DNA from: Phyllobacterium endophyticum
GTDB taxonomy: Bacteria; Pseudomonadota; Alphaproteobacteria; Rhizobiales; Rhizobiaceae
NCBI RefSeq assembly: GCF_003010935.1
Contig: NZ_PGGN01000001.1
Location: 62,001-126,000, forward strand
Direction: 5' to 3'
DNA length: 64,000 nucleotides
Shown piece by piece: positions 1-64,000 of this stretch. The position numbers were made by a program, and so were the translations under genes. How positions within the stretch are numbered: position 1 is the stretch's first letter; each line of letters opens with the position of its first letter. The notes under the pieces are model-generated. The model was not told where the DNA came from and searched no databases. It saw only the letters and a program-made list of their open reading frames with translations.

Positions 1-171
1 CGCCAGAAGTCCCCACCGCTGGTTGAGCACCAGTTCGTTACGAATGTTCTGGTCGGTCCGAAAACCCACGATCAGGGAGAACAAACCCAATGCGAGTGCA
101 GCAGCGAGAAGTCCTTCCTTCACTGCTTTCGCGAAGACGGACTCCCGTCCTGTTTTTTGAGTATCGGCCAT
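1..171 (-). CDS. livM: Branched-chain amino acid-type ABC permease LivM, N-terminal part
   Basis: This gene is cut by the left edge of the window; only the first 57 codons are present. The translation starts MADTQKTGRES and runs into a hydrophobic segment (LLAAALALGLFSLIVGF) followed by a short RTDQNIRNELVLNQRWGLLA stretch, which resembles the start of the LivM inner-membrane permease subunit. It begins 3 nt after the stop of livH on the same strand, the usual livH-livM order, so the assignment rests mostly on position and the membrane-helix start. The ATPases and the binding protein, if clustered, lie beyond the window. Confidence 0.7.
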   Translation of the reverse strand, partial: MADTQKTGRESVFAKAVKEGLLAAALALGLFSLIVGFRTDQNIRNELVLNQRWGLLA

Positions 172-174
172 ACT

Positions 175-1083
175 TTAAACCTTTTCGACTTCGGGCCGAC
201 CCAGAATGCCGGAAGGCAGGAAGATCAGAACGATCGCCAGGATCGAAAATGCTGCGACGTCCTTGTAATCAATCGAGAAATACGCAGACCACAGCGCCTC
301 TATCAGACCAATCAACAAACCTCCCACGACTGCTCCGGGCAGGGAGCCGATGCCGCCGAGAACCGCGGCCGTGAAAGCCTTGACCCCTGGGGTAAATCCA
401 TCCGTAAAGGAAATGACGCCGTAGAACATGAGGTAGAGCGTGCCCGCGACTGCGGCAAGCATAGCGCCCATGACAAAGGTCATCGAAATCGTCTTGTCCA
501 CATCGATACCAAGGAGAGCCGCCATCTTCCGGTCCTGCTCACATGATCGCTGCGCTCTTCCGAGCGTGGTCCTGTTGACGAGATACCAGAAAGCTGCAAG
601 CAGGATCGCCGTCACGATGATGATGACCATCTGTTTGTAGGCGATGGTTACGTTCGTTCCGTAGATGCCGATGCCTCCGTTGACGAGCGGCGGGATCGGC
701 TTGTTGCGCGGTCCCTGCGTGACCTGCACGAAATTCGACAAGGCAATCGACATGCCGATCGCCGTTATCAGCGGCGCTAGACGGAAGGATCCGCGCAACG
801 GCCGATAGGCCAATCGTTCGATTGTCCAACTCCACAAGCCAGTCAGCAGCATGGCCACGATCATCATCAGAAGAAGCGCCAGAACAACCGGCACACCTCC
901 TATGAAAGTCGTCAAGGCAAGGAAGACGATCATCGCCATGAAGGCGCCAAGCATGAAAACATCGCCGTGAGCGAAGTTTATCATTCCGATGATCCCATAG
1001 ACCATCGTATAACCAATTGCGATCAGCCCATAGATTGAACCAAGCGTCAATCCATTGATCGATTGCTGGATGAAATACTCCAT
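175..1083 (-). CDS. livH: Branched-chain amino acid-type ABC transporter permease LivH
   Basis: This is an integral inner-membrane permease subunit of the HAAT family of ABC importers (302 aa from the chosen start). It shows the family-typical beginning NGLTLGSIYGLIAIGYTMVYG, the IGMINFAHGDVFMLGAF motif, and about eight hydrophobic segments, ending in FSILAIVLIFLPSGILGRPE. I chose the ATG at 1083 because GAGGGG lies about 10 nt upstream; an in-frame ATG at 1101 has no such site. Downstream is livM. The upstream neighbour on the same strand is the hydroxyproline epimerase, 264 nt away, so the transporter may import hydroxyproline or another amino acid; that substrate link is inference from position only. 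Confidence 0.9.
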   Translation of the reverse strand: MEYFIQQSINGLTLGSIYGLIAIGYTMVYGIIGMINFAHGDVFMLGAFMAMIVFLALTTFIGGVPVVLALLLMMIVAMLLTGLWSWTIERLAYRPLRGSFRLAPLITAIGMSIALSNFVQVTQGPRNKPIPPLVNGGIGIYGTNVTIAYKQMVIIIVTAILLAAFWYLVNRTTLGRAQRSCEQDRKMAALLGIDVDKTISMTFVMGAMLAAVAGTLYLMFYGVISFTDGFTPGVKAFTAAVLGGIGSLPGAVVGGLLIGLIEALWSAYFSIDYKDVAAFSILAIVLIFLPSGILGRPEVEKV

Positions 1084-1111
1084 CGCAACGATACCCCTCA
1101 TTTATTGGGAA

Positions 1112-1139
1112 GTTTTTTATCCGGTTTTTTTATCCGGTT
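1112..1139. repeat. Short tandem duplication in the livH leader
   Basis: A T-run followed by TATCCGG occurs twice with a 13-bp period directly upstream of livH (TATCCGG at 1118-1124 and 1131-1137). It sits 30-55 nt before the start codon, so it would be in the 5' untranslated region. The wider gap between livH and the epimerase gene also contains GCTGACACA twice (1223-1231 and 1263-1271), 40 bp apart, which could be regulator sites; no function can be assigned. Confidence 0.6.
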
Positions 1140-1347
1140 CCCGTTACCCCAATATCCTTACACCTAGCGTGTGCGTATTAGAAAGCAACTGCTTTTTTGC
1201 CCCGCACAAGGATGCTCTATTTGCTGACACATCTTCAATAGACATTTTCACCAAACTTTGCGGCTGACACAATAGAAATAAGCATCAGGTGCGAGAAATT
1301 AGACGAAGTACCTAGATCAAGCTCGAGTCTCAGTGACACAGAACCGA

Positions 1348-2349
1348 TCATTTAACCACAAAGCCGTGGGCAAATGGATCACGGTCGTCGATAAAGATCG
1401 TATTGTAGCCAGTCATGCATGCCCATCCGGCCACGGACGGTATGATGGCCTGCCTGCCGGCGAGGCTTACTGTCTCTTCCACCCTGCCGTGAAAGAGCGA
1501 ACCGATGATCGACTCATGTACAAAATCATCGCCCGGGTTGAGTTTCCCTTTAGCGGCTAGTTGGGCCATTCGCGCCGATGTACCGGTGCCGCATGGCGAA
1601 CGATCGATAGCCTTGTCACCGTAGAACACTGCATTTCGAGCATGCGCATCGGCACGCGTTGGAGCCCCGGTCCACAAGATATGGCTAAGCACATTGATGT
1701 CCGGTTTCTCGGGATGCTCAAATGAATATTTTTCATTGAGGCGTTTCCGGATGACAGGGCTCCAGCCGATAAGATCGAGCGCCCGGAAGTCTGCTATGTC
1801 GGTGAAATTCTCCTGCCGATCGACGATTGCATAAAAATTACCGCCATAGGCCACATCCACCAACAAAGTACCAAGATCCGGGCACTCGACTTCAAGCTGC
1901 TCTGCATAAAGAAACGCCGGCACATTGGTAATCCGCACGCTGGTAACGTTCTGGCCCTCCTGCGTGTATTCGGCGACGACGAGACCAGCCGGCGTGTCAA
2001 GCTTCAGCACGCCCGGCGTCCTCGGGGTTATCAGGCCGTGCTCTATCGCCATGGTCACGGTACCTATAGTTCCATGTCCACACATGGGAAGACAGCCTGA
2101 CGTCTCGATGAACAGTACCGCCACGTCGCAATCTTCACGGGTTGGCGGGTAAAGGATCGAACCCGACATCATGTCGTGACCGCGTGGCTCGAACATCAGG
2201 CCCGTGCGGATCCAATCGAATTCATCGAGGAAATGCGCGCGCTTCTCCATCATTGTCGCGCCATGAAGGGTGGGCCCGCCGCCTGCGACAAGCCGCACGG
2301 GATTGCCGCAAGTATGACCATCGACACAGAAGAAGGTATGGCGCGACAT
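1348..2349 (-). CDS. 4-hydroxyproline 2-epimerase
   Basis: This is a proline-racemase-superfamily enzyme (333 aa, full family length) that should interconvert trans-4-hydroxy-L-proline and cis-4-hydroxy-D-proline, the first step of hydroxyproline catabolism. Both catalytic cysteines are present: C90 in LPMCGHGTIG and C253 in DRSPCGTGTSAR. The family distinguishes proline racemases (Cys/Cys), hydroxyproline epimerases (Cys/Cys) and dehydratases (Ser or Thr in place of one Cys), so the dehydratase is excluded. Hydroxyproline rather than proline as substrate follows from the neighbours: an FAD D-amino-acid dehydrogenase starts the next reaction 8 nt upstream, followed by a DHDPS-family deaminase. 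In Brucella a close relative was described as the mitogen PrpA; a comparable role is not shown by sequence. Confidence 0.93.
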   Translation of the reverse strand: MSRHTFFCVDGHTCGNPVRLVAGGGPTLHGATMMEKRAHFLDEFDWIRTGLMFEPRGHDMMSGSILYPPTREDCDVAVLFIETSGCLPMCGHGTIGTVTMAIEHGLITPRTPGVLKLDTPAGLVVAEYTQEGQNVTSVRITNVPAFLYAEQLEVECPDLGTLLVDVAYGGNFYAIVDRQENFTDIADFRALDLIGWSPVIRKRLNEKYSFEHPEKPDINVLSHILWTGAPTRADAHARNAVFYGDKAIDRSPCGTGTSARMAQLAAKGKLNPGDDFVHESIIGSLFHGRVEETVSLAGRQAIIPSVAGWACMTGYNTIFIDDRDPFAHGFVVK

Positions 2350-2357
2350 GATGCTCC

Positions 2358-3620
2358 TCAGAAGCGTTGCGGGCTAAATGGATCGATCGGAATCGATGGC
2401 TCTTTGCCCTCGATGAGATCAGTCATCAGACGACCCGTCGCAGCTGCTTGCGTCAAGCCGAGATGACCGTGGCCAAATGCATAGAGTACATTTTTACTTG
2501 CCCTTGCATAGCCGATAACCGGCAGCGAATCAGGCAAGGAAGGACGATAACCCATCCACTGCCTGCCGCCTGACGTTTCAAGATCGGGCATGAACAGCTT
2601 CGCTTTTGCAAGCATGGCTTCCGACCGCTTGTAATTCGGTCCCAACGTGAGTCCGCCAAGTTCAACTGCCCCACCGATGCGTACGCCCGTATCAAGCGGT
2701 GTGACCACAAAACCGTGACCAGAGAAGATTAGTTGGCGTTTCAAGTCGAATGCACTCGCCGGTAGTGTCGTATTGTAACCTCGCTCTGTTTCAAGCGGAA
2801 TGCTGTCGCCAAGCATGTGAGCCAGCTGGTGGGACCATGCACCCGCGGCGACAACGATTTTCGCAGATGTGAGTTTGGTGCCGTTCGTCATGACCACTTG
2901 TGTAGAGGCTCGATCGGCGCTGAGCGAGGCGACCTCACCTCGCATGAATTGTGCGCCAAGACTTGCCGCATGGTCCCACAGTGCTTTGCCGACATGTTGC
3001 GGGTCACTGACTGTCTTCCATCCCGGCACGAACGTGCCTGCGACGAAGCGCGGCGAGAGGCCGGGCTGGCTCGCAGCAAGGTCATCGCCACGCAAATGTT
3101 CGAAGGCTATGCCGGCGTTTTTCCGAGCCTGCCAACCCGGCAGCGCTGCGTTGAGCTCTTCTTCGCTCTCATACAGTTCGAGAGATCCGTTCTCACGAAG
3201 CATGTGGTGAATTCCGGCACGCCGCATCAACCCGAGCATTTCCAGCTCGGCAAGCCGCATCATCGCGCCTTGCGCCTGCACGGTCCGCTCAAGGTTATCG
3301 GCGCGGCTGGCCCGCCAGAACCGGTAGAGCCACGGGGTAAGCCTCGGCAAGTACGACGGACGGATAGTGAAGGGCCCTAAGGGGTCCATGAGCCAACGGG
3401 GGACTTTGGCGAGAATGCCTTTGGAGGCCATTGGCAAAATATCGGAAAAAGCCAGTGCCCCGGCATTGCCCGAGCTTGTACCCTCGCAGATGCCCTGCCG
3501 GTCGATGAGAATAACCTGGTAGCCGGCGTCGGAAAGACAGGCGGCACTGGCAACACCAATGATACCAGCCCCCACGATGACGATTTCCTGTTTGTCCAAC
3601 TGCGGATCCATCGATCGCAT
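2358..3620 (-). CDS. FAD-dependent D-hydroxyproline dehydrogenase (DadA-like)
   Basis: This is a DAO/DadA-family flavoprotein (420 aa) with the N-terminal Rossmann motif IVIVGAGIIGVASAACLSDAGY and the C-terminal FAD segment NVLYAFGHGHLGLTQAAATGRL typical of membrane-associated D-amino-acid dehydrogenases. In the hydroxyproline pathway this enzyme oxidises cis-4-hydroxy-D-proline to 1-pyrroline-4-hydroxy-2-carboxylate. Substrate assignment rests on its place between the epimerase (8 nt downstream) and the deaminase gene (7 nt upstream), all on one strand, which suggests one operon. No strong ribosome binding site was seen for either ATG at 3620 or 3611, so the exact start is uncertain. It could act on other D-amino acids as well. 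Confidence 0.85.
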   Translation of the reverse strand: MRSMDPQLDKQEIVIVGAGIIGVASAACLSDAGYQVILIDRQGICEGTSSGNAGALAFSDILPMASKGILAKVPRWLMDPLGPFTIRPSYLPRLTPWLYRFWRASRADNLERTVQAQGAMMRLAELEMLGLMRRAGIHHMLRENGSLELYESEEELNAALPGWQARKNAGIAFEHLRGDDLAASQPGLSPRFVAGTFVPGWKTVSDPQHVGKALWDHAASLGAQFMRGEVASLSADRASTQVVMTNGTKLTSAKIVVAAGAWSHQLAHMLGDSIPLETERGYNTTLPASAFDLKRQLIFSGHGFVVTPLDTGVRIGGAVELGGLTLGPNYKRSEAMLAKAKLFMPDLETSGGRQWMGYRPSLPDSLPVIGYARASKNVLYAFGHGHLGLTQAAATGRLMTDLIEGKEPSIPIDPFSPQRF

Positions 3621-3627
3621 GAGCTGG

Positions 3628-4518
3628 CTAGAAGGGCAATTTGGGGCGGGAAGCTATCGCATCCTTTACGATCTTTTCAACAGTGGCGCGACGATCGCCT
3701 CGCAACGGCTGCCGCGGTAACCGAACCCGATCATTGGTGCCTATCTCAAGCACCTCCGCGAGTTTGATATTCTGGACCAGATAGGTCGAGACATCGAGAT
3801 CGAGCAGTGGACGGAACCAGCGGTAGATTTCCAGCGCCTCGGCATAACGCTCTGCCGTCACGAGCTTATAGATCGCAACGGTCTCTTTCGGAAACGCCGT
3901 GACGAGACCGGCCACCCAGCCGATTGCACCGGCGGTCAGCGCTTCGAATGCGAGATTGTCGACGCCGGTAAACAGATCGAAGCGGGTGCCGAAAGTATTG
4001 ATGATATCCGTGGTCCGCCTGATATCGTCGGACGATTCCTTGATAGCAACAAAATGCTCGTCCGAGGCAAGTTCGGCCAGGATCTCTCCTGTGACATCGA
4101 CGCGGTAGGCGATCCGATTGGAGTATATCATAACGGGAAGATTCCCCGCTGCGGCAACGGCCTTCAACGTCGTCACCGTCTCTTCTGGATCGGTGTGGTA
4201 AATCGGGCTTGGAACAAGCATCAGACCGTTGGCGCCGGCCCTTGCCGCGCGCTTTGCAAGCGCGGCTCCATCGCGTGTGGCTGCCTCATTGATCGTCAAC
4301 AGCACGGGCTTGCCCTTGGCAACCCTCTGGGCCGTCGCCAGGACTTCGATCTTCTCGTCATGGCTAAGCATCGGCCCTTCGCCCAGCGAGCCCGCAACGA
4401 TCAAGCCATCGCATCCGGCTTCCATGAGCAGCGAGAAGCAGCGTTCCATTTCCCGATGATCGAGACTATCATCTTCATTGAATTTGCTGGTAACTGCCGG
4501 AAACACACCTGCCCACAT
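3628..4518 (-). CDS. Dihydrodipicolinate synthase-family enzyme, likely 1-pyrroline-4-hydroxy-2-carboxylate deaminase
   Basis: This is a class I aldolase of the DapA/NAL superfamily (296 aa, normal length). The Schiff-base lysine is seen in HFVAIKESSDD, and SLGEGPMLSHDEK and YSNRIAYRVDV match the family's active-site loops. In the hydroxyproline pathway this family member deaminates 1-pyrroline-4-hydroxy-2-carboxylate to 2-oxoglutarate semialdehyde; the role is inferred from the adjacent epimerase and dehydrogenase. The ATG at 4518 is chosen because AAGGAG lies 9 nt upstream. The open frame continues far beyond it to 5343, but that part lies opposite the gntR gene and is not protein-like. The final pathway enzyme, 2-oxoglutarate semialdehyde dehydrogenase, is not in the window. 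Confidence 0.85.
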   Translation of the reverse strand: MWAGVFPAVTSKFNEDDSLDHREMERCFSLLMEAGCDGLIVAGSLGEGPMLSHDEKIEVLATAQRVAKGKPVLLTINEAATRDGAALAKRAARAGANGLMLVPSPIYHTDPEETVTTLKAVAAAGNLPVMIYSNRIAYRVDVTGEILAELASDEHFVAIKESSDDIRRTTDIINTFGTRFDLFTGVDNLAFEALTAGAIGWVAGLVTAFPKETVAIYKLVTAERYAEALEIYRWFRPLLDLDVSTYLVQNIKLAEVLEIGTNDRVRLPRQPLRGDRRATVEKIVKDAIASRPKLPF

Positions 4519-4534
4519 AATCTCACTCCTTCTT

Positions 4535-4553
4535 GATATATCACAAATATATC
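4535..4553. promoter_or_regulatory. Candidate GntR operator between the hydroxyproline operon and gntR
   Basis: The 66-bp divergent intergenic region holds a perfect inverted repeat, GATATAT (4535-4541), a 5-nt spacer, then ATATATC (4547-4553). A shorter palindrome, TGATATATCA, overlaps its left arm (4534-4543). FadR-subfamily GntR proteins usually bind short palindromes in such divergent regions, so this is the best candidate operator for autoregulation and pathway control. This is an inference from symmetry and place. Confidence 0.55.
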
Positions 4554-4584
4554 TGTACACCCTATTGCTGTCAATCGCTTTAAA

Positions 4585-5253
4585 ATGAAAGAACGACCCA
4601 TGTATCAAACGGCCGTCCACTCGGTTTCCCAGTCCGGCGAGAGCCTGGCGGAACTTGCTTACCGCCAAATCGAAGAAATGATCGTTACGCTCAAGCTGGA
4701 GCCAGGCGCCATTGTCAATGAGCGGGCCCTGACTGATATCACAGGGATGGGTCGCACACCGGTCAGGGAAGCAGTTCAAAAGCTGGCTTGGGAGGGGCTG
4801 ATGGAAATCAGGCCGCGTTCTGGCATAGCCATTGCAGCACTCAATCCTCAGGATTTTACCAAGGTTCTGGATGCGCGCGAGGGAGTGGAGCGCGTCCTTG
4901 CACGCGATGCCGCGCGCTACGGTGCAGCATTGCACCACAAGCGATTGCAGGAGGCCTCGGAGGCGATGAGTTTCGCGCTTGCTTCCGATGATGTCAGTAG
5001 TTTTCTCGTCGCCGACAAGATCTTCGATACGGTGCTCGGTCAGGCCGCTGAAAATCCGTTCGCCGCCCGCGTCGCTTCCCCGCTGCAAACGCATAGCCGG
5101 CGTTTCTGGTTTCGTTTGCAGAGACCCGGCAGCCTCCAGCAGGCAGCAGGCGCGCACCGGGCGCTGATCGAGGCCATAGTCACACGCGATCCAGATCGCG
5201 CATCCAGCGAAGCCGCAACACTTGTCGACCACCTTCGCACGCTCGCGCCATAG
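4585..5253 (+). CDS. GntR-family transcriptional regulator (FCD type)
   Basis: This is a 222-aa regulator with an N-terminal winged helix (residues about 23-95: ELAYRQIEEMIVTLKLEPGAIVNERAL, then GRTPVREAVQKLAWEGLMEI) and a C-terminal all-helical FCD ligand domain ending in HRALIEAIVTRDPDRASSEA. FCD regulators usually sense small carboxylates or amino-acid derivatives. It is divergent from the deaminase-dehydrogenase-epimerase genes, so it is the likely repressor of hydroxyproline catabolism. Two starts are possible, ATG 4585 or ATG 4603; neither has a strong ribosome site. It converges on mmsA, from which a terminator separates it. Confidence 0.88.
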   Translation: MKERPMYQTAVHSVSQSGESLAELAYRQIEEMIVTLKLEPGAIVNERALTDITGMGRTPVREAVQKLAWEGLMEIRPRSGIAIAALNPQDFTKVLDAREGVERVLARDAARYGAALHHKRLQEASEAMSFALASDDVSSFLVADKIFDTVLGQAAENPFAARVASPLQTHSRRFWFRLQRPGSLQQAAGAHRALIEAIVTRDPDRASSEAATLVDHLRTLAP

Positions 5254-5282
5254 GCAAAAAGCCGCCGGATAGTTCCGGCGGC
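5254..5282 (-). terminator. Rho-independent terminator after mmsA
   Basis: A 9-bp perfect stem, GCCGCCGGA (5261-5269) and TCCGGCGGC (5274-5282), encloses a 4-nt loop. Read on the minus strand it is followed by TTTTTGCC, so it ends mmsA, whose stop lies 7 nt before it. On the plus strand it lies 7 nt after the gntR stop but lacks a T-tract on that side. Confidence 0.85.
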
Positions 5283-5288
5283 CTCTAC

Positions 5289-6785
5289 TTATTTCATCGT
5301 CGGGATAACGAATTCCGCGCCGTCCTTGACGCCTGAAGGCCACCGTGACGTAACGGTCTTGGTCTTGGTGTAGAAGCGGAAAGCGTCAGGTCCGTGCTGA
5401 TTGAGATCGCCGAAACCGGACCCTTTCCAGCCGCCGAAAGTGTAGTATGCGATCGGAACTGGAATTGGCACATTGATGCCAACCATGCCGACCTGGACGC
5501 GAGAAGCGAAATCACGTGCAGCATCGCCGTCGCGCGTGAAGATTGCCACGCCATTGCCATATTCATGTTCGTTCGGCAGACGGATGGCGTCCTCGTAAGT
5601 GTCAGCGCGCACGATGCCAAGGACTGGACCGAAAATCTCTTCCTTATAGATGCGCATGTCCGGCGTAACATGATCGAATAGACAGCCGCCCATATAGTAG
5701 CCGTTCTCATAGCCCTGCATCGTGAACCCACGGCCATCGACGACAAGCTTGGCACCCTCTTCCACGCCGAGGTTTACATAATTCTGGATGCGCTCCAGTG
5801 CCTGTTTGGTGACGACGGGCCCGTAATCGGCGGACATGTCTGTGGACGGACCAACCTTCAGGCTCTCCACACGCGGGATAAGCCGCTCAACGAGGCGGTC
5901 GGCAGTGTCCTTGCCTACTGGCACGGCTACGGAAATTGCCATGCAACGTTCACCGGCCGAACCATATCCTGCGCCAATAAGCGCATCGACAGTCTGATCC
6001 ATATCCGCATCGGGCATGATGATCATGTGATTCTTGGCGCCACCGAAACATTGCGCGCGCTTGCCGTTCGCCGTTGCGCGACTATAGATATACTGAGCGA
6101 TGGGTGTCGATCCGACGAAGCCTACGGCTTTGATGTCCGGATCGTCCAGGATTGTGTCGACGGCCTCCTTGTCACCGTTGACGACATTGAAGATGCCCGC
6201 CGGAAGTCCTGCTTCGATAAATAGTTCGGCAAGGCGCATAGGCACACCGGGATCACGTTCCGACGGCTTCAGGATGAAAGCATTGCCGGAGACAATCGCC
6301 GGCCCGGCCTTCCAGAGTGGAATCATCGCCGGGAAGTTGAAAGGGGTGATTCCCGCTACGACGCCGAGTGGCTGCCGCATCGAGTAGACGTCGATCCCTG
6401 TGCCGGCACTGTCGGAGAATTCACCCTTGAGCATATGGGCTGCACCAAGGCAAACCTCCACGACTTCGAGGCCACGCTGAATATCTCCCTTGGCATCGGG
6501 GATTGTTTTTCCGTGCTCCCGTGCAAGAAGCTCGGCAAGCGAGTCATACTCCGCTTCGACCAGGTCCAGGAACTTACGCATGACGCGCACCCTGCGCTGC
6601 GGATTCGTTGCAGCCCAGCCTGGCTGTGCCGCCTTGGCGTTCTCAACCGCAGCACGCACTTCCGCGGGGGTTGCCAATGCGACCCGACCCTGGATTGTCC
6701 CGTCCATAGGCTGAAAGATTTCGGTCGTGCGACCGCTCGTTCCGGCCACGTGCTTGCCCCCGATAAAATGTCCGACTTCACGCAT
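5289..6785 (-). CDS. mmsA: CoA-acylating methylmalonate-semialdehyde dehydrogenase
   Basis: This aldehyde-dehydrogenase-superfamily enzyme (498 aa, exactly the family length) oxidises methylmalonate or malonate semialdehyde to propionyl- or acetyl-CoA in valine and inositol breakdown. The catalytic cysteine is C281 in GSAGERCMAIS, and the QCFGGAKNHMIIMPDAD stretch is the signature that separates MmsA from other aldehyde dehydrogenases. GITPFNFPAMIPLW and the NAD-binding VGFVGSTPIA are also present. ATG 6785 is chosen for its GGGAGG site 9 nt upstream; a TTG nine bases earlier is less likely. A divergent LysR gene lies 116 bp upstream and is its probable regulator. It is not the semialdehyde dehydrogenase expected for hydroxyproline, so it probably belongs to a separate pathway. 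Confidence 0.95.
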   Translation of the reverse strand: MREVGHFIGGKHVAGTSGRTTEIFQPMDGTIQGRVALATPAEVRAAVENAKAAQPGWAATNPQRRVRVMRKFLDLVEAEYDSLAELLAREHGKTIPDAKGDIQRGLEVVEVCLGAAHMLKGEFSDSAGTGIDVYSMRQPLGVVAGITPFNFPAMIPLWKAGPAIVSGNAFILKPSERDPGVPMRLAELFIEAGLPAGIFNVVNGDKEAVDTILDDPDIKAVGFVGSTPIAQYIYSRATANGKRAQCFGGAKNHMIIMPDADMDQTVDALIGAGYGSAGERCMAISVAVPVGKDTADRLVERLIPRVESLKVGPSTDMSADYGPVVTKQALERIQNYVNLGVEEGAKLVVDGRGFTMQGYENGYYMGGCLFDHVTPDMRIYKEEIFGPVLGIVRADTYEDAIRLPNEHEYGNGVAIFTRDGDAARDFASRVQVGMVGINVPIPVPIAYYTFGGWKGSGFGDLNQHGPDAFRFYTKTKTVTSRWPSGVKDGAEFVIPTMK

Positions 6786-6842
6786 AACGTGCAACCTCCC
6801 TGTAGTAGCTGGATTTCCTTGATGTTATCGCGCTTCAAAAAT

Positions 6843-6884
6843 ATTATTGCAAGCCGAGCAAAAGCGTATCCGTTGTGCAATAAT
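6843..6884. promoter_or_regulatory. Inverted repeat, candidate LysR operator between mmsA and lysR
   Basis: In the 116-bp divergent region there is a perfect 9-bp inverted repeat, ATTATTGCA (6843-6851) and TGCAATAAT (6876-6884), with 24 nt between the arms. Each arm contains a T-rich/A-rich half-site as LysR-type regulators prefer, and the right arm lies 17 bp before the lysR start, consistent with autorepression. The assignment is positional. Confidence 0.5.
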
Positions 6885-6901
6885 TGAAGTAACATCATTC
6901 T

Positions 6902-7783
6902 ATGAACTGGGATGACGTCCGCATTTTTCTGGCAGTGGCTCGTTCGGGGCAAATACTCGGAGCGGCCAAACGCCTTGCTCTTAATCATGCCACGGTCGCC
7001 AGACGCATCACGGCACTCGAGAACGACCTCAACACAAAACTACTCACCCGGCGCACCAACGGTTGTGAACTCACTCAGGCGGGCGAAGAATTCCTGCTTT
7101 CCTCGGAGCGCATGGAGGCGGAGATGCTGTCGGTCCGCTCATCGCTCGGCGATGCTGATGTGGCTATTGCCGGCTCAGTTCGTATCGGCGCTCCGGATGG
7201 ATTCGGTGTAACCTTCCTGGCGCCGCGGCTTGCCTCTCTCACGGCGCGTTATCCTGATCTCAAGATTCAGCTCGTTCCGGTCCCCCGCTCTTTCTCGCTG
7301 TCCCGCCGCGAAGCCGATATAGCAATCACCGTTGATCGTCCGGACCAAGGTCGTTTGGTTGCCCGCAAGCTTGTGGATTATAGTCTCGGCCTTTACGCCA
7401 GCCGCACATACCTGGCTGAACGCGAAGCGCCGAAGACCATCGAGGAACTCTCCATGCATCGCCTTGTCGGCTATGTGGATGACCTCGTTATCAGTCCCTC
7501 ACTGAACTACGCCCCCGAAATCACTCGCGACTGGAAGCCTGCTTTCGAGATATCCAGTGCTCTTGGACAGGTCGAGGCGGTTCGGGCCGGCGCAGGGATC
7601 GGCATTCTCCATATGTTCATCGCGCGTGAGCATGACGATCTTCTGCCGGTTTTGCCTGAGCGTACCATTCGGCGTTCATACTGGCTGGCCTATCACGAGT
7701 CGGTACGTACATTGCGCCGCATAACTGCCGTTTCAGCCTTTATTTCTGATCTCGTGAGCTCCGAAGGCTCCCGCTTCGGCTAA
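6902..7783 (+). CDS. LysR-family transcriptional regulator
   Basis: This 293-aa protein has the LysR winged-helix domain at residues 1-60 (MNWDDVRIFLAVARSGQILGAAKRL, then HATVARRITALENDLNTKLLTRR) and a LysR-substrate domain from about residue 90 (GSVRIGAPDGFGVTFLAPRLA). It is of the subgroup that regulates metabolic dehydrogenases and is divergent from mmsA with an inverted repeat between, so it most likely controls mmsA in response to a pathway intermediate. The effector cannot be read from the sequence. Confidence 0.88.
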   Translation: MNWDDVRIFLAVARSGQILGAAKRLALNHATVARRITALENDLNTKLLTRRTNGCELTQAGEEFLLSSERMEAEMLSVRSSLGDADVAIAGSVRIGAPDGFGVTFLAPRLASLTARYPDLKIQLVPVPRSFSLSRREADIAITVDRPDQGRLVARKLVDYSLGLYASRTYLAEREAPKTIEELSMHRLVGYVDDLVISPSLNYAPEITRDWKPAFEISSALGQVEAVRAGAGIGILHMFIAREHDDLLPVLPERTIRRSYWLAYHESVRTLRRITAVSAFISDLVSSEGSRFG

Positions 7784-7879
7784 TACGAAAGATAATTAAC
7801 CAGCACGGAACAAATCTGACCAACCGGAATTCAAAATAGTGCACCATAAAAGCGAGTCGAATCTATCGGAGAGGGAAAA

Positions 7880-8230
7880 ATGTACCGTTATGTATTGGCA
7901 TTTGCCGTAGTCTTGGGTGGCGCACAGTTCATCCCTGTTCCGGCGCAAGCGCAGGAAACGGTCAGATGCGAATCGCGCAAGTTCAGATACAGGGAATGTG
8001 ACGCGGACATGCGCCGCCCTCGCATAGCGAGGCAAATATCAAAGACCCCTTGTATCGCCGGGGACAGCTGGGGGTACAATCGAGGTGCCATCTGGGTCGA
8101 TAAGGGCTGCGCCGCGGTATTCACCGATGGAAGACGCGGCCGGGACCGATATCGGGAAGACGGCCGTTACGATGATCGATATCCTCGCCGCCGGCGGGAC
8201 AATGGCATCGAATTGGAACTTGATTTCTAG
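7880..8230 (+). CDS. Small secreted DUF3011-family protein
   Basis: This 116-aa protein has a signal peptide (MYRYVLAFAVVLGG to VPAQAQ, cleavage near residue 25) and a conserved core ETVRCESRKFRYRECDAD with three further cysteines (CIAGDSWGY, KGCAAVF), matching the DUF3011 family of periplasmic proteins of unknown role. The last third is a highly charged, arginine/aspartate-rich tail (RRGRDRYREDGRYDDRYPRRRRD). A good ribosome site (GGAGAGGG) precedes the ATG. It converges on macB with only 5 nt between stops. No function is known beyond probable envelope location. Confidence 0.8.
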   Translation: MYRYVLAFAVVLGGAQFIPVPAQAQETVRCESRKFRYRECDADMRRPRIARQISKTPCIAGDSWGYNRGAIWVDKGCAAVFTDGRRGRDRYREDGRYDDRYPRRRRDNGIELELDF

Positions 8231-8235
8231 CTCGT

Positions 8236-10179
8236 CTACTCCGAGCTAAGAGCAACTGCCGGCTGAAGACGCGACGCGTTACGGGCCGGCAGGTAGCCGA
8301 AGACAAGACCGGTAAGGAATGAACAGGCGAAGGCCAGCGCAACGGGTCCGATAGTGAAACTGATCGGGGCGCCGAGAAGCCTGGCGAGAATACCCGTTCC
8401 CAGACCGGCTGCCACGCCGATCGCACCACCTATAGCCGAGACCACAAGCGCTTCGATAATGAACTGTAGCAGAATATCCCGCTGCCGTGCACCGGTAGCC
8501 ATCCGCACTCCGATCTCGCGCGTCCGCTCGGTAACGCTCACCAGCATGATGTTCATCACCCCGATGCCTCCGACAAGGAGCGAGATCGCCGCGACAGCCC
8601 CAAGAAAAAGCTTGAGCGTGTTCGATGTTTCGGTGACCGCCTCGCGGATCGATGCCATGTTGGTGATGAGAGTATCCTGTTTCTTGTGACGTCTGTCGAG
8701 GAGAGCCTGTATGGTCTCCTGAGTGACGTCTATCGCGGTACCATCCTTCACCTGCACAGTGATCGAGCGAACATTGCGTTGACCGAATAGCCGCATGCTT
8801 CCGGTGGTCAGGGGCACCAAAACCGTATCGTCCTGATCGTTTCCTCCCATACCCGCGCCCATTTCACTCATTACACCAATGATTTGGAACGGTATTTTGT
8901 TGACGAACACATATTTGCCAATCGGGTCGGTCCCATCGGCGAAGAGCGTTTTGACAACGGTCTGACCGAGAACTGCAACCGGAGCGTAATTGATCATGTC
9001 ACTCTGATTGATGAACTCGCCCTTCCCTACAGACCATGACTTCGCCTGTGTATATTCTGGAACCGTGCCATTTGCGGTGGTCTGATAGTCCACATTGCCA
9101 TAGCGGACGGTAACGGTACTCGTCATTTCAGGCACGGCGAAAGCGACATTTGGCTGTTCACGGATAGCATCCGCATCGGCCGGTATCAGGGTCACGACGC
9201 TGCCGCCAGTACCACCCCGAAAGTTTGCCATGTTCGGCCTGATCACCAAAAGATCGGATCCCATGGAGGAAATCCGGTCGAGCACAGAATTTTGGGCGCC
9301 GGTGCCGATTGCCAGCATAGCAACGACGGACCCGACGCCAATGACGATGCCGAGCAACGTGAGAATCGTGCGGAACAGGTTGGCCCGCAATGCGCGGAAG
9401 GCCATCTTGATTGCTTCGGATATGTCGGCAATCGCCGCCACGCCTTCAAAAGCCTTCTGTTTCAGGCCCATGGCGGCGTGAGGATTGCTGCGGCCCTTCT
9501 TGGTTCTGTCTGAAATGATGCGCCCGTCATGCAGCTCGATCAACCGATCAGCCTGCTCGGCTACTTCGCGCGAATGTGTGATGACGATGATCGTATGGCC
9601 ACCCTCGTTCATACCGCGCAAAAGCGCCATGACTTCGCCGCCACTCTCGCTGTCCAATGCTCCGGTCGGCTCGTCCGCCAGAATTACCCGCCCGCCATTC
9701 ATCAACGCCCGCGCAATGGACACACGTTGCTGCTGTCCGCCAGAAAGCTGGTTGGGACGGTGGTCGAGCCGATCACCAAGCTTTAGCGAGCTGAGCAGCG
9801 CTTCCGCCCTGTCATGCCTGTCGCGCGCCGACGCGCCCGCATAGACTGCCGGAACTTCGACATTTTCTTGTGCACTTGCGGTCGGGATCAGATTGTAGCT
9901 CTGGAAGACGAACCCAAATGTGCGCCTGCGCAGTCCTGCGAGTTCGTCCGGATCGAAGCCGGAGACATGTTCGCCATCGAGCAGATATTCCCCTGCGGTC
10001 GGCCGGTCGAGACAACCAAGGATGTTCATCAAAGTCGATTTGCCGGAACCGGATTGCCCGATGATTGCGACGAATTCTCCCGGCTCGATATCAAGTGATA
10101 TCCCATGCAGGACTTCAACGGCGAGGTCGCCATTGCGGTACGTCTTGCTAATGTCTCTAAGCGAAATCAGTGCGTTCAT
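8236..10179 (-). CDS. macB: MacB-type ABC transporter, ATPase fused to permease
   Basis: This 647-aa protein has an N-terminal ABC ATPase (Walker [10 protein letters not shown] near residue 40, signature [15 protein letters not shown], Walker [13 protein letters not shown]) fused to a MacB/FtsX-type permease: a first membrane helix near residue 275 ([21 protein letters not shown]), a large periplasmic domain, and three C-terminal helices. This is the MacB architecture, which works with MacA and an outer-membrane TolC-like channel to expel peptides, macrolides or siderophore-like molecules. It starts 2 nt after the stop of the adaptor gene, so the two are co-transcribed. No outer-membrane channel gene is nearby. 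Substrate is unknown. Confidence 0.92.
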
Positions 10180-10181
10180 GG

Positions 10182-11468
10182 TCAGAACATCGGCGGCATG
10201 CGCATGCCGCGCTGAGAGCGAGTGCCGGAATTGCGGGTAGTTGTAGGGTTATCGCCTCCCGTCCCGACGACGACAAGCTCGCCTTCCTTCAGTCCACTCT
10301 TGATTTCGGCACTGACCCGGTTGCGAACGCCGACTTCCACCTCGCGTGTTTCTTGCGTACCTGAAGGCGTAAAGACCATAACCTCGGCCTTTTGGTTGTT
10401 GCCGCTGCTTTCCGGACGGCGCGCCGCATCGGAAGTCGTAATAGCGGAACTTGGCACGACAAGAACATCGTTCGCCATCGACTGGACGAAGAAGACCTGG
10501 GCGCTCATGGATATCATCAGGTCTCCATCGGGATTAGGGACGTCGAACAGGGCGTAGTAGAGCACGACATTGTTCTGGATATCCGGCGTCGGCTGGATCT
10601 GGCGCAATTTTCCGCGATATTGCTTGCCCGGCTGCCCAAGGAGAGTGAAGTAAGCGTCCATCCCTATTTTGAGCTTGCTCACATCGGCCTCCGACACTTG
10701 CGCCTTGACCGTCATCGTCGACAGATCGGCGATCGTTGCAATGGTCGGCGCGGTCTGGCTTGCATTTAGCGTCTGGCCTTCCTTGACTGGCACGGCAGCA
10801 ATCGTGCCTGCCATGGGCGCATAGATTTTGGTGTAGCCGAGATCGACCTGATCGCCTGCGAGCGTCGCCTGCTGCTTGCGTATCTGGGCTTCCAGAGCAC
10901 TCACGTCAGCTTCGGCTGTAGCAAGATCTGCGATCGCTTGGTCGAGCGTGGATTGTGAAACGCTGCGCGTCGCCACCAGATTGCGCTGGCGGTCAATATT
11001 GGCCTCCTTCAGCACGAGTTGCGCTTTCTTGGAAACAAGCTGTGCCTCCAGGTTTGCAAGCTCCGCCTGATCAATTTCAATCCTGTTCTGGATTGTGGCA
11101 GGATCGATTTCGCCAATCAGCTGATTTTGCGTGACCTTGTCGCCGATCTCGACATGCAGCACCTTCAACTGACCCGAGACCTGCGCGCCTGCATCGACGG
11201 ATTTGATGGAATCGAGTGTACCAACTGCAGTGACCGCATTTTCCACGTTGCCGCGCGCGACAACCTGCGTGATCACCCCGGCACCTGATGCGGAGACGCT
11301 GTACTGCCTCCAGGCGTAGTAGCCTGCAGCTGTAATGGCAAGGACAAGCGGCAACCACACCCACAAGCGTAAGCGTGTCTTCTTCCGCGCCGGTGGAACG
11401 GAAGCAGGCATGAATGTCACGTTCGACCCCGGGGAGGCGGTCTTGCCTTGCTTGATTGTTTTGCTCAT
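10182..11468 (-). CDS. macA: MacA-type periplasmic adaptor (membrane fusion protein)
   Basis: This is the HlyD/RND-family adaptor subunit partnered with MacB (428 aa from ATG 11468). It has a single N-terminal membrane helix ([19 protein letters not shown]), a lipoyl-like beta domain ([19 protein letters not shown]), a long alpha-helical hairpin of about residues 110-200 rich in Ala, Gln and Leu, and a membrane-proximal C-terminal domain. The frame is open further upstream to 11723, but that stretch is not protein-like and the Met followed by a basic N-terminus and helix is the natural start. Coupled to macB with a 2-nt gap. It most likely bridges MacB to an outer-membrane channel encoded elsewhere. 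Confidence 0.88.
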
Positions 11469-11632
11469 CTCACCGCCCACAGTTGCACCGGCCAAGGACC
11501 ACCCTGCCTCATCCATTCTAGCAAGAAATGGAGATGAGCGGTTCGCCAGAAAATCGTTGAGATCATCATATTTTCGTAATGATCGGCAGGGCCCATTATG
11601 ATGCACTGGGCTGAATGAGACCTGAACGAAGC

Positions 11633-12115
11633 TCAGACGCGGTGGTAAGGATGCCCCGCGAGTATAGTTGTTGCCCGATAGAGTTGTTCGGCGACAAGGA
11701 TCCGCACAATCTGGTGCGGCCACGTCATCGCGCCAAGGGCGAGAACGAGATCAGCGCGTTCTCTCAATGAAGCGTCATGTCCGTCGGGCCCGCCGATGGC
11801 AAGAAGAAGGTGACGTTTGCCGTCGTCGCGGAACCGGGCAATAGATGCCGCGAACGCTTCGGATGGCATTGTCTTCCCCCGCTCGTCCAGGAGCACAAGC
11901 ACGCCGCCCTGCTCCATCGCGTCGAGGACCTTCACCGATTCTTCCTGCTTGCGCAGTTCTGCCTGAGACGCCCTGCTCTCGGTTATCTCGATGACGGATG
12001 TGAATTCCAGACCGAGAGGAGCGCCCGTCTTTTTCAGGCGATCGAGATATCGATGCGCCAACTCCCGTTCGGGACCCGACTTCATCCGACCCACGGCAAA
12101 GACAGTGATACGCAT
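11633..12115 (-). CDS. rlmH: 23S rRNA pseudouridine-1915 N3-methyltransferase RlmH
   Basis: This SPOUT-family methyltransferase (160 aa, normal length) modifies pseudouridine 1915 in helix 69 of 23S rRNA. The knotted SAM site is seen in LLLAIGGPDGHD, and the C-terminal LALGAMTWPHQIVRILVAEQLYRA is the family's best-conserved segment. ATG 12115 (MRITVFAVGRMKSGPE) is the canonical start; the frame opens earlier, but the extension is not conserved-looking. It follows rsfS on the same strand. In related genomes rlmH is normally followed by envC, but here it is followed by macAB on the same strand after about 160 bp. Confidence 0.95.
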   Translation of the reverse strand: MRITVFAVGRMKSGPERELAHRYLDRLKKTGAPLGLEFTSVIEITESRASQAELRKQEESVKVLDAMEQGGVLVLLDERGKTMPSEAFAASIARFRDDGKRHLLLAIGGPDGHDASLRERADLVLALGAMTWPHQIVRILVAEQLYRATTILAGHPYHRV

Positions 12116-12229
12116 GGCGCACTCCGGGTATCGGACCAGTGAAGTCGCGAAAACGTCCGCCCGGTCTGCGACCGGCAAAACCGTCATTCAGTCGAGCATC
12201 GGGGATAACCCGATACCCCGGTTCATAAT

Positions 12230-12613
12230 CTAATGGACGGTCTCTCCGTCGAGCTCGGGAGCTTGCCACATCTTTTCGAGATTGTAGAACTCGCGAACTT
12301 CGGGACGGAAGATATGGATGATGATATCGCCCGTGTCGATCAACACCCAGTCACCGCCGGCAAGACCTTCGACCTTCGCATTGTTGCCCTGGCCACTCTC
12401 TTTCAGAGCGCGCAAGAGCTGGTCCGCGACAGCCGCAACATGACGATGCGAACGGCCAGACGCGATGACCATGTGATCACCGATGACGGACTTGCCTCGA
12501 AGGTCGATTGGGATGATGTTTTCAGCCTTGGAGTCTTCAAGACTGGCAAGGACTGATTGAAGGGCAAGAGATACGGAATTAATACCGTTCATCTCTGCCG
12601 GTGAAGGAGCCAA
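12230..12613 (-). CDS. rsfS: Ribosomal silencing factor RsfS
   Basis: This is a DUF143/Iojap-family protein (127 aa as listed) that binds ribosomal protein L14 and blocks subunit joining in starvation. The core motifs are present: IDLRGKSVIGDHMVIASGRSHRHVAAVADQL, GDWVLIDTGDIIIHIF and EVREFYNLEKMW. The listed start is a TTG; an ATG at 12592 is possible, and the frame stays open upstream to a CTG in RTAFQKKDA context after an AAGGAAA site, so the true N-terminus may be a few residues longer. It lies between nadD and rlmH on the same strand, the usual order, with its own promoter candidate at 12704-12732. Confidence 0.93.
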   Translation of the reverse strand: MAPSPAEMNGINSVSLALQSVLASLEDSKAENIIPIDLRGKSVIGDHMVIASGRSHRHVAAVADQLLRALKESGQGNNAKVEGLAGGDWVLIDTGDIIIHIFRPEVREFYNLEKMWQAPELDGETVH

Positions 12614-12703
12614 GGCATCCTTCTTCTGAAATGCTGTTCTCAGTGTATTTCCTTTCCCTTAAGAACAACGCGACGCAGTTCATATTCATACTGCACGCTA
12701 TTA

Positions 12704-12732
12704 AGATAGGCAGAGTCGTATGACACTTTCAA
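12704..12732 (-). promoter_or_regulatory. Sigma-70-type promoter for rsfS-rlmH
   Basis: On the minus strand TTGAAA (12727-12732), a 17-nt spacer and CTATCT (12704-12709) form a plausible housekeeping promoter in the 190-bp gap between nadD and rsfS. This would let rsfS and rlmH be expressed independently of the upstream obg-proB-proA-nadD genes. Confidence 0.5.
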
Positions 12733-12803
12733 GACGTCATAACGAACTAACCCGATAATACCTGCCATGCCGCGAACATGGCTCGTGCAGGGAAAACGTG
12801 AAC

Positions 12804-13460
12804 CTAGCTCTTTGGTTTCATCGCGCCATTGCGAATGGCGGTCGATGACAAGAGCGACCTCGGCCCGTGGATGAAGGTCCAGGCCGGTGCGAGCGACCGG
12901 GCCAGCAATGCGGCGTCATCTTCGTCGATACGCGCATAGTCAAAAGTCTTCGCCATCCGCGATGAAAGAAATGCCAAGGTCGATCCCGGACGGTCGATCA
13001 CTGCTATTGGAAACGTCGATGCGATTTTCTGCCACCGCTGCCATCGGTGGAAATCCGCCAGATTATCCGCCCCCATGATCCAGACGAAATGTACGCCTGG
13101 GTTGCGAGCTTTGATCATCGCCAAAGCGTCTGCGGTGTAGCGAATATGATGCGCAGCCTCAAAAGCCGTGATCTTCACCCGAGGGTCGTGGATCAGTGCT
13201 TCGCAGCGCTCGATCCGATCAGCCAGTGATGCCAGATGGCGCGTATCCTTCAACGGATTGCCGGGCGTTACGATCCACCATAGCTGATCGAGTTTCAGGC
13301 GCCGCAACGCGATCTCGGATACGAGTGCATGACCGGCATGTGGCGGGTTGAACGACCCCCCGAACAGTCCGACTGTCATACCTTTTTCCACAAAAGGCAT
13401 ACGCAGGTGTGTTTCGCTGACACCCGGGAAGCTTGTCCGCGGTTCTGGCTTCAGTTTCAC
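12804..13460 (-). CDS. nadD: Nicotinate-nucleotide adenylyltransferase NadD
   Basis: This enzyme adenylates nicotinate mononucleotide in NAD synthesis. The nucleotidyltransferase signature [19 protein letters not shown] (T/HxGH type) is at about residues 32-50, and [17 protein letters not shown] and the C-terminal SSTAIRNG loop fit NadD. It is 218 aa, slightly long because of a 20-residue N-terminal lead. The start is taken as GTG 13460, whose last bases overlap the proA stop (GTGA, 4-nt overlap), suggesting translational coupling; an ATG at 13400 would give the compact family length and cannot be excluded. Confidence 0.93.
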
Positions 13461-14740
13461 GGACGAATCTGGCCGTTGCCGCGCACCTGGTATTTGAACG
13501 AGGTCAATTGCTCGACACCGACCGGGCCACGCGCATGCATTTTACCCGTCGCGATGCCTATTTCCGCTCCCATGCCAAATTCCCCGCCATCGGCAAACTG
13601 CGTCGAGGCATTGTGCAGGAGAATGGCCGAGTCGATCTCGTTGAAAAACCTCTCCACCACCCGAAGGTCTTCCGCAATCACGGCCTCCGTGTGATGCGAG
13701 GAATAGTGGTTGATATGTTCGATCGCACCATCGACGCCATCAACCAGTTTCACAGAAATGATCGCGTCGAGATATTCCGTCGACCAGTCACCCTCGGTCG
13801 CAAGCTCCACATCGGCAAACAAGTCCTTCACGGCGCTGTCGCCGCGAATTTCACATCCTGCCGATTTCAAATCTAGAAGCAGAGGCACCAGATGCGTTGG
13901 CGCCGCAATCCGATCGACAAGAAGTGTCTCGGCCGAGCCGCAAACGCCTGTTCGGCGCATCTTTGCATTGACAGCTATTCTGCGCGCCATTGCCAGATCC
14001 GCAGACGCGTCGACGTAAAGATGGCAAATGCCTTCGAGATGGGCAAACACCGGCACGCGTGCTTCAGCCTGCACACGGGCAACAAGGCTTTTGCCGCCAC
14101 GCGGAATAATCACGTCGAGGCTTCCAGCAAGGCCCATCAGCATTTCACCGACGGCAGCGCGATCGGTCGTTGGTACGAGCTGGATCGCGTCGTCCGGCAG
14201 GCCCGCAGCTAACAGTCCTTCAAGCAAGGCTTCATGGATGGCGCATGAGGAATGGGCCGAGTCCGAGCCACCGCGCAGGATCACGGCGTTGCCGGATTTG
14301 AGGCATAGCGCACCGGCGTCCGCAGTCACGTTTGGCCGGCTCTCGTAGATCACACCAACGACACCAAGCGGCGTGCGGACACGTTCTATGTGCAAGCCGT
14401 TGGGCCGGTCCCATTCGGCGATCACATCGCCGACCGGATCTTTGAGACCAGCTATGGCCCGAATGCTTTGGGATATGCCCGCGACCCGGCTCTCATCCAA
14501 CTTGAGCCGATCCAGCAGAGCCGCGGACATTCCTGCCTTCTGCCCGTTTGCCATGTCGCGGCTATTGGCGTCGAGGATTGCCGCCGTCCGGCGATCCACA
14601 GCGTCGGCCATGGCGACGAGGGCTGCAGTCTTCTGGTCCGGCGAAGCGGTGGAAAGAGATTGCGCGGCAAGACGCGCCCGGCGACCGATTTCAGCCATCA
14701 ACTCGGGAACGGACAGGTCTGCATCCACTCGTCGCAACAT
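13457..14740 (-). CDS. proA: Glutamate-5-semialdehyde dehydrogenase (gamma-glutamyl phosphate reductase)
   Basis: ProA reduces gamma-glutamyl phosphate to glutamate-5-semialdehyde, the second step of proline synthesis. It is 427 aa, the family length, with the catalytic cysteine in [16 protein letters not shown], the NADPH-binding [14 protein letters not shown] stretch, and the C-terminal [21 protein letters not shown] signature. An AAGGAG site lies 8 nt before the ATG. It sits 3 nt downstream of proB and overlaps nadD by 4 nt, so the three are one transcription unit. It acts in the cytoplasm as a complex partner of ProB. Confidence 0.97.
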
Positions 14741-14743
14741 CTC

Positions 14744-15934
14744 TTACTCCTTGGTCCCTGCGACGCGTTTTACTGCGCGCACCACCAGATCATCGCGGTG
14801 GATCATGGCCGATCGGGCATCATAGCCCAAAACCGCGGCGATCTCATTGGTCTTGCGTCCTGCAATCCTTACGGCATCAGACGCATCGTAAGCAACGAGC
14901 CCGCGCGCCGCCTCTCGACCATCCGGTCCGAACACCGCGACTGTATCGCCACGTGTAAATTGGCCTGCAACCTCGCGCACACCCGCGGCGAGCAATGATT
15001 TGCCGGATTTAAGGGCGACAAGCGCGCCCTCATCGATGACCAGCCGTCCGGATGGCTCGAGATTACCGGATATCCAGGTCTTCCATGCGCTCACCGGCGT
15101 CTGGCTGGCCTTGAACATCGTCGAACGTTCGCCCCGGTCGATGGCAGCAAGCGGATTGAGACGAGTTCCGGATGCGATGATCATCGCCGTGCCCGCCGCA
15201 TTGGCGATCTTGCCCGCATCGAGTTTGGTTTTCATGCCTCCGCGCGAATATTCCGATGCGGCAGCACCGGCCATGGCTTCAACGTCAGGGGTGATGGCGT
15301 CGACGAGGGGCAGAAATTCCGCATGCGGATTCTGGTGCGGTGGCGCGGCATAGAGCCCATCGATGTCCGAAAGCAGGATCAGGAGATCCGCTCCCATCAT
15401 CGTCGCGACCCGGGCCGCCAACCTGTCATTGTCACCATAGCGGATCTCAGTAGTCGCAACCGTGTCGTTCTCGTTGATCACGGGAACGGCCTTCAAACGC
15501 AATAGAGTCCCTACCGTGGCCCTGGCATTGAGGTAGCGGCGGCGTTCCTCGGTATCGGCGAGGGTCAGCAGAATCTGCCCGGCGCGCAGTTTGTGATTGC
15601 TCAGTACTTCCGCGTAGGCCTTGGCCAGTTCGATCTGACCGGCAGCCGCTGCAGCCTGGCTTTCTTCCAGCCGCAATGCCCCCTTTGGCAATCCCAGCAC
15701 AGTCCGCCCAAGCGCGATCGCACCGGAGGAGACTATCATCATCTCCACGCCCGATGCACTTAGAGAGGCAACATCGGCGCCAAGGCTTTCAAGCCATCCG
15801 CGCTTGAGGCCACTGACGCGGTCCACGAGCAGCGCCGAGCCGATCTTGACTACAATCCTGCGATAGGATGCAAGCTTCGGCAATGAATCTACCGGCGTGT
15901 CGCTTTGCTGTAGTTGTTTTGTTTGCACCGGCAT
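14744..15934 (-). CDS. proB: Glutamate 5-kinase with PUA domain
   Basis: ProB phosphorylates glutamate, the first and feedback-regulated step of proline synthesis. The amino-acid kinase domain covers about residues 20-280 ([61 protein letters not shown]) and a PUA domain follows ([20 protein letters not shown]). ATG 15934 gives 396 aa; a TTG at 15946 overlapping the obg stop is an alternative, which would make a 4-nt overlap as for other pairs in this operon. Neither has a strong ribosome site. The neighbours obg upstream and proA downstream are the usual ones. Confidence 0.96.
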
Positions 15935-15942
15935 TTCACGAC

Positions 15943-16983
<1,041 letters not shown>

Positions 16984-17067
16984 TCAGTCCTTTTGATGTC
17001 CGAGGCATTACAGGAAAATCCCGGAGAAGAAAACCGGTCGCCACGATTCTTGGGCGACCGGTCAAAC

Positions 17068-17688
17068 TTACGATGTCCAGCTGCGCAGTCCGATCCACGT
17101 CCTGCGGTCAAGCATGTAGCGCTCGACCGGAACATTTCCGGCGGTGATCGAATCCATCATGCCAGTGTTGGTATATTGAAAACCGCTTTTATAGATGACC
17201 CGCCGTGAAGCGATGTTGGATACACGGCAAGAAGCATAGAGTTTTTCTACCTGTGTCGCCCTGAACACCAGATCGACGAGCGCATGCGCGGCTTCGGTTG
17301 CATAACCCTTGCCCCAATAGGATTCGCCCAGCCAGTAGCCGATCTCCAGCTCCTCCTTGCGGTAAGGCGTATGTTCATCCTTGTTGCGACGATAATTGAT
17401 ACCGCAGCAACCAATGAACGTTCCCGATTGCGCCAATGTAATGGCATAGACGCATTTGCCGATCTCGCCCGCATTTGCGCGGCGTACGAAATCTACCGCA
17501 TGTTCCTTCGTGTAGGGGTGCGGCATGCGGGAAAGCATTTCAGCCACGTGAAGATTATCGGCGAGACGGGCAATTGCATCCACATCCTCGTTACGTGGCG
17601 CTCGCAGAACGAGGCGTTCCGTAACGAGAACGGGACAGTCGATCAGATCCAGCCGTTCCTCATCGTCTTCCAGTATTTCAGCAACCAT
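17068..17688 (-). CDS. GNAT-family N-acetyltransferase (RimJ/RimL-like)
   Basis: This 206-aa protein has the acetyltransferase_3 layout: LVTERLVLRAPRNEDVDAIARLADN at the N-terminus and the acetyl-CoA-binding segment GYWLGESYWGKGYATEAAHALVDLVF near residue 125, followed by ASCRVSNIASRRVIYKSGF. Such proteins acetylate ribosomal-protein N-termini or small molecules; its fixed position between rpmA and obg in related bacteria hints at a ribosomal substrate, but this is not proven. ATG 17688 is chosen for the GGAGG site 8 nt before it; the longer frame to 17763 reads through the rpmA terminator and is rejected. Confidence 0.9.
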   Translation of the reverse strand: MVAEILEDDEERLDLIDCPVLVTERLVLRAPRNEDVDAIARLADNLHVAEMLSRMPHPYTKEHAVDFVRRANAGEIGKCVYAITLAQSGTFIGCCGINYRRNKDEHTPYRKEELEIGYWLGESYWGKGYATEAAHALVDLVFRATQVEKLYASCRVSNIASRRVIYKSGFQYTNTGMMDSITAGNVPVERYMLDRRTWIGLRSWTS

Positions 17689-17708
17689 TTGTCTATCCTC
17701 CAGACACG

Positions 17709-17743
17709 AAAGGGGAGATGGGTGGTTATCCCATCTCCCCTTT
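17709..17743 (-). terminator. Terminator after rplU-rpmA
   Basis: A perfect 14-bp stem (17709-17722 with 17730-17743, each arm rich in G or C with an A/T end) with a 7-nt loop lies 62 bp beyond the rpmA stop. The stem begins with AAA and ends with TTT, so it can work in either direction. It separates the ribosomal-protein transcript from the acetyltransferase-obg genes, though read-through is possible since a promoter for the latter is not obvious. Confidence 0.85.
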
Positions 17744-17805
17744 GATCTTTTGGCAGTTGCCATACACCGGGTCCGATGGGACGCCGGTGCTTCAAGCAGG
17801 ACCGG

Positions 17806-18078
17806 CTATTCTGCTGCTTCGGCGATCGGGTTGACGATCGACACGTAGCTACGGCCGTTGGCTTTGGTGCGGAAGGAAACAGTGCCTGCTTCAAGTGCAA
17901 ACAGGGTGTGGTCCTTGCCAAGGCCAACGTTGACACCGGGGTGCCACTTGGTGCCGCGTTGACGAACGAGGATGTTGCCGGCAAGCACGCGCTCGCCACC
18001 AAACTTCTTCACGCCAAGGCGCTTCGATTCTGAGTCACGACCGTTGCGTGACGAACCACCAGCTTTTTTATGTGCCAT
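17806..18078 (-). CDS. rpmA: 50S ribosomal protein L27
   Basis: L27 (90 aa) begins [20 protein letters not shown], the canonical bacterial N-terminus reaching the peptidyl transferase centre without the cleaved leader found in Firmicutes. [18 protein letters not shown] and [12 protein letters not shown] are the family signatures. It follows rplU by 24 nt and is ended by a strong hairpin. Confidence 0.98.
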
Positions 18079-18102
18079 CGGATTGCTCCTCTAATCTTGT
18101 TC

Positions 18103-18582
18103 TTATTCGCCCGATGCGGGCTTCTCAGCCTTGGCAGCAGCCTTATTCGGCGCAGCCTTGGCCTTTGGGGCGGCTTTCGTGTCGGTTGCGTCCGTAGCCG
18201 CAGCTTCGGCCTTGGGAGCGGCTTCCTTCTTGGCCGGCTTCTCAGCGGCCTTCTTGGAAGGCTTCGCGCCATCCGTTAGGATTTCCGAGATCCGGATCGT
18301 CGTCAATTCCTGACGATGGCCGCGCGTACGCTTGGAATTCTGACGGCGGCGCTTCTTGAAGGCGATAACCTTGCGAGCGCGTCCCTGTTCGACGACTTCA
18401 GCTGTTACCAGCGCGCCGCCAACGACAGGAGAACCTATCGTCGCCTCGGCCCCGACGCCGACCATCAGTACCTCGGCAAATTCAACGATGTCGCCGGCGC
18501 TACCGGCAACTTTTTCGACCTTCAGAAGGTCATTGGCGGCAACGCGATACTGCTTACCACCGGTCTTGATGACTGCGAACAT
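18103..18582 (-). CDS. rplU: 50S ribosomal protein L21 with charged C-terminal tail
   Basis: L21 proper occupies residues 1-103 ([24 protein letters not shown], and [24 protein letters not shown]). About 55 further residues form a low-complexity tail of Ala, Lys, Glu and Pro, an extension common in this order. Standard L21 has about 103 aa, so this 159-aa form is long; the tail is probably disordered and its role is unknown. It is the first gene of the rplU-rpmA transcript, with a strong promoter and a structured leader upstream. Confidence 0.97.
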
Positions 18583-18742
18583 TTTTTCCCTTTCGGAGTT
18601 CGGTTCGGTTTAGTGCCGTTTTGCGGCAATAACCGTCTTTTTGTCAGTCGTGACAGATTGATCGAAAGGCACTTATACTCGCACGTAGCAGGCGCCCGAT
18701 TTTCAAAAACAAACGGCGCGGAGAGTCCCCACGCCAGTCGTC
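18583..18742 (-). ncRNA. Structured 5' leader of rplU-rpmA
   Basis: The transcript from the promoter at 18749-18777 would have about 160 nt before the rplU start. Its first bases GCGCCCGA can pair with UCGGGCGC about 45 nt later (8 bp), enclosing an inner GGCG/CGCC stem, so the leader begins with a branched or two-tier hairpin. Leaders of L21 operons in several phyla bind a ribosomal protein for feedback control; that role is inference here. The region has no open frame of note. Confidence 0.45.
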
Positions 18743-18748
18743 GGGCGC

Positions 18749-18777
18749 TTATAGGATCAGGTTTGCCGCTGAGTCAA
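18749..18777 (-). promoter_or_regulatory. Strong sigma-70-type promoter of rplU-rpmA
   Basis: On the minus strand TTGACT (18772-18777), exactly 17 nt of spacer, and CTATAA (18749-18754) make a near-consensus promoter. Its position about 165-195 bp upstream of rplU, after an AT-rich stretch, suits a highly expressed ribosomal-protein operon. Confidence 0.75.
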
Positions 18778-18918
18778 GAAATTTAACGCAAAATGCTCTT
18801 GTATGATCGAGCTTTGCCCGCTATCTAGCCGGTCGCACGCTCAAGCCGAGCCCCTTGGGGCATCGCGGTACCAGCCGGGTTCATCTCGGTTCATGGACAG
18901 GGATACAGTCCCTTATGC

Positions 18919-19008
18919 GGAGAGGTGGCTGAGTGGTTGAAAGCACCGCACTCGAAATGCGGCATGGGGGCAACTCCATCGGGGGTTCAAATCCCTCCCT
19001 CTCCGCCA
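18919..19008 (+). tRNA. tRNA-Ser (anticodon CGA)
   Basis: The cloverleaf can be drawn directly: acceptor GGAGAGG with CCTCTCC, a D-arm TGGCTGAGTGG, an anticodon stem CCGCA/TGCGG with loop CTCGAAA giving anticodon CGA, a long class II variable arm (typical of serine tRNAs), the T-arm GGGGGTTCAAATCCCTC, discriminator G and an encoded CCA at 19006-19008. Its last bases are the left attachment site of the island to the right, and the gene remains intact after integration. Confidence 0.97.
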
Positions 19009-19010
19009 TC
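18995..19010 (+). repeat. attL: 16-bp direct repeat at the tRNA-Ser 3' end
   Basis: The 16-mer CTCCCTCTCCGCCATC spans the end of the T-arm, the 3' acceptor strand, CCA and two bases beyond. It is identical to 35719-35734. The tRNA is therefore restored on the left side by the element or host copy, as usual for tRNA integration. Confidence 0.92.
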
Positions 19011-19342
19011 TATTATATTTAAACATTTGATTTACCTAAGGAAATTGTCGTGGGTGGCGCTTATCCTGCATCCATTCCTGCATCCCGTCGAGCCGTCTCG
19101 AGTTGGGGAGAACGATATCAAACTAGTTTAACAGCAAGTACATACCCTTCCAATTGGGTGAGCTTCGGCCAACCCCACCCACCCGGCACCCCCGCTATAC
19201 AGACACTACAACCCATACCGAGCATACTAATCAGCGCAGACGTCGGCAAAAAATTTTGCAAAAAAATTCTGACTTTCCCGGCATTAACAATCTCCAAATG
19301 ATGTATTCGCGACGGCGCAAGAATTAAGAGCCGACGTCGATC
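19011..19342. other. Non-coding left end of the island
   Basis: No convincing gene is seen in these 332 bp. They hold the tandem TCCTGCATCC repeats (19064-19085) that match a similar pair at the other end of the island, and otherwise AT-rich sequence up to the end of the HNH-like gene. It is probably the recombination arm of the attachment site. Confidence 0.6.
19064..19085 (+). repeat. Candidate integrase arm sites, left end
   Basis: TCCTGCATCC occurs twice with a 12-bp period (19064-19073, 19076-19085), 54 bp inside the left attachment site. A pair of the same length, period and orientation, TCCTGCACC, lies near the right attachment site (35578-35599). Tyrosine integrases bind such arm-type repeats flanking the core, so these are plausible integrase or excision-factor sites. 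Confidence 0.55.
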
Positions 19343-20308
19343 CTATTCGCGCAATAAAGCGACCAACCTCCTGAATTCGGTATCCTTACCATTGCTTTTC
19401 CAACGGTTGACGAACCGACACACGATTTGCAGGTTGTCGAACTCATAGTGTCCATCGCTATCAATTCTGTCGAGTGAACACAGCAACTCCTTGTCGTCCT
19501 CATATCCATGATGTTGAAGCTGAAGTCCTGTTATGGCACAAAGTCCTTCTTGTGCATCGAGGAGTGCAGACAAATACGGCTCCAACTCCCTGTCAGGAAT
19601 GCGGAGCTCTTTGTTCTTCACTGTCTTCAGAACTTCCTGTCCATTCGATGTGGCAACAATGCCTTTGGCCATCATTGCCATGTAAGCAATCGAATTTTGG
19701 CGAGCGTTAAATGTGATGGCAGGGTTTTTCTTCTTTCGCTCAGCATTGGCTTTCCACTCCTGAAGGGAATGCCACGGTGATAGATCATCGCCATTTATCA
19801 GAGCGAGCGCATATTCAGCATTAGCTGGTCTGAGCTGCTGCAGCGTACCCTCCGTGAACATAAATTCTTTGGCACGCGAGTGGAGCCCCGTCCAATCAAG
19901 CTTGTTGCCAGCCCTGTTTACGTGTGCCCAAGGATCACAGGGTTTATGGCATATAATGACGTTTCGCCCGACACCAAAAGTTTCCTTCAGCGGTTCAAAC
20001 GAGGGCGCGTCCTGGCGAGAAATCGTCCACCACAGTTGGTTTTTTTCTCGGTGTATCCATACGTCTCCAGAGCTTTCGACAATCGTTGTCATCAAGTTGA
20101 ACCATCGCGAAGCGACTGGACGTGTTGGCGTGATGCCAGCAGCTGTCTTATCATGCTTCATCCTGTTTTGAATGTAGCTCTCGCGATCACCGGCCTCCCA
20201 AAAGCCTTGCACAGATATATCGTTCATTGTGGCGATGGTATTCCGAGCTAAACAATCGGGCCAAGCATAATTCTCGCGACCAAAATTGGCTATGTAGACC
20301 TTCAACAA
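19343..20308 (-). CDS. HNH-like endonuclease domain protein, last gene of the type I restriction operon
   Basis: This 321-aa protein has an unrecognised N-terminal two thirds and a C-terminal HNH-like domain from about residue 250: LCAITGLQL, then SLDRIDSDGHYEFDNLQIVC and NRWKSN, the layout of small HNH nucleases in which an Asp-Arg-Ile-Asp motif precedes the conserved Asn. The N-terminal part has a basic, aromatic composition without a known motif. The start is one of two adjacent TTG codons (20303-20308); GGAGG lies about 6 nt before, inside hsdS, and the gene overlaps hsdS by 7 nt. It is therefore translated with the restriction genes. It may be a nuclease effector or a DNA-recognition subunit; the exact role is unknown. 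Confidence 0.75.
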   Translation of the reverse strand: MLKVYIANFGRENYAWPDCLARNTIATMNDISVQGFWEAGDRESYIQNRMKHDKTAAGITPTRPVASRWFNLMTTIVESSGDVWIHREKNQLWWTISRQDAPSFEPLKETFGVGRNVIICHKPCDPWAHVNRAGNKLDWTGLHSRAKEFMFTEGTLQQLRPANAEYALALINGDDLSPWHSLQEWKANAERKKKNPAITFNARQNSIAYMAMMAKGIVATSNGQEVLKTVKNKELRIPDRELEPYLSALLDAQEGLCAITGLQLQHHGYEDDKELLCSLDRIDSDGHYEFDNLQIVCRFVNRWKSNGKDTEFRRLVALLRE

Positions 20309-21651
20309 TCGCCTCCTGACGCTTGGCGCCGTCGCGACTTCGGTTTGGCGTTGCGCTGGGACTTTATACGCTCCAGCAATGCGTTTGCCGGTTCATCCGC
20401 GGGGTCTTGCGGCACGAGTTCCCCCCGGAAAGCACTGGCTAGTACAGCTTGGTCGAGATGGTCAATCAGCCCACGCGCACCGGTGGTCTCAGAGGCAAAT
20501 CGATCGATCCATGCAAAAGCTCTCTCGATACATTTTACGGTTTCGGCCTGTTCGTCCTTTGAAAAGCTCGGAATTGGGAGATCGAGAAACTTCGACTGCG
20601 TCAGATTGAGACCGCTATCATTAATCCCTGTCTTCATTTCCTCCAGGGCGTCGAGACATTGCGGGGTGTTCAACATATAAGTAATGAACGTTGGGTCTGC
20701 AGTTTTGGGGTTAACTCGAAGGCGATACGCCTTATCGCACAACATTAATCGCGAATGAGCCTCGTTCACCATGCATGCAACCGCCACTCTGCTTCGCGGA
20801 CCGGCCCGCGTTATCAGTACGTCTCCAGCATTGAGGGTGATTGCCGGGCGGGGATTGAGGTGGGGGGGAAGTTTTTTGTTCGCACTGGCAACGAAGTTGA
20901 TCGGTTGGATCGCTGTAGTCTTGATTACAGCCCATTCGTTTGATTTGGCCGGTTCACTCTCGCATTTGGGGCTCCATCCTTGATCAAGTTTAACGACGAG
21001 TTCGGCTATCCGGATCGTAACGCCGCCGTTTCTTTTGTCAGAAGTAAAATGTCCCTCGTAGGCCGCAGCGAGAACGGCCTGCTTGTACTTTTCGATCAAA
21101 CGAGGGATATGGTCGAGGTGATTGCGGGCACGTTTGGATTTCGAGGAAAGGCGATCTATCTTCGATACAATACGTCGCTGTTCGGGTAGCGGCGGCAATG
21201 AAAATGGGAAGGACCGAATTGCTTGTTGGTTCAACGATGCTTGATTGACAGCATGCTGAGCGCGCATAGAAAACACCTCTTCGGCACGCAGATATCGGCA
21301 CTGTGCCTCGAAAAATTCCACGTCTACATCAGATGCAAGCGTAAACCTAAGAAGGTTTATTCCATGATACAAATCTCCTAGCCGATCCCTGTATATGGCC
21401 GTCTTACCGATATGCTTACCACTGTTTATGTGGCTAAAGAGTATGTCTCCGTCACAAAGTCTGTACTCTTGAGGCACACCCTCTCCATAACCAACTTTGC
21501 TTGTATTAATCTGCCCCGTAGCGATTGTCTCGATACGCGTGAGCGGAACGCCCAGCCCGTCCTTGTTCTGCGTGACGTTGTATCCGTTACGGATCGTAAG
21601 AATTACATCACCGAAAATCGTATCTTCCCAAGACTTTGGTTTTATCATCAT
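20302..21651 (-). CDS. hsdS: Type I restriction enzyme specificity subunit HsdS
   Basis: HsdS (449 aa) sets the DNA target of the type I complex. Two target-recognition domains are visible, about residues 10-170 and 215-390, each followed by a helical spacer: SLPPLPEQRRIVSKIDRLSSK after the first and SFSKDEQAETVKCIERAFAWID after the second. It overlaps hsdM by 4 nt (ATGA) at its start and the HNH-like gene by 7 nt at its end. The recognition sequence cannot be read off. Bipartite structure and length are normal, so it looks functional. Confidence 0.95.
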   Translation of the reverse strand: MMIKPKSWEDTIFGDVILTIRNGYNVTQNKDGLGVPLTRIETIATGQINTSKVGYGEGVPQEYRLCDGDILFSHINSGKHIGKTAIYRDRLGDLYHGINLLRFTLASDVDVEFFEAQCRYLRAEEVFSMRAQHAVNQASLNQQAIRSFPFSLPPLPEQRRIVSKIDRLSSKSKRARNHLDHIPRLIEKYKQAVLAAAYEGHFTSDKRNGGVTIRIAELVVKLDQGWSPKCESEPAKSNEWAVIKTTAIQPINFVASANKKLPPHLNPRPAITLNAGDVLITRAGPRSRVAVACMVNEAHSRLMLCDKAYRLRVNPKTADPTFITYMLNTPQCLDALEEMKTGINDSGLNLTQSKFLDLPIPSFSKDEQAETVKCIERAFAWIDRFASETTGARGLIDHLDQAVLASAFRGELVPQDPADEPANALLERIKSQRNAKPKSRRRQASGGDC

Positions 21652-23108
21652 TCTGCCGCTTCCGGGATTGTTATAGTATCCGGCTCCAGCTCTTCTGAAA
21701 GCGCCTCGATTTCCTCTAACGCGGCTTTCAGGTGGCCAATGATAGCGGCGGCAATGTCTTCGGGCTCGGTTAACGCCTCCTCTGCCTCGGCCTCAGTGTC
21801 GCGCAGCCATGCGATGTCGAGATTGTCATTGCGAGCGGTGATGACTTCGCGACTGAACCGTCGCCACCGGCCTTCCTCGCTATACTCACTCCTTTCCGCA
21901 CCCCCGTTCGGATCGGAGCCATAAGCGGCCTCGAACTCGGTGAAGTCAGCGACTGTAAGAGGGCGGGTTTTGCCAAAGGCGGGCATGTTGGCTCGCATAT
22001 CGTAAACCCAGACAGCGCTGGTGTTCGCTTTGTCTGTGGTGCCACGTCGGAAAAACAGGACATTGGTTTTAACACCCTGCGCGTAGAAGATGCCGGTCGG
22101 CAATCGGAGGATAGTGTGCAGGTTGCAGAGGTCCATCAACCATGTGCGGAGCCTTCGGCCGGTATTGTCTTCGAACAGCACATTGTCGGGGACAACAACG
22201 GCAGCACGCCCACCGGGCTTCAAGGCGCGGACGATGTGCTCGACGAAAGCTAGCTGCTTGTTCGATGTGTCCGCCGTCACCGAGAAGTCGGAGCGGGTCG
22301 GACGACCACCGCCCTTCTTGGTGCCGAACGGGGGATTGGTGAGAATAAGGTCGGCTTTTGTCAGTGTCTCGCCGTCAGGAGACAACGTGTCGATATTATC
22401 CACCCCCCCTTCAATGCCGTGGAGCAAAAGGTTCATCATACAGAGCCGATGGGTATCTGGGACAAGCTCCGCTCCTACAAATGCATTGTGTCGTTGAAAG
22501 AATGCCTGCGCTTCCGGCAGTTTGTACAGGTCGTCTGAATGATCCTTGATGTATCGGTCAGCAGCTACGAGAAAACCCGCGGTTCCCGCAGCGGGGTCTT
22601 GCACAACCTCCCCCGGCTGCGGCTGCATTAGCCGCACGATGCTGTCGATCAGCGGACGTGGAGTGAAGTACTGCCCCGCACCGGATTTCTTATCAGAAGC
22701 GTTCTTTTCCAACAGGCCCTCATAGAGATTGCCGAGGCCTTCCTCGCGGGCCGAAAACCAATCAAGCTGGTCAATATTCGAAGTCAATGCCTTCAAATTC
22801 GTTGGCTTGCGTAGCCGGGTCTGTGCATCGGTAAAGATGGCCCGGACAAGAACATCCTTGACTTCAGGCTTGCCAAGATCAAGCAGCATGCGCTTGTAAT
22901 ATTCGAGTTGTTCAAGACCTTCGCGTTTGGCAAGCGTCCCCCAGCGATAGTTGTCCGGCAAGCGGTTCTCGCGCCCGGTCTCCTCCAGCATTTTCAGGAA
23001 GAGAAGATAGGTTAGTTCCGTGACGTACTCGTTGTAGGTGACGCCGTCATCGCGCAGAACGTTGCAAAGGCCCCAGAGCTTGGCTACGATATCATTGGTG
23101 GTCGTCAC
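21648..23108 (-). CDS. hsdM: Type I restriction-modification DNA methyltransferase subunit HsdM
   Basis: HsdM (486 aa) is the N6-adenine methyltransferase of the complex. An HsdM N-terminal helical domain covers residues 1-130 (KLWGLCNVLRDDGVTYNEYVTE with LLFLKMLEE), followed by the catalytic domain with the SAM motif VQDPAAGTAGFLVAADRYI and the catalytic NPPF in LILTNPPFGTKKGG. The start is a GTG at 23108 overlapping the stop of the caspase-like gene (GTGA). The gene overlaps hsdS by 4 nt. The unusual point is that hsdM is not adjacent to hsdR. Confidence 0.96.
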   Translation of the reverse strand: MTTTNDIVAKLWGLCNVLRDDGVTYNEYVTELTYLLFLKMLEETGRENRLPDNYRWGTLAKREGLEQLEYYKRMLLDLGKPEVKDVLVRAIFTDAQTRLRKPTNLKALTSNIDQLDWFSAREEGLGNLYEGLLEKNASDKKSGAGQYFTPRPLIDSIVRLMQPQPGEVVQDPAAGTAGFLVAADRYIKDHSDDLYKLPEAQAFFQRHNAFVGAELVPDTHRLCMMNLLLHGIEGGVDNIDTLSPDGETLTKADLILTNPPFGTKKGGGRPTRSDFSVTADTSNKQLAFVEHIVRALKPGGRAAVVVPDNVLFEDNTGRRLRTWLMDLCNLHTILRLPTGIFYAQGVKTNVLFFRRGTTDKANTSAVWVYDMRANMPAFGKTRPLTVADFTEFEAAYGSDPNGGAERSEYSEEGRWRRFSREVITARNDNLDIAWLRDTEAEAEEALTEPEDIAAAIIGHLKAALEEIEALSEELEPDTITIPEAAE

Positions 23109-23746
23109 TTTGCATTCTCCACAAGATTTCTCACGCTTCCATCGGCGTCACGTTTACAAACGCTAAGTCCCAGTTCTTCGCATGCACCGCTCATAAGTTG
23201 CATGATTTTCTTGGTCGCTTTTTCGATCTGGTTCGGCGGATTTGCCAACTTATTGTTTAGCAGAGTGTAAAAAAATTGCTGGTCCAAGGCTGCCGAATAT
23301 ATCCAGTCGACTTCGGTTGAGTAACCAGACACCCAAGTCAACCCTTCGCATATCTCCAAAGTATCAGTTAAGAATTTTTCTGTTCCGATATGACAGACGC
23401 CAAAATGTATTCCTCTTATTTTATTGGGCTTTAGATATTTAGCCATAAAGCTGGGCAAGAGCTTTTGCGTTATAGATTTTCCATTGTGAAACTCTATTCG
23501 ATACGGCTTTCTATCGCCGTGTGAGGCCACATAAATATAATCAATTCTTTCATCGGCAGACACGCGTTCAAGACACTCGCCGAATGCTTCGGGAGATCCT
23601 ACTGTTTCATAATGATATGTGTGCGGATGGTTTTCGTGAAACATTTCGCAGGCCATCGTGTAGAGAGGTGCGATTGACACGTTCATGTAATTATACCAAC
23701 GAGTTTCTAATATAGCGATGCCGCTGTGTTTGGGTCTATTTTTCAT
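23105..23746 (-). CDS. Caspase-like cysteine protease candidate embedded in the restriction operon
   Basis: This 213-aa protein lies between hsdR and hsdM with 4-nt ATGA/GTGA overlaps on both sides. No annotated family is certain, but the arrangement fits a caspase/CHAT-type fold: a strand-His-Gly motif IDYIYVASHGD (His 76 from ATG 23746), then IRGIHFGVCHIGTEKFL with Cys 118 after a hydrophobic strand, then GLTWVSGYSTEVDWIYSAALDQQFF. The last motif resembles DUF6642-type proteins, which combine a HG strand, a GSC-like strand and GY..VDW...A.D. If catalytic, H76 and C118 form the dyad. It may be a death effector triggered when the restriction complex is challenged; that is inference. ATG 23746 is chosen because it overlaps the hsdR stop. 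Confidence 0.65.
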   Translation of the reverse strand: MKNRPKHSGIAILETRWYNYMNVSIAPLYTMACEMFHENHPHTYHYETVGSPEAFGECLERVSADERIDYIYVASHGDRKPYRIEFHNGKSITQKLLPSFMAKYLKPNKIRGIHFGVCHIGTEKFLTDTLEICEGLTWVSGYSTEVDWIYSAALDQQFFYTLLNNKLANPPNQIEKATKKIMQLMSGACEELGLSVCKRDADGSVRNLVENAK

Positions 23747-26700
23747 GCCGCACGCCACATTTCCTCATTTATCCCACCAAGAATGTTTTCAAGCTCTCCA
23801 TCGAAGACCTTGTTAAGCCGGTTGAACCCTCCATCAGTGATAAAGGGTTCTTTGTCTATGGCCTCGCGATCCACAATGACTTCTTTTTCGATCTGTTCGC
23901 CAATACGCTTAAGCCAACGCTTTTGTGGTTCAGTCCATTTACGACTAGCCATGATCGTTCGCATTGCAGATCGCACGCGATCTTCATAGGAAATCAGGGG
24001 GTCGCCGATTGCGGCCTGACGAACAAATCCTATAATGGATGCTGCAATTTCCTCATTCTTGGCATCAGCCCATGCCCTGCGTAGATTGGCTTCCGAATAG
24101 CCTTTGCGGTCAAGTGCAAGGCGAAGCTCTTTCAGATCAGCGCGGGTCAAATCGCGAGGACGCTGTACGACAAGCTTCAAAGCGGCAATGGTATTCACGT
24201 TATCGCGCACGAAGACAGAGAAGCCTTCGAGAAAATCTTCAGGTTTAACAGCATCGCCATAGCCACGTGTCACTGCCACTACCTCATCGGCGTGATGCGA
24301 GATCGGCACATAACGCGGGTTGTCGCCGTCCGACTGCCAGTCAAGGATCGGCGCGACGGCTGACCGTGCGGAGAGCCATGCGGCAACATCGGCGCCGGGT
24401 CCGTCGAGTATACGTTTCAGCATAGCATCCGGTGTCTCACCCGCGACGGCCTCAAACCGCTCTCGGGCTTCGTCTGGCAGCTTCTTCAGACGGCGCCGCA
24501 GCTTAACTGCAAGCTGTTCACGGATCACATCTCGTTGGACATCATTGGTCGCCTTGATCAGCTCGCGCACAAGCTGCTCAAAGCTAATCGACGGATTGAC
24601 GACCACTGGCTTCATATCAGTCAGGTTTTGAAGGTGCGGATAAAGGTCCACCGCGTCGAAGATGTGGAAAACTTCTTTACCAATCTCATCGCACTTCCGT
24701 GTCGCTCTCCCGATCATCTGCTCGTAGAGGATACGACTATTCACCCGGCGCAGGAAAACCAGGTTAGCAATCTTCGGCACGTCAATGCCAGTGGTGAGCA
24801 AATCAACTGTCACTACGATCTTCGGGGTGGCGTCATTGCGATACGACCGGATGAGGTTCTGCACTTTGTCCACACTACCCGTAATTTTTTTTACGGCAGT
24901 GTCGTCAATCTCGCCATACGCGTCGGCAAATGCCGTCTTGATGGCATCGACCACTATGTCGGCGTGGGCGTCGGTCGCAGCGAAGATCAGGGTCTTGCCG
25001 GGAAGCGCTGGATCAATGTGCTTGGCCAGTACCTCGGCGACAACCCGGTTGAACTCCGGTGTAATAACTTGCTTGTTGAACTGATCGACTTCAAATCGAA
25101 TTTCGTCGGGCGCATGAGCAAGGTCAACCTCCCCTGTCTGGGTGTTTAACAGATCAAGTTGCTCGTTTTTCTCGAACTTTATGCCCGCTCTCGCCAAGGC
25201 TGTCTCGATGCGGATCGGTGGCTCATGATCGATCAGGAAGCCGTCGATCACAGCCTCGCGATAGGAGTATTTGAAGATCGGCTCGCCAAAAATGTCGGTC
25301 GTGTGCAGAGCGGGCGTGGCCGTAAGTCCGATTTTCACCGCGTCGAAGTATTCCAAAACGCGCCGGTATTTGGATATGTAATCTTCCTGCCCCCGGAAGC
25401 TCAGCTCCGCATCGGACATTTCCCGGTCGAGGAGATAACCGCGATGGCATTCGTCGATGACCATGAGGTCATACTGATCGATGGGTGGGGTTTCGGATGT
25501 ATCGGTTGCGTAGAGCACACGCTTAACCAACCCTTGTATGGTGCAGATATGCACCTTGGTTTCAAGGTCGGGAGCTACGTCTTGCAGCCCCTTCAGCCCA
25601 AAAATCTCCGCGAATGTCTTACCTGACACGACCTTGGTAGTTGAGAACTCACCTTCCGTCTGATACCCGAGGGCGCTGCGGTCTACGACAAAACAGATGC
25701 GGCGGAACCGCTTCGCGGAAAGGAGACGGTAAAGCAGCGCAATTGCCAGCTTGGTTTTGCCGGTGCCAGTGGCCATCGCTACCAGCATCGACCTTTGCTC
25801 TGCAGACAGCGCATTCTCGACGGCACGGATAGCTCCCTCCTGATAAGGCCTCAGCGGAAAGTCGAAATCGAAAGGCTTATCTTTCAACGCAGCGGTGGCC
25901 GCGTCCTGATCAACCTCAAGTTGGCCAGCCAGCCCGTCCGGCGTCGGCCAGTCTCCAAGTACGCGGCGATGATTGGCGCTGCGGCGAGTATCGCGGAACC
26001 AGATGCCGCTTTCGGTCTTGATCTGCTTTAGGTAGGATCGACCGTTGGCGGCGAAGACAAACGGAACACGATGCTCGTCCCACGGCCCGCCTGCCGCGTC
26101 GAAGTCGGCGCTGTCCTTGATGCCGAATGAATAACGTTCGGCTTGATCAATAGCCGCCGAGACATTCTTCCGCCGCCGCTTCGCCTCTACGACGCCAACG
26201 AGCATTGTGCCGACGAATAAAGCATAATCAGCCGGTCCACTAGTCGTAGGCCATTCGGCAATCGCCATGTTGCGACCCTTTGCCGGACGGATACCCTTGC
26301 CAAACCGTAGCTCCTTTGTATCTGCTTCCCAGTCGCGATCCCGAAGCTGCTGATCGATCAACGCACGAGTTTCGCTTTCGTCAAGGTCGATCTTGGCCGC
26401 TGCCACCTCACCGAGTTCAACAAACTCTGCGGCGACCTTCGGCGCGGCGTTGGCGGCGTTCTGCAGCTCAAAAAGTTTCGCCTCGACTGCGGCCTTTTCT
26501 GCGTCAATGCTTTGAGCAAGCTCCTCCCACATCGTTCGATCTTGCGCTTCACGCATGAAGCGTTGCTCTGACGTCTCGTGGGCACGTGCGAGTTCCATCT
26601 TCTCAACTTCGACACGTGCAGTAGCGTCCATACTCGCAGCAACTTGTTGGCGCAGGGCCACTATTTCCTGCCGCAAGGTTGCGGCAGCATCGATAGGCTC

Positions 26701-27111
26701 TGGGGGCGGAACGAAGGGGCCAGGATTGAAGTTCGGCTGTCGAGCATACGTACGGTGAAACCAAACACCAAGAGAACGGGCAAACTTGAGGGCCGTCAAT
26801 GCGTCGGAATGTGTGCCCTTGATTTCATGCGCTGCTACATTGCCGACCTTTCGAATGGCATGGAACAGGTCGGCAGCTTCTTTAGGCAAAATACGTTCAT
26901 AGGAAAGGCGCCGAAGTATGGCGTCGAAGCTCTCGATTTCGTATACGGCGTGATGCGCGGAAATTAGCTTGGCGAGGAGTTCCGCGAATTGCCTCAGCTT
27001 GAAAATGGAAGTCGCTGGGTCGTCGCGGAAATACTTTTCCCCAAGAGCACCCAAGTCTTCCAACCTACTGTCATGCTGCCGAAGAAATCCAAAGTTCAGC
27101 GATGCAACCAT
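23743..27111 (-). CDS. hsdR: Type I restriction enzyme translocase/endonuclease subunit HsdR
   Basis: HsdR (1122 aa, EcoEI-like length) is the motor and nuclease subunit. An N-terminal DUF4145-type helical domain (about 1-115) is followed by a coiled coil (about 145-225), a PD-(D/E)xK nuclease region (GPADYALFV to GVVEAKRRRK, about 290-315), and a superfamily 2 helicase with Walker A MATGTGKTKLA near 450, DECHRG and LTATP motifs, and VDLLTTGIDVPKIANLVFLRRVNSRILYEQMIGRATRK. The C-terminus matches the EcoEI R-type helical end. A GGGGGT site precedes the ATG at 27111. It overlaps the caspase-like gene by 4 nt. All catalytic motifs look intact. Confidence 0.96.
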   Translation of the reverse strand: MVASLNFGFLRQHDSRLEDLGALGEKYFRDDPATSIFKLRQFAELLAKLISAHHAVYEIESFDAILRRLSYERILPKEAADLFHAIRKVGNVAAHEIKGTHSDALTALKFARSLGVWFHRTYARQPNFNPGPFVPPPEPIDAAATLRQEIVALRQQVAASMDATARVEVEKMELARAHETSEQRFMREAQDRTMWEELAQSIDAEKAAVEAKLFELQNAANAAPKVAAEFVELGEVAAAKIDLDESETRALIDQQLRDRDWEADTKELRFGKGIRPAKGRNMAIAEWPTTSGPADYALFVGTMLVGVVEAKRRRKNVSAAIDQAERYSFGIKDSADFDAAGGPWDEHRVPFVFAANGRSYLKQIKTESGIWFRDTRRSANHRRVLGDWPTPDGLAGQLEVDQDAATAALKDKPFDFDFPLRPYQEGAIRAVENALSAEQRSMLVAMATGTGKTKLAIALLYRLLSAKRFRRICFVVDRSALGYQTEGEFSTTKVVSGKTFAEIFGLKGLQDVAPDLETKVHICTIQGLVKRVLYATDTSETPPIDQYDLMVIDECHRGYLLDREMSDAELSFRGQEDYISKYRRVLEYFDAVKIGLTATPALHTTDIFGEPIFKYSYREAVIDGFLIDHEPPIRIETALARAGIKFEKNEQLDLLNTQTGEVDLAHAPDEIRFEVDQFNKQVITPEFNRVVAEVLAKHIDPALPGKTLIFAATDAHADIVVDAIKTAFADAYGEIDDTAVKKITGSVDKVQNLIRSYRNDATPKIVVTVDLLTTGIDVPKIANLVFLRRVNSRILYEQMIGRATRKCDEIGKEVFHIFDAVDLYPHLQNLTDMKPVVVNPSISFEQLVRELIKATNDVQRDVIREQLAVKLRRRLKKLPDEARERFEAVAGETPDAMLKRILDGPGADVAAWLSARSAVAPILDWQSDGDNPRYVPISHHADEVVAVTRGYGDAVKPEDFLEGFSVFVRDNVNTIAALKLVVQRPRDLTRADLKELRLALDRKGYSEANLRRAWADAKNEEIAASIIGFVRQAAIGDPLISYEDRVRSAMRTIMASRKWTEPQKRWLKRIGEQIEKEVIVDREAIDKEPFITDGGFNRLNKVFDGELENILGGINEEMWRAA

Positions 27112-27229
27112 ATCTACCCCCGGCTGCAGTGTTGCACGAAATGTTGACGATTTGTCTATCTCTTTAATACTGATTTCTCAGGCGACAGCCATGGGAAATT
27201 GGCGACGTCAATACAAAGCCGTTCAGTTA

Positions 27230-27811
27230 TCAGTCTTCAAGATCGCGAACCGCACCTTTAACATTCAGCAGTGCATGCTTTCCCAAGAATTTAATAAGCA
27301 CAACTTCAATTTTGTTACATAAATCTGCGTCAGCGACAGCAAGAAATGCCCCACGGACCACAAGCGGATGTTTAAACCAAAATCTGGTTTGGTGATCTTT
27401 AACACGCATTCGAACACTCGCTACAGATTTACCTACGTACACTGGTCGATCTGTTATGTCATAGAATACATATATTCCCGCTTTTTCAGGTACAGTTTCC
27501 AAGTCTGAAGGGGTGAAATCAGCCCATTCGTAACCTGCAATCGGCGACGCCTGTCTCTCGTCCTCCTCGATCTGCGGGGGGACGTTTTCCTGCAATGCAG
27601 CTGCAAGTTTCAACCTTGTCTCTTCCCTCGGAGAAACGGTATTACCCTTAACGATATTCCATACGCCGGTGTATGTGATGCCTGTCTTTTCGGCGAGGGC
27701 GTTGATCGACAGACCCTTGCGTTGCATTTCCAGGAGAAGCCATTCGCCGAAAGTTTGTCGTTGCGATAGATCGTTGAGAGCCTCGAAGCCGTCGGAATTT
27801 TCGTTGATCAT
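27230..27811 (-). CDS. HTH (Xre-type) fused to a GIY-YIG nuclease domain
   Basis: This 193-aa protein has an Xre-like helix-turn-helix at residues 20-75 (FGEWLLLEMQRKGLSINALAEKTGI, then WNIVKGNTVSPREETRLKLAAAL) and a GIY-YIG domain from about residue 110 (KAGIYVFYDITDRPVYVGKSVASVRMRV, then a conserved basic and aromatic stretch and an acidic NKIEVVLIKFL helix that would carry the catalytic Glu). The fusion could be a DNA-binding nuclease or a regulator of the adjacent restriction operon, whose hsdR starts 118 bp downstream. An AAAGGGG site precedes the ATG. I know no function for this exact fusion. Confidence 0.75.
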   Translation of the reverse strand: MINENSDGFEALNDLSQRQTFGEWLLLEMQRKGLSINALAEKTGITYTGVWNIVKGNTVSPREETRLKLAAALQENVPPQIEEDERQASPIAGYEWADFTPSDLETVPEKAGIYVFYDITDRPVYVGKSVASVRMRVKDHQTRFWFKHPLVVRGAFLAVADADLCNKIEVVLIKFLGKHALLNVKGAVRDLED

Positions 27812-27856
27812 AGCTTTGCCCCTTTGGGTCTGGTTTGTCGAATTTCGGGATAGTAA

Positions 27857-28366
27857 TTATAAGAATTTTGCAGCTTGCAGAATTTGCGACACACCATCTC
27901 GTTCATCTTGATATTTTATTACCGAACGAACATTAGGCATTCCCAATGCCATGAGTGAAATGTAGCCTTCACCAATCTGTAATAAGTGTAGGGAATGGTC
28001 CGGATTTTCGTATTGGACTTCATCAATTTTATTTCCATCATAATCTCTGAAGCACAGAATAACGGGAATTCCTGCTGTATCAGCAAGCTGGAGTTCAATC
28101 CCCATCCCAGTTGATGGAAAACTCGCTTCTGCGATCACAAGATCGGCCTCCTCGACCATCCTCCGATCCCACAGGTAACAATAGCGCGCCCTTTCCGAAA
28201 ACGGTTTGTCCGCAAGCTGGGGGTCACTATTGACCAACGCATATTTTACGTCGTCCACGCTATCCAACGACTTCAAATTTTGTGCAATCAGGTGAATGAA
28301 TTGGGTGTATTCGGTAAAATGATTTCGTGGAACGTGCGTGAGCCCGCAGGCGACGTATATCTTCAT
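27857..28366 (-). CDS. Nucleoside 2-deoxyribosyltransferase-like protein
   Basis: This 169-aa protein has the nucleoside-deoxyribosyltransferase-like Rossmannoid layout: MKIYVACGLTHVP at the start, WDRRMVEEADLVIAEASFPSTGMGIELQLAD in the middle (the family's Asp and Glu region with PSTG and GxE), and a short strand PVILCFRDYDG. Related folds include NAD- or nucleotide-cleaving effectors in retrons and other phage-defence systems. It starts 7 nt after the YaaC-like gene with a GAGGT site, so they are probably expressed together. Enzymatic activity is inferred from fold only; the earlier in-frame start at 28393 is less likely. Confidence 0.7.
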   Translation of the reverse strand: MKIYVACGLTHVPRNHFTEYTQFIHLIAQNLKSLDSVDDVKYALVNSDPQLADKPFSERARYCYLWDRRMVEEADLVIAEASFPSTGMGIELQLADTAGIPVILCFRDYDGNKIDEVQYENPDHSLHLLQIGEGYISLMALGMPNVRSVIKYQDERDGVSQILQAAKFL

Positions 28367-28373
28367 TTGTACC

Positions 28374-29411
28374 TCATGTTGGCGCACGGACATTTGGCGA
28401 CTGGAACTGATAGCCCGTTAGTTCGGATGCAATTTCGTCGATAAATTGGTTTGGCGACATCTGGATAAACTCGCTGAGCAACCAGTTATATTTTCCTGAA
28501 AGATGAGCCGACAGTTCCAAAGGTGCATATCTACAAAGTTCACTCAGGCGGTGCATACCCGCCAGTACCAGCGTGGGAACTTGACGTTCAATCCGAGTGG
28601 GACCAGCGGTATTGACTTTTATGTACCACAGTGTTTGCGCACCGTTTATATAGTTCAGGTAACCTTGAAGTTGACGGCGAAGGGAAGCCAAATTCTCTAA
28701 GTCGACAGCCGAAGGGCGGCTTGCGCTGCTGACTGCCACATCAGCGGATGACCGCAAAAAACTGTCGCTTCCCGGATCTGGGACAAAATTCGGAGCCAGT
28801 CGTTTAATTGCTTGGCGGCTAGTATGGTCCTTGGACATCTTAAATCTCAGATATGCCCTTCGCGTAAGGCGGTCGAAGGCATATACGGGCTCCACTATCG
28901 GCATAAACATCTGCGCTTGACCCGGATGAGACAGGCAATAAGTGCGATGGATGAACGGCAGATTGAACAAAATCTCTTTGAGCGAATGTGTCCTACTCTC
29001 TTCAGGTTCGTGATAATATTGCGCCAAGGAAAACAGGACACCGCGATTTGCAATTCGAATACCGGTATTTGATATATTTACGCGGGTGCTCGCACCGGGA
29101 ATGGCGTGTCTGCCGACACCATGATGCTCGTGAAAATTAATATTCTTGGAGGCAAGAAGAGCTTTCACTGCATTCATATAACTATAGTATAGAAGTAGTG
29201 GGGATGATTGAAGTGGCAGTCCTATCGATGCCTTGTAAAACTCTTCAGCCTGACCCCAATAAAAGAGCCCTTTATCCAATTTGTTGCGTTTAAGCCAAAG
29301 TGCAACGAATGTCCAAGGGCTGTTTGTCAGTACCGTCCTTGAGCCAAAAATTTGGTTGATCGAGGCTTTATGAAGAGATAATTCACGTCCTTTATATTTG
29401 ACGATACTCAT
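28374..29411 (-). CDS. YaaC-like protein
   Basis: This 345-aa protein resembles the YaaC family: WTFVALWLKRNKLDKGLFYWGQAEEFYKAS, then SPLLLYYSYMNAVKALLASKN, and a C-terminal segment MHRLSELCRYAPLELSAHLSG with WLLSEFIQMSPNQFIDEIASELTGYQF. YaaC has no established biochemical role. The pattern of two well-conserved helical ends and a variable middle is seen here too. It lies directly upstream of the deoxyribosyltransferase-like gene, in the island, which suggests a two-gene defence module. GAGAG precedes the ATG. The family call is from motif resemblance only. Confidence 0.6.
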   Translation of the reverse strand: MSIVKYKGRELSLHKASINQIFGSRTVLTNSPWTFVALWLKRNKLDKGLFYWGQAEEFYKASIGLPLQSSPLLLYYSYMNAVKALLASKNINFHEHHGVGRHAIPGASTRVNISNTGIRIANRGVLFSLAQYYHEPEESRTHSLKEILFNLPFIHRTYCLSHPGQAQMFMPIVEPVYAFDRLTRRAYLRFKMSKDHTSRQAIKRLAPNFVPDPGSDSFLRSSADVAVSSASRPSAVDLENLASLRRQLQGYLNYINGAQTLWYIKVNTAGPTRIERQVPTLVLAGMHRLSELCRYAPLELSAHLSGKYNWLLSEFIQMSPNQFIDEIASELTGYQFQSPNVRAPT

Positions 29412-29470
29412 GATTTCTCTCGTAACTCTGGTCGTACCTCAAGGTCAGGATCAATATCTAAGCAACTCGT

Positions 29471-30703
29471 TCACTTTATACCCAGTTCGACACCAGCCCG
29501 TTTCGTCACAACGCCGACCTGGCTTTTTAGCCAACAGTCATTGCTTTTCCGGACATACGAAAACGCTCTGCATACGTCGTCTCTAATGCATGCGACAAAA
29601 CAACCGACGAACGTACTGCCCTGCAAGCGCCGATAGTCTCCGCCTGCACTATCGCGACTTGCATGTATGGAGATGGATGTTTTCAAGACATCGCCAGCTT
29701 TCTCGGTTGAATAGCTAGCGATAGCATCTTTGTTGCGGATCAACAGTGCGGCATCATTCTTGAGAAAACAGTAATTGGCATCACGGTTGTATGTCACTGC
29801 TTTACAGGAAAGATCGTCGGCGCAAGCCGATTTGCATTGCCCAAACGTTACATTTTTCAGTGTCGCGTAATCGAACCCAATCACATCAAGGCCGCCGACA
29901 ACGATAAAGCTTCTATGCGGCAAAAAGGGCTCTGGTATTGGCGCGACGGTCGAACTGCTTGGAGGATTTGTGTGTGCCGAAGCTACAGGAGCTTCCTCGT
30001 TTTTCTGACCATAACAGAGAATTTGAATAACACTTGGTGACACCTTATCCGCGAGATCAGCGGTGGCCAATGGCGTCTCCGCGGTATCCACTGACTGATA
30101 TTTAACGCCACGAGCCTGAAGAAACAATTCCAGTACACTGGCGCGAACGGCAAAGTTCACATTCTGCGGCAGAATACCCGAATTTGCAGCGAATTTGCTG
30201 CCGAGCGTGGCAGTGTTGATGCCGAGGAGACTTCCTGCCTTGTCTAGAAGTGGACCGCCCGAGTTTCCCGGCTGTATAGGCGTGGAGATTTGCAGATATC
30301 GTGTGTCGTTTTCTATGCCGACGAGTGAATTGATGTTGCCAGTTGTGATCTTCACGCTATCTGACAGGAGGCCCGACAAAGGGTAGCCCAGCGCCGCAAC
30401 ATCTTCGCCAAGTCGCGGGGAGGCGCGACGGATCGCAATCCCGCTAATGCCCGAGGCTGGCGTAGACACACGAACTATTGCAAGGTCATTTTGCGTATCT
30501 ACCTGCTTTTGCAGAACGCTTCCGAAGGTGCCCACGGTTATGCTCTCGCAACCTTCTATGACATGAGCATTCGTTGCCAGCCAGCCTTCGGCGTTCACGA
30601 AGAAACCTGTCCCCGAACTCGATGCCTTTTCTTCGGCATTCACGCACGTGATGGAACACGATAACGCGCACAGAACTGCGAGCGCCAACCTTTTTATGTG
30701 CAT
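29471..30703 (-). CDS. Secreted trypsin-like serine protease with two PAN/apple domains
   Basis: This 410-aa protein begins with a signal peptide (MHIKRLALAVLCALSCSITCVNA), then a chymotrypsin-fold protease with the full triad H47 (LATNAHVIEG), D73 (TQNDLAIV) and S148 (QPGNSGGPL), an S1C/HtrA-like core but no PDZ domain. After a Ser/Pro-rich linker come two cysteine-rich PAN/apple-type repeats, about residues 268-345 and 352-410 (CKSACADDLSCKAVTYN and CFVACIRDDVCRAFSY). PAN modules bind carbohydrate or protein. It should act in the periplasm or outside the cell. ATG 30703 has an AAGGAAA site; upstream ATG codons lack one. It is the only secreted product in the island. Confidence 0.85.
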   Translation of the reverse strand: MHIKRLALAVLCALSCSITCVNAEEKASSSGTGFFVNAEGWLATNAHVIEGCESITVGTFGSVLQKQVDTQNDLAIVRVSTPASGISGIAIRRASPRLGEDVAALGYPLSGLLSDSVKITTGNINSLVGIENDTRYLQISTPIQPGNSGGPLLDKAGSLLGINTATLGSKFAANSGILPQNVNFAVRASVLELFLQARGVKYQSVDTAETPLATADLADKVSPSVIQILCYGQKNEEAPVASAHTNPPSSSTVAPIPEPFLPHRSFIVVGGLDVIGFDYATLKNVTFGQCKSACADDLSCKAVTYNRDANYCFLKNDAALLIRNKDAIASYSTEKAGDVLKTSISIHASRDSAGGDYRRLQGSTFVGCFVACIRDDVCRAFSYVRKSNDCWLKSQVGVVTKRAGVELGIK

Positions 30704-30980
30704 TTCCTTACCCCACGACCCCAGAATGAACGTTCGCATGAGCGCGAAAAACAATCAATAATCTGAATAGACGATGCCAATCGTCATTTCGTTCAGCGCT
30801 GAGCCGTATAACACATCGGTTGATAAGAGTTTTCATGTGCGGCAAACGTCAAATAATTCATGTATTACAATGATTTAATTCTCAACGCACAATACCGTAT
30901 TTTATTCAATTCTTACGGAAATGCGATTGGTACGACGGGAGCTCCTGCAATATAATCTGGGTCGGAAAATACGATGAAGA

Positions 30981-31295
30981 ATGGCATCGAAGGATCAACC
31001 CTTGGACGATCACAATTGCACCCCAAGTAAGAAAACGTGGCTTTTCGGCCCTGACTGGTCTGGTCGGCGTTGTGGTGCAAAGACGCGTTCCGGCAAACCA
31101 TGTCAGAAGCCAGCACTGAAACATAATGCGCGCTGTCAAATCCATGGCGGACGGGGTGGTGCGCCAGCAGGAGAGAGGAACGGCAATTACCGGACCGGCG
31201 AGTACACTAAACAAACCCTGCGGGAGAAACGTGAAGCCTTTCAACGCATCAGGGAATTGGTTGCCATCGGAAAGCAAATCGGCATGTTTGACTGA
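30981..31295 (+). CDS. Small HGG-motif protein of phage/island type
   Basis: This 104-aa protein carries RRCGAKTRSGKPCQKPALKHNARCQIHGGRGGAP, the cysteine-rich CGAKTR..G.PC...A....CR.HGG motif common in phage and island proteins, then ERNGNYRTGEYTKQTLREKREAFQRI. The Cys/His pattern (three or four Cys plus His) could bind zinc. The function is unknown. It is the only plus-strand gene of the island, in the gap between the protease and the primase-helicase gene. No strong ribosome site was seen, so the start may differ. Confidence 0.65.
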   Translation: MASKDQPLDDHNCTPSKKTWLFGPDWSGRRCGAKTRSGKPCQKPALKHNARCQIHGGRGGAPAGERNGNYRTGEYTKQTLREKREAFQRIRELVAIGKQIGMFD

Positions 31296-31412
31296 CCTTG
31301 AATGTCGTCGAACTAAGCGGTTGTCAGTGGTCAATTTGTCCGCCAGCCGGACGGATAGATAGATATCTGAAGCCTGCCAAAGATCTTCGTGTTTACGCGA
31401 AACCGTTTTGGT

Positions 31413-31452
31413 CACCCCCCACCCCCCACACCCCTATGGGGTGGTGGTGGGG
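31413..31452. repeat. C-rich/G-rich inverted repeat downstream of the primase-helicase gene
   Basis: Two runs of six C, then CACACCCC, are followed after TAT by GGGGTGGTGGTGGGG. The arms pair imperfectly into a hairpin, and each strand carries several G-tracts that could fold as a quadruplex. It lies 47 bp beyond the stop of the primase-helicase gene and converges with the HGG gene, so it may be a terminator or part of a replication origin. This is base-composition evidence only. Confidence 0.5.
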
Positions 31453-31499
31453 CAGGTTGAGGACCAAGCATACTGGTCAGTTCGCCAGTGGAACATGGG

Positions 31500-33620
31500 T
31501 CAACTCTGGCTTTTTTTGGGTACGGCATAGCATTTTTTCATTTCACGTTTGTGATTGGCACGTTCAACAACTGTGATGGCGCCGGTTTTGAGCCAGTGTC
31601 CCAAAACGCCTTGTACTTGTCGCAGCGCGGCTTTCTGAGGACCCGTTTTATTCACCCGCGTCATCCCTTGACCGACGTCGATGCCAAGCTCATTGGCTAC
31701 GATATATCCCCCCCAATCCGGAGATTGCGGATTGGCGCGATAGGAACTTGCCTCAAACTTTTCTTGCACGCTGCGCAATACTTGATCGCTAGCGAAAATC
31801 GCCATATCGGGTGGAACCCATCTTGTAACAATTCCGACGTCATCCGAATTCTCCAATGTCACTGTCTTCATCTCGTACCAATCTTGCTGGTCAGAGGAAG
31901 CAGACATGTTTTGCTTCTCTGAAGAAGCCAAAAAATGAGACCGATGATTTTCAGCGCCAAGTCGAGCCGCATCATTTTCCGTCATGCGATTGAGCACGCG
32001 TACCTCGCGGCACGAAGCAGCGAAGGCGCTACCACCCCGCGCACTTTCGGCGGTCAAATTTTCACCGTTTTGCTTCCGGGCGTGATGAACCAACTCGATA
32101 GCGCAATTGCCCCGTTCAGCTATATCTGACCATGTGCGTATAGCAATTTCGATAGCTGTGTTATCGTTTTCCGGTAAGCGATGAGATGCGACGAAAGGAT
32201 CGATGATCAGGACATCGATTTTATTTCTTTGTATACCTTCAACTAGCTGCCTCACCACATGCGGCGACACAATAATTTTGTCACCTGCTTTTTCAGCAAT
32301 GGTGATCGGCGTATCGCGCCCCGAATTGACAAAAAGTCTGCCAGCAACGTCAGCGTCGTTCAGTTTGAAATATTTGCGTATAGCCACAAATCGACGATTA
32401 AGCTCGTCAATAGGATCTTCCAGATTGATATACCAAACCCGCAGCGGTGGCTGCGCCACGGATACGTCAAGAATTTTCTTGGCGCTAACCATGGCTAGCG
32501 CCTCGGTTTGAACAAGGATGCTCTTCCCGATACCGCCCGCTGAAACAGTTGCCGACACAAACTTTCGGATCAAATGTTTACCGTAGAGCCAATCACGTTT
32601 CGTTACGTGTTTTTCCTCGATCCATGAAAACGGTAGCGGAACGATTACTGGAGAGGTTTTCCTAGCCTCATCCGCCAGCGCCCGGGCAACTCCTGTCCTC
32701 GGCATTTTGCCACCTATCGGCGCGGTGCCGTTGGTGACCGACGTTGGTGCCGACCGGGGTTCATTACAACCAGCACGAAATCCGCTCTCAAAAGTGGCAG
32801 CGGCTTCAACATCGTCCATTTTTCGCTGAGATGCTGCCTCAAGTAAGCAATTTGCGTCTGTTCGAGATATTTCTCCACCAGCAACAAGTTGACCAATAGC
32901 GTGCGCAGCGACATTGAGGCTGTTATTCGCAGTCCCGGCCGGTGCCGTGGACACTCGTTCAAATTCTCTGTCTAAAGCCGCTTGACCGTATGCCGTCGTG
33001 GCACCTGTGCCGAAAGTATTTATTGGTAGAGCAGGTCGATAGCTCGTACCAGTCGCTTTTGTCGAATATGCCCAATGGGGAAGGGGTGTTGCGATCTGGG
33101 AAAGAGCGCCAAAATTTTGGGCATGGGCAAAGTGATAGTCTGATCCGCTGATCGTCGGCCTCGAAGGTGGCAAGATGATCATACCGCCTTCGGCCCGAAG
33201 ATCGATGCCGGAGCCAATCTTTCCTGCGCTGTTTTTGAGCCCACTCTCCCAGAAACCAAAATAGTAGTGGGATCCCCCAGAAGGTGTTTTAACTTCTACA
33301 GCATCTTTCGGGATGGAAAATCCCAAAGTATGCAACGTACTATGACCGTCTATCCCATTCTTCTGGTCAACATCCAGCACTACAAAGCCGCTTCGTGGGC
33401 CTGTTGGAGCACCAATCATCGCCGTTGGCCATCGTCGCCACCATTTCTCGATCTGATCGGGATCTTTTGTTGCCTCAGTCGACCAAGAGACAAGCGGGAC
33501 CTTGTTGCCGCCCACAGGAAAAACAGGAATTCCCGCTGCAGCATATTGTTTCGCAGCCGAAATCATTTCAGCGGTAAGAGCTGTGTTACGCTCCTCAGGT
33601 GACAATGAAGGGGCGCTCAT
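31500..33620 (-). CDS. Bifunctional primase/polymerase-helicase replication protein
   Basis: This 706-aa protein combines an N-terminal prim-pol (AEP) domain, about residues 20-190, with FPVGGNKVPLVSW, the metal-binding acidic motif FVVLDVDQKNG, and HYYFGF, and a C-terminal RepA/AAA_25-type ATPase with Walker A TVSAGGIGKSIL near residue 360 and Walker B-like IDVLIIDPFVASH. Such fusions replicate phage satellites and integrative elements. ATG 33620 overlaps the stop of the AlpA-like gene by 4 nt (ATGA). The C-terminal end is basic and ends in NHKREMKKCYAVPKKS. Autonomous replication after excision is plausible but unproven. Confidence 0.85.
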   Translation of the reverse strand: MSAPSLSPEERNTALTAEMISAAKQYAAAGIPVFPVGGNKVPLVSWSTEATKDPDQIEKWWRRWPTAMIGAPTGPRSGFVVLDVDQKNGIDGHSTLHTLGFSIPKDAVEVKTPSGGSHYYFGFWESGLKNSAGKIGSGIDLRAEGGMIILPPSRPTISGSDYHFAHAQNFGALSQIATPLPHWAYSTKATGTSYRPALPINTFGTGATTAYGQAALDREFERVSTAPAGTANNSLNVAAHAIGQLVAGGEISRTDANCLLEAASQRKMDDVEAAATFESGFRAGCNEPRSAPTSVTNGTAPIGGKMPRTGVARALADEARKTSPVIVPLPFSWIEEKHVTKRDWLYGKHLIRKFVSATVSAGGIGKSILVQTEALAMVSAKKILDVSVAQPPLRVWYINLEDPIDELNRRFVAIRKYFKLNDADVAGRLFVNSGRDTPITIAEKAGDKIIVSPHVVRQLVEGIQRNKIDVLIIDPFVASHRLPENDNTAIEIAIRTWSDIAERGNCAIELVHHARKQNGENLTAESARGGSAFAASCREVRVLNRMTENDAARLGAENHRSHFLASSEKQNMSASSDQQDWYEMKTVTLENSDDVGIVTRWVPPDMAIFASDQVLRSVQEKFEASSYRANPQSPDWGGYIVANELGIDVGQGMTRVNKTGPQKAALRQVQGVLGHWLKTGAITVVERANHKREMKKCYAVPKKSQS

Positions 33621-33844
33621 TGCTCGTCGCTCCCCGTATTCCATTTTGTCTGAGGGCGAGTGCGGAGAAACTCAATAAGTTCTTCGCCCATTACAAATGT
33701 GCGCTTGCCAATCTTACGACGGGTGAGATGACCTTCATTGAAAAGTTTGTGCAGTGAGCCCGGCGAAAGTCCGCTGACTTGGCAGGCTTCCGAGATGCTG
33801 TACGCAAGCTTGACGAGAGATTTTCCGTTGTTCGATGGATCCAT
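33617..33844 (-). CDS. AlpA-like helix-turn-helix regulator/excisionase
   Basis: This 75-aa protein has a MerR-type small winged helix: YSISEACQVSGLSPGSLHKLFNEGHLTRRKIGKRTFVMGEELIEFL, as in AlpA and excisionase-like proteins (HTH_17). Such proteins either activate integrase genes or serve as the excision factor. It overlaps the primase-helicase gene (ATGA) and lies 89 bp after an unknown gene coupled to the integrase, so it is part of the mobility module. GGCGGTT precedes the ATG. Confidence 0.82.
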   Translation of the reverse strand: MDPSNNGKSLVKLAYSISEACQVSGLSPGSLHKLFNEGHLTRRKIGKRTFVMGEELIEFLRTRPQTKWNTGSDEQ

Positions 33845-33933
33845 AATAACCGCCTATTGTTGAAGACGGTTACCCATTATTCACATGGCGCTCGGCATTT
33901 CAGCACCAACAATTCCATATTAAATGACCCGGA

Positions 33934-34380
33934 TCATCCGGTTAATCGATCAATATTGCGGTAGACCTTTCGATAGAAGGTGTCGGCTCTTTTTGCTTCG
34001 CTTTCACTGACATTTAGCCGCTGTGCAACCGTGACAACTACATTCTTTGCGGGCGGCTTCATCTCTCTCAACTCATTGCAGGCGATGCCGATCTCCCACC
34101 AACGCGATGGTCGGTAATGGACTGGCCGTCCCCGCCCGTGCTGATGTTGGACGGGGTCGAGGAAGTCAGCTGCCAAACGTTGGACCAGAGCGGGCGCTTT
34201 TCCAGTCCGAAGGTATGATACAATTGCGTCACGAGCCGCATCTTTGTTGCCCGACAGCATTACGTCCAGAATAAAAAAAACGTCCACGTAGTCCTTCGCA
34301 ACAGAAGTGTCTTTCGCCATGGCAACAATGCTGGAAGCGATTTCTAACGCTTCAGCGTCTTCCTCAAGGCGCTTCGTCAT
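33934..34380 (-). CDS. Unknown protein coupled to the integrase gene
   Basis: This 148-aa protein is not recognised. It begins MTKRLEEDAEALEIASSIVAMAKD, is helical and charged, and contains the segment GRGRPVHYRPSRWWEIGIACNELREMKPPAKN followed by VAQRLNVSESEAKRADTFYRKVYRNI, which could be a helix-turn-helix. Its ATG overlaps the integrase stop by 4 nt (ATGA), so it is translated with the integrase. Position suggests an accessory factor for recombination or regulation. Confidence 0.65.
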   Translation of the reverse strand: MTKRLEEDAEALEIASSIVAMAKDTSVAKDYVDVFFILDVMLSGNKDAARDAIVSYLRTGKAPALVQRLAADFLDPVQHQHGRGRPVHYRPSRWWEIGIACNELREMKPPAKNVVVTVAQRLNVSESEAKRADTFYRKVYRNIDRLTG

Positions 34381-35576
34381 GCCTTCGCCCTCAACGCGAC
34401 AACGTTTTTCGGAACATCCTGACCAGAGCAGTATGCTGACCAGCATTCTAATAAAGCCCTTCGTTTTTCGATGGCCGACGACCGCCGGTAAGCTCTTTCC
34501 GTTGCGTCCCCCACACGGTGTGCCAATGCAGTTTCAATCAAATCTCGCGGGAAGTGGGTTTCATCGCCCGCCCAATCGCGGAAAGTGCTGCGAAACCCAT
34601 GCGGCGTGATTTCATCTTGCTTCATGCGCCTCAGAAGCATCTCGATGGAAGTTGCAGACAATGGACGATTGGGCCGCTGCCCCGGAAATATGTAGTCAGA
34701 TGTGCGAACGGTCTTGAGCCTGTTCAGGATCATGAGGGCTGCTGGTGTCAGTGGCACACTATGGTTCTTGCCTGCCTTCATTCGATTGCCCGGTATGTTC
34801 CAAAGTCTTTCGTCAAAATCGATTTCGTGCCACGTGGCGTTTAAAACCTCACCGGAACGTGCTGCTGACAAAATGAGGAACTCCAATGCCAGAGCAGCTA
34901 CGGCTTCACGTTCACGTAAGTTTTTCATGAAAGCTGGCAAAATCTTATAGGGGAGTGCTGCGTGGTGACCGCGCTGCAACCTGACCCGAGTTGGCAAAAT
35001 TAACTTTAAATGGCCCTGCCATAGTGCTGGGTTCATACCGTCCCGCCATCCTTTGGCCTTGGCAAAATCCAGAACGCGCTCAATCCTTCCACGTATTCGC
35101 GATGCGGTTTCCGACTTGTTTTGCCAAATTGGCAAGAGAATTCTGAGGATGTCGTCCGTCGTGATCTTATCGACGGCCTTCTTTGTTATGGAACGACAGT
35201 ACGCCTCCCCGAGGGTCATTTCCCATTGAGCAGAGTGTTTTTCATTTCGCCACGCCGGTCTGTTAACTTTTAGGAACAGGTCAACACATTCAGAGAAACA
35301 TGGCACCGTTTCCTTTTGACGTAGTGAGAATGGGTCAATTCCGTTAACCACACTCGCTTTCGCCTCTGCCGCCACGAGGCGAGCTTTAGCGAGAGACACT
35401 GCAGGGTAGCCACCGAGCCCCATAGCTCGGCGCCGACCTGCAGTCTTCCACATATAGAGCCAAGCTTTTGTCCGGGATGCCGACACTTCTAGGTATAACC
35501 CGCCCCCGTCCCCATATCGCCCCGGTTCCAGCTTGCCTTTAACTTTGAGATCAGAAAGCTTGTGTATTGCGGCCAT
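34377..35576 (-). CDS. P4-type tyrosine recombinase/integrase
   Basis: This 399-aa integrase has the DUF4102-type N-terminal arm-binding domain (LKVKGKLEPGRYGDGGGLYLEVSASRTKAWLY), a central SAM-like domain, and the catalytic domain with Arg in LSAARSGEVLNATWHEIDFDE, the HxxR motif in PHGFRSTFRDWAG, a third box in ALAHRVGDATERAYRR, whose Tyr is the likely nucleophile. It would integrate the element at the tRNA-Ser 3' end. ATG 35576 has AAAGGG about 9 nt upstream; a GTG at 35597 lies inside the tandem repeat. It is 142 bp from the right attachment site. All key residues seem present. Confidence 0.94.
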   Translation of the reverse strand: MAAIHKLSDLKVKGKLEPGRYGDGGGLYLEVSASRTKAWLYMWKTAGRRRAMGLGGYPAVSLAKARLVAAEAKASVVNGIDPFSLRQKETVPCFSECVDLFLKVNRPAWRNEKHSAQWEMTLGEAYCRSITKKAVDKITTDDILRILLPIWQNKSETASRIRGRIERVLDFAKAKGWRDGMNPALWQGHLKLILPTRVRLQRGHHAALPYKILPAFMKNLREREAVAALALEFLILSAARSGEVLNATWHEIDFDERLWNIPGNRMKAGKNHSVPLTPAALMILNRLKTVRTSDYIFPGQRPNRPLSATSIEMLLRRMKQDEITPHGFRSTFRDWAGDETHFPRDLIETALAHRVGDATERAYRRSSAIEKRRALLECWSAYCSGQDVPKNVVALRAKA

Positions 35577-35577
35577 T

Positions 35578-35599
35578 TCCTGCACCCTTTCCTGCACCT
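35578..35599 (+). repeat. Candidate integrase arm sites, right end
   Basis: TCCTGCACC occurs twice with a 12-bp period (from 35578 and 35590), just upstream of the integrase start and 120 bp inside the right attachment site. The pair matches the left-end pair at 19064-19085 in length, spacing and orientation. Overlap with the integrase ribosome site would also allow autoregulation. Confidence 0.55.
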
Positions 35600-35718
35600 T
35601 TGCTCGTTAATGGTGATGAACAATAGGCTAGAATGCAAGAGCCTGTTTTGGCTAACAAACTGAAAAACTTACATATAACTTTGTTATAGAGAACAATAGA
35701 GAACTGCAGTTGGAAGTT

Positions 35719-35734
35719 CTCCCTCTCCGCCATC
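35719..35734 (+). repeat. attR: 16-bp copy of the tRNA-Ser 3' end
   Basis: This is an exact copy of 18995-19010. Only the last part of the tRNA is duplicated; the bases upstream (GAAGTT) do not continue the T-arm, so there is no second tRNA gene. Sequence to the right resumes with chromosomal genes. Confidence 0.92.
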
Positions 35735-35967
35735 GCTCCCATCGTACTGGAATGTCAGTCTCGCCGGCGAACTCAAGAAGAGCTCCTTCTCGCCCGCTCG
35801 ATCACCTCATGTCGTATCGCCAACACGCCTATCTTGTCGCAGAACCATTCCCGGCTGTAGCTCCGTGTGTCAAGCAATTCTGCATGCTCTAGCCGGGTCC
35901 CGCGGCTTGACAGGCAAACAAAGATAGCACCGCCGCTGCGATACTACGCTGTTACCCTGACCGGCAC

Positions 35968-35992
35968 GGAACCCCACGCCGTAAGGAACGTT
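35968..35992 (+). promoter_or_regulatory. EcfG-type promoter for the PepSY gene
   Basis: GGAAC (35968-35972), exactly 16 nt, then CGTT (35989-35992). This is the full consensus of the alphaproteobacterial general stress sigma factor EcfG, 47 bp before the start of a small secreted PepSY protein. The ecfG gene is in this window. Confidence 0.75.
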
Positions 35993-36038
35993 TATCAGCC
36001 TGAATGGGCGGCATTGGAATTTGGAAAGGAAAAGCATC

Positions 36039-36356
36039 ATGTTGAAGAAAATGCTGATCATGGGAGCAGTTGCCGTGGTAGCGGCGACATCTGCACCGCA
36101 GGCATTTGCCCAGTCCATTGAGATTGGACCTGACGGCGTCCGGCTGCGGGAGCAGTCACGCGAACGGGTATATCGCGAGACCTCCGGAATCAGTGAGCGT
36201 CAGGCAGTTCGCATCGCTAGAAGCGAGGGTTTGCGCGACGTGGACGATGTTCGCAGGACAAGATCGAGGTTTGTAATCGAAGGCACGGATCGGCGCGGCG
36301 ACGACATACGCGTCGATGTGGACCGCCGCACGGGTGACGTAATCGCCGTGAGATAG
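36039..36356 (+). CDS. Small secreted PepSY-domain protein
   Basis: This 105-aa protein has a signal peptide (MLKKMLIMGAVAVVAATSAPQAFA) and a C-terminal PepSY-like segment (ISERQAVRIARSEGLRDVDDVRRTRSRFVIEGTDRRGDDIRVDVDRRTGDVIAV), with the family's central basic strand and final acidic strand. PepSY domains often inhibit proteases or bind envelope partners. ATG 36039 has GGAAAGGA about 8 nt upstream. An EcfG promoter precedes it, so it is probably a stress-induced envelope protein. Confidence 0.85.
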   Translation: MLKKMLIMGAVAVVAATSAPQAFAQSIEIGPDGVRLREQSRERVYRETSGISERQAVRIARSEGLRDVDDVRRTRSRFVIEGTDRRGDDIRVDVDRRTGDVIAVR

Positions 36357-36399
36357 GACCTCGGAACTGGGTTGCCCGCTGCATTTTGCGGCGGGCCCT

Positions 36400-36693
36400 C
36401 TAGGCCGACGTGTCTCCATAGGCTTCGGCGAGGTCGTAAAGGCGTAGCAACTCCTGCTCGACTGCCGTGAAGAACGCCCCGACCTGCTCGTCCTGCTCAT
36501 CCTCCGCAACGCCTAGCCGGTCCAGATGGCGAAACAACATCTCGGCGACCATGTTTCGATACGCCTCGGCTTGGCGATCGGTGGTTTTTTCCATGAGCTT
36601 GGCCGCTACGTCGCGAACCTTGGCCACGCGTTTCGTCAACGGAAATGCTATGATCTGACATTGGATGGGGTATTCGGCTCCGAACATACTCAT
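36400..36693 (-). CDS. DUF6074-family small protein
   Basis: This 97-aa protein (QCQIIAFPLTKRVAKVRDVAAKLMEK, then YRNMVAEMLFRHLDRLGVAEDEQDEQVGAFFTAVEQELLRLY) matches a family of short cytoplasmic proteins known mainly from Rhizobiales and often near mobile DNA. The function is unknown. The frame is open upstream to 37023, but the extension is not protein-like; ATG 36693, or 36687, has GGAAAGAG directly before. It converges on the PepSY gene with a 43-bp gap. Confidence 0.7.
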   Translation of the reverse strand: MSMFGAEYPIQCQIIAFPLTKRVAKVRDVAAKLMEKTTDRQAEAYRNMVAEMLFRHLDRLGVAEDEQDEQVGAFFTAVEQELLRLYDLAEAYGDTSA

Positions 36694-36933
36694 ACTCTTT
36701 CCGGCCCGGCAAAACTTGCCGTAATTGCAGTTGATTCGCCCAACGATAAGACGAAGGTTCCTAACAATGTGTTCCGGTCTAACCGGTCGCTGTGAGCCGC
36801 CTCCTAACCAGCGTTCCGTAACGGTGACGAACAGATTGTGTGTAACGAAACCATAATATTGCCCGCTACGGCACGCATGCCTATTCAGGTTCAGGTATAG
36901 TGATTCGCATTCGTTACGGCGCAGACAGCAGAC

Positions 36934-37359
36934 ATGGCACTCAGCAATGCAGAGAGGCAGAGGCGGCACCGCGAACGGCAGAAGCAGAAGCTTGCCGTTG
37001 CTGCGCCCGACCTTGGCACCCAATACGAGAACGTCGGCGCTGATTTACGCAACAAGCTATATGCACTCGTCGACGACGAAAACGCCCGCAGGGAACGTTA
37101 CGTAACTGGAAAACCGGTAGCAAAGACCGATTTCCGCCGGGTGATTCTCGACATTGCCCTGAACGAAAATCGCTCCGGCATCGCCGATGCTGCACGCATG
37201 GTTCTCATTCAAGCGCTGTGCATGGGCGAAAGCTCCGAAAAGGAAATCATCGAAGCGCGGCGGCAAAAGCATGCTCATCTTGAGCAGACGACGGAAAAAC
37301 GTCCGAGGGAACAGGTAGCGCCACTTGCCCATTACCTGCGCGTTCCCAATTTCGGCTGA
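36934..37359 (+). CDS. Hypothetical protein with basic N-terminus
   Basis: This 141-aa protein begins MALSNAERQRRHRERQKQKLA, a basic start common to several uncharacterised rhizobial and phage proteins, followed by a helical region (LRNKLYALVDDENARRERYVTGK, then IADAARMVLIQALCMG). It may bind DNA, but no motif proves it. It is followed by an SDR gene 60 bp downstream. Codon use looks ordinary. The start and reality of the gene are moderately supported. Confidence 0.55.
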   Translation: MALSNAERQRRHRERQKQKLAVAAPDLGTQYENVGADLRNKLYALVDDENARRERYVTGKPVAKTDFRRVILDIALNENRSGIADAARMVLIQALCMGESSEKEIIEARRQKHAHLEQTTEKRPREQVAPLAHYLRVPNFG

Positions 37360-37419
37360 GCGACAAGCCTTCAGTTAAGTCCCATCTTGCGGGGTTGTCG
37401 ATAAACAAGGAGCATGACC

Positions 37420-38259
37420 ATGGCCCATCTCGCCTTCGCACCCTCAAATGTCGCAGTGATCACAGGAGGCGCGTCCGGCATCGGACTTGCGGCCGCGAAA
37501 CGTTTCGCCTCCATGGGTATGAACGTCGTGATCGCCGATCTTGGCGGCGAGAAGCTGGACGCGGCCTGCATTTCGGTATCTCAGCGCGGCGGGGGCGGAA
37601 GCGTACTCGGCGTGGCGACTGATGTAAGCAGCGTAGAAGATCTACAGCGGTTGCAACAAACCGTATTGCAGAAACTCGGCAGTGTTGACGTCCTGATGAA
37701 TAATGCGGGCGTTCAGCCGGGCAGCAGCATCTTTGATCCGCACAATTGGGCGCAGATACTCGATATCAATCTCTTCGGCGTCATCCGGGGCAGCCAGATT
37801 TTCGCTCCTGAGATGATCCGGCAGCAAAGACCGGGCCTCATCATCAACACCGGCTCCAAGCAGGGCATCACAACCCCGCCGGGAGACCCTGCCTATAACG
37901 TCTCGAAATCAGGCGTGAAGACCTTCACCGAGGCGTTGCAACATGAGTTACGTAACACAAAAAACTGTCAGGTAACGGCCCATCTCTTCATACCTGGATT
38001 CGTCTTTACGCCCCTGACCGCAGGTGAGCGCACCACCAAGCCGGCAGGTGCCTGGACACCGGAACAAACGGTCGATTTCATGCTGGAGCGCGTGTCGGCT
38101 GGAGATTTCTACATACTCTGTCCCGATAATGACGTGCCTCGCAGTCTTGATGAGCGACGCATTCTCTGGGCAGCCAACGACATCATCAAGAACCGCCCGC
38201 CTTTATCGCGGTGGCATCCGGATCATCAGGATGAATTTGCCGATTTCGCAAAAGAATAA
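37420..38259 (+). CDS. Short-chain dehydrogenase/reductase
   Basis: This 279-aa classical SDR has the cofactor motif TGGASGIG at the N-terminus, the NNAG motif in VLMNNAGVQPGSS, the catalytic Ser in INTGSKQG and the Tyr-Lys pair in AYNVSKSGVK. An Asp at the end of strand 2 (VVIADLGGEKL) suggests NAD preference. The substrate is unknown. ATG 37420 is chosen over 37414 because the AGGAG site then lies 7 nt upstream. Confidence 0.88.
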   Translation: MAHLAFAPSNVAVITGGASGIGLAAAKRFASMGMNVVIADLGGEKLDAACISVSQRGGGGSVLGVATDVSSVEDLQRLQQTVLQKLGSVDVLMNNAGVQPGSSIFDPHNWAQILDINLFGVIRGSQIFAPEMIRQQRPGLIINTGSKQGITTPPGDPAYNVSKSGVKTFTEALQHELRNTKNCQVTAHLFIPGFVFTPLTAGERTTKPAGAWTPEQTVDFMLERVSAGDFYILCPDNDVPRSLDERRILWAANDIIKNRPPLSRWHPDHQDEFADFAKE

Positions 38260-38424
38260 TTGCACAGCAGAGAGTCGTTAAGCCTCATACCTAAGGCGAA
38301 TTGAAGAAATCCCTATATCGAGATACAGCTTGTCGACGGCTCTCTGCCTCTAGCCTCGAATTACTCGGGGCGGAGTTGTGTATTTCAAACGGCTGATAAC
38401 GGCCACTAACACAGGACCGTCTGA

Positions 38425-38592
38425 ATGAATGCTAGTGCCCGTCCTGCTGCCTTCACCAGAGACGGTGCTCCGGCGATCGACCTTGTAGACGGCGACGACC
38501 TCTGTCAGCTTCTCAAGGAATTGCAAATTGGTGTGAAAGTTCAACTTGTTGAGGAAATCACTCTGGATTTGCAGGCCTTGTCCACGATTTAG
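38425..38592 (+). pseudogene. C-terminal remnant of an Mrr-like restriction endonuclease
   Basis: The 430-bp gap between the SDR and the M29 peptidase has no intact gene, but one frame reads DGAPAIDLVDGDDLCQLLKE followed by QIGVKVQLVEE, the C-terminal signature of Mrr-type restriction proteins (ATRDGAPxIDLIDGxxLCDLLK). A stop lies just before (TGA at 38422-38424), and the catalytic domain is not visible upstream. The fragment is therefore the tail of a decayed restriction gene. The rest of the gap shows nothing recognisable. Confidence 0.5.
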
Positions 38593-38692
38593 CCCGTTGT
38601 TGTGGCGAAACCAGCGTGGAAAGGCGAACTTGCCTTTTTGAGCAACCTGAAACTATGCTCCTGATCGTTTCATCGATCACGCTGGATTCGCA

Positions 38693-39943
38693 ATGACCTC
38701 ATCTCCCAAAATTCCCGCCGTCGATCCTGTCAAGCTCGACAGGCTGGCGGAAGTCGCCATCAAGATCGGCCTGCAGTTGCAGCAGAAGCAGGATCTCCTG
38801 ATCACCGCCCCACTGGCTGCAGTACCGCTGGTACGCCGTCTGACGGAGCATGCCTATAAGGCGGGTGCAGGTTTGGTGACCACGCTATACAGCGACGAAG
38901 AGACCACTTTGATGCGCTACAGGAACGCGCCGGATGATAGTTTCGACCGCGCCACCGGGTGGCTCTACGAGGGCATGGCTCAGGCCTTCTCCGCCAATAC
39001 AGCCCGGCTGGCCGTTGCGGGCGACAACCCGATGCTGCTTTCCTCCGAAGATCCGGAGAAGGTCTCCCGCGCCAACAAGGCTCAATCACGTGCCTACCAG
39101 CCGGCTTTGGAGAAGATCGTCAACTTCGAGGTCAACTGGAATATCGTTTCGTACCCGAATCCATCCTGGGCAAGGCAAGTCTTCCCTGATCAGGACCCGG
39201 AAGTTGCCGTCAGTCTGCTTGCAGATGCCATTTTCGCTGCATCGCGCGTCGATCGCGACGATCCTGTCGAGGCTTGGCGCGACCATAATTCCGCCCTGCA
39301 CAAGCGGAGAAATTGGCTGAATGCCCGCACGTTCTCCGCCCTGCATTTCAAGGGACCTGGCACTGATCTGACCGTGGGCCTTGCCGACGAACATGAATGG
39401 CAGGGCGGCGCTTCCCTTGCCAAGAACGGCATCACCTGCAACCCGAACATACCGACAGAAGAAGTTTTCACGACACCGCACGCGCTTCGGGTTCACGGGC
39501 ATGTTTCAAGCACGAAGCCGCTTTCGCATCAGGGCACCTTGATTGAAAACATCAAGGTTCGCTTCGAAGACGGAAGGATCGTCGAAGCAAAGGCGACGCG
39601 CGGCGAGGAAGTGTTCAACAAGGTTCTTGGTACTGACGAGGGTGCCCGCCGCCTGGGCGAAGTGGCGCTCGTTCCACATTCCTCACCGATTTCCGCCTCC
39701 GGCCTGCTGTTCTTCAACACGCTCTTCGATGAGAACGCCGCCAGTCACATAGCCCTTGGTCAATGCTATTCGAAATGCTTCGTCAACGGCGGAGAGCTTT
39801 CATCCGATGAAGTCGCAGCGCGCGGGGGCAACAAAAGCCTCATTCATATCGACTGGATGATAGGTTCCGGCGATATCGATGTCGACGGGATCAACAAGGA
39901 TGGCTCTGCGGTCCCTGTCATGCGTAAGGGCGAATGGGTTTGA
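38693..39943 (+). CDS. M29-family aminopeptidase
   Basis: This 416-aa protein is a leucyl aminopeptidase of the thermophilic type (M29, AmpS/PepS-like). Metal ligands are recognisable in NIPTEEVFTTP, RRLGEVALVPHSSPI, and the C-terminal HIDWMIGSGDIDVDGI; LHFKGPGTDLTVGL is the conserved strand preceding them. It would trim N-terminal residues from peptides in the cytoplasm. It begins 433 bp after the SDR, after an Mrr remnant. A convergent hairpin follows before a saccharopine-dehydrogenase-family gene. No clear ribosome site distinguishes alternative starts. Confidence 0.93.
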   Translation: MTSSPKIPAVDPVKLDRLAEVAIKIGLQLQQKQDLLITAPLAAVPLVRRLTEHAYKAGAGLVTTLYSDEETTLMRYRNAPDDSFDRATGWLYEGMAQAFSANTARLAVAGDNPMLLSSEDPEKVSRANKAQSRAYQPALEKIVNFEVNWNIVSYPNPSWARQVFPDQDPEVAVSLLADAIFAASRVDRDDPVEAWRDHNSALHKRRNWLNARTFSALHFKGPGTDLTVGLADEHEWQGGASLAKNGITCNPNIPTEEVFTTPHALRVHGHVSSTKPLSHQGTLIENIKVRFEDGRIVEAKATRGEEVFNKVLGTDEGARRLGEVALVPHSSPISASGLLFFNTLFDENAASHIALGQCYSKCFVNGGELSSDEVAARGGNKSLIHIDWMIGSGDIDVDGINKDGSAVPVMRKGEWV

Positions 39944-39956
39944 TCGGTTCAACTGG

Positions 39957-39980
39957 AAGGCCACCTGTCAAGATGGCCTT
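39957..39980. terminator. Convergent hairpin between the M29 and saccharopine-dehydrogenase genes
   Basis: AAGGCCA (39957-39963) and TGGCCTT (39974-39980) form a perfect 7-bp stem with a 10-nt loop in the 54-bp convergent gap. The T-tract is weak on both sides, so it is only a likely bidirectional terminator. Confidence 0.45.
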
Positions 39981-39997
39981 TCACCTGAAATAATGCG

Positions 39998-41101
39998 TCA
40001 AGCCACGAGCCGTCCAGCCGATTCCGCTTGTGCATAGGCCTTGCCGAAGCGATTGGAGAGGAATGCGTCCAGCGCGATGTCTTCCTGCTTGAGGAAACCC
40101 TGTTGAGGCAGATCACCCCTTGCCAGCATGTCCAGCACAGCACAGATCGCCGACGCTGTCGTGATCTGGATTCCGCTATAAAGCTGCGCGCCAATATGAC
40201 CGCTATAGACCTTGTTAGCATATGTTTCCTGGAGAAGGCGGCCTTTCTTGCGGCCACTGACCGTAACGAAGATCACCACGACGTCCTGCAGGGTCGAAGG
40301 CAAGGCATTTTCGAGAATGTCCTTGAATACGTCGCGGCGATCTCGCAGACCGAGATCGTTGAGCAGCGCCTTCATGATGGCCGCATGTCCGGGATAGCGG
40401 ATAGTGCGATAGTTCAGCGTACGTACCTTGCCCAGTAATGTTTCACACAATGTGCCCAGGCCACCGGAAGTGTTGAAGGCTTCATAGGTCACACCGTCCA
40501 GCGAGAATTCCTCACGCTCTTCCAGCGGTGGCACTTCGGTCAATTCGCCATCCACGATTGCTTCGCAGGGCTCGCAATACTCGTTGATGACACCATCCGT
40601 GCTCCAGGTGAGATTATAGTTGAGGGCATTGGATGGGTATTGCGGCAGCGCACCGACGCGCATGCGCACGCTTTCGAGCGTGTCGAAGCGCTTGGCAAGA
40701 TCATTGGCAACAATCGAGATGAAACCAGGTGCAAGGCCGCATTGCGGAATGAAGGCAGTCTTCGCAGTCTTCGCGAGTTCCTTGACGATTCGCGTGCTGG
40801 CGACATCTTCGGTCAAATCGAGATAGTGTACGCAGGATCTGGCAGCAGCTTCGGCTATGCGGGTGGTCAAATGAAATGGCGCTGCACTGAGGACGGCGAA
40901 TTTGCCATCGAGGATATTTTCGAGCGCGCCGGCTTCGGCAATTTCGATGCAGGCAGTCGCAACGAGCGGCGATACGTCCAGGGCATCGAGCTGAGCCTGG
41001 TGCCTGTCAACGACGGTAACTCTATAGTCCCCGGTACCCGACAATAGATTGGCGATTGTCCCGCCGATCTTTCCAGCGCCGACGACAACGATCTCTTTCA
41101 T
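39998..41101 (-). CDS. Saccharopine dehydrogenase-family protein
   Basis: This 367-aa protein has the NAD(P)-binding Rossmann start IVVVGAGKIGGTIANLLSGTGDYRVTVVDR and the saccharopine-dehydrogenase fold with CGLAPGFISIVANDLAKRF and STDGVINEYCEPCEAIVDGEL. In this family, members are lysine 6-dehydrogenases, saccharopine reductases or carboxynorspermidine dehydrogenases; the length and the C-terminal domain favour a lysine- or saccharopine-type amino-acid dehydrogenase. A divergent Lrp/AsnC regulator supports an amino-acid catabolic role. The exact substrate is unresolved. Confidence 0.82.
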   Translation of the reverse strand: MKEIVVVGAGKIGGTIANLLSGTGDYRVTVVDRHQAQLDALDVSPLVATACIEIAEAGALENILDGKFAVLSAAPFHLTTRIAEAAARSCVHYLDLTEDVASTRIVKELAKTAKTAFIPQCGLAPGFISIVANDLAKRFDTLESVRMRVGALPQYPSNALNYNLTWSTDGVINEYCEPCEAIVDGELTEVPPLEEREEFSLDGVTYEAFNTSGGLGTLCETLLGKVRTLNYRTIRYPGHAAIMKALLNDLGLRDRRDVFKDILENALPSTLQDVVVIFVTVSGRKKGRLLQETYANKVYSGHIGAQLYSGIQITTASAICAVLDMLARGDLPQQGFLKQEDIALDAFLSNRFGKAYAQAESAGRLVA

Positions 41102-41121
41102 GTGATTTCCCCTCGAAGATA

Positions 41122-41140
41122 CGAATTTGGTTCAATTTCG
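41122..41140. promoter_or_regulatory. Candidate Lrp operator
   Basis: In the divergent gap CGAATTTG (41122-41129), 3 nt, then CAATTTCG (41133-41140) form a nearly perfect inverted repeat, as Lrp/AsnC proteins prefer. It lies between the saccharopine-dehydrogenase-family gene and the lrp-like gene and could serve both. Confidence 0.45.
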
Positions 41141-41221
41141 CATATTGCTTGGCGGAATGAAGTCTATAAACTGACGAAACAACGCTTAAATTTGCACAAC
41201 ATGCCGACGGGATTAGTCATT

Positions 41222-41650
41222 ATGCTATCTGAAACCGACCATTCCCTCCTTTCACTATTACGCGAGAATGCAAGGGTCTCGACTGCGGATCTTGCCCGCA
41301 AGATGGGCTTGTCACGCACGACAGTGCAGAGCCGTATCGAGCGGCTGGAAAAGCGCGGCATGATAAGAGGGTATAGCGTTCAGCTATCGCCCGAATACGA
41401 GCAAAATCTTGTCAAGGCGCATGTGTTGGTAACCGCCTTGCCCAAACTTGCTACGAAGGTTGAAGCAGCGCTTCGAAGGATAGCTTGGGTCAGAACGCTT
41501 CATTCGGTTAGCGGCCAATTCGACATGATTGTCATTGTCGAAGCGCCATCCATCCAGGAACTGGACAAGTTACTCGATGAAATTGGTTCGCTCGATGGTG
41601 TCGAGCGCACCATGTCTTCGATCATTCTCTCCACTCGCATCGACCGTTAA
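41222..41650 (+). CDS. Lrp/AsnC-family transcriptional regulator
   Basis: This 142-aa protein has an Lrp winged helix at its N-terminus (TDHSLLSLLRENARVSTADLARKMGLSRTTVQSRIERLEKRGMIRGY) and an AsnC ligand domain (KAHVLVTALPKLATKVEAALRR, then SGQFDMIVIVEAPSIQELDKLLDEIG). ATG 41222 gives the usual length; the open frame begins at 41102 and an ATG at 41201 is possible. Divergent from the saccharopine-dehydrogenase-family gene, so it probably regulates that gene in response to an amino acid. Confidence 0.85.
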   Translation: MLSETDHSLLSLLRENARVSTADLARKMGLSRTTVQSRIERLEKRGMIRGYSVQLSPEYEQNLVKAHVLVTALPKLATKVEAALRRIAWVRTLHSVSGQFDMIVIVEAPSIQELDKLLDEIGSLDGVERTMSSIILSTRIDR

Positions 41651-41695
41651 AGCTTATATCCTTCTTGACTCCTGCTCCTTTGGGATTCCATAATA

Positions 41696-41710
41696 GAACA
41701 TATCATGAAC
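41696..41710. promoter_or_regulatory. LexA box before imuA
   Basis: GAAC (41696-41699), exactly 7 nt, GAAC (41707-41710): the alphaproteobacterial SOS box (GTTC-N7-GTTC in the other reading). It lies 17 bp before the imuA start, so DNA damage should induce imuA-imuB-dnaE2. Confidence 0.88.
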
Positions 41711-41727
41711 ATTGAAAGGTTACCGTA

Positions 41728-42513
41728 GTGACAACCGTCGATCTTGCGGCGTTGAGACGCGACATTGCGTCTCTTGGAGAGCCGGATGCGCTTGCAGCGC
41801 AGCGCTCCGCCTTTGACTTCGGCGATAGTGCTGTCGACCAAATCTTTCGAGCAGGCATGCCGCGTGGTGCTGTCCACGAAATCTTTGCCGAGGAATCAGG
41901 CGATGCTGGTGCGGCCACGGGTTTTGTCATTGCTCTTACCTTGCGGGCCGCCCCCTGCCACAGCCCTGTTCTTTGGCTTGAAGAAGATTTTAGCGCCCAG
42001 GAAAACGGCTTTCCCTACGCTCCAGGTTTGCAAAATATCGGGTTTGATCCCCAGCGCCTCATCATCGTGCGATGCCCCACACCGCAGGATGTTTTGAAAG
42101 CCGCTTCGGACAGCCTCGGCGTTCGAGGTACCGGTGCCGTCATCATAGCGCCGTGGAGCAGCCCGAAATGTCTTGACCTGAGCGCCTCGCGCAAATTGCT
42201 TCTCACAGCGCAACAAACCAATGTGCCTGCGTTTCTTTTGCGATTAGGCGCATGTCCCGGTGAAAATGCTGCTGTCACACGTTGGCTGATCCGCGCCGCA
42301 CCTTCGCAATCGAGTGGTGCCAATGCACCAGGACACCCGGTTTTTGACGCCACGCTCATCCGCAACAGACAGGGTATGACAGGCCATTGGATCCTGCAAT
42401 GGGAGAGTGACAATCATGTTTTCAGACAGGTCGAGCCGGTTTCTGGCGCTATGGTTTCCACATCTTCCTACCGATCGCCTCAAACGCGAAAATCCGGGAC
42501 GCGCCCATACTGA
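41728..42513 (+). CDS. imuA: ImuA, mutasome accessory protein
   Basis: ImuA (261 aa) is a RecA/SulA-like protein found only with ImuB and DnaE2. The sequence shows the family start LAALRRDIASLGE, the RAGMPRGAVHEIFAEE segment and a degenerate P-loop core (PVLWLEEDFSAQENGFPYAPGL). It supports translesion synthesis after DNA damage. The LexA box before it shows SOS control. It overlaps imuB by 98 bp, an unusually long but known type of overlap for this cassette. Confidence 0.9.
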   Translation: MTTVDLAALRRDIASLGEPDALAAQRSAFDFGDSAVDQIFRAGMPRGAVHEIFAEESGDAGAATGFVIALTLRAAPCHSPVLWLEEDFSAQENGFPYAPGLQNIGFDPQRLIIVRCPTPQDVLKAASDSLGVRGTGAVIIAPWSSPKCLDLSASRKLLLTAQQTNVPAFLLRLGACPGENAAVTRWLIRAAPSQSSGANAPGHPVFDATLIRNRQGMTGHWILQWESDNHVFRQVEPVSGAMVSTSSYRSPQTRKSGTRPY

Positions 42514-43972
42514 TCAGCATTTGGTCGTTGTGGACAAACTTGCCAATGCCCTGCGGTTGACGGCTGTCGATGAAAAAGCAGCCAAGGCAGGGCTTTACAA
42601 GGGCATGGCCCTCACGGATGCACGCGCGCAGTTTGAAAGGCTGGATATCGCTTTCGCTTCACCGCGCAAAGATGCTGTCCTGCTTGAAAAACTTGCCGAC
42701 TGGTGCGACCGCTATACCCCGATTGTCGCGCTTGATGAGCCTCATGGGCTCATTCTTGACCTGACAGGCTGCATTCATCTTTTTGGTGATGAAAATAGCC
42801 TCGTGCAGGATATTCACAAACGGCTTTTTCACAGCGGCATGATCGTCCGCAGTGCTCTTGCATCCAATCCCGCTGCAGCACGTGCCTTTGCCCGACATTC
42901 ACCCGGCGGCAATATTGCCATGAATGACGAAACGCACAGATTATATACTTTGCCGCTTCTCAGTCTTGATATTGAAGAAACTCATCTTGCCAGTCTCAAG
43001 CGAGCAGGTTTGCGTAGTGTGGGCGACATCGATGTCTTGCCCAGGGCTGCACTCACCGCCCGTTTCGGCGCAAGTCTTGTCGATCGTCTTGACGCATTAT
43101 TTGGAAGGCAGGATAAGCCCATCACTCCCCGCCGCATCGTTCCGGTCTGTCTGGTCGAGAGACGTATGGCGGAACCGCTGGTAGCGATGGAATCCGTTGA
43201 GCAGATACTCCTTTCCTTGAGTGATGAACTCTTTCATCGTCTGCAACAAAGAGTTGAAGGCGCTCGAGAGGTCGAAGCCTGCTTTTTTCGGGCTGACGGA
43301 GATGTCCGGCGTATAAGCATTCAGACCGGAAGGCCTGTCACCGAGACAAGGACTCTCTTCCGACTATTGAAGGAACGGCTTTCTACGCTCAGCGATCCGC
43401 TCGATGCCGGCTATGGTTTTGACATCATCAGGCTTGCCGCAGTCCTGGTCGAGCGAACCCAGGCCATTCAGAGAAGCCTCGATAACCGAACGCAGGAAAC
43501 AGAAGAAATCAACACGCTTGTCGATCGGCTTTCCATTCGTCTTGGTAGTTCCCGCGTGCTGCGCGCAGTTCCTGTAGACACCCATATTCCGGAACGCGCC
43601 GTTCTGATGGAGCCTGCGATCAAGGCAAAAAGCGATACTTCGTTTGAATGGCCCCTTGGTTCCCATCCTGATAATCCTCCGGAAAGACCTATCCGATTGT
43701 TCCAGCCCGCCGAGCGCATTGAAGTAACTTTCGAAGTCCCAGACGCCGCTCCCGCGCGATTTGTCTGGCGGCGAGTGCAGCACATAATTGTTCTTGCTGA
43801 AGGACCGGAACGCATTGCCCCCGAATGGTGGCGTGAACATGCTGGCGCTCTGACACGAGATTATTATCGTCTCGAAGACAATAAAGGCCGTCGTTTCTGG
43901 GCTTTCCGGGAAGGTTTGTATGAACGTGGCGATCCCGCGCCACGCTGGTTCCTGCACGGAATTTTTGCCTGA
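42416..43972 (+). CDS. imuB: ImuB, Y-family polymerase homologue
   Basis: ImuB (518 aa) is a DinB-like scaffold that lacks catalytic acidic residues in most members and links DnaE2 to the sliding clamp. It starts FLALWFPHLPTDRLKRENP, has the UmuC-like palm and thumb (LGIADR-like GLRSVGDIDVLPRAALTARFG) and a long C-terminal tail. ATG 42416 is chosen for GGGAGAG 9 nt upstream. It overlaps imuA (98 bp) and shares one base with dnaE2 (TGATG), which implies translational coupling. Confidence 0.93.
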   Translation: MFSDRSSRFLALWFPHLPTDRLKRENPGRAHTDQHLVVVDKLANALRLTAVDEKAAKAGLYKGMALTDARAQFERLDIAFASPRKDAVLLEKLADWCDRYTPIVALDEPHGLILDLTGCIHLFGDENSLVQDIHKRLFHSGMIVRSALASNPAAARAFARHSPGGNIAMNDETHRLYTLPLLSLDIEETHLASLKRAGLRSVGDIDVLPRAALTARFGASLVDRLDALFGRQDKPITPRRIVPVCLVERRMAEPLVAMESVEQILLSLSDELFHRLQQRVEGAREVEACFFRADGDVRRISIQTGRPVTETRTLFRLLKERLSTLSDPLDAGYGFDIIRLAAVLVERTQAIQRSLDNRTQETEEINTLVDRLSIRLGSSRVLRAVPVDTHIPERAVLMEPAIKAKSDTSFEWPLGSHPDNPPERPIRLFQPAERIEVTFEVPDAAPARFVWRRVQHIIVLAEGPERIAPEWWREHAGALTRDYYRLEDNKGRRFWAFREGLYERGDPAPRWFLHGIFA

Positions 43973-46900
43973 TGCCGAACTATGCAGAACTTGCCGTCAC
44001 TAGCAATTTTTCCTTTCTTGAGGGCGCGTCGCAACCACAAGAACTGGTACAGACAGCGGCTATACTCGGCCTCAATGGTCTTGGAATTGCCGACCGCAAT
44101 ACGCTGGCAGGTGTGGTTCGCGCCTATACGGCCCATAGAGAGCTCAAGGAAAAAACCGGTATAGTATTGAAACTGCTCATAGGGTGCAGGCTCGTTTTTA
44201 TAGATGACACACCGGATTTGCTCGTCTATCCGCGTGATCGTGCTGCTTATGGCCAGCTCTGCCGCCTTTTGAGTGCCGGAAAGGAGCGCGCAAAAATCAA
44301 GGGCGAGTGCCATCTGGTTTTCAGCGATTTCTTTTTTCGCGCCAGGCATTTCCAAATTGCAGTCATGCCGCCCGCCCAGCCTGATAAAAAGCTCACCGCC
44401 CTTCTGAAGGAACTTTCAATGGCAGCCCCGGGTTCGGTCTGGCTTGGTCTTGCCATGCCGTATCAGGGGGCAGACAGGCGGTATGGTGAAAAACTGGCGC
44501 GTATCGCAGCGGAGGCCAATGTCCCCCTGCTGGCCACGAATGATGTCCTGTATCACATCGCCGCAAGGCGGCCGCTGCAGGATGTGCTGACCTGCGTCCG
44601 CGAACATGTCACGATCGATACAGCAGGGCGGCGCCTTGAAAAAAATGCGGAAAGGCATTTGAAATCATCGGATGAGATGCAACGGCTTTTCCGGAATTTT
44701 CCTGAAGCGTTACTTGAAACACACCGTTTCATTGAGCCCATCAGCTTTTCCCTCGATCAGCTCAAATATAATTATCCAGAAGAACCTGTCCCGCCTGGAA
44801 AGTCGCCCCAACAATATCTTGCAGAGGAAACCTGGAAGGGTGCTGCGCAACGTTATCCTGAAGGTATTCCGCGGAAGGTCCGTGCGATATTGGAGAAGGA
44901 GCTGGCAATAATCCAGCAGCTTGAATATGCACCCTATTTCCTTACCGTTTACGATATCGTCAAATATGCCCGTTCTAAAAATATTCTTTGCCAGGGGCGA
45001 GGCTCCGCGGCCAATTCCGCTGTTTGTTATTGCCTTGATATCACTGCCGTTGATCCAAAAAAGACAGATGTCCTGTTCGAACGTTTCCTTTCGCCGGAAC
45101 GTAAGGAACCTCCGGATATCGATGTGGATTTCGAACATGAGCGCCGCGAGGAGGTCATGCAATGGGTGTTCGATCGATATGGACGTCACCGCGCTGCCAT
45201 TGTTGCCACTGTCATCAGTTATCGCCCGCGCAGCGCCATTCGCGACGTAGGCAAGGCGCTCGGACTGACCGAAGACATAACTGCTGCGCTTGCCAACATG
45301 GTGTGGGGCAGTTGGGGTACGACTGTTGAAAAGAATGAGGTGCGCCAGGCGGGGTTGGACCCCGATAACATGATGATCCGGCGCGCCGTAAAACTTGCAA
45401 CTGAATTGATCGGTTTTCCGCGCCACCTCTCTCAACATGTGGGCGGTTTCGTTCTCACGCAAGAGCGTTTGGACGAAACTGTTCCCGTCGGTCCTGCGGC
45501 TATGAAAGATCGTACTTTCATAGAGTGGGATAAGGACGACATCGACGAACTCAATATCATGAAAGTCGATGTACTGGCGCTCGGCATGCTGACCTGCATC
45601 CGCAAGGCTTTTGATCTCATTCACCTGCATGGCGGCAATCGCTACGAGCTTGCGACAGTCCCCCAGGAAGATCCTGCAGTTTATGACATGCTTTGCAATG
45701 CCGACTCTCTTGGCGTTTTTCAGGTTGAAAGCCGCGCGCAGATGAACATGCTGCCGCGTCTTCAGCCTCGAGAATTCTATGACCTGGTTATCGAGGTTGC
45801 CATCGTACGTCCGGGTCCGATTCAAGGCGATATGGTCCACCCCTATCTGCGCCGAAGATCGGGCAAGGAAAAAGTCTATTATCCATCCCCTTCTCCCGAA
45901 CATGGTGACAAGGATGAATTGAAAAGTGTTCTGGGCAGAACCCTTGGTGTTCCTCTGTTTCAGGAACAGGCTATGCGTATCGCCATAGAGGCAGCAAAAT
46001 TTACTCCGGACGAAGCCAATAGGTTGCGTCGTTCCATGGCCACCTTCCGGCATTTGGGTACTATCCATGAAATGGAAAGGCAAATGATCGAAGGTATGGT
46101 CCAGCGCGGTTATCAACGAAACTTTGCTGAAAATTGCTTTAACCAGATCAAGGGCTTCGGTGAATATGGCTTCCCGGAAAGCCATGCGGCGAGTTTCGCC
46201 ATCCTCGTATATATTTCCTCCTGGATCAAATGCCATCATCCAGCAGCATTTGCGGCGGCGCTATTGAACTCACAGCCTATGGGATTTTATGCACCTGCCC
46301 AGATCGTACGCGATGCCCGCGAACATGGCGTCGATGTCAGGCAAGTCGATATCAATTTCAGTGAGTGGGATAATACGCTTGAACATACCGATAAGGACAA
46401 GCTTGCTGTGCGTCTGGGGTTTCGACAGATCGGAGGCTTTTCGAAAACCTGGGCCGAAGAAATCAGCGCAAGACGCATGCACCGCTACACCGATATCGAA
46501 GAGCTCCGCCGCAGAACCCGGCTTGAAAGAAGAGCCTTCGTGCTTCTGGCTGATGCCGATGCATTCGGTTCGCTTGAAATAGATCGCCGCGACGCGCTCT
46601 GGGCTGTCCGCCGTTTTCCGGATAATAAAACCCTTCCGCTGTTCCAAGCTGCGGAAACAAACGAACTGGCCAGTGAACCCGAGACGTCGCTGCCGCAAAT
46701 GAAAATGTCCGAGCATGTCGTTGCCGATTATGAATCGACGCGGCTCTCACTCAAGGGACATCCGATGCAGTTCTTGCGTGATACGTTTAACGCCGAAAAC
46801 ATCGTGACTTGCAAACAGGCAAACAACTTAGGCAATAACAGGCGAGTCAAGATTGCCGGTGTCATTACAGTTCGCCAGCGACCTGGCAATGGCAACGTAG

Positions 46901-47217
46901 TGTTCATGACTATCGAGGATGAAACTGGTATCGCCAATGTTGTGGTCTGGCAGAACCTGTCGGAAAAATACCGCAAGGAAGTAATGGGATCACGCCTGAT
47001 CCTGATAGAAGGCATAGTACAGCGTGCCGATAATGTCGTGCATATCATTGCAAGAAAATTATTCGATCGAACAGGCGAGCTCTACCGCCTGTCCGAACAG
47101 CGCGCTACACTTCCTGTGTCTCACAGTGACGAGATAATCCATCCGGTCTCCGAGCAAGCCCGGGGCAGCCACCCTCGCAACGTGCGCATCCTGCCGAAAT
47201 CCCGTGATTTTCACTGA
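43972..47217 (+). CDS. dnaE2: Error-prone DNA polymerase DnaE2 (ImuC)
   Basis: DnaE2 (1081 aa, family length) is the catalytic subunit of the SOS mutasome. A PHP domain is at the N-terminus (AELAVTSNFSFLEGASQPQELV), the polymerase core has CQGRGSAANSAVCYCLDITAVDP, PPDIDVDFEHERREEV with the catalytic aspartates, and HVGGFVLTQERLDETVPVGPAAM; a helix-hairpin-helix and OB fold end the protein (VKIAGVITVRQRPGNGNVVFMTIEDETG). Its ATG shares one base with the imuB stop. It lacks the clamp/tau-binding extension of DnaE1, as expected for DnaE2. Confidence 0.97.
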   Translation: MPNYAELAVTSNFSFLEGASQPQELVQTAAILGLNGLGIADRNTLAGVVRAYTAHRELKEKTGIVLKLLIGCRLVFIDDTPDLLVYPRDRAAYGQLCRLLSAGKERAKIKGECHLVFSDFFFRARHFQIAVMPPAQPDKKLTALLKELSMAAPGSVWLGLAMPYQGADRRYGEKLARIAAEANVPLLATNDVLYHIAARRPLQDVLTCVREHVTIDTAGRRLEKNAERHLKSSDEMQRLFRNFPEALLETHRFIEPISFSLDQLKYNYPEEPVPPGKSPQQYLAEETWKGAAQRYPEGIPRKVRAILEKELAIIQQLEYAPYFLTVYDIVKYARSKNILCQGRGSAANSAVCYCLDITAVDPKKTDVLFERFLSPERKEPPDIDVDFEHERREEVMQWVFDRYGRHRAAIVATVISYRPRSAIRDVGKALGLTEDITAALANMVWGSWGTTVEKNEVRQAGLDPDNMMIRRAVKLATELIGFPRHLSQHVGGFVLTQERLDETVPVGPAAMKDRTFIEWDKDDIDELNIMKVDVLALGMLTCIRKAFDLIHLHGGNRYELATVPQEDPAVYDMLCNADSLGVFQVESRAQMNMLPRLQPREFYDLVIEVAIVRPGPIQGDMVHPYLRRRSGKEKVYYPSPSPEHGDKDELKSVLGRTLGVPLFQEQAMRIAIEAAKFTPDEANRLRRSMATFRHLGTIHEMERQMIEGMVQRGYQRNFAENCFNQIKGFGEYGFPESHAASFAILVYISSWIKCHHPAAFAAALLNSQPMGFYAPAQIVRDAREHGVDVRQVDINFSEWDNTLEHTDKDKLAVRLGFRQIGGFSKTWAEEISARRMHRYTDIEELRRRTRLERRAFVLLADADAFGSLEIDRRDALWAVRRFPDNKTLPLFQAAETNELASEPETSLPQMKMSEHVVADYESTRLSLKGHPMQFLRDTFNAENIVTCKQANNLGNNRRVKIAGVITVRQRPGNGNVVFMTIEDETGIANVVVWQNLSEKYRKEVMGSRLILIEGIVQRADNVVHIIARKLFDRTGELYRLSEQRATLPVSHSDEIIHPVSEQARGSHPRNVRILPKSRDFH

Positions 47218-47223
47218 ACCCTA

Positions 47224-47466
47224 TCAGGCATGTTTGCTTTCCTTGGCCAGAGCAGCCCTGTCGATCGCCGTGATCATGCAGATTTCCAGATCGCCCAAAC
47301 CATCCTTGATCTCGGATTCGGAAATACCCGCGGCCTCTGCATCGGCCGCACATTTCTCGGCAAGCTGCTTCGGCCTCCGGTCGTGATGGGCCATATCCGT
47401 CGGTCTGCTTGCATCGACATTCGCTTCGATCCAGTTATTGACGAAATCAATCGCTCTTTGGCTCAT
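47224..47466 (-). CDS. DUF768-family small protein
   Basis: This 80-aa protein begins MSQRAIDFVNNWIEANVD and contains ADAEAAGISESEIKDGLGDLEICMITAID, the pattern of the DUF768 family of short proteins known from rhizobia and relatives. The function is unknown. ATG 47466 has AAGGAGGG 6 nt upstream. It converges on dnaE2 with a 6-nt gap. Confidence 0.82.
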   Translation of the reverse strand: MSQRAIDFVNNWIEANVDASRPTDMAHHDRRPKQLAEKCAADAEAAGISESEIKDGLGDLEICMITAIDRAALAKESKHA

Positions 47467-47539
47467 ATGATTCCCTCCTTGGCTTCCGATCTCATCGGAC
47501 AAAACTGCTTTAGGCACGTAAAGGTTGCGAAACCCGCAT

Positions 47540-48346
47540 TCAAACGGCCTCTTTGGCCCAAACCTTGAACTTCGTCAGCACATTCGGACCGAATACATTT
47601 GTCAAAGGCACATCTGCCGCATCGCGCCCGTGCGCAACCTTGATCCTGCCTATTCGCGGACGGTTATTGCGTGGGTCGAAAGCATGCCATTGACCCCCGA
47701 GATAAACTTCCATCCACGCGCAGAAATCCATTTCGGCATGTGGCAAGGGTATGCCGATATCCGTGATGTATCCAGTACAATAGCGAGTGGGTATGTTCAG
47801 GCAACGGGAAAAGGCAACTGCGAGATGCGTATAATCACGGCAGACACCCCTGCCTTCGTAGTAACCTGATGATGCGGTGCGTGTAGGATTTGAATGTTCA
47901 TATCCAAACACGATGTGGTTGTGCACGAAATCGCATATGGCCTGAACGCGCTGCCAGCCCTCTGGCACATGTCCGAACAAGCGCCAGGCCTCCTCGCTCA
48001 GAAGATCGGTTTCGCAGTAGCGGCTTCCCATCAGATAAACCAGCGTTTCATCCGGCAGGTCCTGAACCCGATGCTGGACAGCATCAGTTACGACAGGATC
48101 AGGCAGGCCGCTGTCGCGGACGATGGCATTTGTCGAGCAGAAGAAGGTCCCTGGCGCAGCAAGGATGCGGTTGCACCAATTGCCGAACTGATCATGATAC
48201 CCGGTCACGCTGGCGCCCGATGTAGTTTGAAACGTCTCTATACCTTCCAGATCGGCAAATCGTGAATGATGCACATTCAAAATGGCGATCAGAGGTGTTT
48301 CCTGCGTAAACTCGAACGTCAGTTCACACCCCACATTGATCCTCAT
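47540..48346 (-). CDS. Transglutaminase-like protein
   Basis: This 268-aa protein has a transglutaminase N-terminal region (INVGCELTFEFTQETPLIAIL, VHHSRF) and the core cysteine-protease-type domain with the catalytic Cys in YEGRGVCRDYTHLAVAFSR, the His in PLPHAEMDFCAWMEVY, and Asp in WHAFDPRNNRPRIGRI. Such proteins crosslink, or more often cleave, peptides. AAGGGAA lies about 10 nt before ATG 48346. It is immediately downstream of csbD on the same strand, separated by a terminator. Confidence 0.9.
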   Translation of the reverse strand: MRINVGCELTFEFTQETPLIAILNVHHSRFADLEGIETFQTTSGASVTGYHDQFGNWCNRILAAPGTFFCSTNAIVRDSGLPDPVVTDAVQHRVQDLPDETLVYLMGSRYCETDLLSEEAWRLFGHVPEGWQRVQAICDFVHNHIVFGYEHSNPTRTASSGYYEGRGVCRDYTHLAVAFSRCLNIPTRYCTGYITDIGIPLPHAEMDFCAWMEVYLGGQWHAFDPRNNRPRIGRIKVAHGRDAADVPLTNVFGPNVLTKFKVWAKEAV

Positions 48347-48401
48347 CGGCAGTTCCCTTAAAATTCTGAAATCAAGTAGACAGCACGTCAGACTCTCGCG
48401 C

Positions 48402-48430
48402 AAAAAGCAACCGGCCCGCGAACGGACCGG
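48402..48430 (-). terminator. Terminator after csbD
   Basis: On the minus strand a CCGGTCCG stem pairs with CGGGCCGG (one G-T wobble) around a TTCG tetraloop (48411-48430), followed by TTGCTTTTTG. It lies 27 bp beyond the csbD stop. Confidence 0.85.
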
Positions 48431-48457
48431 CTGGGTTTCGCAATTCTGAGAGGGCCA

Positions 48458-48649
48458 TCAGGCCTTGTCGACTACCCTTTTCACAGCATCCTTGGCTTTG
48501 CCTTTGGCCTGCTGTGCATCCCCTTTGGCTTCCTGCAGCTTTCCCCTTGCTTCCATTTCCCTGGAACCGGTTGCCTTGCCCGCAGCCTGTTTGACATTGC
48601 CGGCGGCCTTGTTGGCTGCGCCGGAAACTTTATCGCTGGTGCTTCCCAT
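48458..48649 (-). CDS. CsbD-family stress protein
   Basis: This 63-aa, very hydrophilic protein (MGSTSDKVSGAANKAAGNVKQ, then GSREMEARGKLQEAKGDAQQAKGKAKDAV) is a CsbD-type stress protein with no known enzymatic activity. AAGGAG precedes the ATG. An EcfG promoter lies 34 bp before it, consistent with general stress induction. It has no cysteine or aromatic residues, as expected. Confidence 0.9.
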   Translation of the reverse strand: MGSTSDKVSGAANKAAGNVKQAAGKATGSREMEARGKLQEAKGDAQQAKGKAKDAVKRVVDKA

Positions 48650-48682
48650 GGATCAACTCCTTGAAGTTCATTGACAATTCTA

Positions 48683-48707
48683 AACGAGCCGGCATGCGGA
48701 TTGTTCC
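48683..48707 (-). promoter_or_regulatory. EcfG-type promoter for csbD
   Basis: On the minus strand GGAAC (48703-48707), 16 nt, CGTT (48683-48686): the full general-stress consensus, about 34 bp before the csbD start. Confidence 0.8.
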
Positions 48708-48877
48708 GCATCTCCTGCGATCTGGGCCATCGGACCATTAGAGGAACAAACGACCCGGCGCCCACGGGGGAACAGGCACCGGGTCTCAAGAACTGACCTA
48801 AACTCGATCAGCCAGTGTTCAAACGTGATGAATTCGGTCTTGGTTCCGTGAAAATCCGCTGCGGGACAAAAAATCAC

Positions 48878-50851
48878 TCACCCGCAAAGTTCTTGTACGG
48901 CCGCTTCGATAGACGAAGTGAACACGCAGTTGCGTGTTGATCCCACGATCTTTTCGCCAATACTGGTATTGGCATCTTCATCCCAGAACCCGATGATGAT
49001 CTTGATGCGCGCGTTCCTGCGTCTTATGCGCCGGACGAGATAGCGCGCATGCGCTACAGACGACGTGTTGAGATAGCTGATGCAAATCGCGCCGACACCC
49101 TCGAGATCGAGTTTGCCGATATTTGACGCCTCGAGCTCATCGTGGGTAACGTCACGGATGTCGAAACCTCTTCGCTCGAGAATGTCCCCGAGAATGACTG
49201 CGGCTGCGTCGTCCAGATCACCCCTCCCACCCGCTGACACGATCGCCATAGGTTTTTTGGTCCGGGGTTTTTTGTTGCTGGGTGGGGTTTTGTTGGCATC
49301 CGCCGTTTGCCCTTCCTCTTCCCCTTCGGAATCCTCGTAGTCTGAGAGGTTCTCCACCAGCAAAATCATGCTCTGAGCCACGCGGCTACGCCTTGTTTCA
49401 TCGAGCACGCCCCTGCCTCTGTCGTGTTCAGCCAGTTGCAGCGCCGGAATAGCCACCGATGCGTAATAATCAAGGATCGTTGCAGACTGCAGATACTCCT
49501 CGGCCTTTTCGGTCGCCTCGTCCGGATCGCCCGATAGAAGCCGCTGGTAGAGCTGTTCTGGTGGAAGGAGCACCGGCTCATTGCCAAGAAGAACGTCGAG
49601 AAACTCGAACTTCGGTACATGCCGTCCGAGGACGACGAGGCACACGGTCAGCGGCGTCGAAAGGATCAGGCCGATGGGGCCCCAAATCCAGGTCCAGACA
49701 ATCGCCGCCAGAAGAACGGCAACGGGCGAGAGGCCGGTCTTCGAGCCGTAGATCAGCGGTTCCATGATATTGTTGCTGATGAGCTCGAGCACGATGAAGA
49801 GCGCCGCGGTCCAGACCAGGGTCATCCAGCCGGGGTCGGCAGCCAGCGACAGGATAAGCGGAAAGGCCGCTGCCATGATCGGCCCGATATAGGGAACGAA
49901 ACGAAGAACGATTGCCAGCATGCCCCACAGCATCGGATTCGGAATCCCGATGAGCCACAGCCCGATACCAATGGGCACACCAAAGCTGATATTGATGATC
50001 AGCTGCATCAGCAGATACTGCCCCACCCGTTTGCCGGCGTCGTGCAAGGCAGTCGTCGTTCGGTGTATATCGCTCGCCCCCACGAGCTTGATAAAGCGAT
50101 CGCGCAAATCTTCGCGACGCATCAACATGAAAATCACGACGACTATCACGATGCCTACCGTAGCCAGCGGCTGGATCAACGGCCCGACGAACGTTTGAAG
50201 CAGGCTCAACGGATCAGGCGGCGGATTGCGTATCTCAACAGGAACGGGCTTGTCGGGGTCTCGAGCGTTCAGGCGAGGGACGGCTTCCGGCGGCGCCACG
50301 TTCTCTGGACGTTGCCGTGCCGGATCAGCGGCGTCGTCTGTACGATCGCGACCGACAAACCGCTCCACCTCATCCGAGCGGCCAATCTCCTCGCCCAGGC
50401 GCTTGAACATTCGGGCGCCGCGGTCGAAAACACTATTGCCGGACTGCGCATCCTTTACGGCGCGAATCTTTGCTTCGATGTTGTACTGATAACTCGGCAG
50501 GTTCTGTGCCAAAACGGTCAATTGACTCGCAACGATGCTAACGAAGACGAAGATCACCAGAAATGCCGTTATCACTACACTGAGAACCGCCACGGCCTTG
50601 GGTATCCCCGAGCGGTGCAAACCGGTGACCAGCGGCGAAAGCGCAAACGTCAGAAGCAGCGCGAGTGCCAGCGGGACGAAGATGTCGCGCGCAAAATAAA
50701 GCGCCGCAACGATGGCTATCGCTACGACGACTGGGGGGAATTCTCCCCGGTTTGCCAGAGCCGTAGAAACGGGCGCGTGGATTGGCCGTCTCGTGACCCG
50801 TTCCACCGCGCGAGGCGACGGTCCCCCCACCTGTTCAGAGGGCATGGACAC
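48878..50851 (-). CDS. AI-2E-family membrane transporter with an extra C-terminal Rossmann-like domain
   Basis: This 657-aa protein has the AI-2E permease core (VVVAIAIVAALYFARDIFVPLALALLL near residue 40; FVPYIGPIMAAAFP and SPLVTGL; the C-terminal helices LLAAIVWTWIWGPIGLILSTPLTVCLVVLGRH). After a Glu/Asp/Pro-rich linker near residue 530 comes an extra domain (MAIVSAGGRGDLDDAAAVILGDILERRGF, VGAICISYLNTSSVAHARYLVRR) that resembles a B12-binding Rossmann fold but lacks the DxHxxG cobalamin motif. The family name (autoinducer-2 exporter) is not a proven function. Position next to stress genes suggests an envelope-stress role. Confidence 0.85.
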   Translation of the reverse strand: MSMPSEQVGGPSPRAVERVTRRPIHAPVSTALANRGEFPPVVVAIAIVAALYFARDIFVPLALALLLTFALSPLVTGLHRSGIPKAVAVLSVVITAFLVIFVFVSIVASQLTVLAQNLPSYQYNIEAKIRAVKDAQSGNSVFDRGARMFKRLGEEIGRSDEVERFVGRDRTDDAADPARQRPENVAPPEAVPRLNARDPDKPVPVEIRNPPPDPLSLLQTFVGPLIQPLATVGIVIVVVIFMLMRREDLRDRFIKLVGASDIHRTTTALHDAGKRVGQYLLMQLIINISFGVPIGIGLWLIGIPNPMLWGMLAIVLRFVPYIGPIMAAAFPLILSLAADPGWMTLVWTAALFIVLELISNNIMEPLIYGSKTGLSPVAVLLAAIVWTWIWGPIGLILSTPLTVCLVVLGRHVPKFEFLDVLLGNEPVLLPPEQLYQRLLSGDPDEATEKAEEYLQSATILDYYASVAIPALQLAEHDRGRGVLDETRRSRVAQSMILLVENLSDYEDSEGEEEGQTADANKTPPSNKKPRTKKPMAIVSAGGRGDLDDAAAVILGDILERRGFDIRDVTHDELEASNIGKLDLEGVGAICISYLNTSSVAHARYLVRRIRRRNARIKIIIGFWDEDANTSIGEKIVGSTRNCVFTSSIEAAVQELCG

Positions 50852-50966
50852 CCACCGTCATCACATTCATGAAAATCCGTTCTCCATTCGGCCCCCGTTA
50901 GGAACGAAGTCGGCCCGCTTTGGTTGCACGCCAGCTGCGCTTCGATGTTGCTGCCGATGCTCAACC

Positions 50967-50991
50967 GGAACCAAATCCTATTTCACGTGTT
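50967..50991 (+). promoter_or_regulatory. EcfG-type promoter, DUF3309 gene
   Basis: GGAAC (50967-50971), 16 nt, TGTT (50988-50991). The -10 box differs from CGTT by one base; the phyR promoter has the same variant. A second GGAAC-N16 with GGTT lies at 50901-50925 and could add a weaker start. Both precede the DUF3309 gene at 51029. Confidence 0.55.
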
Positions 50992-51028
50992 ACCCAGCTG
51001 TAAAGTTTCCTGAGGGAGGGCGGAAAGA

Positions 51029-51187
51029 ATGTCACTGACGACAATTCTCATCATCATTCTTATCTTGGCACTAATCGGTGTGTTTCCAACTTGGCCCCAT
51101 GCCAGGAATTGGGGCTACGGCCCATCCGGCATCGTCGGGATCATCCTCGTTGTCCTGCTGATTCTGCTTCTGATGGGACGAATCTAG
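51029..51187 (+). CDS. DUF3309 small membrane protein
   Basis: This 52-aa protein (MSLTTILIIILILALIGVFP, TWPHARNWGYGPSG, then a hydrophobic C-terminal helix ending MGRI) has the canonical DUF3309 pattern of two membrane segments linked by TWPHxxxWGYGPSG. Such proteins are common in alphaproteobacterial stress regulons, with unknown role. GGAAAG lies before the ATG, and an EcfG-type promoter about 40 bp upstream. Confidence 0.85.
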   Translation: MSLTTILIIILILALIGVFPTWPHARNWGYGPSGIVGIILVVLLILLLMGRI

Positions 51188-51229
51188 TCCGGCTTCGAAC
51201 AAACTCCCAACATCGCAGGAGGAACTGAA

Positions 51230-51313
51230 ATGTTACGTGGTGTCTTGTTATGGCTCATCGGCCTCCCCCTTCCGATTATCCTTATCCTATGGTTCATGGG
51301 CTATCTGTCATAG
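51230..51313 (+). CDS. 27-residue single-helix membrane peptide
   Basis: A very short frame encodes MLRGVLLWLIGLPLPIILIL followed by WFMGYLS, one hydrophobic helix. It has a clear ribosome site (AGGAGG, 6 nt before the ATG). It lies 42 bp after the DUF3309 gene and before DUF883. No family was recognised, but short helices of this type are frequent beside stress genes. The good ribosome site argues it is real. Confidence 0.55.
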   Translation: MLRGVLLWLIGLPLPIILILWFMGYLS

Positions 51314-51355
51314 CGATCGCGCGCCGCTGCAGGCTTGCAGAGGCCGTCATTGCAT

Positions 51356-51380
51356 GGAACAAATAGAGATGACTGACGTT
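51356..51380 (+). promoter_or_regulatory. EcfG-type promoter, DUF883 gene
   Basis: GGAAC (51356-51360), 16 nt, CGTT (51377-51380): exact general-stress consensus, 38 bp before the DUF883 start. Confidence 0.8.
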
Positions 51381-51417
51381 ACGGCCGGCACGAGGCCGTT
51401 CATTCAAGGAGTTTTCG

Positions 51418-51756
51418 ATGGCCACGGTTTCTTCCAAAGTTCGCAAAGCAGTCGACGAAGCCACTGAGTCCAATCCGGATTTGCAGGCGCAGATTACCGC
51501 ACTCAAGGACGACATCGCCAATATTGCCGCGACGCTTGCACGGATTGGAAAGAGCTCCGCCGAAGATGCCAGGCGCAGTGCAGCCGAGTCCTATGAAACT
51601 GCACGGGTGCGTGGCGAGGAGACGTTCGACGATCTTCGCCTCCAAGCACGCGAACTTGAAGAACAGCTTACCGATACCGTTCGCGAAAACCCGCTCACGA
51701 CCATTGCGGTTGCCGCGGGTGTGGGTTTTCTTCTCGCTTTGATCGCCCGCCGCTGA
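51418..51756 (+). CDS. DUF883 (ElaB/YqjD-type) membrane-anchored protein
   Basis: This 112-aa protein is helical in its first 85 residues (ALKDDIANIAATLARIGK, SAEDARRSAAESYETARVRGEETFDDLRL) and ends in a C-terminal membrane helix (ENPLTTIAVAAGVGFLLALIARR), the ElaB/YqjD arrangement. These proteins associate with ribosomes and the inner membrane in stationary phase. An EcfG promoter precedes it, and it is coupled to the next gene by a 1-nt gap. Confidence 0.88.
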   Translation: MATVSSKVRKAVDEATESNPDLQAQITALKDDIANIAATLARIGKSSAEDARRSAAESYETARVRGEETFDDLRLQARELEEQLTDTVRENPLTTIAVAAGVGFLLALIARR

Positions 51757-51757
51757 C

Positions 51758-52231
51758 ATGTTGAAACTGCTGGCCCCACTTTTGACCAGCCTGGCTGCCG
51801 GTGAGGTTGGCCTTGCCGTCAAAAGGATAAAGCGAAACGCCGTGTTTGGCGTCGTTATCGCACTGCTTTCAACCATCGCTGTAATTTTCCTGCTTGTTGC
51901 AGCCTATATTGGGCTCGCTGACCGCTACGGCGATATGCGCGCAGCGCTCACCCTTGCGGGTGGCTCGCTCGTCTTGGCCGTCATTGCCTTTGCCGCGATG
52001 AAGGTCGCTGAAGGGGCTGAGCGGAAGCGTCAGCGCGACCGCACGAAGGTTGATACGTCTGCCCTTCTCACAGTGGCCGCTCTCGCCGCAGCTCCTGTGA
52101 TCCTGCGATCACGTGCGCTGATGATGCTGGCTGTTCCCATCGCCGCGTTCGGCGGTCTGTCGCTTCTGTCAAAGACCAAGTCAAAGAGACGGCCTCGGAG
52201 AAACCCGTCAACCACCAGCGGAGATGTGTGA
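51758..52231 (+). CDS. Small membrane protein downstream of DUF883
   Basis: This 157-aa protein has two close N-terminal helices (GVVIALLSTIAVIFLLVAAYIG and ALTLAGGSLVLAVIAFAAMKV), a basic loop (EGAERKRQRDRTKV) and another hydrophobic part (LLTVAALAAAPVILRS). In other genomes a holin-like YqjE-type protein follows DUF883, so this may be its counterpart, but similarity is weak. It overlaps the end of the convergent kinase gene by 24 bp. Confidence 0.65.
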   Translation: MLKLLAPLLTSLAAGEVGLAVKRIKRNAVFGVVIALLSTIAVIFLLVAAYIGLADRYGDMRAALTLAGGSLVLAVIAFAAMKVAEGAERKRQRDRTKVDTSALLTVAALAAAPVILRSRALMMLAVPIAAFGGLSLLSKTKSKRRPRRNPSTTSGDV

Positions 52232-53770
52232 GTCATCGCCGACGGGCATTGAGATCACGGCTTCCAATCCAGTATCCAGGTAGCTCAATCTGACACTGCT
52301 CGAAAGCACTTTGTCCAGGCTGCGCTCGATCAATCTCTCGCCCAGCCCCCGTGCTTCCGGTGGTGATACACGCGGCCCGCCAGTCTCTGCCCAGTGAATG
52401 ACAACACGAGATTGATCGAGCCCCGGCTCGATCTGCCATGTGATGCGTACATGACCCGTGGCAATGGAAAGAGCGCCATGTCGCGCCGCATTGGTTGCAA
52501 GTTCGTGCAACGCTATGCCAAGCCCGAGAGCATGGTCCGGCGGCAGCACGATGTCCTCGCCCGCCAGCTCGATCTGCTGGGGGCTGAAAATCGCATAGGG
52601 TTCAACCTGTTTGGCCAGAAGATCAACCAGGCTGATCCCGCTCCATTCACGGTCGGACAGCAATGTGTGCGCCTCGGAGATGGCGCGGAGACGACCAGAA
52701 AAAGCTTCCATGAACTCGGCTGGGTCAGAGGTTCGGTTGAGCGTCTGCCGTGCGAGTGATTGAAGCATCGCCAACGTGTTTTTCACCCGATGATTTAGCT
52801 CGCGTAATAGGAGCCGGGTCTTTTCTGCAGCGTTCTTCGTGTCGGTGATGTCGATGTTGACCCCCACAGCGACCACAGGCTTTCCTTGGGCATCCCGCTC
52901 GAACACACGGCCGCGGCCAAGAAGCCACTGACCGGAAGCCGCCGCCCGGAATTCTCCGATATAATCCTGATTGTTGACCAACGCCCGGGTGAACGCAGAC
53001 TTCATCACCGGGAAGTCGTCCGGGTGCATCGCACGAAACACATCCTCGCCGCTGATCGGTTGTTCCGGATCAAGGCCAAGCATTGAATAGGCCTTCCTGT
53101 TGCCGCTGAACCTGCCGGTGCGCAGATCCCATACCCAGCTCCCGACATTGCCTACCTCCAGCGCCATGGAGTTCCGGTCTTCGTCGAGATGAAGCTTTGT
53201 CATCGCGTCGGTTCGGTCACGCGATTCGCGCTTGAGCGTTATGATTGAACCAGCAAGTCTCGCCAGGTGCATGAGTTGCGCTTGCAGCCTGGAGCCAAAT
53301 TGGGTTTTTGGTTCCCGGGATAGTACACTGAGAGCTCCGATACACTCTCCCGACACGCAGATAGGCGCGACAGCGATGAACCGTATGTTCGGCTTCCGGG
53401 CTACAGCGCCAACTGCGGAATAACGCACGTCCTCAGCCGCATTGAGAACTACGAGGCAGCTTCTGTCAGACGCTGCCAGAGCGCTCGCTTCGATAGCCCA
53501 AATATCGACAGGGCGATCGCGGCCTGCATGAGCGAGCATGGAGCTCTTTTCTTCATTGACGAGCGAGATTTGCGCAGCGTCGGTCTCCGATAATGACATG
53601 GCGAGTTCCGTTAACTCGCGGAGATCCTCGTCGCGCTCCCTCCTTTCAAGCACTCTTAGACTTGAAAGAACATCACGGCGCGACGACCCGGACAGAAATT
53701 CCGACGTGTCCTCTGAAATTCCCGGTTTCATATCCACAACATGATGTCTCTCAGGAGCCACCCTACTCAT
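52208..53770 (-). CDS. HWE-type histidine kinase with GAF and PAS domains
   Basis: This 520-aa cytoplasmic kinase has a GAF domain (about 45-180: AQISLVNEEKSSMLAH to IRFIAVAPICVSGECIGALSVL), a PAS domain (about 200-312: VGNVGSWVWDLRTGRFSG to VGVNIDITDTKNAAE) and an HWE/HisKA_2 core with phosphorylatable H327 in LLLRELNHRVKNTLAMLQSL, then an ATPase domain (LHELATNAARHGAL and GGPRVSPPEARGLGERLIER). Kinases of this type phosphorylate PhyR in the general stress response. Its promoter is an exact EcfG box, which implies feedback. Confidence 0.9.
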   Translation of the reverse strand: MSRVAPERHHVVDMKPGISEDTSEFLSGSSRRDVLSSLRVLERRERDEDLRELTELAMSLSETDAAQISLVNEEKSSMLAHAGRDRPVDIWAIEASALAASDRSCLVVLNAAEDVRYSAVGAVARKPNIRFIAVAPICVSGECIGALSVLSREPKTQFGSRLQAQLMHLARLAGSIITLKRESRDRTDAMTKLHLDEDRNSMALEVGNVGSWVWDLRTGRFSGNRKAYSMLGLDPEQPISGEDVFRAMHPDDFPVMKSAFTRALVNNQDYIGEFRAAASGQWLLGRGRVFERDAQGKPVVAVGVNIDITDTKNAAEKTRLLLRELNHRVKNTLAMLQSLARQTLNRTSDPAEFMEAFSGRLRAISEAHTLLSDREWSGISLVDLLAKQVEPYAIFSPQQIELAGEDIVLPPDHALGLGIALHELATNAARHGALSIATGHVRITWQIEPGLDQSRVVIHWAETGGPRVSPPEARGLGERLIERSLDKVLSSSVRLSYLDTGLEAVISMPVGDDSHISAGG

Positions 53771-53792
53771 ACCACCGATACAGCTCCTCAGG

Positions 53793-53817
53793 AACGCTAC
53801 CCTATGCCCTTTGTTCC
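53793..53817 (-). promoter_or_regulatory. EcfG-type promoter of the GAF-PAS-HWE kinase
   Basis: On the minus strand GGAAC (53813-53817), 16 nt, CGTT (53793-53796), exact consensus 23 bp before the kinase start. Read on the plus strand GGAAC 53791-53795 with TGTT 53812-53815 mirrors it, giving a symmetric site, although no plus-strand gene follows directly. Confidence 0.75.
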
Positions 53818-53898
53818 TAAGAGGCCGAGTTAACTAGAAATAGCCCCTCCACGCTCAAGCGAAAAGTCTTCGCCGCGACGCCTGAAGCCCATGTTCAG

Positions 53899-55386
53899 CT
53901 AAGCACGGGAGACGTCGATACGATTATCTTCGTCCTGAGCAGATTGACCTGGCTGCACCTCTGCCAGGCCCGGCAACCTTGCTTTCACCAACGTGCCTCC
54001 GCCCGGATTTTCCGAATAAACCACATCTCCATCAAACTGCCTGCATAGCTGGTTCACGATGAGAGAACCTAGTCCCGAGGAGGTTCTGTTCGACGTCTCG
54101 ATGCCGACGCCTGTATCAGAGATTTCTAGCATCAGGACGCCATCCTCGGCCCGCGCGAGAATAATTTTCACCTCTCCGGCCTTGTCGTCGGGGAACGCGT
54201 GTTTTATCGCGTTCATCGTCAATTCCCCGATAATGATGCCAAGGGTTGTCGCATCGCGCGAGCTCAGGTTGATCGGCGCAAGCTCGGCGACGAAGTTGAT
54301 ATCCCTATCATGGGCAGTCGCCGTTTTGATGTCCGCGACAACCTCCGGCAAATACTCGTCGGCCCGGACCGTTTCGTGATCCTTGCCAAGCCGAAGACGC
54401 CGGTGGGCCGACGAGATGGTCTGGATTCGATCGCGCGCAGCTCCCAATGCGGCGCGAATTTCGTCCGACGACACGTCGCGCATCTGAATTCCGAGGAGCG
54501 AGGAGACCGTGGCAAGAGAATTTCCGATCCTGTGATCGGACTCCTGCAGCAGTGCTTCGACCCGGGCGCGCTCCCGCCGCGCCGTCAGCATCGTCTTTTC
54601 AAGCTCCGCTGTCCGGCTTTGCACCATGTCTTCAAGGATGTTCTTCTCTGAAAGCAGCAATGTTTGACCCTCCGTCAGCTTGCGCACGTAACGCCGCGTG
54701 CGGTTCGCCAGTACGGCTGCCAGGATCAGCGCGCCGCCAAGTGACGAGAGTGCGGCGATTGTTAGCCAGCTTCTCATCGCGTCCACGTCGATATTGCGCT
54801 CGATAAGCCTGCGATCTTCCTCGGCAAGAAAACTGTCTACCGTTCTATGAATTTCATCAAGTTGGCCGACACCGAAATTCGGTCCGAGCGATGCAAGCGC
54901 TTCCGCGTGCTTGCCCGTAAGTGTCAGGGAAAGCGCCGCCTCTACGGTTTTCTGTTTCTCTTTGGTCAAGTCGCGGACACGTGTTGCGATTGCCTGCTGG
55001 CGTGGATTGCCCTTTGTCATTTCCGCGAGTGTGTTGAGGCTCTCGTCGAGGCGGGCAGCGGCTTTCCGGTATAAGTCGAGCAAAGCGTCACTGTGGGTCA
55101 AGATGAATCCGCGCTGGCTACTGTGAGCCTCGTTCAAAAGCGCCAGAGTGGTGTAGGCCTGTTCACGGACCTTGTACGTCGCAAGGATATCGTCGATCTG
55201 TTTATTGACACTGCGAGCAATGATGATCGTCGATGATGCCGATCCGATGATCATGGCGAGCGACAATATGATCGCAAGTCCCCTGAGCGGTCTTTGCGAG
55301 AAATTCATGACCGTTCTGCGCCACCACAACAAGAGTTGCATCCTCCATAATAACTGTCCTCCCGTGTGGTCGAAGCGCATAGGCAA
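53899..55386 (-). CDS. Membrane histidine kinase with CHASE3 sensor and HisKA_2 core
   Basis: This 495-aa kinase has two membrane helices (about 36-58 and 208-228) enclosing a CHASE3 periplasmic sensor (NKQIDDILATYKVREQAYTTLALLNEAHSSQRGFILT), then a coiled coil, the HisKA_2 motif with H285 in LLQESDHRIGNSLATVSSLLGIQ, and an ATPase domain (GIIIGELTMNAIKHAFPDD and SNRTSSGLGSLIVNQLCRQ). It is 512 nt... see position: it follows ecfG and precedes the GAF-PAS kinase on the same strand. It is a strong candidate sensor for PhyR. The start is uncertain: ATG 55386 or ATG 55308, neither with a clear ribosome site. Confidence 0.88.
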   Translation of the reverse strand: MPMRFDHTGGQLLWRMQLLLWWRRTVMNFSQRPLRGLAIILSLAMIIGSASSTIIIARSVNKQIDDILATYKVREQAYTTLALLNEAHSSQRGFILTHSDALLDLYRKAAARLDESLNTLAEMTKGNPRQQAIATRVRDLTKEKQKTVEAALSLTLTGKHAEALASLGPNFGVGQLDEIHRTVDSFLAEEDRRLIERNIDVDAMRSWLTIAALSSLGGALILAAVLANRTRRYVRKLTEGQTLLLSEKNILEDMVQSRTAELEKTMLTARRERARVEALLQESDHRIGNSLATVSSLLGIQMRDVSSDEIRAALGAARDRIQTISSAHRRLRLGKDHETVRADEYLPEVVADIKTATAHDRDINFVAELAPINLSSRDATTLGIIIGELTMNAIKHAFPDDKAGEVKIILARAEDGVLMLEISDTGVGIETSNRTSSGLGSLIVNQLCRQFDGDVVYSENPGGGTLVKARLPGLAEVQPGQSAQDEDNRIDVSRA

Positions 55387-55532
55387 GCGCCGCCCGCATC
55401 ACGTCTCGTTCCCTTTGTCACCAGAAAAACAGGAACATTGGCGAACCCAGCGCGCCGCACACTCTTTGATTCCCGTTCTCGAACACTGGAGCCAATAGAT
55501 GGACGCCGAGCGAAGCAAGTCAAGTTCATGTA

Positions 55533-56084
55533 TCAGGCAAATTTGTTGGAGGTGACCTGCGTTGAGATCGAATCAGGGCCATAGTCAACCTCACCCTGAA
55601 TTTCGAGCAGTTCCTGGAGACGTGTTCTGGCGCGGCTTACACGGCTTTTTATCGTCCCTACCGCGCACTCGCAAATCTCGGCAGCTTCTTCATAGGAAAA
55701 ACCCGACGCACCCACCAGGATGATTGCTTCGCGCTGATCGTCGGGGAGTTTTTCAAGGGCCTTGCGGAAATCCTGCAGATCAAGAGAGCCATACTGCGCA
55801 GGGTGAACGGAAAGCTGCTCGGTGAAGACGCCGTCGGAATCCTGGACCTCTCGTCCGCGCTTGCGCATCTGGCTGTAAAATTCGTTGCGAAGGATCGTAA
55901 AAAGCCACGCCTTGATGTTGGTGCCCGGCTCGAACGAGTCCTGTTTTGCCCAGGCCTTCATGATCGTATCCTGCACCAGATCGTCGGCCCTGTCGGGATT
56001 GCCAATCAAGGATACTGCAAATGCGCGCAACTTCGGCAGCGCACCTATCAGATCCCTCTTGAAGTCAGCGGATTCATGTACCAT
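55533..56084 (-). CDS. ecfG: General stress sigma factor EcfG
   Basis: This 183-aa ECF sigma factor has region 2 (VSLIGNPDRADDLVQDTIMKAWAKQDSF and AWLFTILRNEFYSQMRKRGREV) and region 4 (QREAIILVGASGFSYEEAAEICECAVGTIKSRVSRARTRLQELL) of the EcfG type. It directs transcription of the general stress regulon and is held by the anti-sigma factor NepR, encoded 11 nt upstream on the same strand. Seven candidate EcfG promoters lie in this window. No EcfG-like site was found before nepR itself. Confidence 0.94.
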   Translation of the reverse strand: MVHESADFKRDLIGALPKLRAFAVSLIGNPDRADDLVQDTIMKAWAKQDSFEPGTNIKAWLFTILRNEFYSQMRKRGREVQDSDGVFTEQLSVHPAQYGSLDLQDFRKALEKLPDDQREAIILVGASGFSYEEAAEICECAVGTIKSRVSRARTRLQELLEIQGEVDYGPDSISTQVTSNKFA

Positions 56085-56095
56085 TCAACAGCCTG

Positions 56096-56299
56096 CTATT
56101 CGAACGACTGCGGGTGATTGCGTTCAGCCTCATCCAGCTTTTCAAGAAGATCAAGAAAACGAGCGGGTATTTCCTCCTCCTGTACAGATGCGTAAAGTGC
56201 ACGTAACTTCAAACCAATTTCTGTCTCGGCATTCTTGACGTCGCGGCGGCGAACCCGCACCTTCTCAGGAGCGTCAATAGAATTCTTTTTAGCGTTCAT
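56096..56299 (-). CDS. nepR: Anti-sigma factor NepR
   Basis: This 67-aa protein has the NepR core (IGLKLRALYASVQEEEIPARFLDLLEKLDEAE), preceded by a basic N-terminus (KVRVRRRDVKN). It binds EcfG in unstressed cells and is captured by phosphorylated PhyR under stress. Divergent from phyR across 187 bp and 11 nt before ecfG, the standard arrangement. Confidence 0.93.
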   Translation of the reverse strand: MNAKKNSIDAPEKVRVRRRDVKNAETEIGLKLRALYASVQEEEIPARFLDLLEKLDEAERNHPQSFE

Positions 56300-56380
56300 C
56301 GTTTGATCTTTGCTGGTCGTTCGTCGCTAAGCATGAGGAATGCCTGTACTCAAGGCACATTAATGACGACAATTCGCGAC

Positions 56381-56395
56381 GGAACAGAAAGTTCC
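56381..56395. repeat. GGAAC palindrome between nepR and phyR
   Basis: GGAAC, 5 nt, GTTCC (56381-56395) puts an EcfG -35 element on each strand in the phyR-nepR gap. Neither copy has a matching -10 box at 16 nt, so it may be a decayed or alternative site rather than an active promoter. Confidence 0.5.
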
Positions 56396-56402
56396 ATTGC
56401 AC

Positions 56403-56427
56403 GGAACTTTTTTTTTGCGAAAGTGTT
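56403..56427 (+). promoter_or_regulatory. EcfG-type promoter of phyR
   Basis: GGAAC (56403-56407), 16 nt that start with nine T, then TGTT (56424-56427). The -10 differs from CGTT by one base. It lies 60 bp before phyR, and self-induction of phyR by EcfG is known for the family. Confidence 0.6.
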
Positions 56428-56486
56428 TCAGGTAACAGGTTCGTCGACGCCTTCATGATACCCACCTGAACAGGGAACTCACTATA

Positions 56487-57281
56487 ATGTCATTGTCCAC
56501 CCGGATAGCTCCACATCTGCCCTATCTCCGCCGTTTCGCTCGTGCCATCACTGGCTCCCAATCTTCCGGCGACGCCTATGTCGCTGCCACACTTGAAATC
56601 CTGATCACTGACGTTTCACTTTTCCCCGAAGCTGGGTCCGATCGTGCGAGCCTTTACAAACTGCTCATCAAACATTTCAATTCCGTCAATGTTCGCCCGC
56701 TCGAACTGAAGTCCGAGTTCGGCTGGGAAAGGCATGCGGCTGCAAATCTGACCGCAATTGCCCCAAAGGCCCGGCAGGCCTTCCTGCTGATCAGCCTCGA
56801 AGGTTTCAGCCAGGCCGAGGCCATGGAGATCCTCGACGTTACCGATAGCGAGCTTTATGCCTTGCTGGACGAAGCCTCTGCCGGCATTTCCAAACAGATC
56901 GCGACCGACGTCCTGATCATCGAGGACGAACCGTTGATTGCCATGGATATCGAACACATGGTGGAGAGCCTTGGACACCGTGTCGTTGGCATCGCACGTA
57001 CACGCGATGAGGCGCTGAAGATTTATTCTGCGACGCATCCGAGCATGATTCTCGCTGACATTCAGCTTGCCGACGGAAGTTCCGGCATTGATGCTGTAAA
57101 CAATATTCTCAGCCAGGACGCGATTCCGGTTATCTTCATCACGGCTTTCCCTGAACGGTTGCTGACGGGTGAACGTCCCGAGCCAACATTCCTCGTCACC
57201 AAGCCGTTCAATCCCGACATGGTTAAGGCGCTGATCACGCAAGCTCTGTTCTTCAAGGAAACCAGCAAAGCCAAGGCTTGA
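56487..57281 (+). CDS. phyR: Stress response regulator PhyR (sigma-like domain plus receiver)
   Basis: PhyR (264 aa) has an N-terminal EcfG-like domain (residues 1-130; LPYLRRFARAITGSQSSGDAY and KARQAFLLISLEGFSQAEAMEIL) that captures NepR, and a receiver domain with acidic E146/D147, phosphorylated D191 (SMILADIQLADG), and FITAFPERLLTGERPEPTFLVTKPF, the variant motif typical of PhyR receivers, K239 included. It is the anti-anti-sigma factor of the response. Its domain order, neighbour pair nepR-ecfG and EcfG-type promoter are all standard. Confidence 0.96.
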   Translation: MSLSTRIAPHLPYLRRFARAITGSQSSGDAYVAATLEILITDVSLFPEAGSDRASLYKLLIKHFNSVNVRPLELKSEFGWERHAAANLTAIAPKARQAFLLISLEGFSQAEAMEILDVTDSELYALLDEASAGISKQIATDVLIIEDEPLIAMDIEHMVESLGHRVVGIARTRDEALKIYSATHPSMILADIQLADGSSGIDAVNNILSQDAIPVIFITAFPERLLTGERPEPTFLVTKPFNPDMVKALITQALFFKETSKAKA

Positions 57282-57292
57282 ACCCGGGAATC

Positions 57293-57317
57293 GGAACAAA
57301 ATCTCTCTGTGCTCGTT
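57293..57317 (+). promoter_or_regulatory. EcfG-type promoter, DUF1328 gene
   Basis: GGAAC (57293-57297), 16 nt, CGTT (57314-57317), exact consensus, 30 bp before the DUF1328 gene. Confidence 0.8.
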
Positions 57318-57346
57318 GTGAACTCGACAAGACAGGGAGATGGTAG

Positions 57347-57511
57347 ATGCTTTACTATGCGGTAATTTTTCTGATCATAGCACTTGTTGCAGGCGCGTTG
57401 GGTTTTGGTGGTATAGCTGGTGCTTCGGCGGGTATCGCCCAAATCATTTTCTACGTGTTCCTGGCGCTGTTGCTGATCTCTTTGATCGCCAGCATAATCC
57501 GCCGGGCCTAG
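57347..57511 (+). CDS. DUF1328 small membrane protein
   Basis: This 54-aa protein ([54 protein letters not shown]) has the exact DUF1328/YtjA pattern of two membrane helices around a GGIAG turn. These small proteins are abundant members of stress regulons with unknown role. An EcfG promoter precedes it and a strong terminator follows, so it is a single-gene transcript next to phyR. Confidence 0.93.
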
Positions 57512-57522
57512 TTTCAAAATAG

Positions 57523-57553
57523 AAAGCCGCCGGTTTCTTGCCGGCGGCTTTTT
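57523..57553 (+). terminator. Terminator after the DUF1328 gene
   Basis: GCCGCCGG (57526-57533) and CCGGCGGC (57541-57548) form a perfect 8-bp stem, extended by AAA/TTT, followed by TTTTT. It lies 11 bp beyond the stop. Confidence 0.9.
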
Positions 57554-57658
57554 CGATTCGTGAAGCTGCCTGTTTGGGATTGCGGCAAACTTGTTTTTTG
57601 TAGTAGGTCACGCTGAACGAAAGCTTGGGGGCCACGATTGTTCTGGCGAAACTTCAGC

Positions 57659-59125
57659 ATGGCCTCGCTCGATGGCCCGGCAATCGATTGGTCGAAACTC
57701 GCACGTTACGCCCCGCGTGCAATCGTTCTCTACATTCTGGCGATTTTCATACTGCGCCTCTTTCTCTCGCGATTCATGGAAATCGACGAGGCGCAATTCG
57801 TAGGCGAAGTTGCCTTCGCATGGAATTATGGCAATTCGCATCCGCCAATGTACAACTGGCTTGTCCGGCTGGCGCTGGAACTGACAGGCTGGAACTGGGT
57901 GTTCGCCGTTGCTCTCGTGCGGCTGTCACTGCTTGGACTTTACCATTGGCTCACGTTTGATGCCGCGCGCCGGCTGGGCGGCGACAGGGCCGGTATTCTT
58001 GCACTCGTGGCGTCCGCCTTGCTGCCTCAGATAGTATGGATGTCCATCCAGACCACGGCACACACTATCCTCGTTCTCACTGCATCCATTGGTCTGGTCC
58101 ATTCCTTCGCTTTGTTGAGGGAAGGCAAAGGGGTGAAAGCCTATGTCCTGTTTGGAATATGGGCTGCGATCGGCGCACTGGCCAAATACAATTTCTTCAT
58201 TTTCCTTGGCAGCTTTCTCATCGCCGCTGCGCTCACACCCAGCGTGCGCCGGCAGATTTTTCGCCCGCAATTCCTGGTTTCTGTCATCATATTCGTTGCC
58301 GCCTTCACACCTGTCGTGGTTGCCGCGCTCAATGCTCCTTTGGCCGCGACGGCAGGCCGGATGTACAAACTCTCCGCGGCGATCGGATATCTCGAATCGT
58401 TCGATCTTCCGCATGTCGGGATAGACGGACTCGCCAGCCTTTTGATTTCGGCATTTCTTTGGGCCGGGCCGGCGCTCATCTTTTTCCGCGTGGGCCGGGT
58501 CAGGGATCATCCCCGGCCCGCGCCAGACGGCGACTCCGATGTACGTATGCTCCTCCTGCGCACCATATTGATTGGCCTTGGCGCGTTCGCAGTGCTGGTA
58601 TTCGCCGCCGACTATCACTCAGTCGCCGAGAGATACATGGCGCCAATCCTCGCACCCACCGCAATCGTCCTCGCGCTTTGTCTGCCGCAGGTCCTGGGCG
58701 CGCGCAATTTGCTGGTTATTGCCGGTTGCTTGTATGTCCTTGCTCCGCTTGCGGTTGCAGCGATTGCACTCTTTGGCACGGCAAGGTTCAACTTCCCATT
58801 TGATGCTGTCGCGCAAGCCATCCGCGCCCAAAACCCCACGCCAGCAAATATCGTTTCAAATCGCCAGGACGATGCGGGCAATGTGGCGGCCCTGCTGCGC
58901 TGGCCGCCTGAACGGGGAGAGGCATCCGATGTCGTGCTCGTGTGGCAGGGAAGCGATGCCCCCGGCGACGGTGCGCTGACGCGGCTACCCGCCGATGCGA
59001 AGCCCGTCGGACCTGTAACGCGCGTTACCGCAAGGGTCAGAAACTTCAGCGGGGCATTGCGGACATTCAGCTTCCAGCGCTATTCATCTCGGTTACAGAC
59101 ACCGGATCAGAATAGCGGCGGATAA
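57659..59125 (+). CDS. Glycosyltransferase family 39-like membrane protein
   Basis: This 488-aa integral-membrane protein has about ten hydrophobic segments and the catalytic acidic motif near the first loop, RFMEIDEAQFVGEVAFAWNYGNSHPPMYNW, as in PMT/ArnT-like lipid-phosphate-sugar transferases (GT39/GT83). It probably adds a sugar from a polyprenyl-phosphate donor to an envelope glycan on the periplasmic face. The convergent GT2 gene (59067-59786) is of the dolichol-phosphate-mannose-synthase type and likely makes the lipid-linked donor, so the two probably work as a pair. They overlap by 59 bp. Confidence 0.85.
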   Translation: MASLDGPAIDWSKLARYAPRAIVLYILAIFILRLFLSRFMEIDEAQFVGEVAFAWNYGNSHPPMYNWLVRLALELTGWNWVFAVALVRLSLLGLYHWLTFDAARRLGGDRAGILALVASALLPQIVWMSIQTTAHTILVLTASIGLVHSFALLREGKGVKAYVLFGIWAAIGALAKYNFFIFLGSFLIAAALTPSVRRQIFRPQFLVSVIIFVAAFTPVVVAALNAPLAATAGRMYKLSAAIGYLESFDLPHVGIDGLASLLISAFLWAGPALIFFRVGRVRDHPRPAPDGDSDVRMLLLRTILIGLGAFAVLVFAADYHSVAERYMAPILAPTAIVLALCLPQVLGARNLLVIAGCLYVLAPLAVAAIALFGTARFNFPFDAVAQAIRAQNPTPANIVSNRQDDAGNVAALLRWPPERGEASDVVLVWQGSDAPGDGALTRLPADAKPVGPVTRVTARVRNFSGALRTFSFQRYSSRLQTPDQNSGG

Positions 59126-59786
59126 GCCAGAACACTCCTACCGTGTCCAGGAATGCTACCGCCGCGCGGTCGAAGAAACCATATTTCGATACGCCGGCGA
59201 GTCTCGGCCGGTCTTCCACGTCCACCTCGATCACAGGTAGGCCCGCCCGTCGCGACAGGGCCGGTATGAAACGGTGCATGTTGTCGAAATAGGGCAGGCT
59301 TTGCGCCAGAACTGCCGGAAGCACCTTGAACCCGCATCCGGCATCCCGGCAGTCATCCTTCAATAGCCGCTTGCGAACGAAGTTGGCCGATCGTGAAGTA
59401 AGCAGTTTGACGATGCCGTCATTGCGCCTTTTCCTTACACCCGCGAAAAGCGCGGGTGCCGCGCCCTCGAGACGCGGCCAAAGACGGGCTATATCGGCAG
59501 GATCATTCTGACCGTCGCCGTCCAGCGTTGCTATCCATGTGCCCTTGGCTGCGGCAAAGCCGCTCATCAGGGCACGCGATTTTCCAGTGCGCTTTTCATG
59601 ACGCAGCACACGGGTGTGATCGCCGGCGCCAGCTGCCTCCTCCGCCGATCCATCCGCCGATCCATCGTCCACGATGACGATCTCGTAAGATGGCCCTGAT
59701 AAGAGGGCCATGTTGATTTCCCGCACCAGATTACCGATGTTTCCGGCCTCGTTGTAACAGGGTATTACGATCGTCAGATCAGTCAT
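59067..59786 (-). CDS. Glycosyltransferase family 2, polyprenyl-phosphate sugar synthase-like
   Basis: This 239-aa GT2 enzyme has MTDLTIVIPCYNEAGNIGNLVREI, the DDGSADGS motif (EIVIVDDGSADGS) and TLDGDGQNDPADIARLW, as in DPM1/ArnC-like synthases that transfer a sugar to polyprenyl phosphate. No membrane segment is obvious, as for the soluble type. Start: ATG 59786 or 59798, neither with a strong ribosome site. It probably makes the donor for the convergent GT39-like transferase. Confidence 0.87.
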   Translation of the reverse strand: MTDLTIVIPCYNEAGNIGNLVREINMALLSGPSYEIVIVDDGSADGSAEEAAGAGDHTRVLRHEKRTGKSRALMSGFAAAKGTWIATLDGDGQNDPADIARLWPRLEGAAPALFAGVRKRRNDGIVKLLTSRSANFVRKRLLKDDCRDAGCGFKVLPAVLAQSLPYFDNMHRFIPALSRRAGLPVIEVDVEDRPRLAGVSKYGFFDRAAVAFLDTVGVFWLIRRYSDPVSVTEMNSAGS

Positions 59787-60070
59787 ATCAAGAACCATTG
59801 CGACGCGGCTGCATCATACATGGATGCTCAACATCGCCAGTTGAAGGGTATTTCGCGGATGCAGATGTCGAGTATCTATATGCATGTTCGAGCGATTTCC
59901 ATCCCCGGCACAACCTTAGGCACGTAGAGGGTGGTTGACGATGCCGCAATTCCGCCACGCCGATCCATAAATAATCGCTCCTATCGACGCGGCCGGATTA
60001 TGGTTAATACTTCCTTAATCGAAGTCTCCCTAAAGTCGAGATCAACCACACAATTCAATCCGGTCCGGCA

Positions 60071-61444
60071 ATGAAATTCGAGGTACCACAGGCAATCTTT
60101 GAACATGGCAGACGCGCATTTGCAAATGCCGTTGTCGTGGTTCTCGCCCTTGCTTGTACTCTCGCGATGCAACGGGGCGTTCAGGCACAGGAAGCCGTGG
60201 TTCAACCGGCACCCGAGACGCTGGACATCAAGCGCGCCGAGACCGCAAGGGAACTCGACCAACTGACCGGACAGATGTCTCTCTCGTCGGGCCGTGTCGC
60301 CGAACTCGACAAGGAGATCGCGGGTCTCAAGAAGGATCAGGCGACGATAACCGCAGCATTGATCCAGTCTGCGAAAACTGAAATGAAGTTGAGCGAAGAC
60401 ATTGCCAGTTTCAGCGACAAATTGACCGGATTACGCGAGCGCCAGGACGGTATCAGAACATCGCTGAGGTCACGTCGCGGGGCGCTTGCCGAAGTGCTGG
60501 CGGCTTTGCAGCGCATGGGACTTAATCCGCCGCCGGCAATTCTCGTTCGCCCTGATGACGCTCTCGCATCCGTGCGAAGCGCTGTTCTTCTTGGCGCAGT
60601 CGTTCCTGAAATGCGTCAACAGACCGATGCGCTGATCGCGGATCTTAAGGATCTGACCCGTGTAACGACTTCCATCGACGAGGAAAGGGCCCGCTTGACC
60701 GCCGCCCTGTCCGGGCAGGCGGAGGAAAAGAAGCGGCTTGATCTTCTTCTTGCCGAGAAACAGAAACTCCAGGCAACTTCCGAGGAAACACGCGTCGCGG
60801 AACAACGGCGCGCGGAAGACCTTGCCAGGCGCGCCACGTCGCTTCGCGATCTTATCGCCTCCATGGAAAAGGACATGAAGGAAGTCAAGCAGGCAGCCGC
60901 GGCGGCCAGCGCAGAGGAGCAGCAGAAGATCGCTGCCAGCCAGCAACGTGCCAATGATTTTGCTTCCAGCCAGAGCCGACTTTCGGCCCAGGTCAATTTC
61001 GCGTCTTTGAAAGGCCGTCTTTCCATGCCAGCGGCAGGCAAGCTGGTCAAGCGCTTCGGCGACGACGACGGCCTGGGCGGGTCGGTTCAGGGTGATACGC
61101 TCGAGACCGCCGCAGGTGCGACCATTACATCTCCGGCGGACGCGGTGGTCCTTTATGCCGGAGCGTTCAGGTCCTACGGTCAGCTCTTGATACTTGACGC
61201 GGGCAACGGATATCATGTTGTCTTGGCAGGTATGAATAAAATCAACGTCTCCCAAAACCAGTTCGTTCTGGCGGGAGAACCGGTCGGTGTGATGAACAAG
61301 CAACTTATTGCGAGTACCGCGCCTGTTCCGATGGGAAATGGAGCTCCAATGCTTTACATTGAGTTCCGAAAGGATACAAAACCTGTTAATCCCGCTCCTT
61401 GGTGGGCGGAAAGGCTTGCTGGAAGGACCGCAAATGATACGTAG
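60071..61444 (+). CDS. envC: EnvC-like murein hydrolase activator
   Basis: This 457-aa periplasmic protein has a signal peptide (VVVVLALACTLAMQRGVQAQ), a long coiled-coil region (LDQLTGQMSLSSGRVAELDKEIAGL to AAAASAEEQQKI), and a C-terminal LytM domain (ATITSPADAVVLYAGAFRSYGQLLILDAGNGYH, then LYIEFRKDTKPVNPAPWW) that lacks the catalytic metal ligands of active M23 peptidases, as in EnvC activators of amidases. It begins a three-gene unit with ctpA and a deacetylase. In relatives this unit continues the rlmH operon; here rlmH is 48 kb away. Confidence 0.9.
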   Translation: MKFEVPQAIFEHGRRAFANAVVVVLALACTLAMQRGVQAQEAVVQPAPETLDIKRAETARELDQLTGQMSLSSGRVAELDKEIAGLKKDQATITAALIQSAKTEMKLSEDIASFSDKLTGLRERQDGIRTSLRSRRGALAEVLAALQRMGLNPPPAILVRPDDALASVRSAVLLGAVVPEMRQQTDALIADLKDLTRVTTSIDEERARLTAALSGQAEEKKRLDLLLAEKQKLQATSEETRVAEQRRAEDLARRATSLRDLIASMEKDMKEVKQAAAAASAEEQQKIAASQQRANDFASSQSRLSAQVNFASLKGRLSMPAAGKLVKRFGDDDGLGGSVQGDTLETAAGATITSPADAVVLYAGAFRSYGQLLILDAGNGYHVVLAGMNKINVSQNQFVLAGEPVGVMNKQLIASTAPVPMGNGAPMLYIEFRKDTKPVNPAPWWAERLAGRTANDT

Positions 61445-62759
61445 GCTAACGCTTCTCGTGGCCGGAGCCCTGATGGGCGCAACGGCGATGGTCGTTGTGC
61501 AGGGAGCCTTGCCCACCACAGCTGCAGAAGCTGCGGGCACCGATACCTATAAACAGCTATCAATTTTTGGTGATATTTTCGAGCGCGTACGCGCCCAATA
61601 TGTCACTCCGCCAGATGACAAGAAGCTTGTGGAAAGCGCCATCAACGGCATGCTGACCTCGCTCGACCCACACTCCTCCTATATGAACGCCGAAGCGGCA
61701 CAGGACATGCGGGTTCAGACCAAAGGCGAATTTGGTGGTCTCGGCATCGAAGTCACCATGGAAAATGAACTGGTGAAGGTCATTGCCCCGATAGAGGACA
61801 CGCCTGCATCGAAGGCCGGCGTCCTCGCGGGCGACTACATTTCCAAGATCGATGGCACTGAAGTACGCGGCATGACGCTCACCGACGCCGTTGACAAGAT
61901 GCGCGGCGAGGTTAACACGCCCATTGAGCTTACACTCATCCGCCAGGGTGCCGATAAACCGATCACGCTTACGATCGTCCGTGACGTCGTCAAGGTGAAG
62001 GCCGTCCGTTCGCGCATCGACAATGACGTTGGTTATGTTCGGGTCATTTCCTTCACGGAACAGACCTCGGATGATTTGCAGCGCGCCATCAAGGACATCC
62101 AGAGCAAGGTTCCGGACGACAAGCTCAAGGGCTTCGTTCTCGATCTGCGCCTCAATCCGGGTGGTCTTCTCGATCAGGCCGTGGCCGTCTCGGATGCATT
62201 CCTCGACAAGGGGGAAGTCGTCTCGACACGGGGCCGCGATCCACAGGATATTACCCGTTTTGATGCTCGCCCCGGCGATCTGACCAACGGCAAACCCCTT
62301 ATCGTCCTGATCAATGGTGGCTCGGCAAGTGCATCCGAAATCGTTGCCGGTGCATTGCAGGATCATCGTCGCGGAACCATCCTCGGAACACGTTCCTTCG
62401 GCAAGGGATCTGTTCAGACGATCATACCTCTGGGTGAAAGCGGCGCCCTGCGTCTGACGACGGCGCTTTATTACACGCCTGCCGGCAAATCCATCCAGGG
62501 CAAGGGAATTGTTCCCGATATCGCCGTTGACCAGCCGCTTCCGGCTGATCTTCAGGGCAAGGCGGAGCCAATGAGCGAATCCAGCCTGAAGGGTCACATC
62601 AAGGGCGTACAGGAGGACGCTGAGGGTTCCGGCTCCATCGCCTATGTGCCGCCGGATCCAAAGGACGACCTGCAGCTCATCCAGGCGCTCAAGCTGTTGC
62701 GCGGCGAACAGGCAAACGCAGCCTTCCCCGCCGACCCCAAGAAAGGCGTGCCCAACTGA
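61434..62759 (+). CDS. ctpA: S41-family C-terminal processing protease CtpA
   Basis: CtpA (441 aa) has a signal peptide (MIRRLTLLVAGALMGATAMV), a PDZ domain (GGLGIEVTMENELVKVIAPIEDTPASKAGVLAGD), and the S41 core with the Ser in INGGSASASEIVAGALQDH and the Lys in FGKGSVQTIIPL; PHSSYMNAEAAQDMRVQTKG is also family-typical. It processes periplasmic proteins and murein enzymes. The start ATG 61434 overlaps envC by 11 bp and has GGAAGGA 8 nt upstream, so envC and ctpA are coupled. Confidence 0.96.
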   Translation: MIRRLTLLVAGALMGATAMVVVQGALPTTAAEAAGTDTYKQLSIFGDIFERVRAQYVTPPDDKKLVESAINGMLTSLDPHSSYMNAEAAQDMRVQTKGEFGGLGIEVTMENELVKVIAPIEDTPASKAGVLAGDYISKIDGTEVRGMTLTDAVDKMRGEVNTPIELTLIRQGADKPITLTIVRDVVKVKAVRSRIDNDVGYVRVISFTEQTSDDLQRAIKDIQSKVPDDKLKGFVLDLRLNPGGLLDQAVAVSDAFLDKGEVVSTRGRDPQDITRFDARPGDLTNGKPLIVLINGGSASASEIVAGALQDHRRGTILGTRSFGKGSVQTIIPLGESGALRLTTALYYTPAGKSIQGKGIVPDIAVDQPLPADLQGKAEPMSESSLKGHIKGVQEDAEGSGSIAYVPPDPKDDLQLIQALKLLRGEQANAAFPADPKKGVPN

Positions 62760-62760
62760 T

Positions 62761-62862
62761 ATGAAAATGGGGACCGGGCTTTTCTCCTATAGTCTGGTCC
62801 CCATGGTTTCTTCTCCCAGCCTCGCGACCTCCATCAAAATAGCCATCGGCCACAACGCGTGA
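62761..62862 (+). CDS. 33-codon frame coupling ctpA to the deacetylase gene
   Basis: Directly after the ctpA stop (TGATATG), a frame of 33 codons begins MKMGTGLFSYSLVPMVSSPS and ends with a stop that overlaps the GTG of the next gene by 4 nt. It spans a 9-bp inverted repeat (ATGGGGACC 62767-62775 and GGTCCCCAT 62796-62804). It may be a small coupled peptide or a chance frame around an RNA hairpin. No family is known. Confidence 0.3.
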   Translation: MKMGTGLFSYSLVPMVSSPSLATSIKIAIGHNA

Positions 62863-63992
62863 ACTCCGACCTGAACCGGCCGCTGGGACAAAACGGCAAA
62901 CGGCCACATGGAAAACCAACCGCCGGGCGATCCTCCTGGATGCTTCCTGCGGTCTGTGTTGGTCTGGTCCTTGGCCTCTCCTCGCTCATCACCTATACCA
63001 GCCATCAGGGTTTCCGCAGGCCGCAGCCCGAGACACCTAAGCCACAACTCGTGGAAACGGCGCCGCGCCCTCAGTCACCTGCACCTGCAGATGATGCGAA
63101 GAGCCAACCCGGCAATATCGTCACGGCTCCTCAAGGGGGACCCAAGCTCATCGTGGTCGGCGATCCGATGAAACGCGCGCAAGACCCGCGCACCGCTCAT
63201 ATCCCTGAACCTGATTTGCTGGAGCAAAGCCCGTTCGGACCACTACCGGTCGTCGCGCCCGATGGCCGGCGCGCGCTCGATGTCTATGCCGGGGCCTGGT
63301 CGGGCGCACGTGGTGCTCGCGTCGCCATTGTGATCGGCGGACTCGGTCTGTCTCAGACGGGTTCGCAGCATGCAGTTCAGACGTTGCCTCCGGAAGTCAC
63401 CCTGGCATTCTCGCCGGAAGGCAATAGCCTTCTCCGCTGGATGCAGGCAGCACGGCAGAACGGGCACGAAATCCTGATGCAGATCCCGCTCGAGCCCTAT
63501 GATTATCCGCGGGTCAATCCGGGCCGCAATACGTTGACAGTAGATGCATCGCCAGCAGCGACGCTCGAAAACCTGCACCGGGCGATGGGCCGCATCACCA
63601 ATTATACAGGCGTCATGAACTATATGGGCGCGCGTTTCACCGCCGAGCCGGATGCAATGACGATAGTCATTCAGGATGTTGCGAAGCGGGGTCTGCTTTA
63701 CCTCGACGATGGCACATCGGCGCGCAGCAAGGCCGACAGCGTTTCCGCGCAACAGGGTTCGCCTTTTGCAGCGGCAGACGTCCTGATCGATGCTTCGCAG
63801 GATCGCGGTGCGATCTTGAAAAAACTTGACGAGCTGGAGCGCATCGCCCGTGCCAAGGGCACGGCCATTGCCACGGGCTCAGCCTTCGACGTGACAGTTG
63901 AGGCGGTAACATCATGGGCCAACGAGGCGAAGGCGCGCGGGATCGAGATAGTCCCGGTTTCCGCCCTTGTCCGCGACCCGGAAAAAAACTAG
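62859..63992 (+). CDS. Divergent polysaccharide deacetylase-family protein (YibQ-like)
   Basis: This 377-aa protein has an N-terminal membrane helix (SWMLPAVCVGLVLGLSSLITY), a Pro-rich linker, and a polysaccharide-deacetylase-like domain (VAIVIGGLGLSQTGSQHAVQTLP, GHEILMQIPLEPYDYPRVNPGRN, MNYMGARFTAEPDAM) in which the His-Asp metal motif of classical deacetylases is not seen, as in the divergent YibQ/DUF610 group. It starts with GTG 62859. It follows envC-ctpA, the usual trio. The last bases of the window (GCGGGAGCA) look like a ribosome site for the next gene, probably rppH. Confidence 0.88.
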   Translation: MNSDLNRPLGQNGKRPHGKPTAGRSSWMLPAVCVGLVLGLSSLITYTSHQGFRRPQPETPKPQLVETAPRPQSPAPADDAKSQPGNIVTAPQGGPKLIVVGDPMKRAQDPRTAHIPEPDLLEQSPFGPLPVVAPDGRRALDVYAGAWSGARGARVAIVIGGLGLSQTGSQHAVQTLPPEVTLAFSPEGNSLLRWMQAARQNGHEILMQIPLEPYDYPRVNPGRNTLTVDASPAATLENLHRAMGRITNYTGVMNYMGARFTAEPDAMTIVIQDVAKRGLLYLDDGTSARSKADSVSAQQGSPFAAADVLIDASQDRGAILKKLDELERIARAKGTAIATGSAFDVTVEAVTSWANEAKARGIEIVPVSALVRDPEKN

Positions 63993-64000
63993 CGGGAGCA

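What the first reader, a model, noticed from the sequence alone, without database searches (positions are those of the whole stretch)
19343..27111. A type I restriction operon with a caspase-like protein and an HNH-like nuclease as fixed members
hsdR, a caspase-like gene, hsdM, hsdS and an HNH-domain gene overlap head to tail (ATGA, GTGA, ATGA, then 7 nt with a TTG start). Overlaps at every junction mean that the two extra genes are translated with the restriction enzyme and are not chance insertions. The caspase-like gene interrupts the hsdR-hsdM order. A plausible model is a fail-safe: the restriction complex detects foreign DNA and, if defeated, a protease or nuclease kills the cell. Seen: gene order and overlaps. 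Known: type I composition. Inferred: the effector model.
Basis: partly seen in the sequence, partly recalled or inferred. Interest (0 to 1): 0.87.

Follow-up and report, generated by a model that had tools for sequence, protein, structure and literature searches.

The report
Caspase-like gene inside a restriction operon
A bacterial DNA-restriction operon on a mobile island carries an embedded gene for a caspase-fold protein and a downstream gene for a DNA-cutting enzyme; both look like exchangeable defence cassettes rather than fixed parts, and relatives of the first turn up in other restriction operons.

Summary
Observation confirmed: hsdR, a 213-aa caspase-like gene, hsdM, hsdS and an HNH-type gene overlap head to tail. 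The model has a caspase/CHAT fold (best PDB match SAVED-CHAT, E 1.5e-7); His76/Cys118 are invariant in 16 of 16 homologues. 'Fixed members' is wrong: of 21 other hsdR loci read in the order, none shows the caspase-like gene and one the HNH gene. The caspase-like gene is a low-GC cassette (43%; hsdR 55%) at the hsdR/hsdM junction that is empty in close relatives, on a ~16.7-kb island at tRNA-Ser. Its family recurs in RM operons in seven of 16 distinct loci, two type I and five BPTD_3080/Mod/UvrD, but in only one of seven hits of random genome samples. The HNH protein joins an endonuclease-VII-type domain to a perhaps YTH/EVE-like domain (weak). Best reading: exchangeable defence cargo, the protease probably an abortive effector (inferred). 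Embedding is known (PrrC, DarTG2, TgvAB); I found no caspase-type cargo in print in the searches made.

The parts
23743..27111 (-). hsdR, type I restriction subunit, 1122 aa, EcoEI-type C-terminus
   Evidence: NCBIfam PRK11448 1580 bits; EcoEI_R_C 2.4e-41
23105..23746 (-). caspase-fold (clan CD, CHAT/DUF6642-like) cysteine protease candidate, 213 aa; H76 and C118 conserved
   Evidence: GC 0.427
21648..23108 (-). hsdM, N6-adenine methyltransferase, GTG start
20302..21651 (-). hsdS, specificity subunit, 449 aa
19343..20305 (-). HNH/endonuclease-VII-type nuclease with a perhaps YTH/EVE-like N-terminal domain; TTG start most likely at 20305 (reader: 20308)
27230..27811 (-). HTH + GIY-YIG-like protein upstream of hsdR (118-nt gap); possible regulator, not shown to belong
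   Evidence: both matches below the Pfam cut-off
18919..19008 (+). tRNA-Ser(CGA), probable attachment site of the island
18995..19010 (+). probable attL: 16-bp direct repeat at the tRNA 3' end
35719..35734 (+). probable attR: second copy of the 16-bp repeat
34377..35597 (-). tyrosine integrase of the island
   Evidence: Phage_int_M, Arm-DNA-bind_3, Phage_integrase
31500..33644 (-). Prim-Pol/AAA_25 primase-like protein of the island

Best explanation
A type I RM operon on a tRNA-Ser integrative island carries two exchangeable defence cassettes. The first, between hsdR and hsdM, encodes a stand-alone caspase-fold cysteine protease that most likely acts as a suicide or shut-down effector during infection, possibly switched on when the RM complex is engaged or defeated. 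The second, after hsdS, encodes a two-domain nuclease (perhaps a modified-base reader, plus an HNH/endonuclease VII domain) that most likely cuts phage DNA whose modifications escape the type I enzyme. Shown: gene order, overlaps, predicted caspase fold and conserved pair, nuclease domain by profile, cassette nature, island borders, recurrence of the protease family in two kinds of RM operon.
For: Fold: model with pLDDT 87; SAVED-CHAT 1.5e-7, caspase-3 9.9e-6, C11 1.8e-5, Csx29 2.4e-5. H76 follows strand 70-74 and C118 follows strand 112-116, the usual clan CD places (recalled); invariant 16 of 16. Cassette: GC 0.427/GC3 0.444 against hsdR 0.548/0.598; the hsdR stop and the hsdM start abut in the five relatives compared, L077-L079, L081, L082. 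Slots: nothing between hsdR and hsdM in 18 of 21 relatives, another gene in two, one locus partial; a co-oriented gene directly after hsdS in 11 of 20, with NACHT, AAA and Abi_C among those scanned. Recurrence: casp in five gene runs with a type III-like Mod and in a second type I operon; the two type I-linked members are not sisters in the tree. The Mod-to-helicase slot holds other genes in three plasmid records read and none in a fourth. HNH: PHROG 3322/1035 at about 2e-12; the eight best fold matches of the model are all YTHDF2. Its homologues also lie in IMG/VR contigs.
Against: In random genome samples only one of seven casp hits outside the own genome sits in an RM operon, one more in a defence-like island, five in other surroundings. 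Casp was not found in the six of 148 order genomes, nor in the 37 plasmid records, that hold the Mod gene (against the casp searches). The tree does not exclude a single origin of type I linkage, and the window row is a long branch. The YTH likeness is weak (E 0.016 at best) and a profile comparison with ordinary EVE domains is negative; the HNH half was modelled with pLDDT under 50. No activity data.
Confidence: 0.6

Rival explanations
1. PrrC-like fail-safe: the protease is bound and silenced by the HsdRMS complex and released when a phage anti-restriction protein attacks it.
For: Embedded and overlapping in the operon; a protease domain alone, 213 aa, with no separate sensor domain, so a partner must supply the signal; recurrence with two RM kinds; PrrC/EcoprrI precedent (PMC2610378, passages).
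Against: PrrC is described as invariably linked to type Ic RM, whereas this family is mostly not RM-linked in random samples and was not seen at 21 other loci of the same hsdR family.
Confidence: 0.25
2. The protease regulates restriction, for instance by cutting HsdR to relieve self-attack, as ClpXP does for EcoKI.
For: Location directly between hsdR and hsdM; RM-linked in seven of 16 distinct loci; ClpXP precedent seen in a passage of PMC12255303.
Against: 18 of 21 related operons have nothing in that place; nine of the 16 casp loci have no RM operon around casp in the stretch read.
Confidence: 0.12
3. Passive passengers: unrelated defence genes landed in an expressed operon and work alone, without any link to restriction.
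For: Variable cargo at the same places; distinct base composition of casp; HNH homologues without RM genes in IMG/VR contigs; TgvAB inside a type I operon protects without HsdR restriction activity (PMC11411939, passages).
Against: The family lies in type I and type III-like RM operons more often than a crude expectation in the combined, partly pattern-based set.
Confidence: 0.3
4. The HNH gene is a selfish homing-type nuclease rather than a defence enzyme.
For: HNH/endonuclease VII families; scattered over plasmids, islands and IMG/VR contigs.
Against: A conserved Trp-rich N-terminal domain of about 190 residues and defence-like neighbours in several loci.
Confidence: 0.15

Closest known systems
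PrrC embedded in EcoprrI (type Ic RM)
   Same: Effector gene inside an hsd operon; possible activation when restriction is attacked.
   Different: The effector is a caspase-fold protein, not an anticodon nuclease; another RM subtype; not a constant companion of it.
DarTG2 embedded in type I RM (RptR island), PMC12255303 (passages)
   Same: Non-RM effector between hsd genes, at a site the authors call a potential recombination hotspot. That island ends with an M48-like metallopeptidase gene; the Thalassotalea casp locus has a YgjP-type one.
   Different: DarTG2 is a toxin-antitoxin pair and lies between hsdS and hsdR.
TgvAB embedded in V. cholerae type I RM, PMC11411939 (passages)
   Same: Type I RM plus a modification-dependent nuclease in one operon, complementary targets.
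   Different: A GmrSD-like protein pair; here a single protein with a perhaps YTH/EVE-like part and an HNH part, placed after hsdS.
EVE-HNH putative type IV restriction enzymes, PMC7641849 (passages)
   Same: Predicted reader domain plus HNH nuclease.
   Different: The N-terminal domain here has no Pfam EVE match; the likeness is by fold only and weak.
SAVED-CHAT and Csx29 (structures 8tl0, 8eey)
   Same: Caspase/CHAT fold in a prokaryotic immune locus.
   Different: No SAVED or other sensor domain (213 aa in all); partner is an RM system.
DUF6642 (PF20347)
   Same: Weak sequence match in two of 12 homologues, best E 5.7e-5.
   Different: The window protein itself does not match; family function unknown.

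Membership tests
Type I restriction-modification system | hsdR, hsdM and hsdS genes together, with their domains | tested here: met
Type I restriction-modification system | DNA methylation and restriction activity | not testable with these tools
   no methylome or assay
Caspase-fold (clan CD) cysteine peptidases | caspase-like alpha/beta fold | tested here: met
   149 PDB matches at E<=0.001; of the 50 listed most are CHAT, caspase, MALT1 or C11 entries; predicted model only
Caspase-fold (clan CD) cysteine peptidases | His then Cys at the ends of neighbouring strands, conserved | tested here: met
   H76 and C118, 16 of 16
Caspase-fold (clan CD) cysteine peptidases | peptidase activity | not testable with these tools
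   needs assay
Peptidase_C14 (PF00656) | profile match | tested here: not met
   no match in the own genome; none for the protein
CHAT (PF12770) | profile match | tested here: not met
   one of 12 members, E 0.23 only
DUF6642 (PF20347) | profile match | tested here: inconclusive
   two of 12 members, best 5.7e-5; window protein none
PrrC-type RM-guarded effector | effector gene embedded in hsd operon | tested here: met
   (that it is an effector is inferred)
PrrC-type RM-guarded effector | constant linkage to its RM type | tested here: not met
   0 of 21 related hsdR loci; orphans
PrrC-type RM-guarded effector | silencing by and binding to the RM complex | not testable with these tools
   needs bench work
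Type IV modification-dependent nuclease (EVE/YTH-HNH) | HNH or other nuclease domain | tested here: met
   E about 2e-12
Type IV modification-dependent nuclease (EVE/YTH-HNH) | modified-base reader domain of PUA/EVE/YTH fold | tested here: inconclusive
   YTHDF2, E 0.016-0.2, probability 0.51-0.89; no sequence-profile support
Type IV modification-dependent nuclease (EVE/YTH-HNH) | cuts modified, not unmodified DNA | not testable with these tools
   needs assay

The most novel reading that the evidence does not exclude
A stand-alone caspase-fold protease is a portable effector cassette shared between type I and type III-like restriction operons, and restriction complexes act as its sensor: a protease-based guard of restriction, a protein-cutting counterpart of PrrC.
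Probability: 0.25. Interest if true: 0.85.

Novelty: new variant of a known kind. Interest (0 to 1): 0.55.

Why it matters
Caspase-type proteases in prokaryotic immunity are known behind CRISPR, cyclic-nucleotide and gasdermin systems (recalled, apart from the SAVED-CHAT and Csx29 entries and a gasdermin paper listed). If one is really controlled by restriction enzymes, the oldest known phage defence would join the sensors that trigger proteolytic cell death, and the recurring slots in hsd and Mod operons become a practical place to look for unknown defence genes. Even without coupling, the locus puts in one operon the cutting of unmodified DNA, probably the cutting of modified DNA, and probably a suicide effector.

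Tried and rejected
Rejected: fixed membership of either gene. Rejected: overlap as proof of fixed membership, since the same -4 junctions occur with other cargo (L090). Rejected: plain Peptidase_C14 or CHAT by sequence.

Led nowhere: sequence relatives in the PDB (none; 87 and 88 only matches above E 0.1); casp in phage records (none) and in IMG/VR (none); the profile comparison of the HNH protein's N-terminal domain with ordinary EVE domains (probability 0.15, a casp control 0.17). For it 10 of the 14 EVE loci were used: L110, L115 and L117 were not tried in the script and L116 yielded no sequence. DUF6642 in papers (none). A complete empty attachment site was not found: the joined-flank query gave the left flank, ending within a few bases of the tRNA 3' end, in 18 of 18 congeners; part of the right flank lies on the same contig in three of them, but 5.6, 9.8 and 32 kb further on.

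Rows dropped or not read: L045 (same match as L044) was not read; of 25 plasmid records with the HNH homologue nine were opened; of 37 with Mod four. L096 (partial hsdR, no hsdM seen) is left out of the hsdS counts. The two weak casp hits L097 and L098 are outside the 16-row alignment; neither lies in an RM operon by eye, so RM linkage is seven of 18 if they are counted. The figure of 60 RM-like loci there is an assumed generous number, not a count.
Full report
1. What is there. On the minus strand the genes hsdR (27111-23743), casp (23746-23105), hsdM (23108-21648), hsdS (21651-20302) and the HNH gene (from 20305 or 20308 to 19343) follow head to tail. HsdR, HsdM and HsdS are ordinary by Pfam, NCBIfam and PADLOC.

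2. The caspase-like protein. It has no Pfam, PADLOC or PHROGs match, only a chance-like NCBIfam match at 0.017, and no PDB match by sequence. A model from 12 homologues has mean pLDDT 87.2 and pTM 0.86. Foldseek finds 149 PDB chains at E<=0.001; among the best are SAVED-CHAT (1.5e-7), caspase-3 (9.9e-6), a C11 protease (1.8e-5) and Csx29 (2.4e-5). In the library of predicted viral proteins 12 match at E<=0.001; the best is an uncharacterised Myoviridae protein (4.4e-10), and most of the rest are named caspases or clostripains, so phages may carry relatives of this fold. His76 and Cys118 follow strands 70-74 and 112-116 and are invariant in 16 of 16 homologues. Two of 12 members weakly match DUF6642 (best 5.7e-5), one CHAT at 0.23.

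3. The HNH protein. PHROGs place residues 205-321 in an endonuclease family and 236-316 in endonuclease VII, at 2-3e-12. The model is poor overall (pLDDT 61; residues 194-321 below 50), but the first ~190 residues are better and have the order strand-helix-strand-helices-four strands, the order that a passage of PMC7641849 gives for EVE domains. Its eight best fold matches are all YTHDF2, E 0.016-0.2, probability 0.51-0.89. Against this, no EVE or YTH match was found among nine family members (one matched NucS_N at 0.0067), and a profile comparison with ordinary EVE domains is negative. A modified-base reader fused to a nuclease, hence a type IV restriction enzyme, is my best reading, at somewhat better than even odds.

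4. Are they fixed members? No. HsdR homologues at E<=1e-100 occur in 22 of 397 genomes of the order, own included. I read the 21 others (20; G223). HsdM follows hsdR with nothing between (gaps up to 127 nt) in 18; another gene lies between in two (261 aa in L080; DUF429 in L090); one (L096) is partial. None shows casp. Of 20 with an hsdS, 11 have a co-oriented gene directly after it: HNH and then an Mrr-like gene in G223, and elsewhere NACHT, AAA, Abi_C, Mrr-like and unassigned proteins (the Mrr label is mine by eye; not every cargo gene was scanned). In a Paracoccus plasmid the order is hsdR-FRG-hsdM-NucS-hsdS-a protein with the same HNH C-terminus. The HNH family itself was found in 5 of 297 order genomes, own included: G223 in the type I operon, G037 (C-terminus only) divergent from another type I-like operon, G118 and G242 elsewhere. 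In the five relatives compared the hsdR stop and the hsdM start abut (L077-L079, L081, L082); in the window casp lies exactly there, with GC 0.427 and GC3 0.444 against 0.548 and 0.598 for hsdR. It is a cassette.

5. Does the protease family go with restriction? Homologues are rare: 4 of 297 order genomes, 3 of 385 class genomes and 3 of 398 phylum genomes (two of them weak), own included each time; two plasmid records; no phage record; 11 loci in a motif-pattern scan of the GTDB 220 species genomes. Distinct loci number 16, plus the two weak ones. Seven of the 16 lie in RM operons: the window; Thalassotalea (hsdM-hsdS-two unscanned genes-hsdR-YgjP-casp); and five same-strand runs that share a type III-like Mod, with BPTD_3080-type nuclease, GmrSD_N/REase-ARP and UvrD genes in varying completeness (L033, L034, L036, L038, L012/L043). 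Casp directly follows Mod in L036 and L038; in L033 and L034 other genes lie between; in L012/L043 the Mod frame looks broken and the contig ends behind casp. The BPTD_3080 name was tested on the L037 gene and extended by similarity. A crude chance expectation gives P of 3e-8 or less for seven of 16, but the scan used motifs taken partly from an RM-linked member. In the random genome samples alone, one of seven hits outside the own genome is in an RM operon (G190) and one in a defence-like island (G407: GmrSD gene next to it, BPTD_3080 gene about 6 kb off); for one of five, before the two weak hits, P is 0.04-0.11, which is not compelling. In the tree the two type I-linked members are not sisters, but a single origin is not excluded by well-supported branches and the window row is a long branch.

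6. The second slot. BPTD_3080-Mod operons without casp exist: in a Pseudomonas avellanae plasmid the nuclease, Mod and '3'-5' exonuclease' genes follow each other with nothing between; Rhizobium leguminosarum, Sphingomonas and Phenylobacterium plasmids have other small genes between Mod and the exonuclease/UvrD gene. Casp was not found in the six order genomes or the 37 plasmid records (which used the window protein alone as query) with this Mod. So casp is an occasional passenger in both kinds of RM operon.

7. The island. A 16-bp direct repeat links the tRNA-Ser 3' end (18995-19010) with 35719-35734, just outside a tyrosine integrase (34377-35597). GC is 0.45-0.56 in the 1-kb windows inside. 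The operon's DNA is missing from 19 other genomes of the genus, apart from one 46-base match. In 18 of 18 congeners similarity to the left flank ends within a few bases of the tRNA 3' end; an empty site was not found. Homologues of the HNH gene also sit in IMG/VR contigs.

8. Mechanism. The operon layers attack on unmodified DNA (HsdRMS), probably on modified DNA (reader-HNH), and a protease without a sensor domain of its own. Most likely the protease is a last-line effector; whether the RM complex controls it is open. Precedents, seen as passages: PrrC with EcoprrI (PMC2610378), DarTG2 in a type I operon (PMC12255303), TgvAB in a type I operon, protective without HsdR restriction (PMC11411939).

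9. Novelty. The listings of the full-text searches showed no paper that I recognised as describing a caspase-like gene embedded in an RM operon. I saw listings and passages of four papers only; preprints such as Payne et al. 2024 (seen only as a citation) are not held. I rate it a new variant of a known kind: embedded defence cargo, here with a caspase-type candidate effector.

Noticed in passing
window 18995-35734: A ~16.7-kb integrative island at tRNA-Ser with 16-bp repeats, tyrosine integrase, primase-like protein and defence genes.
   Followed up: yes
L018 (G037:C93:8000-26000): A genome of another family of the order has a different type I-like RM operon and an HNH homologue (C-terminus only) close to what look like the same rplU-rpmA-obgE-proB-proA genes (by translation): possibly a shared insertion hotspot. 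No tRNA was found in that stretch.
   Followed up: partly
window 27230-27811: HTH plus GIY-YIG-like protein directly upstream of hsdR; possible regulator (below cut-offs).
   Followed up: no
window 29471-30754: Trypsin-like peptidase with PAN domains inside the island, a second protease near the operon.
   Followed up: no
window 27857-29411: YaaC-like gene and a nucleoside deoxyribosyltransferase-like gene on the island, overlapping by 20 nt.
   Followed up: no
L097 7850-8497: A distant, weakly matching casp-like gene sits between rplL-like and rpoB-like genes (labels by eye), an odd place.
   Followed up: no
L013, L014: Casp homologues near ilv/leu/miaA-like genes (by eye) in two genomes of one family of the order, possibly a stable chromosomal gene.
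   Followed up: no
L046 3717-4727, L047 7968-8978: HNH-protein homologues in the middle of what look like phage tail genes (by eye), as a moron-like insert.
   Followed up: partly
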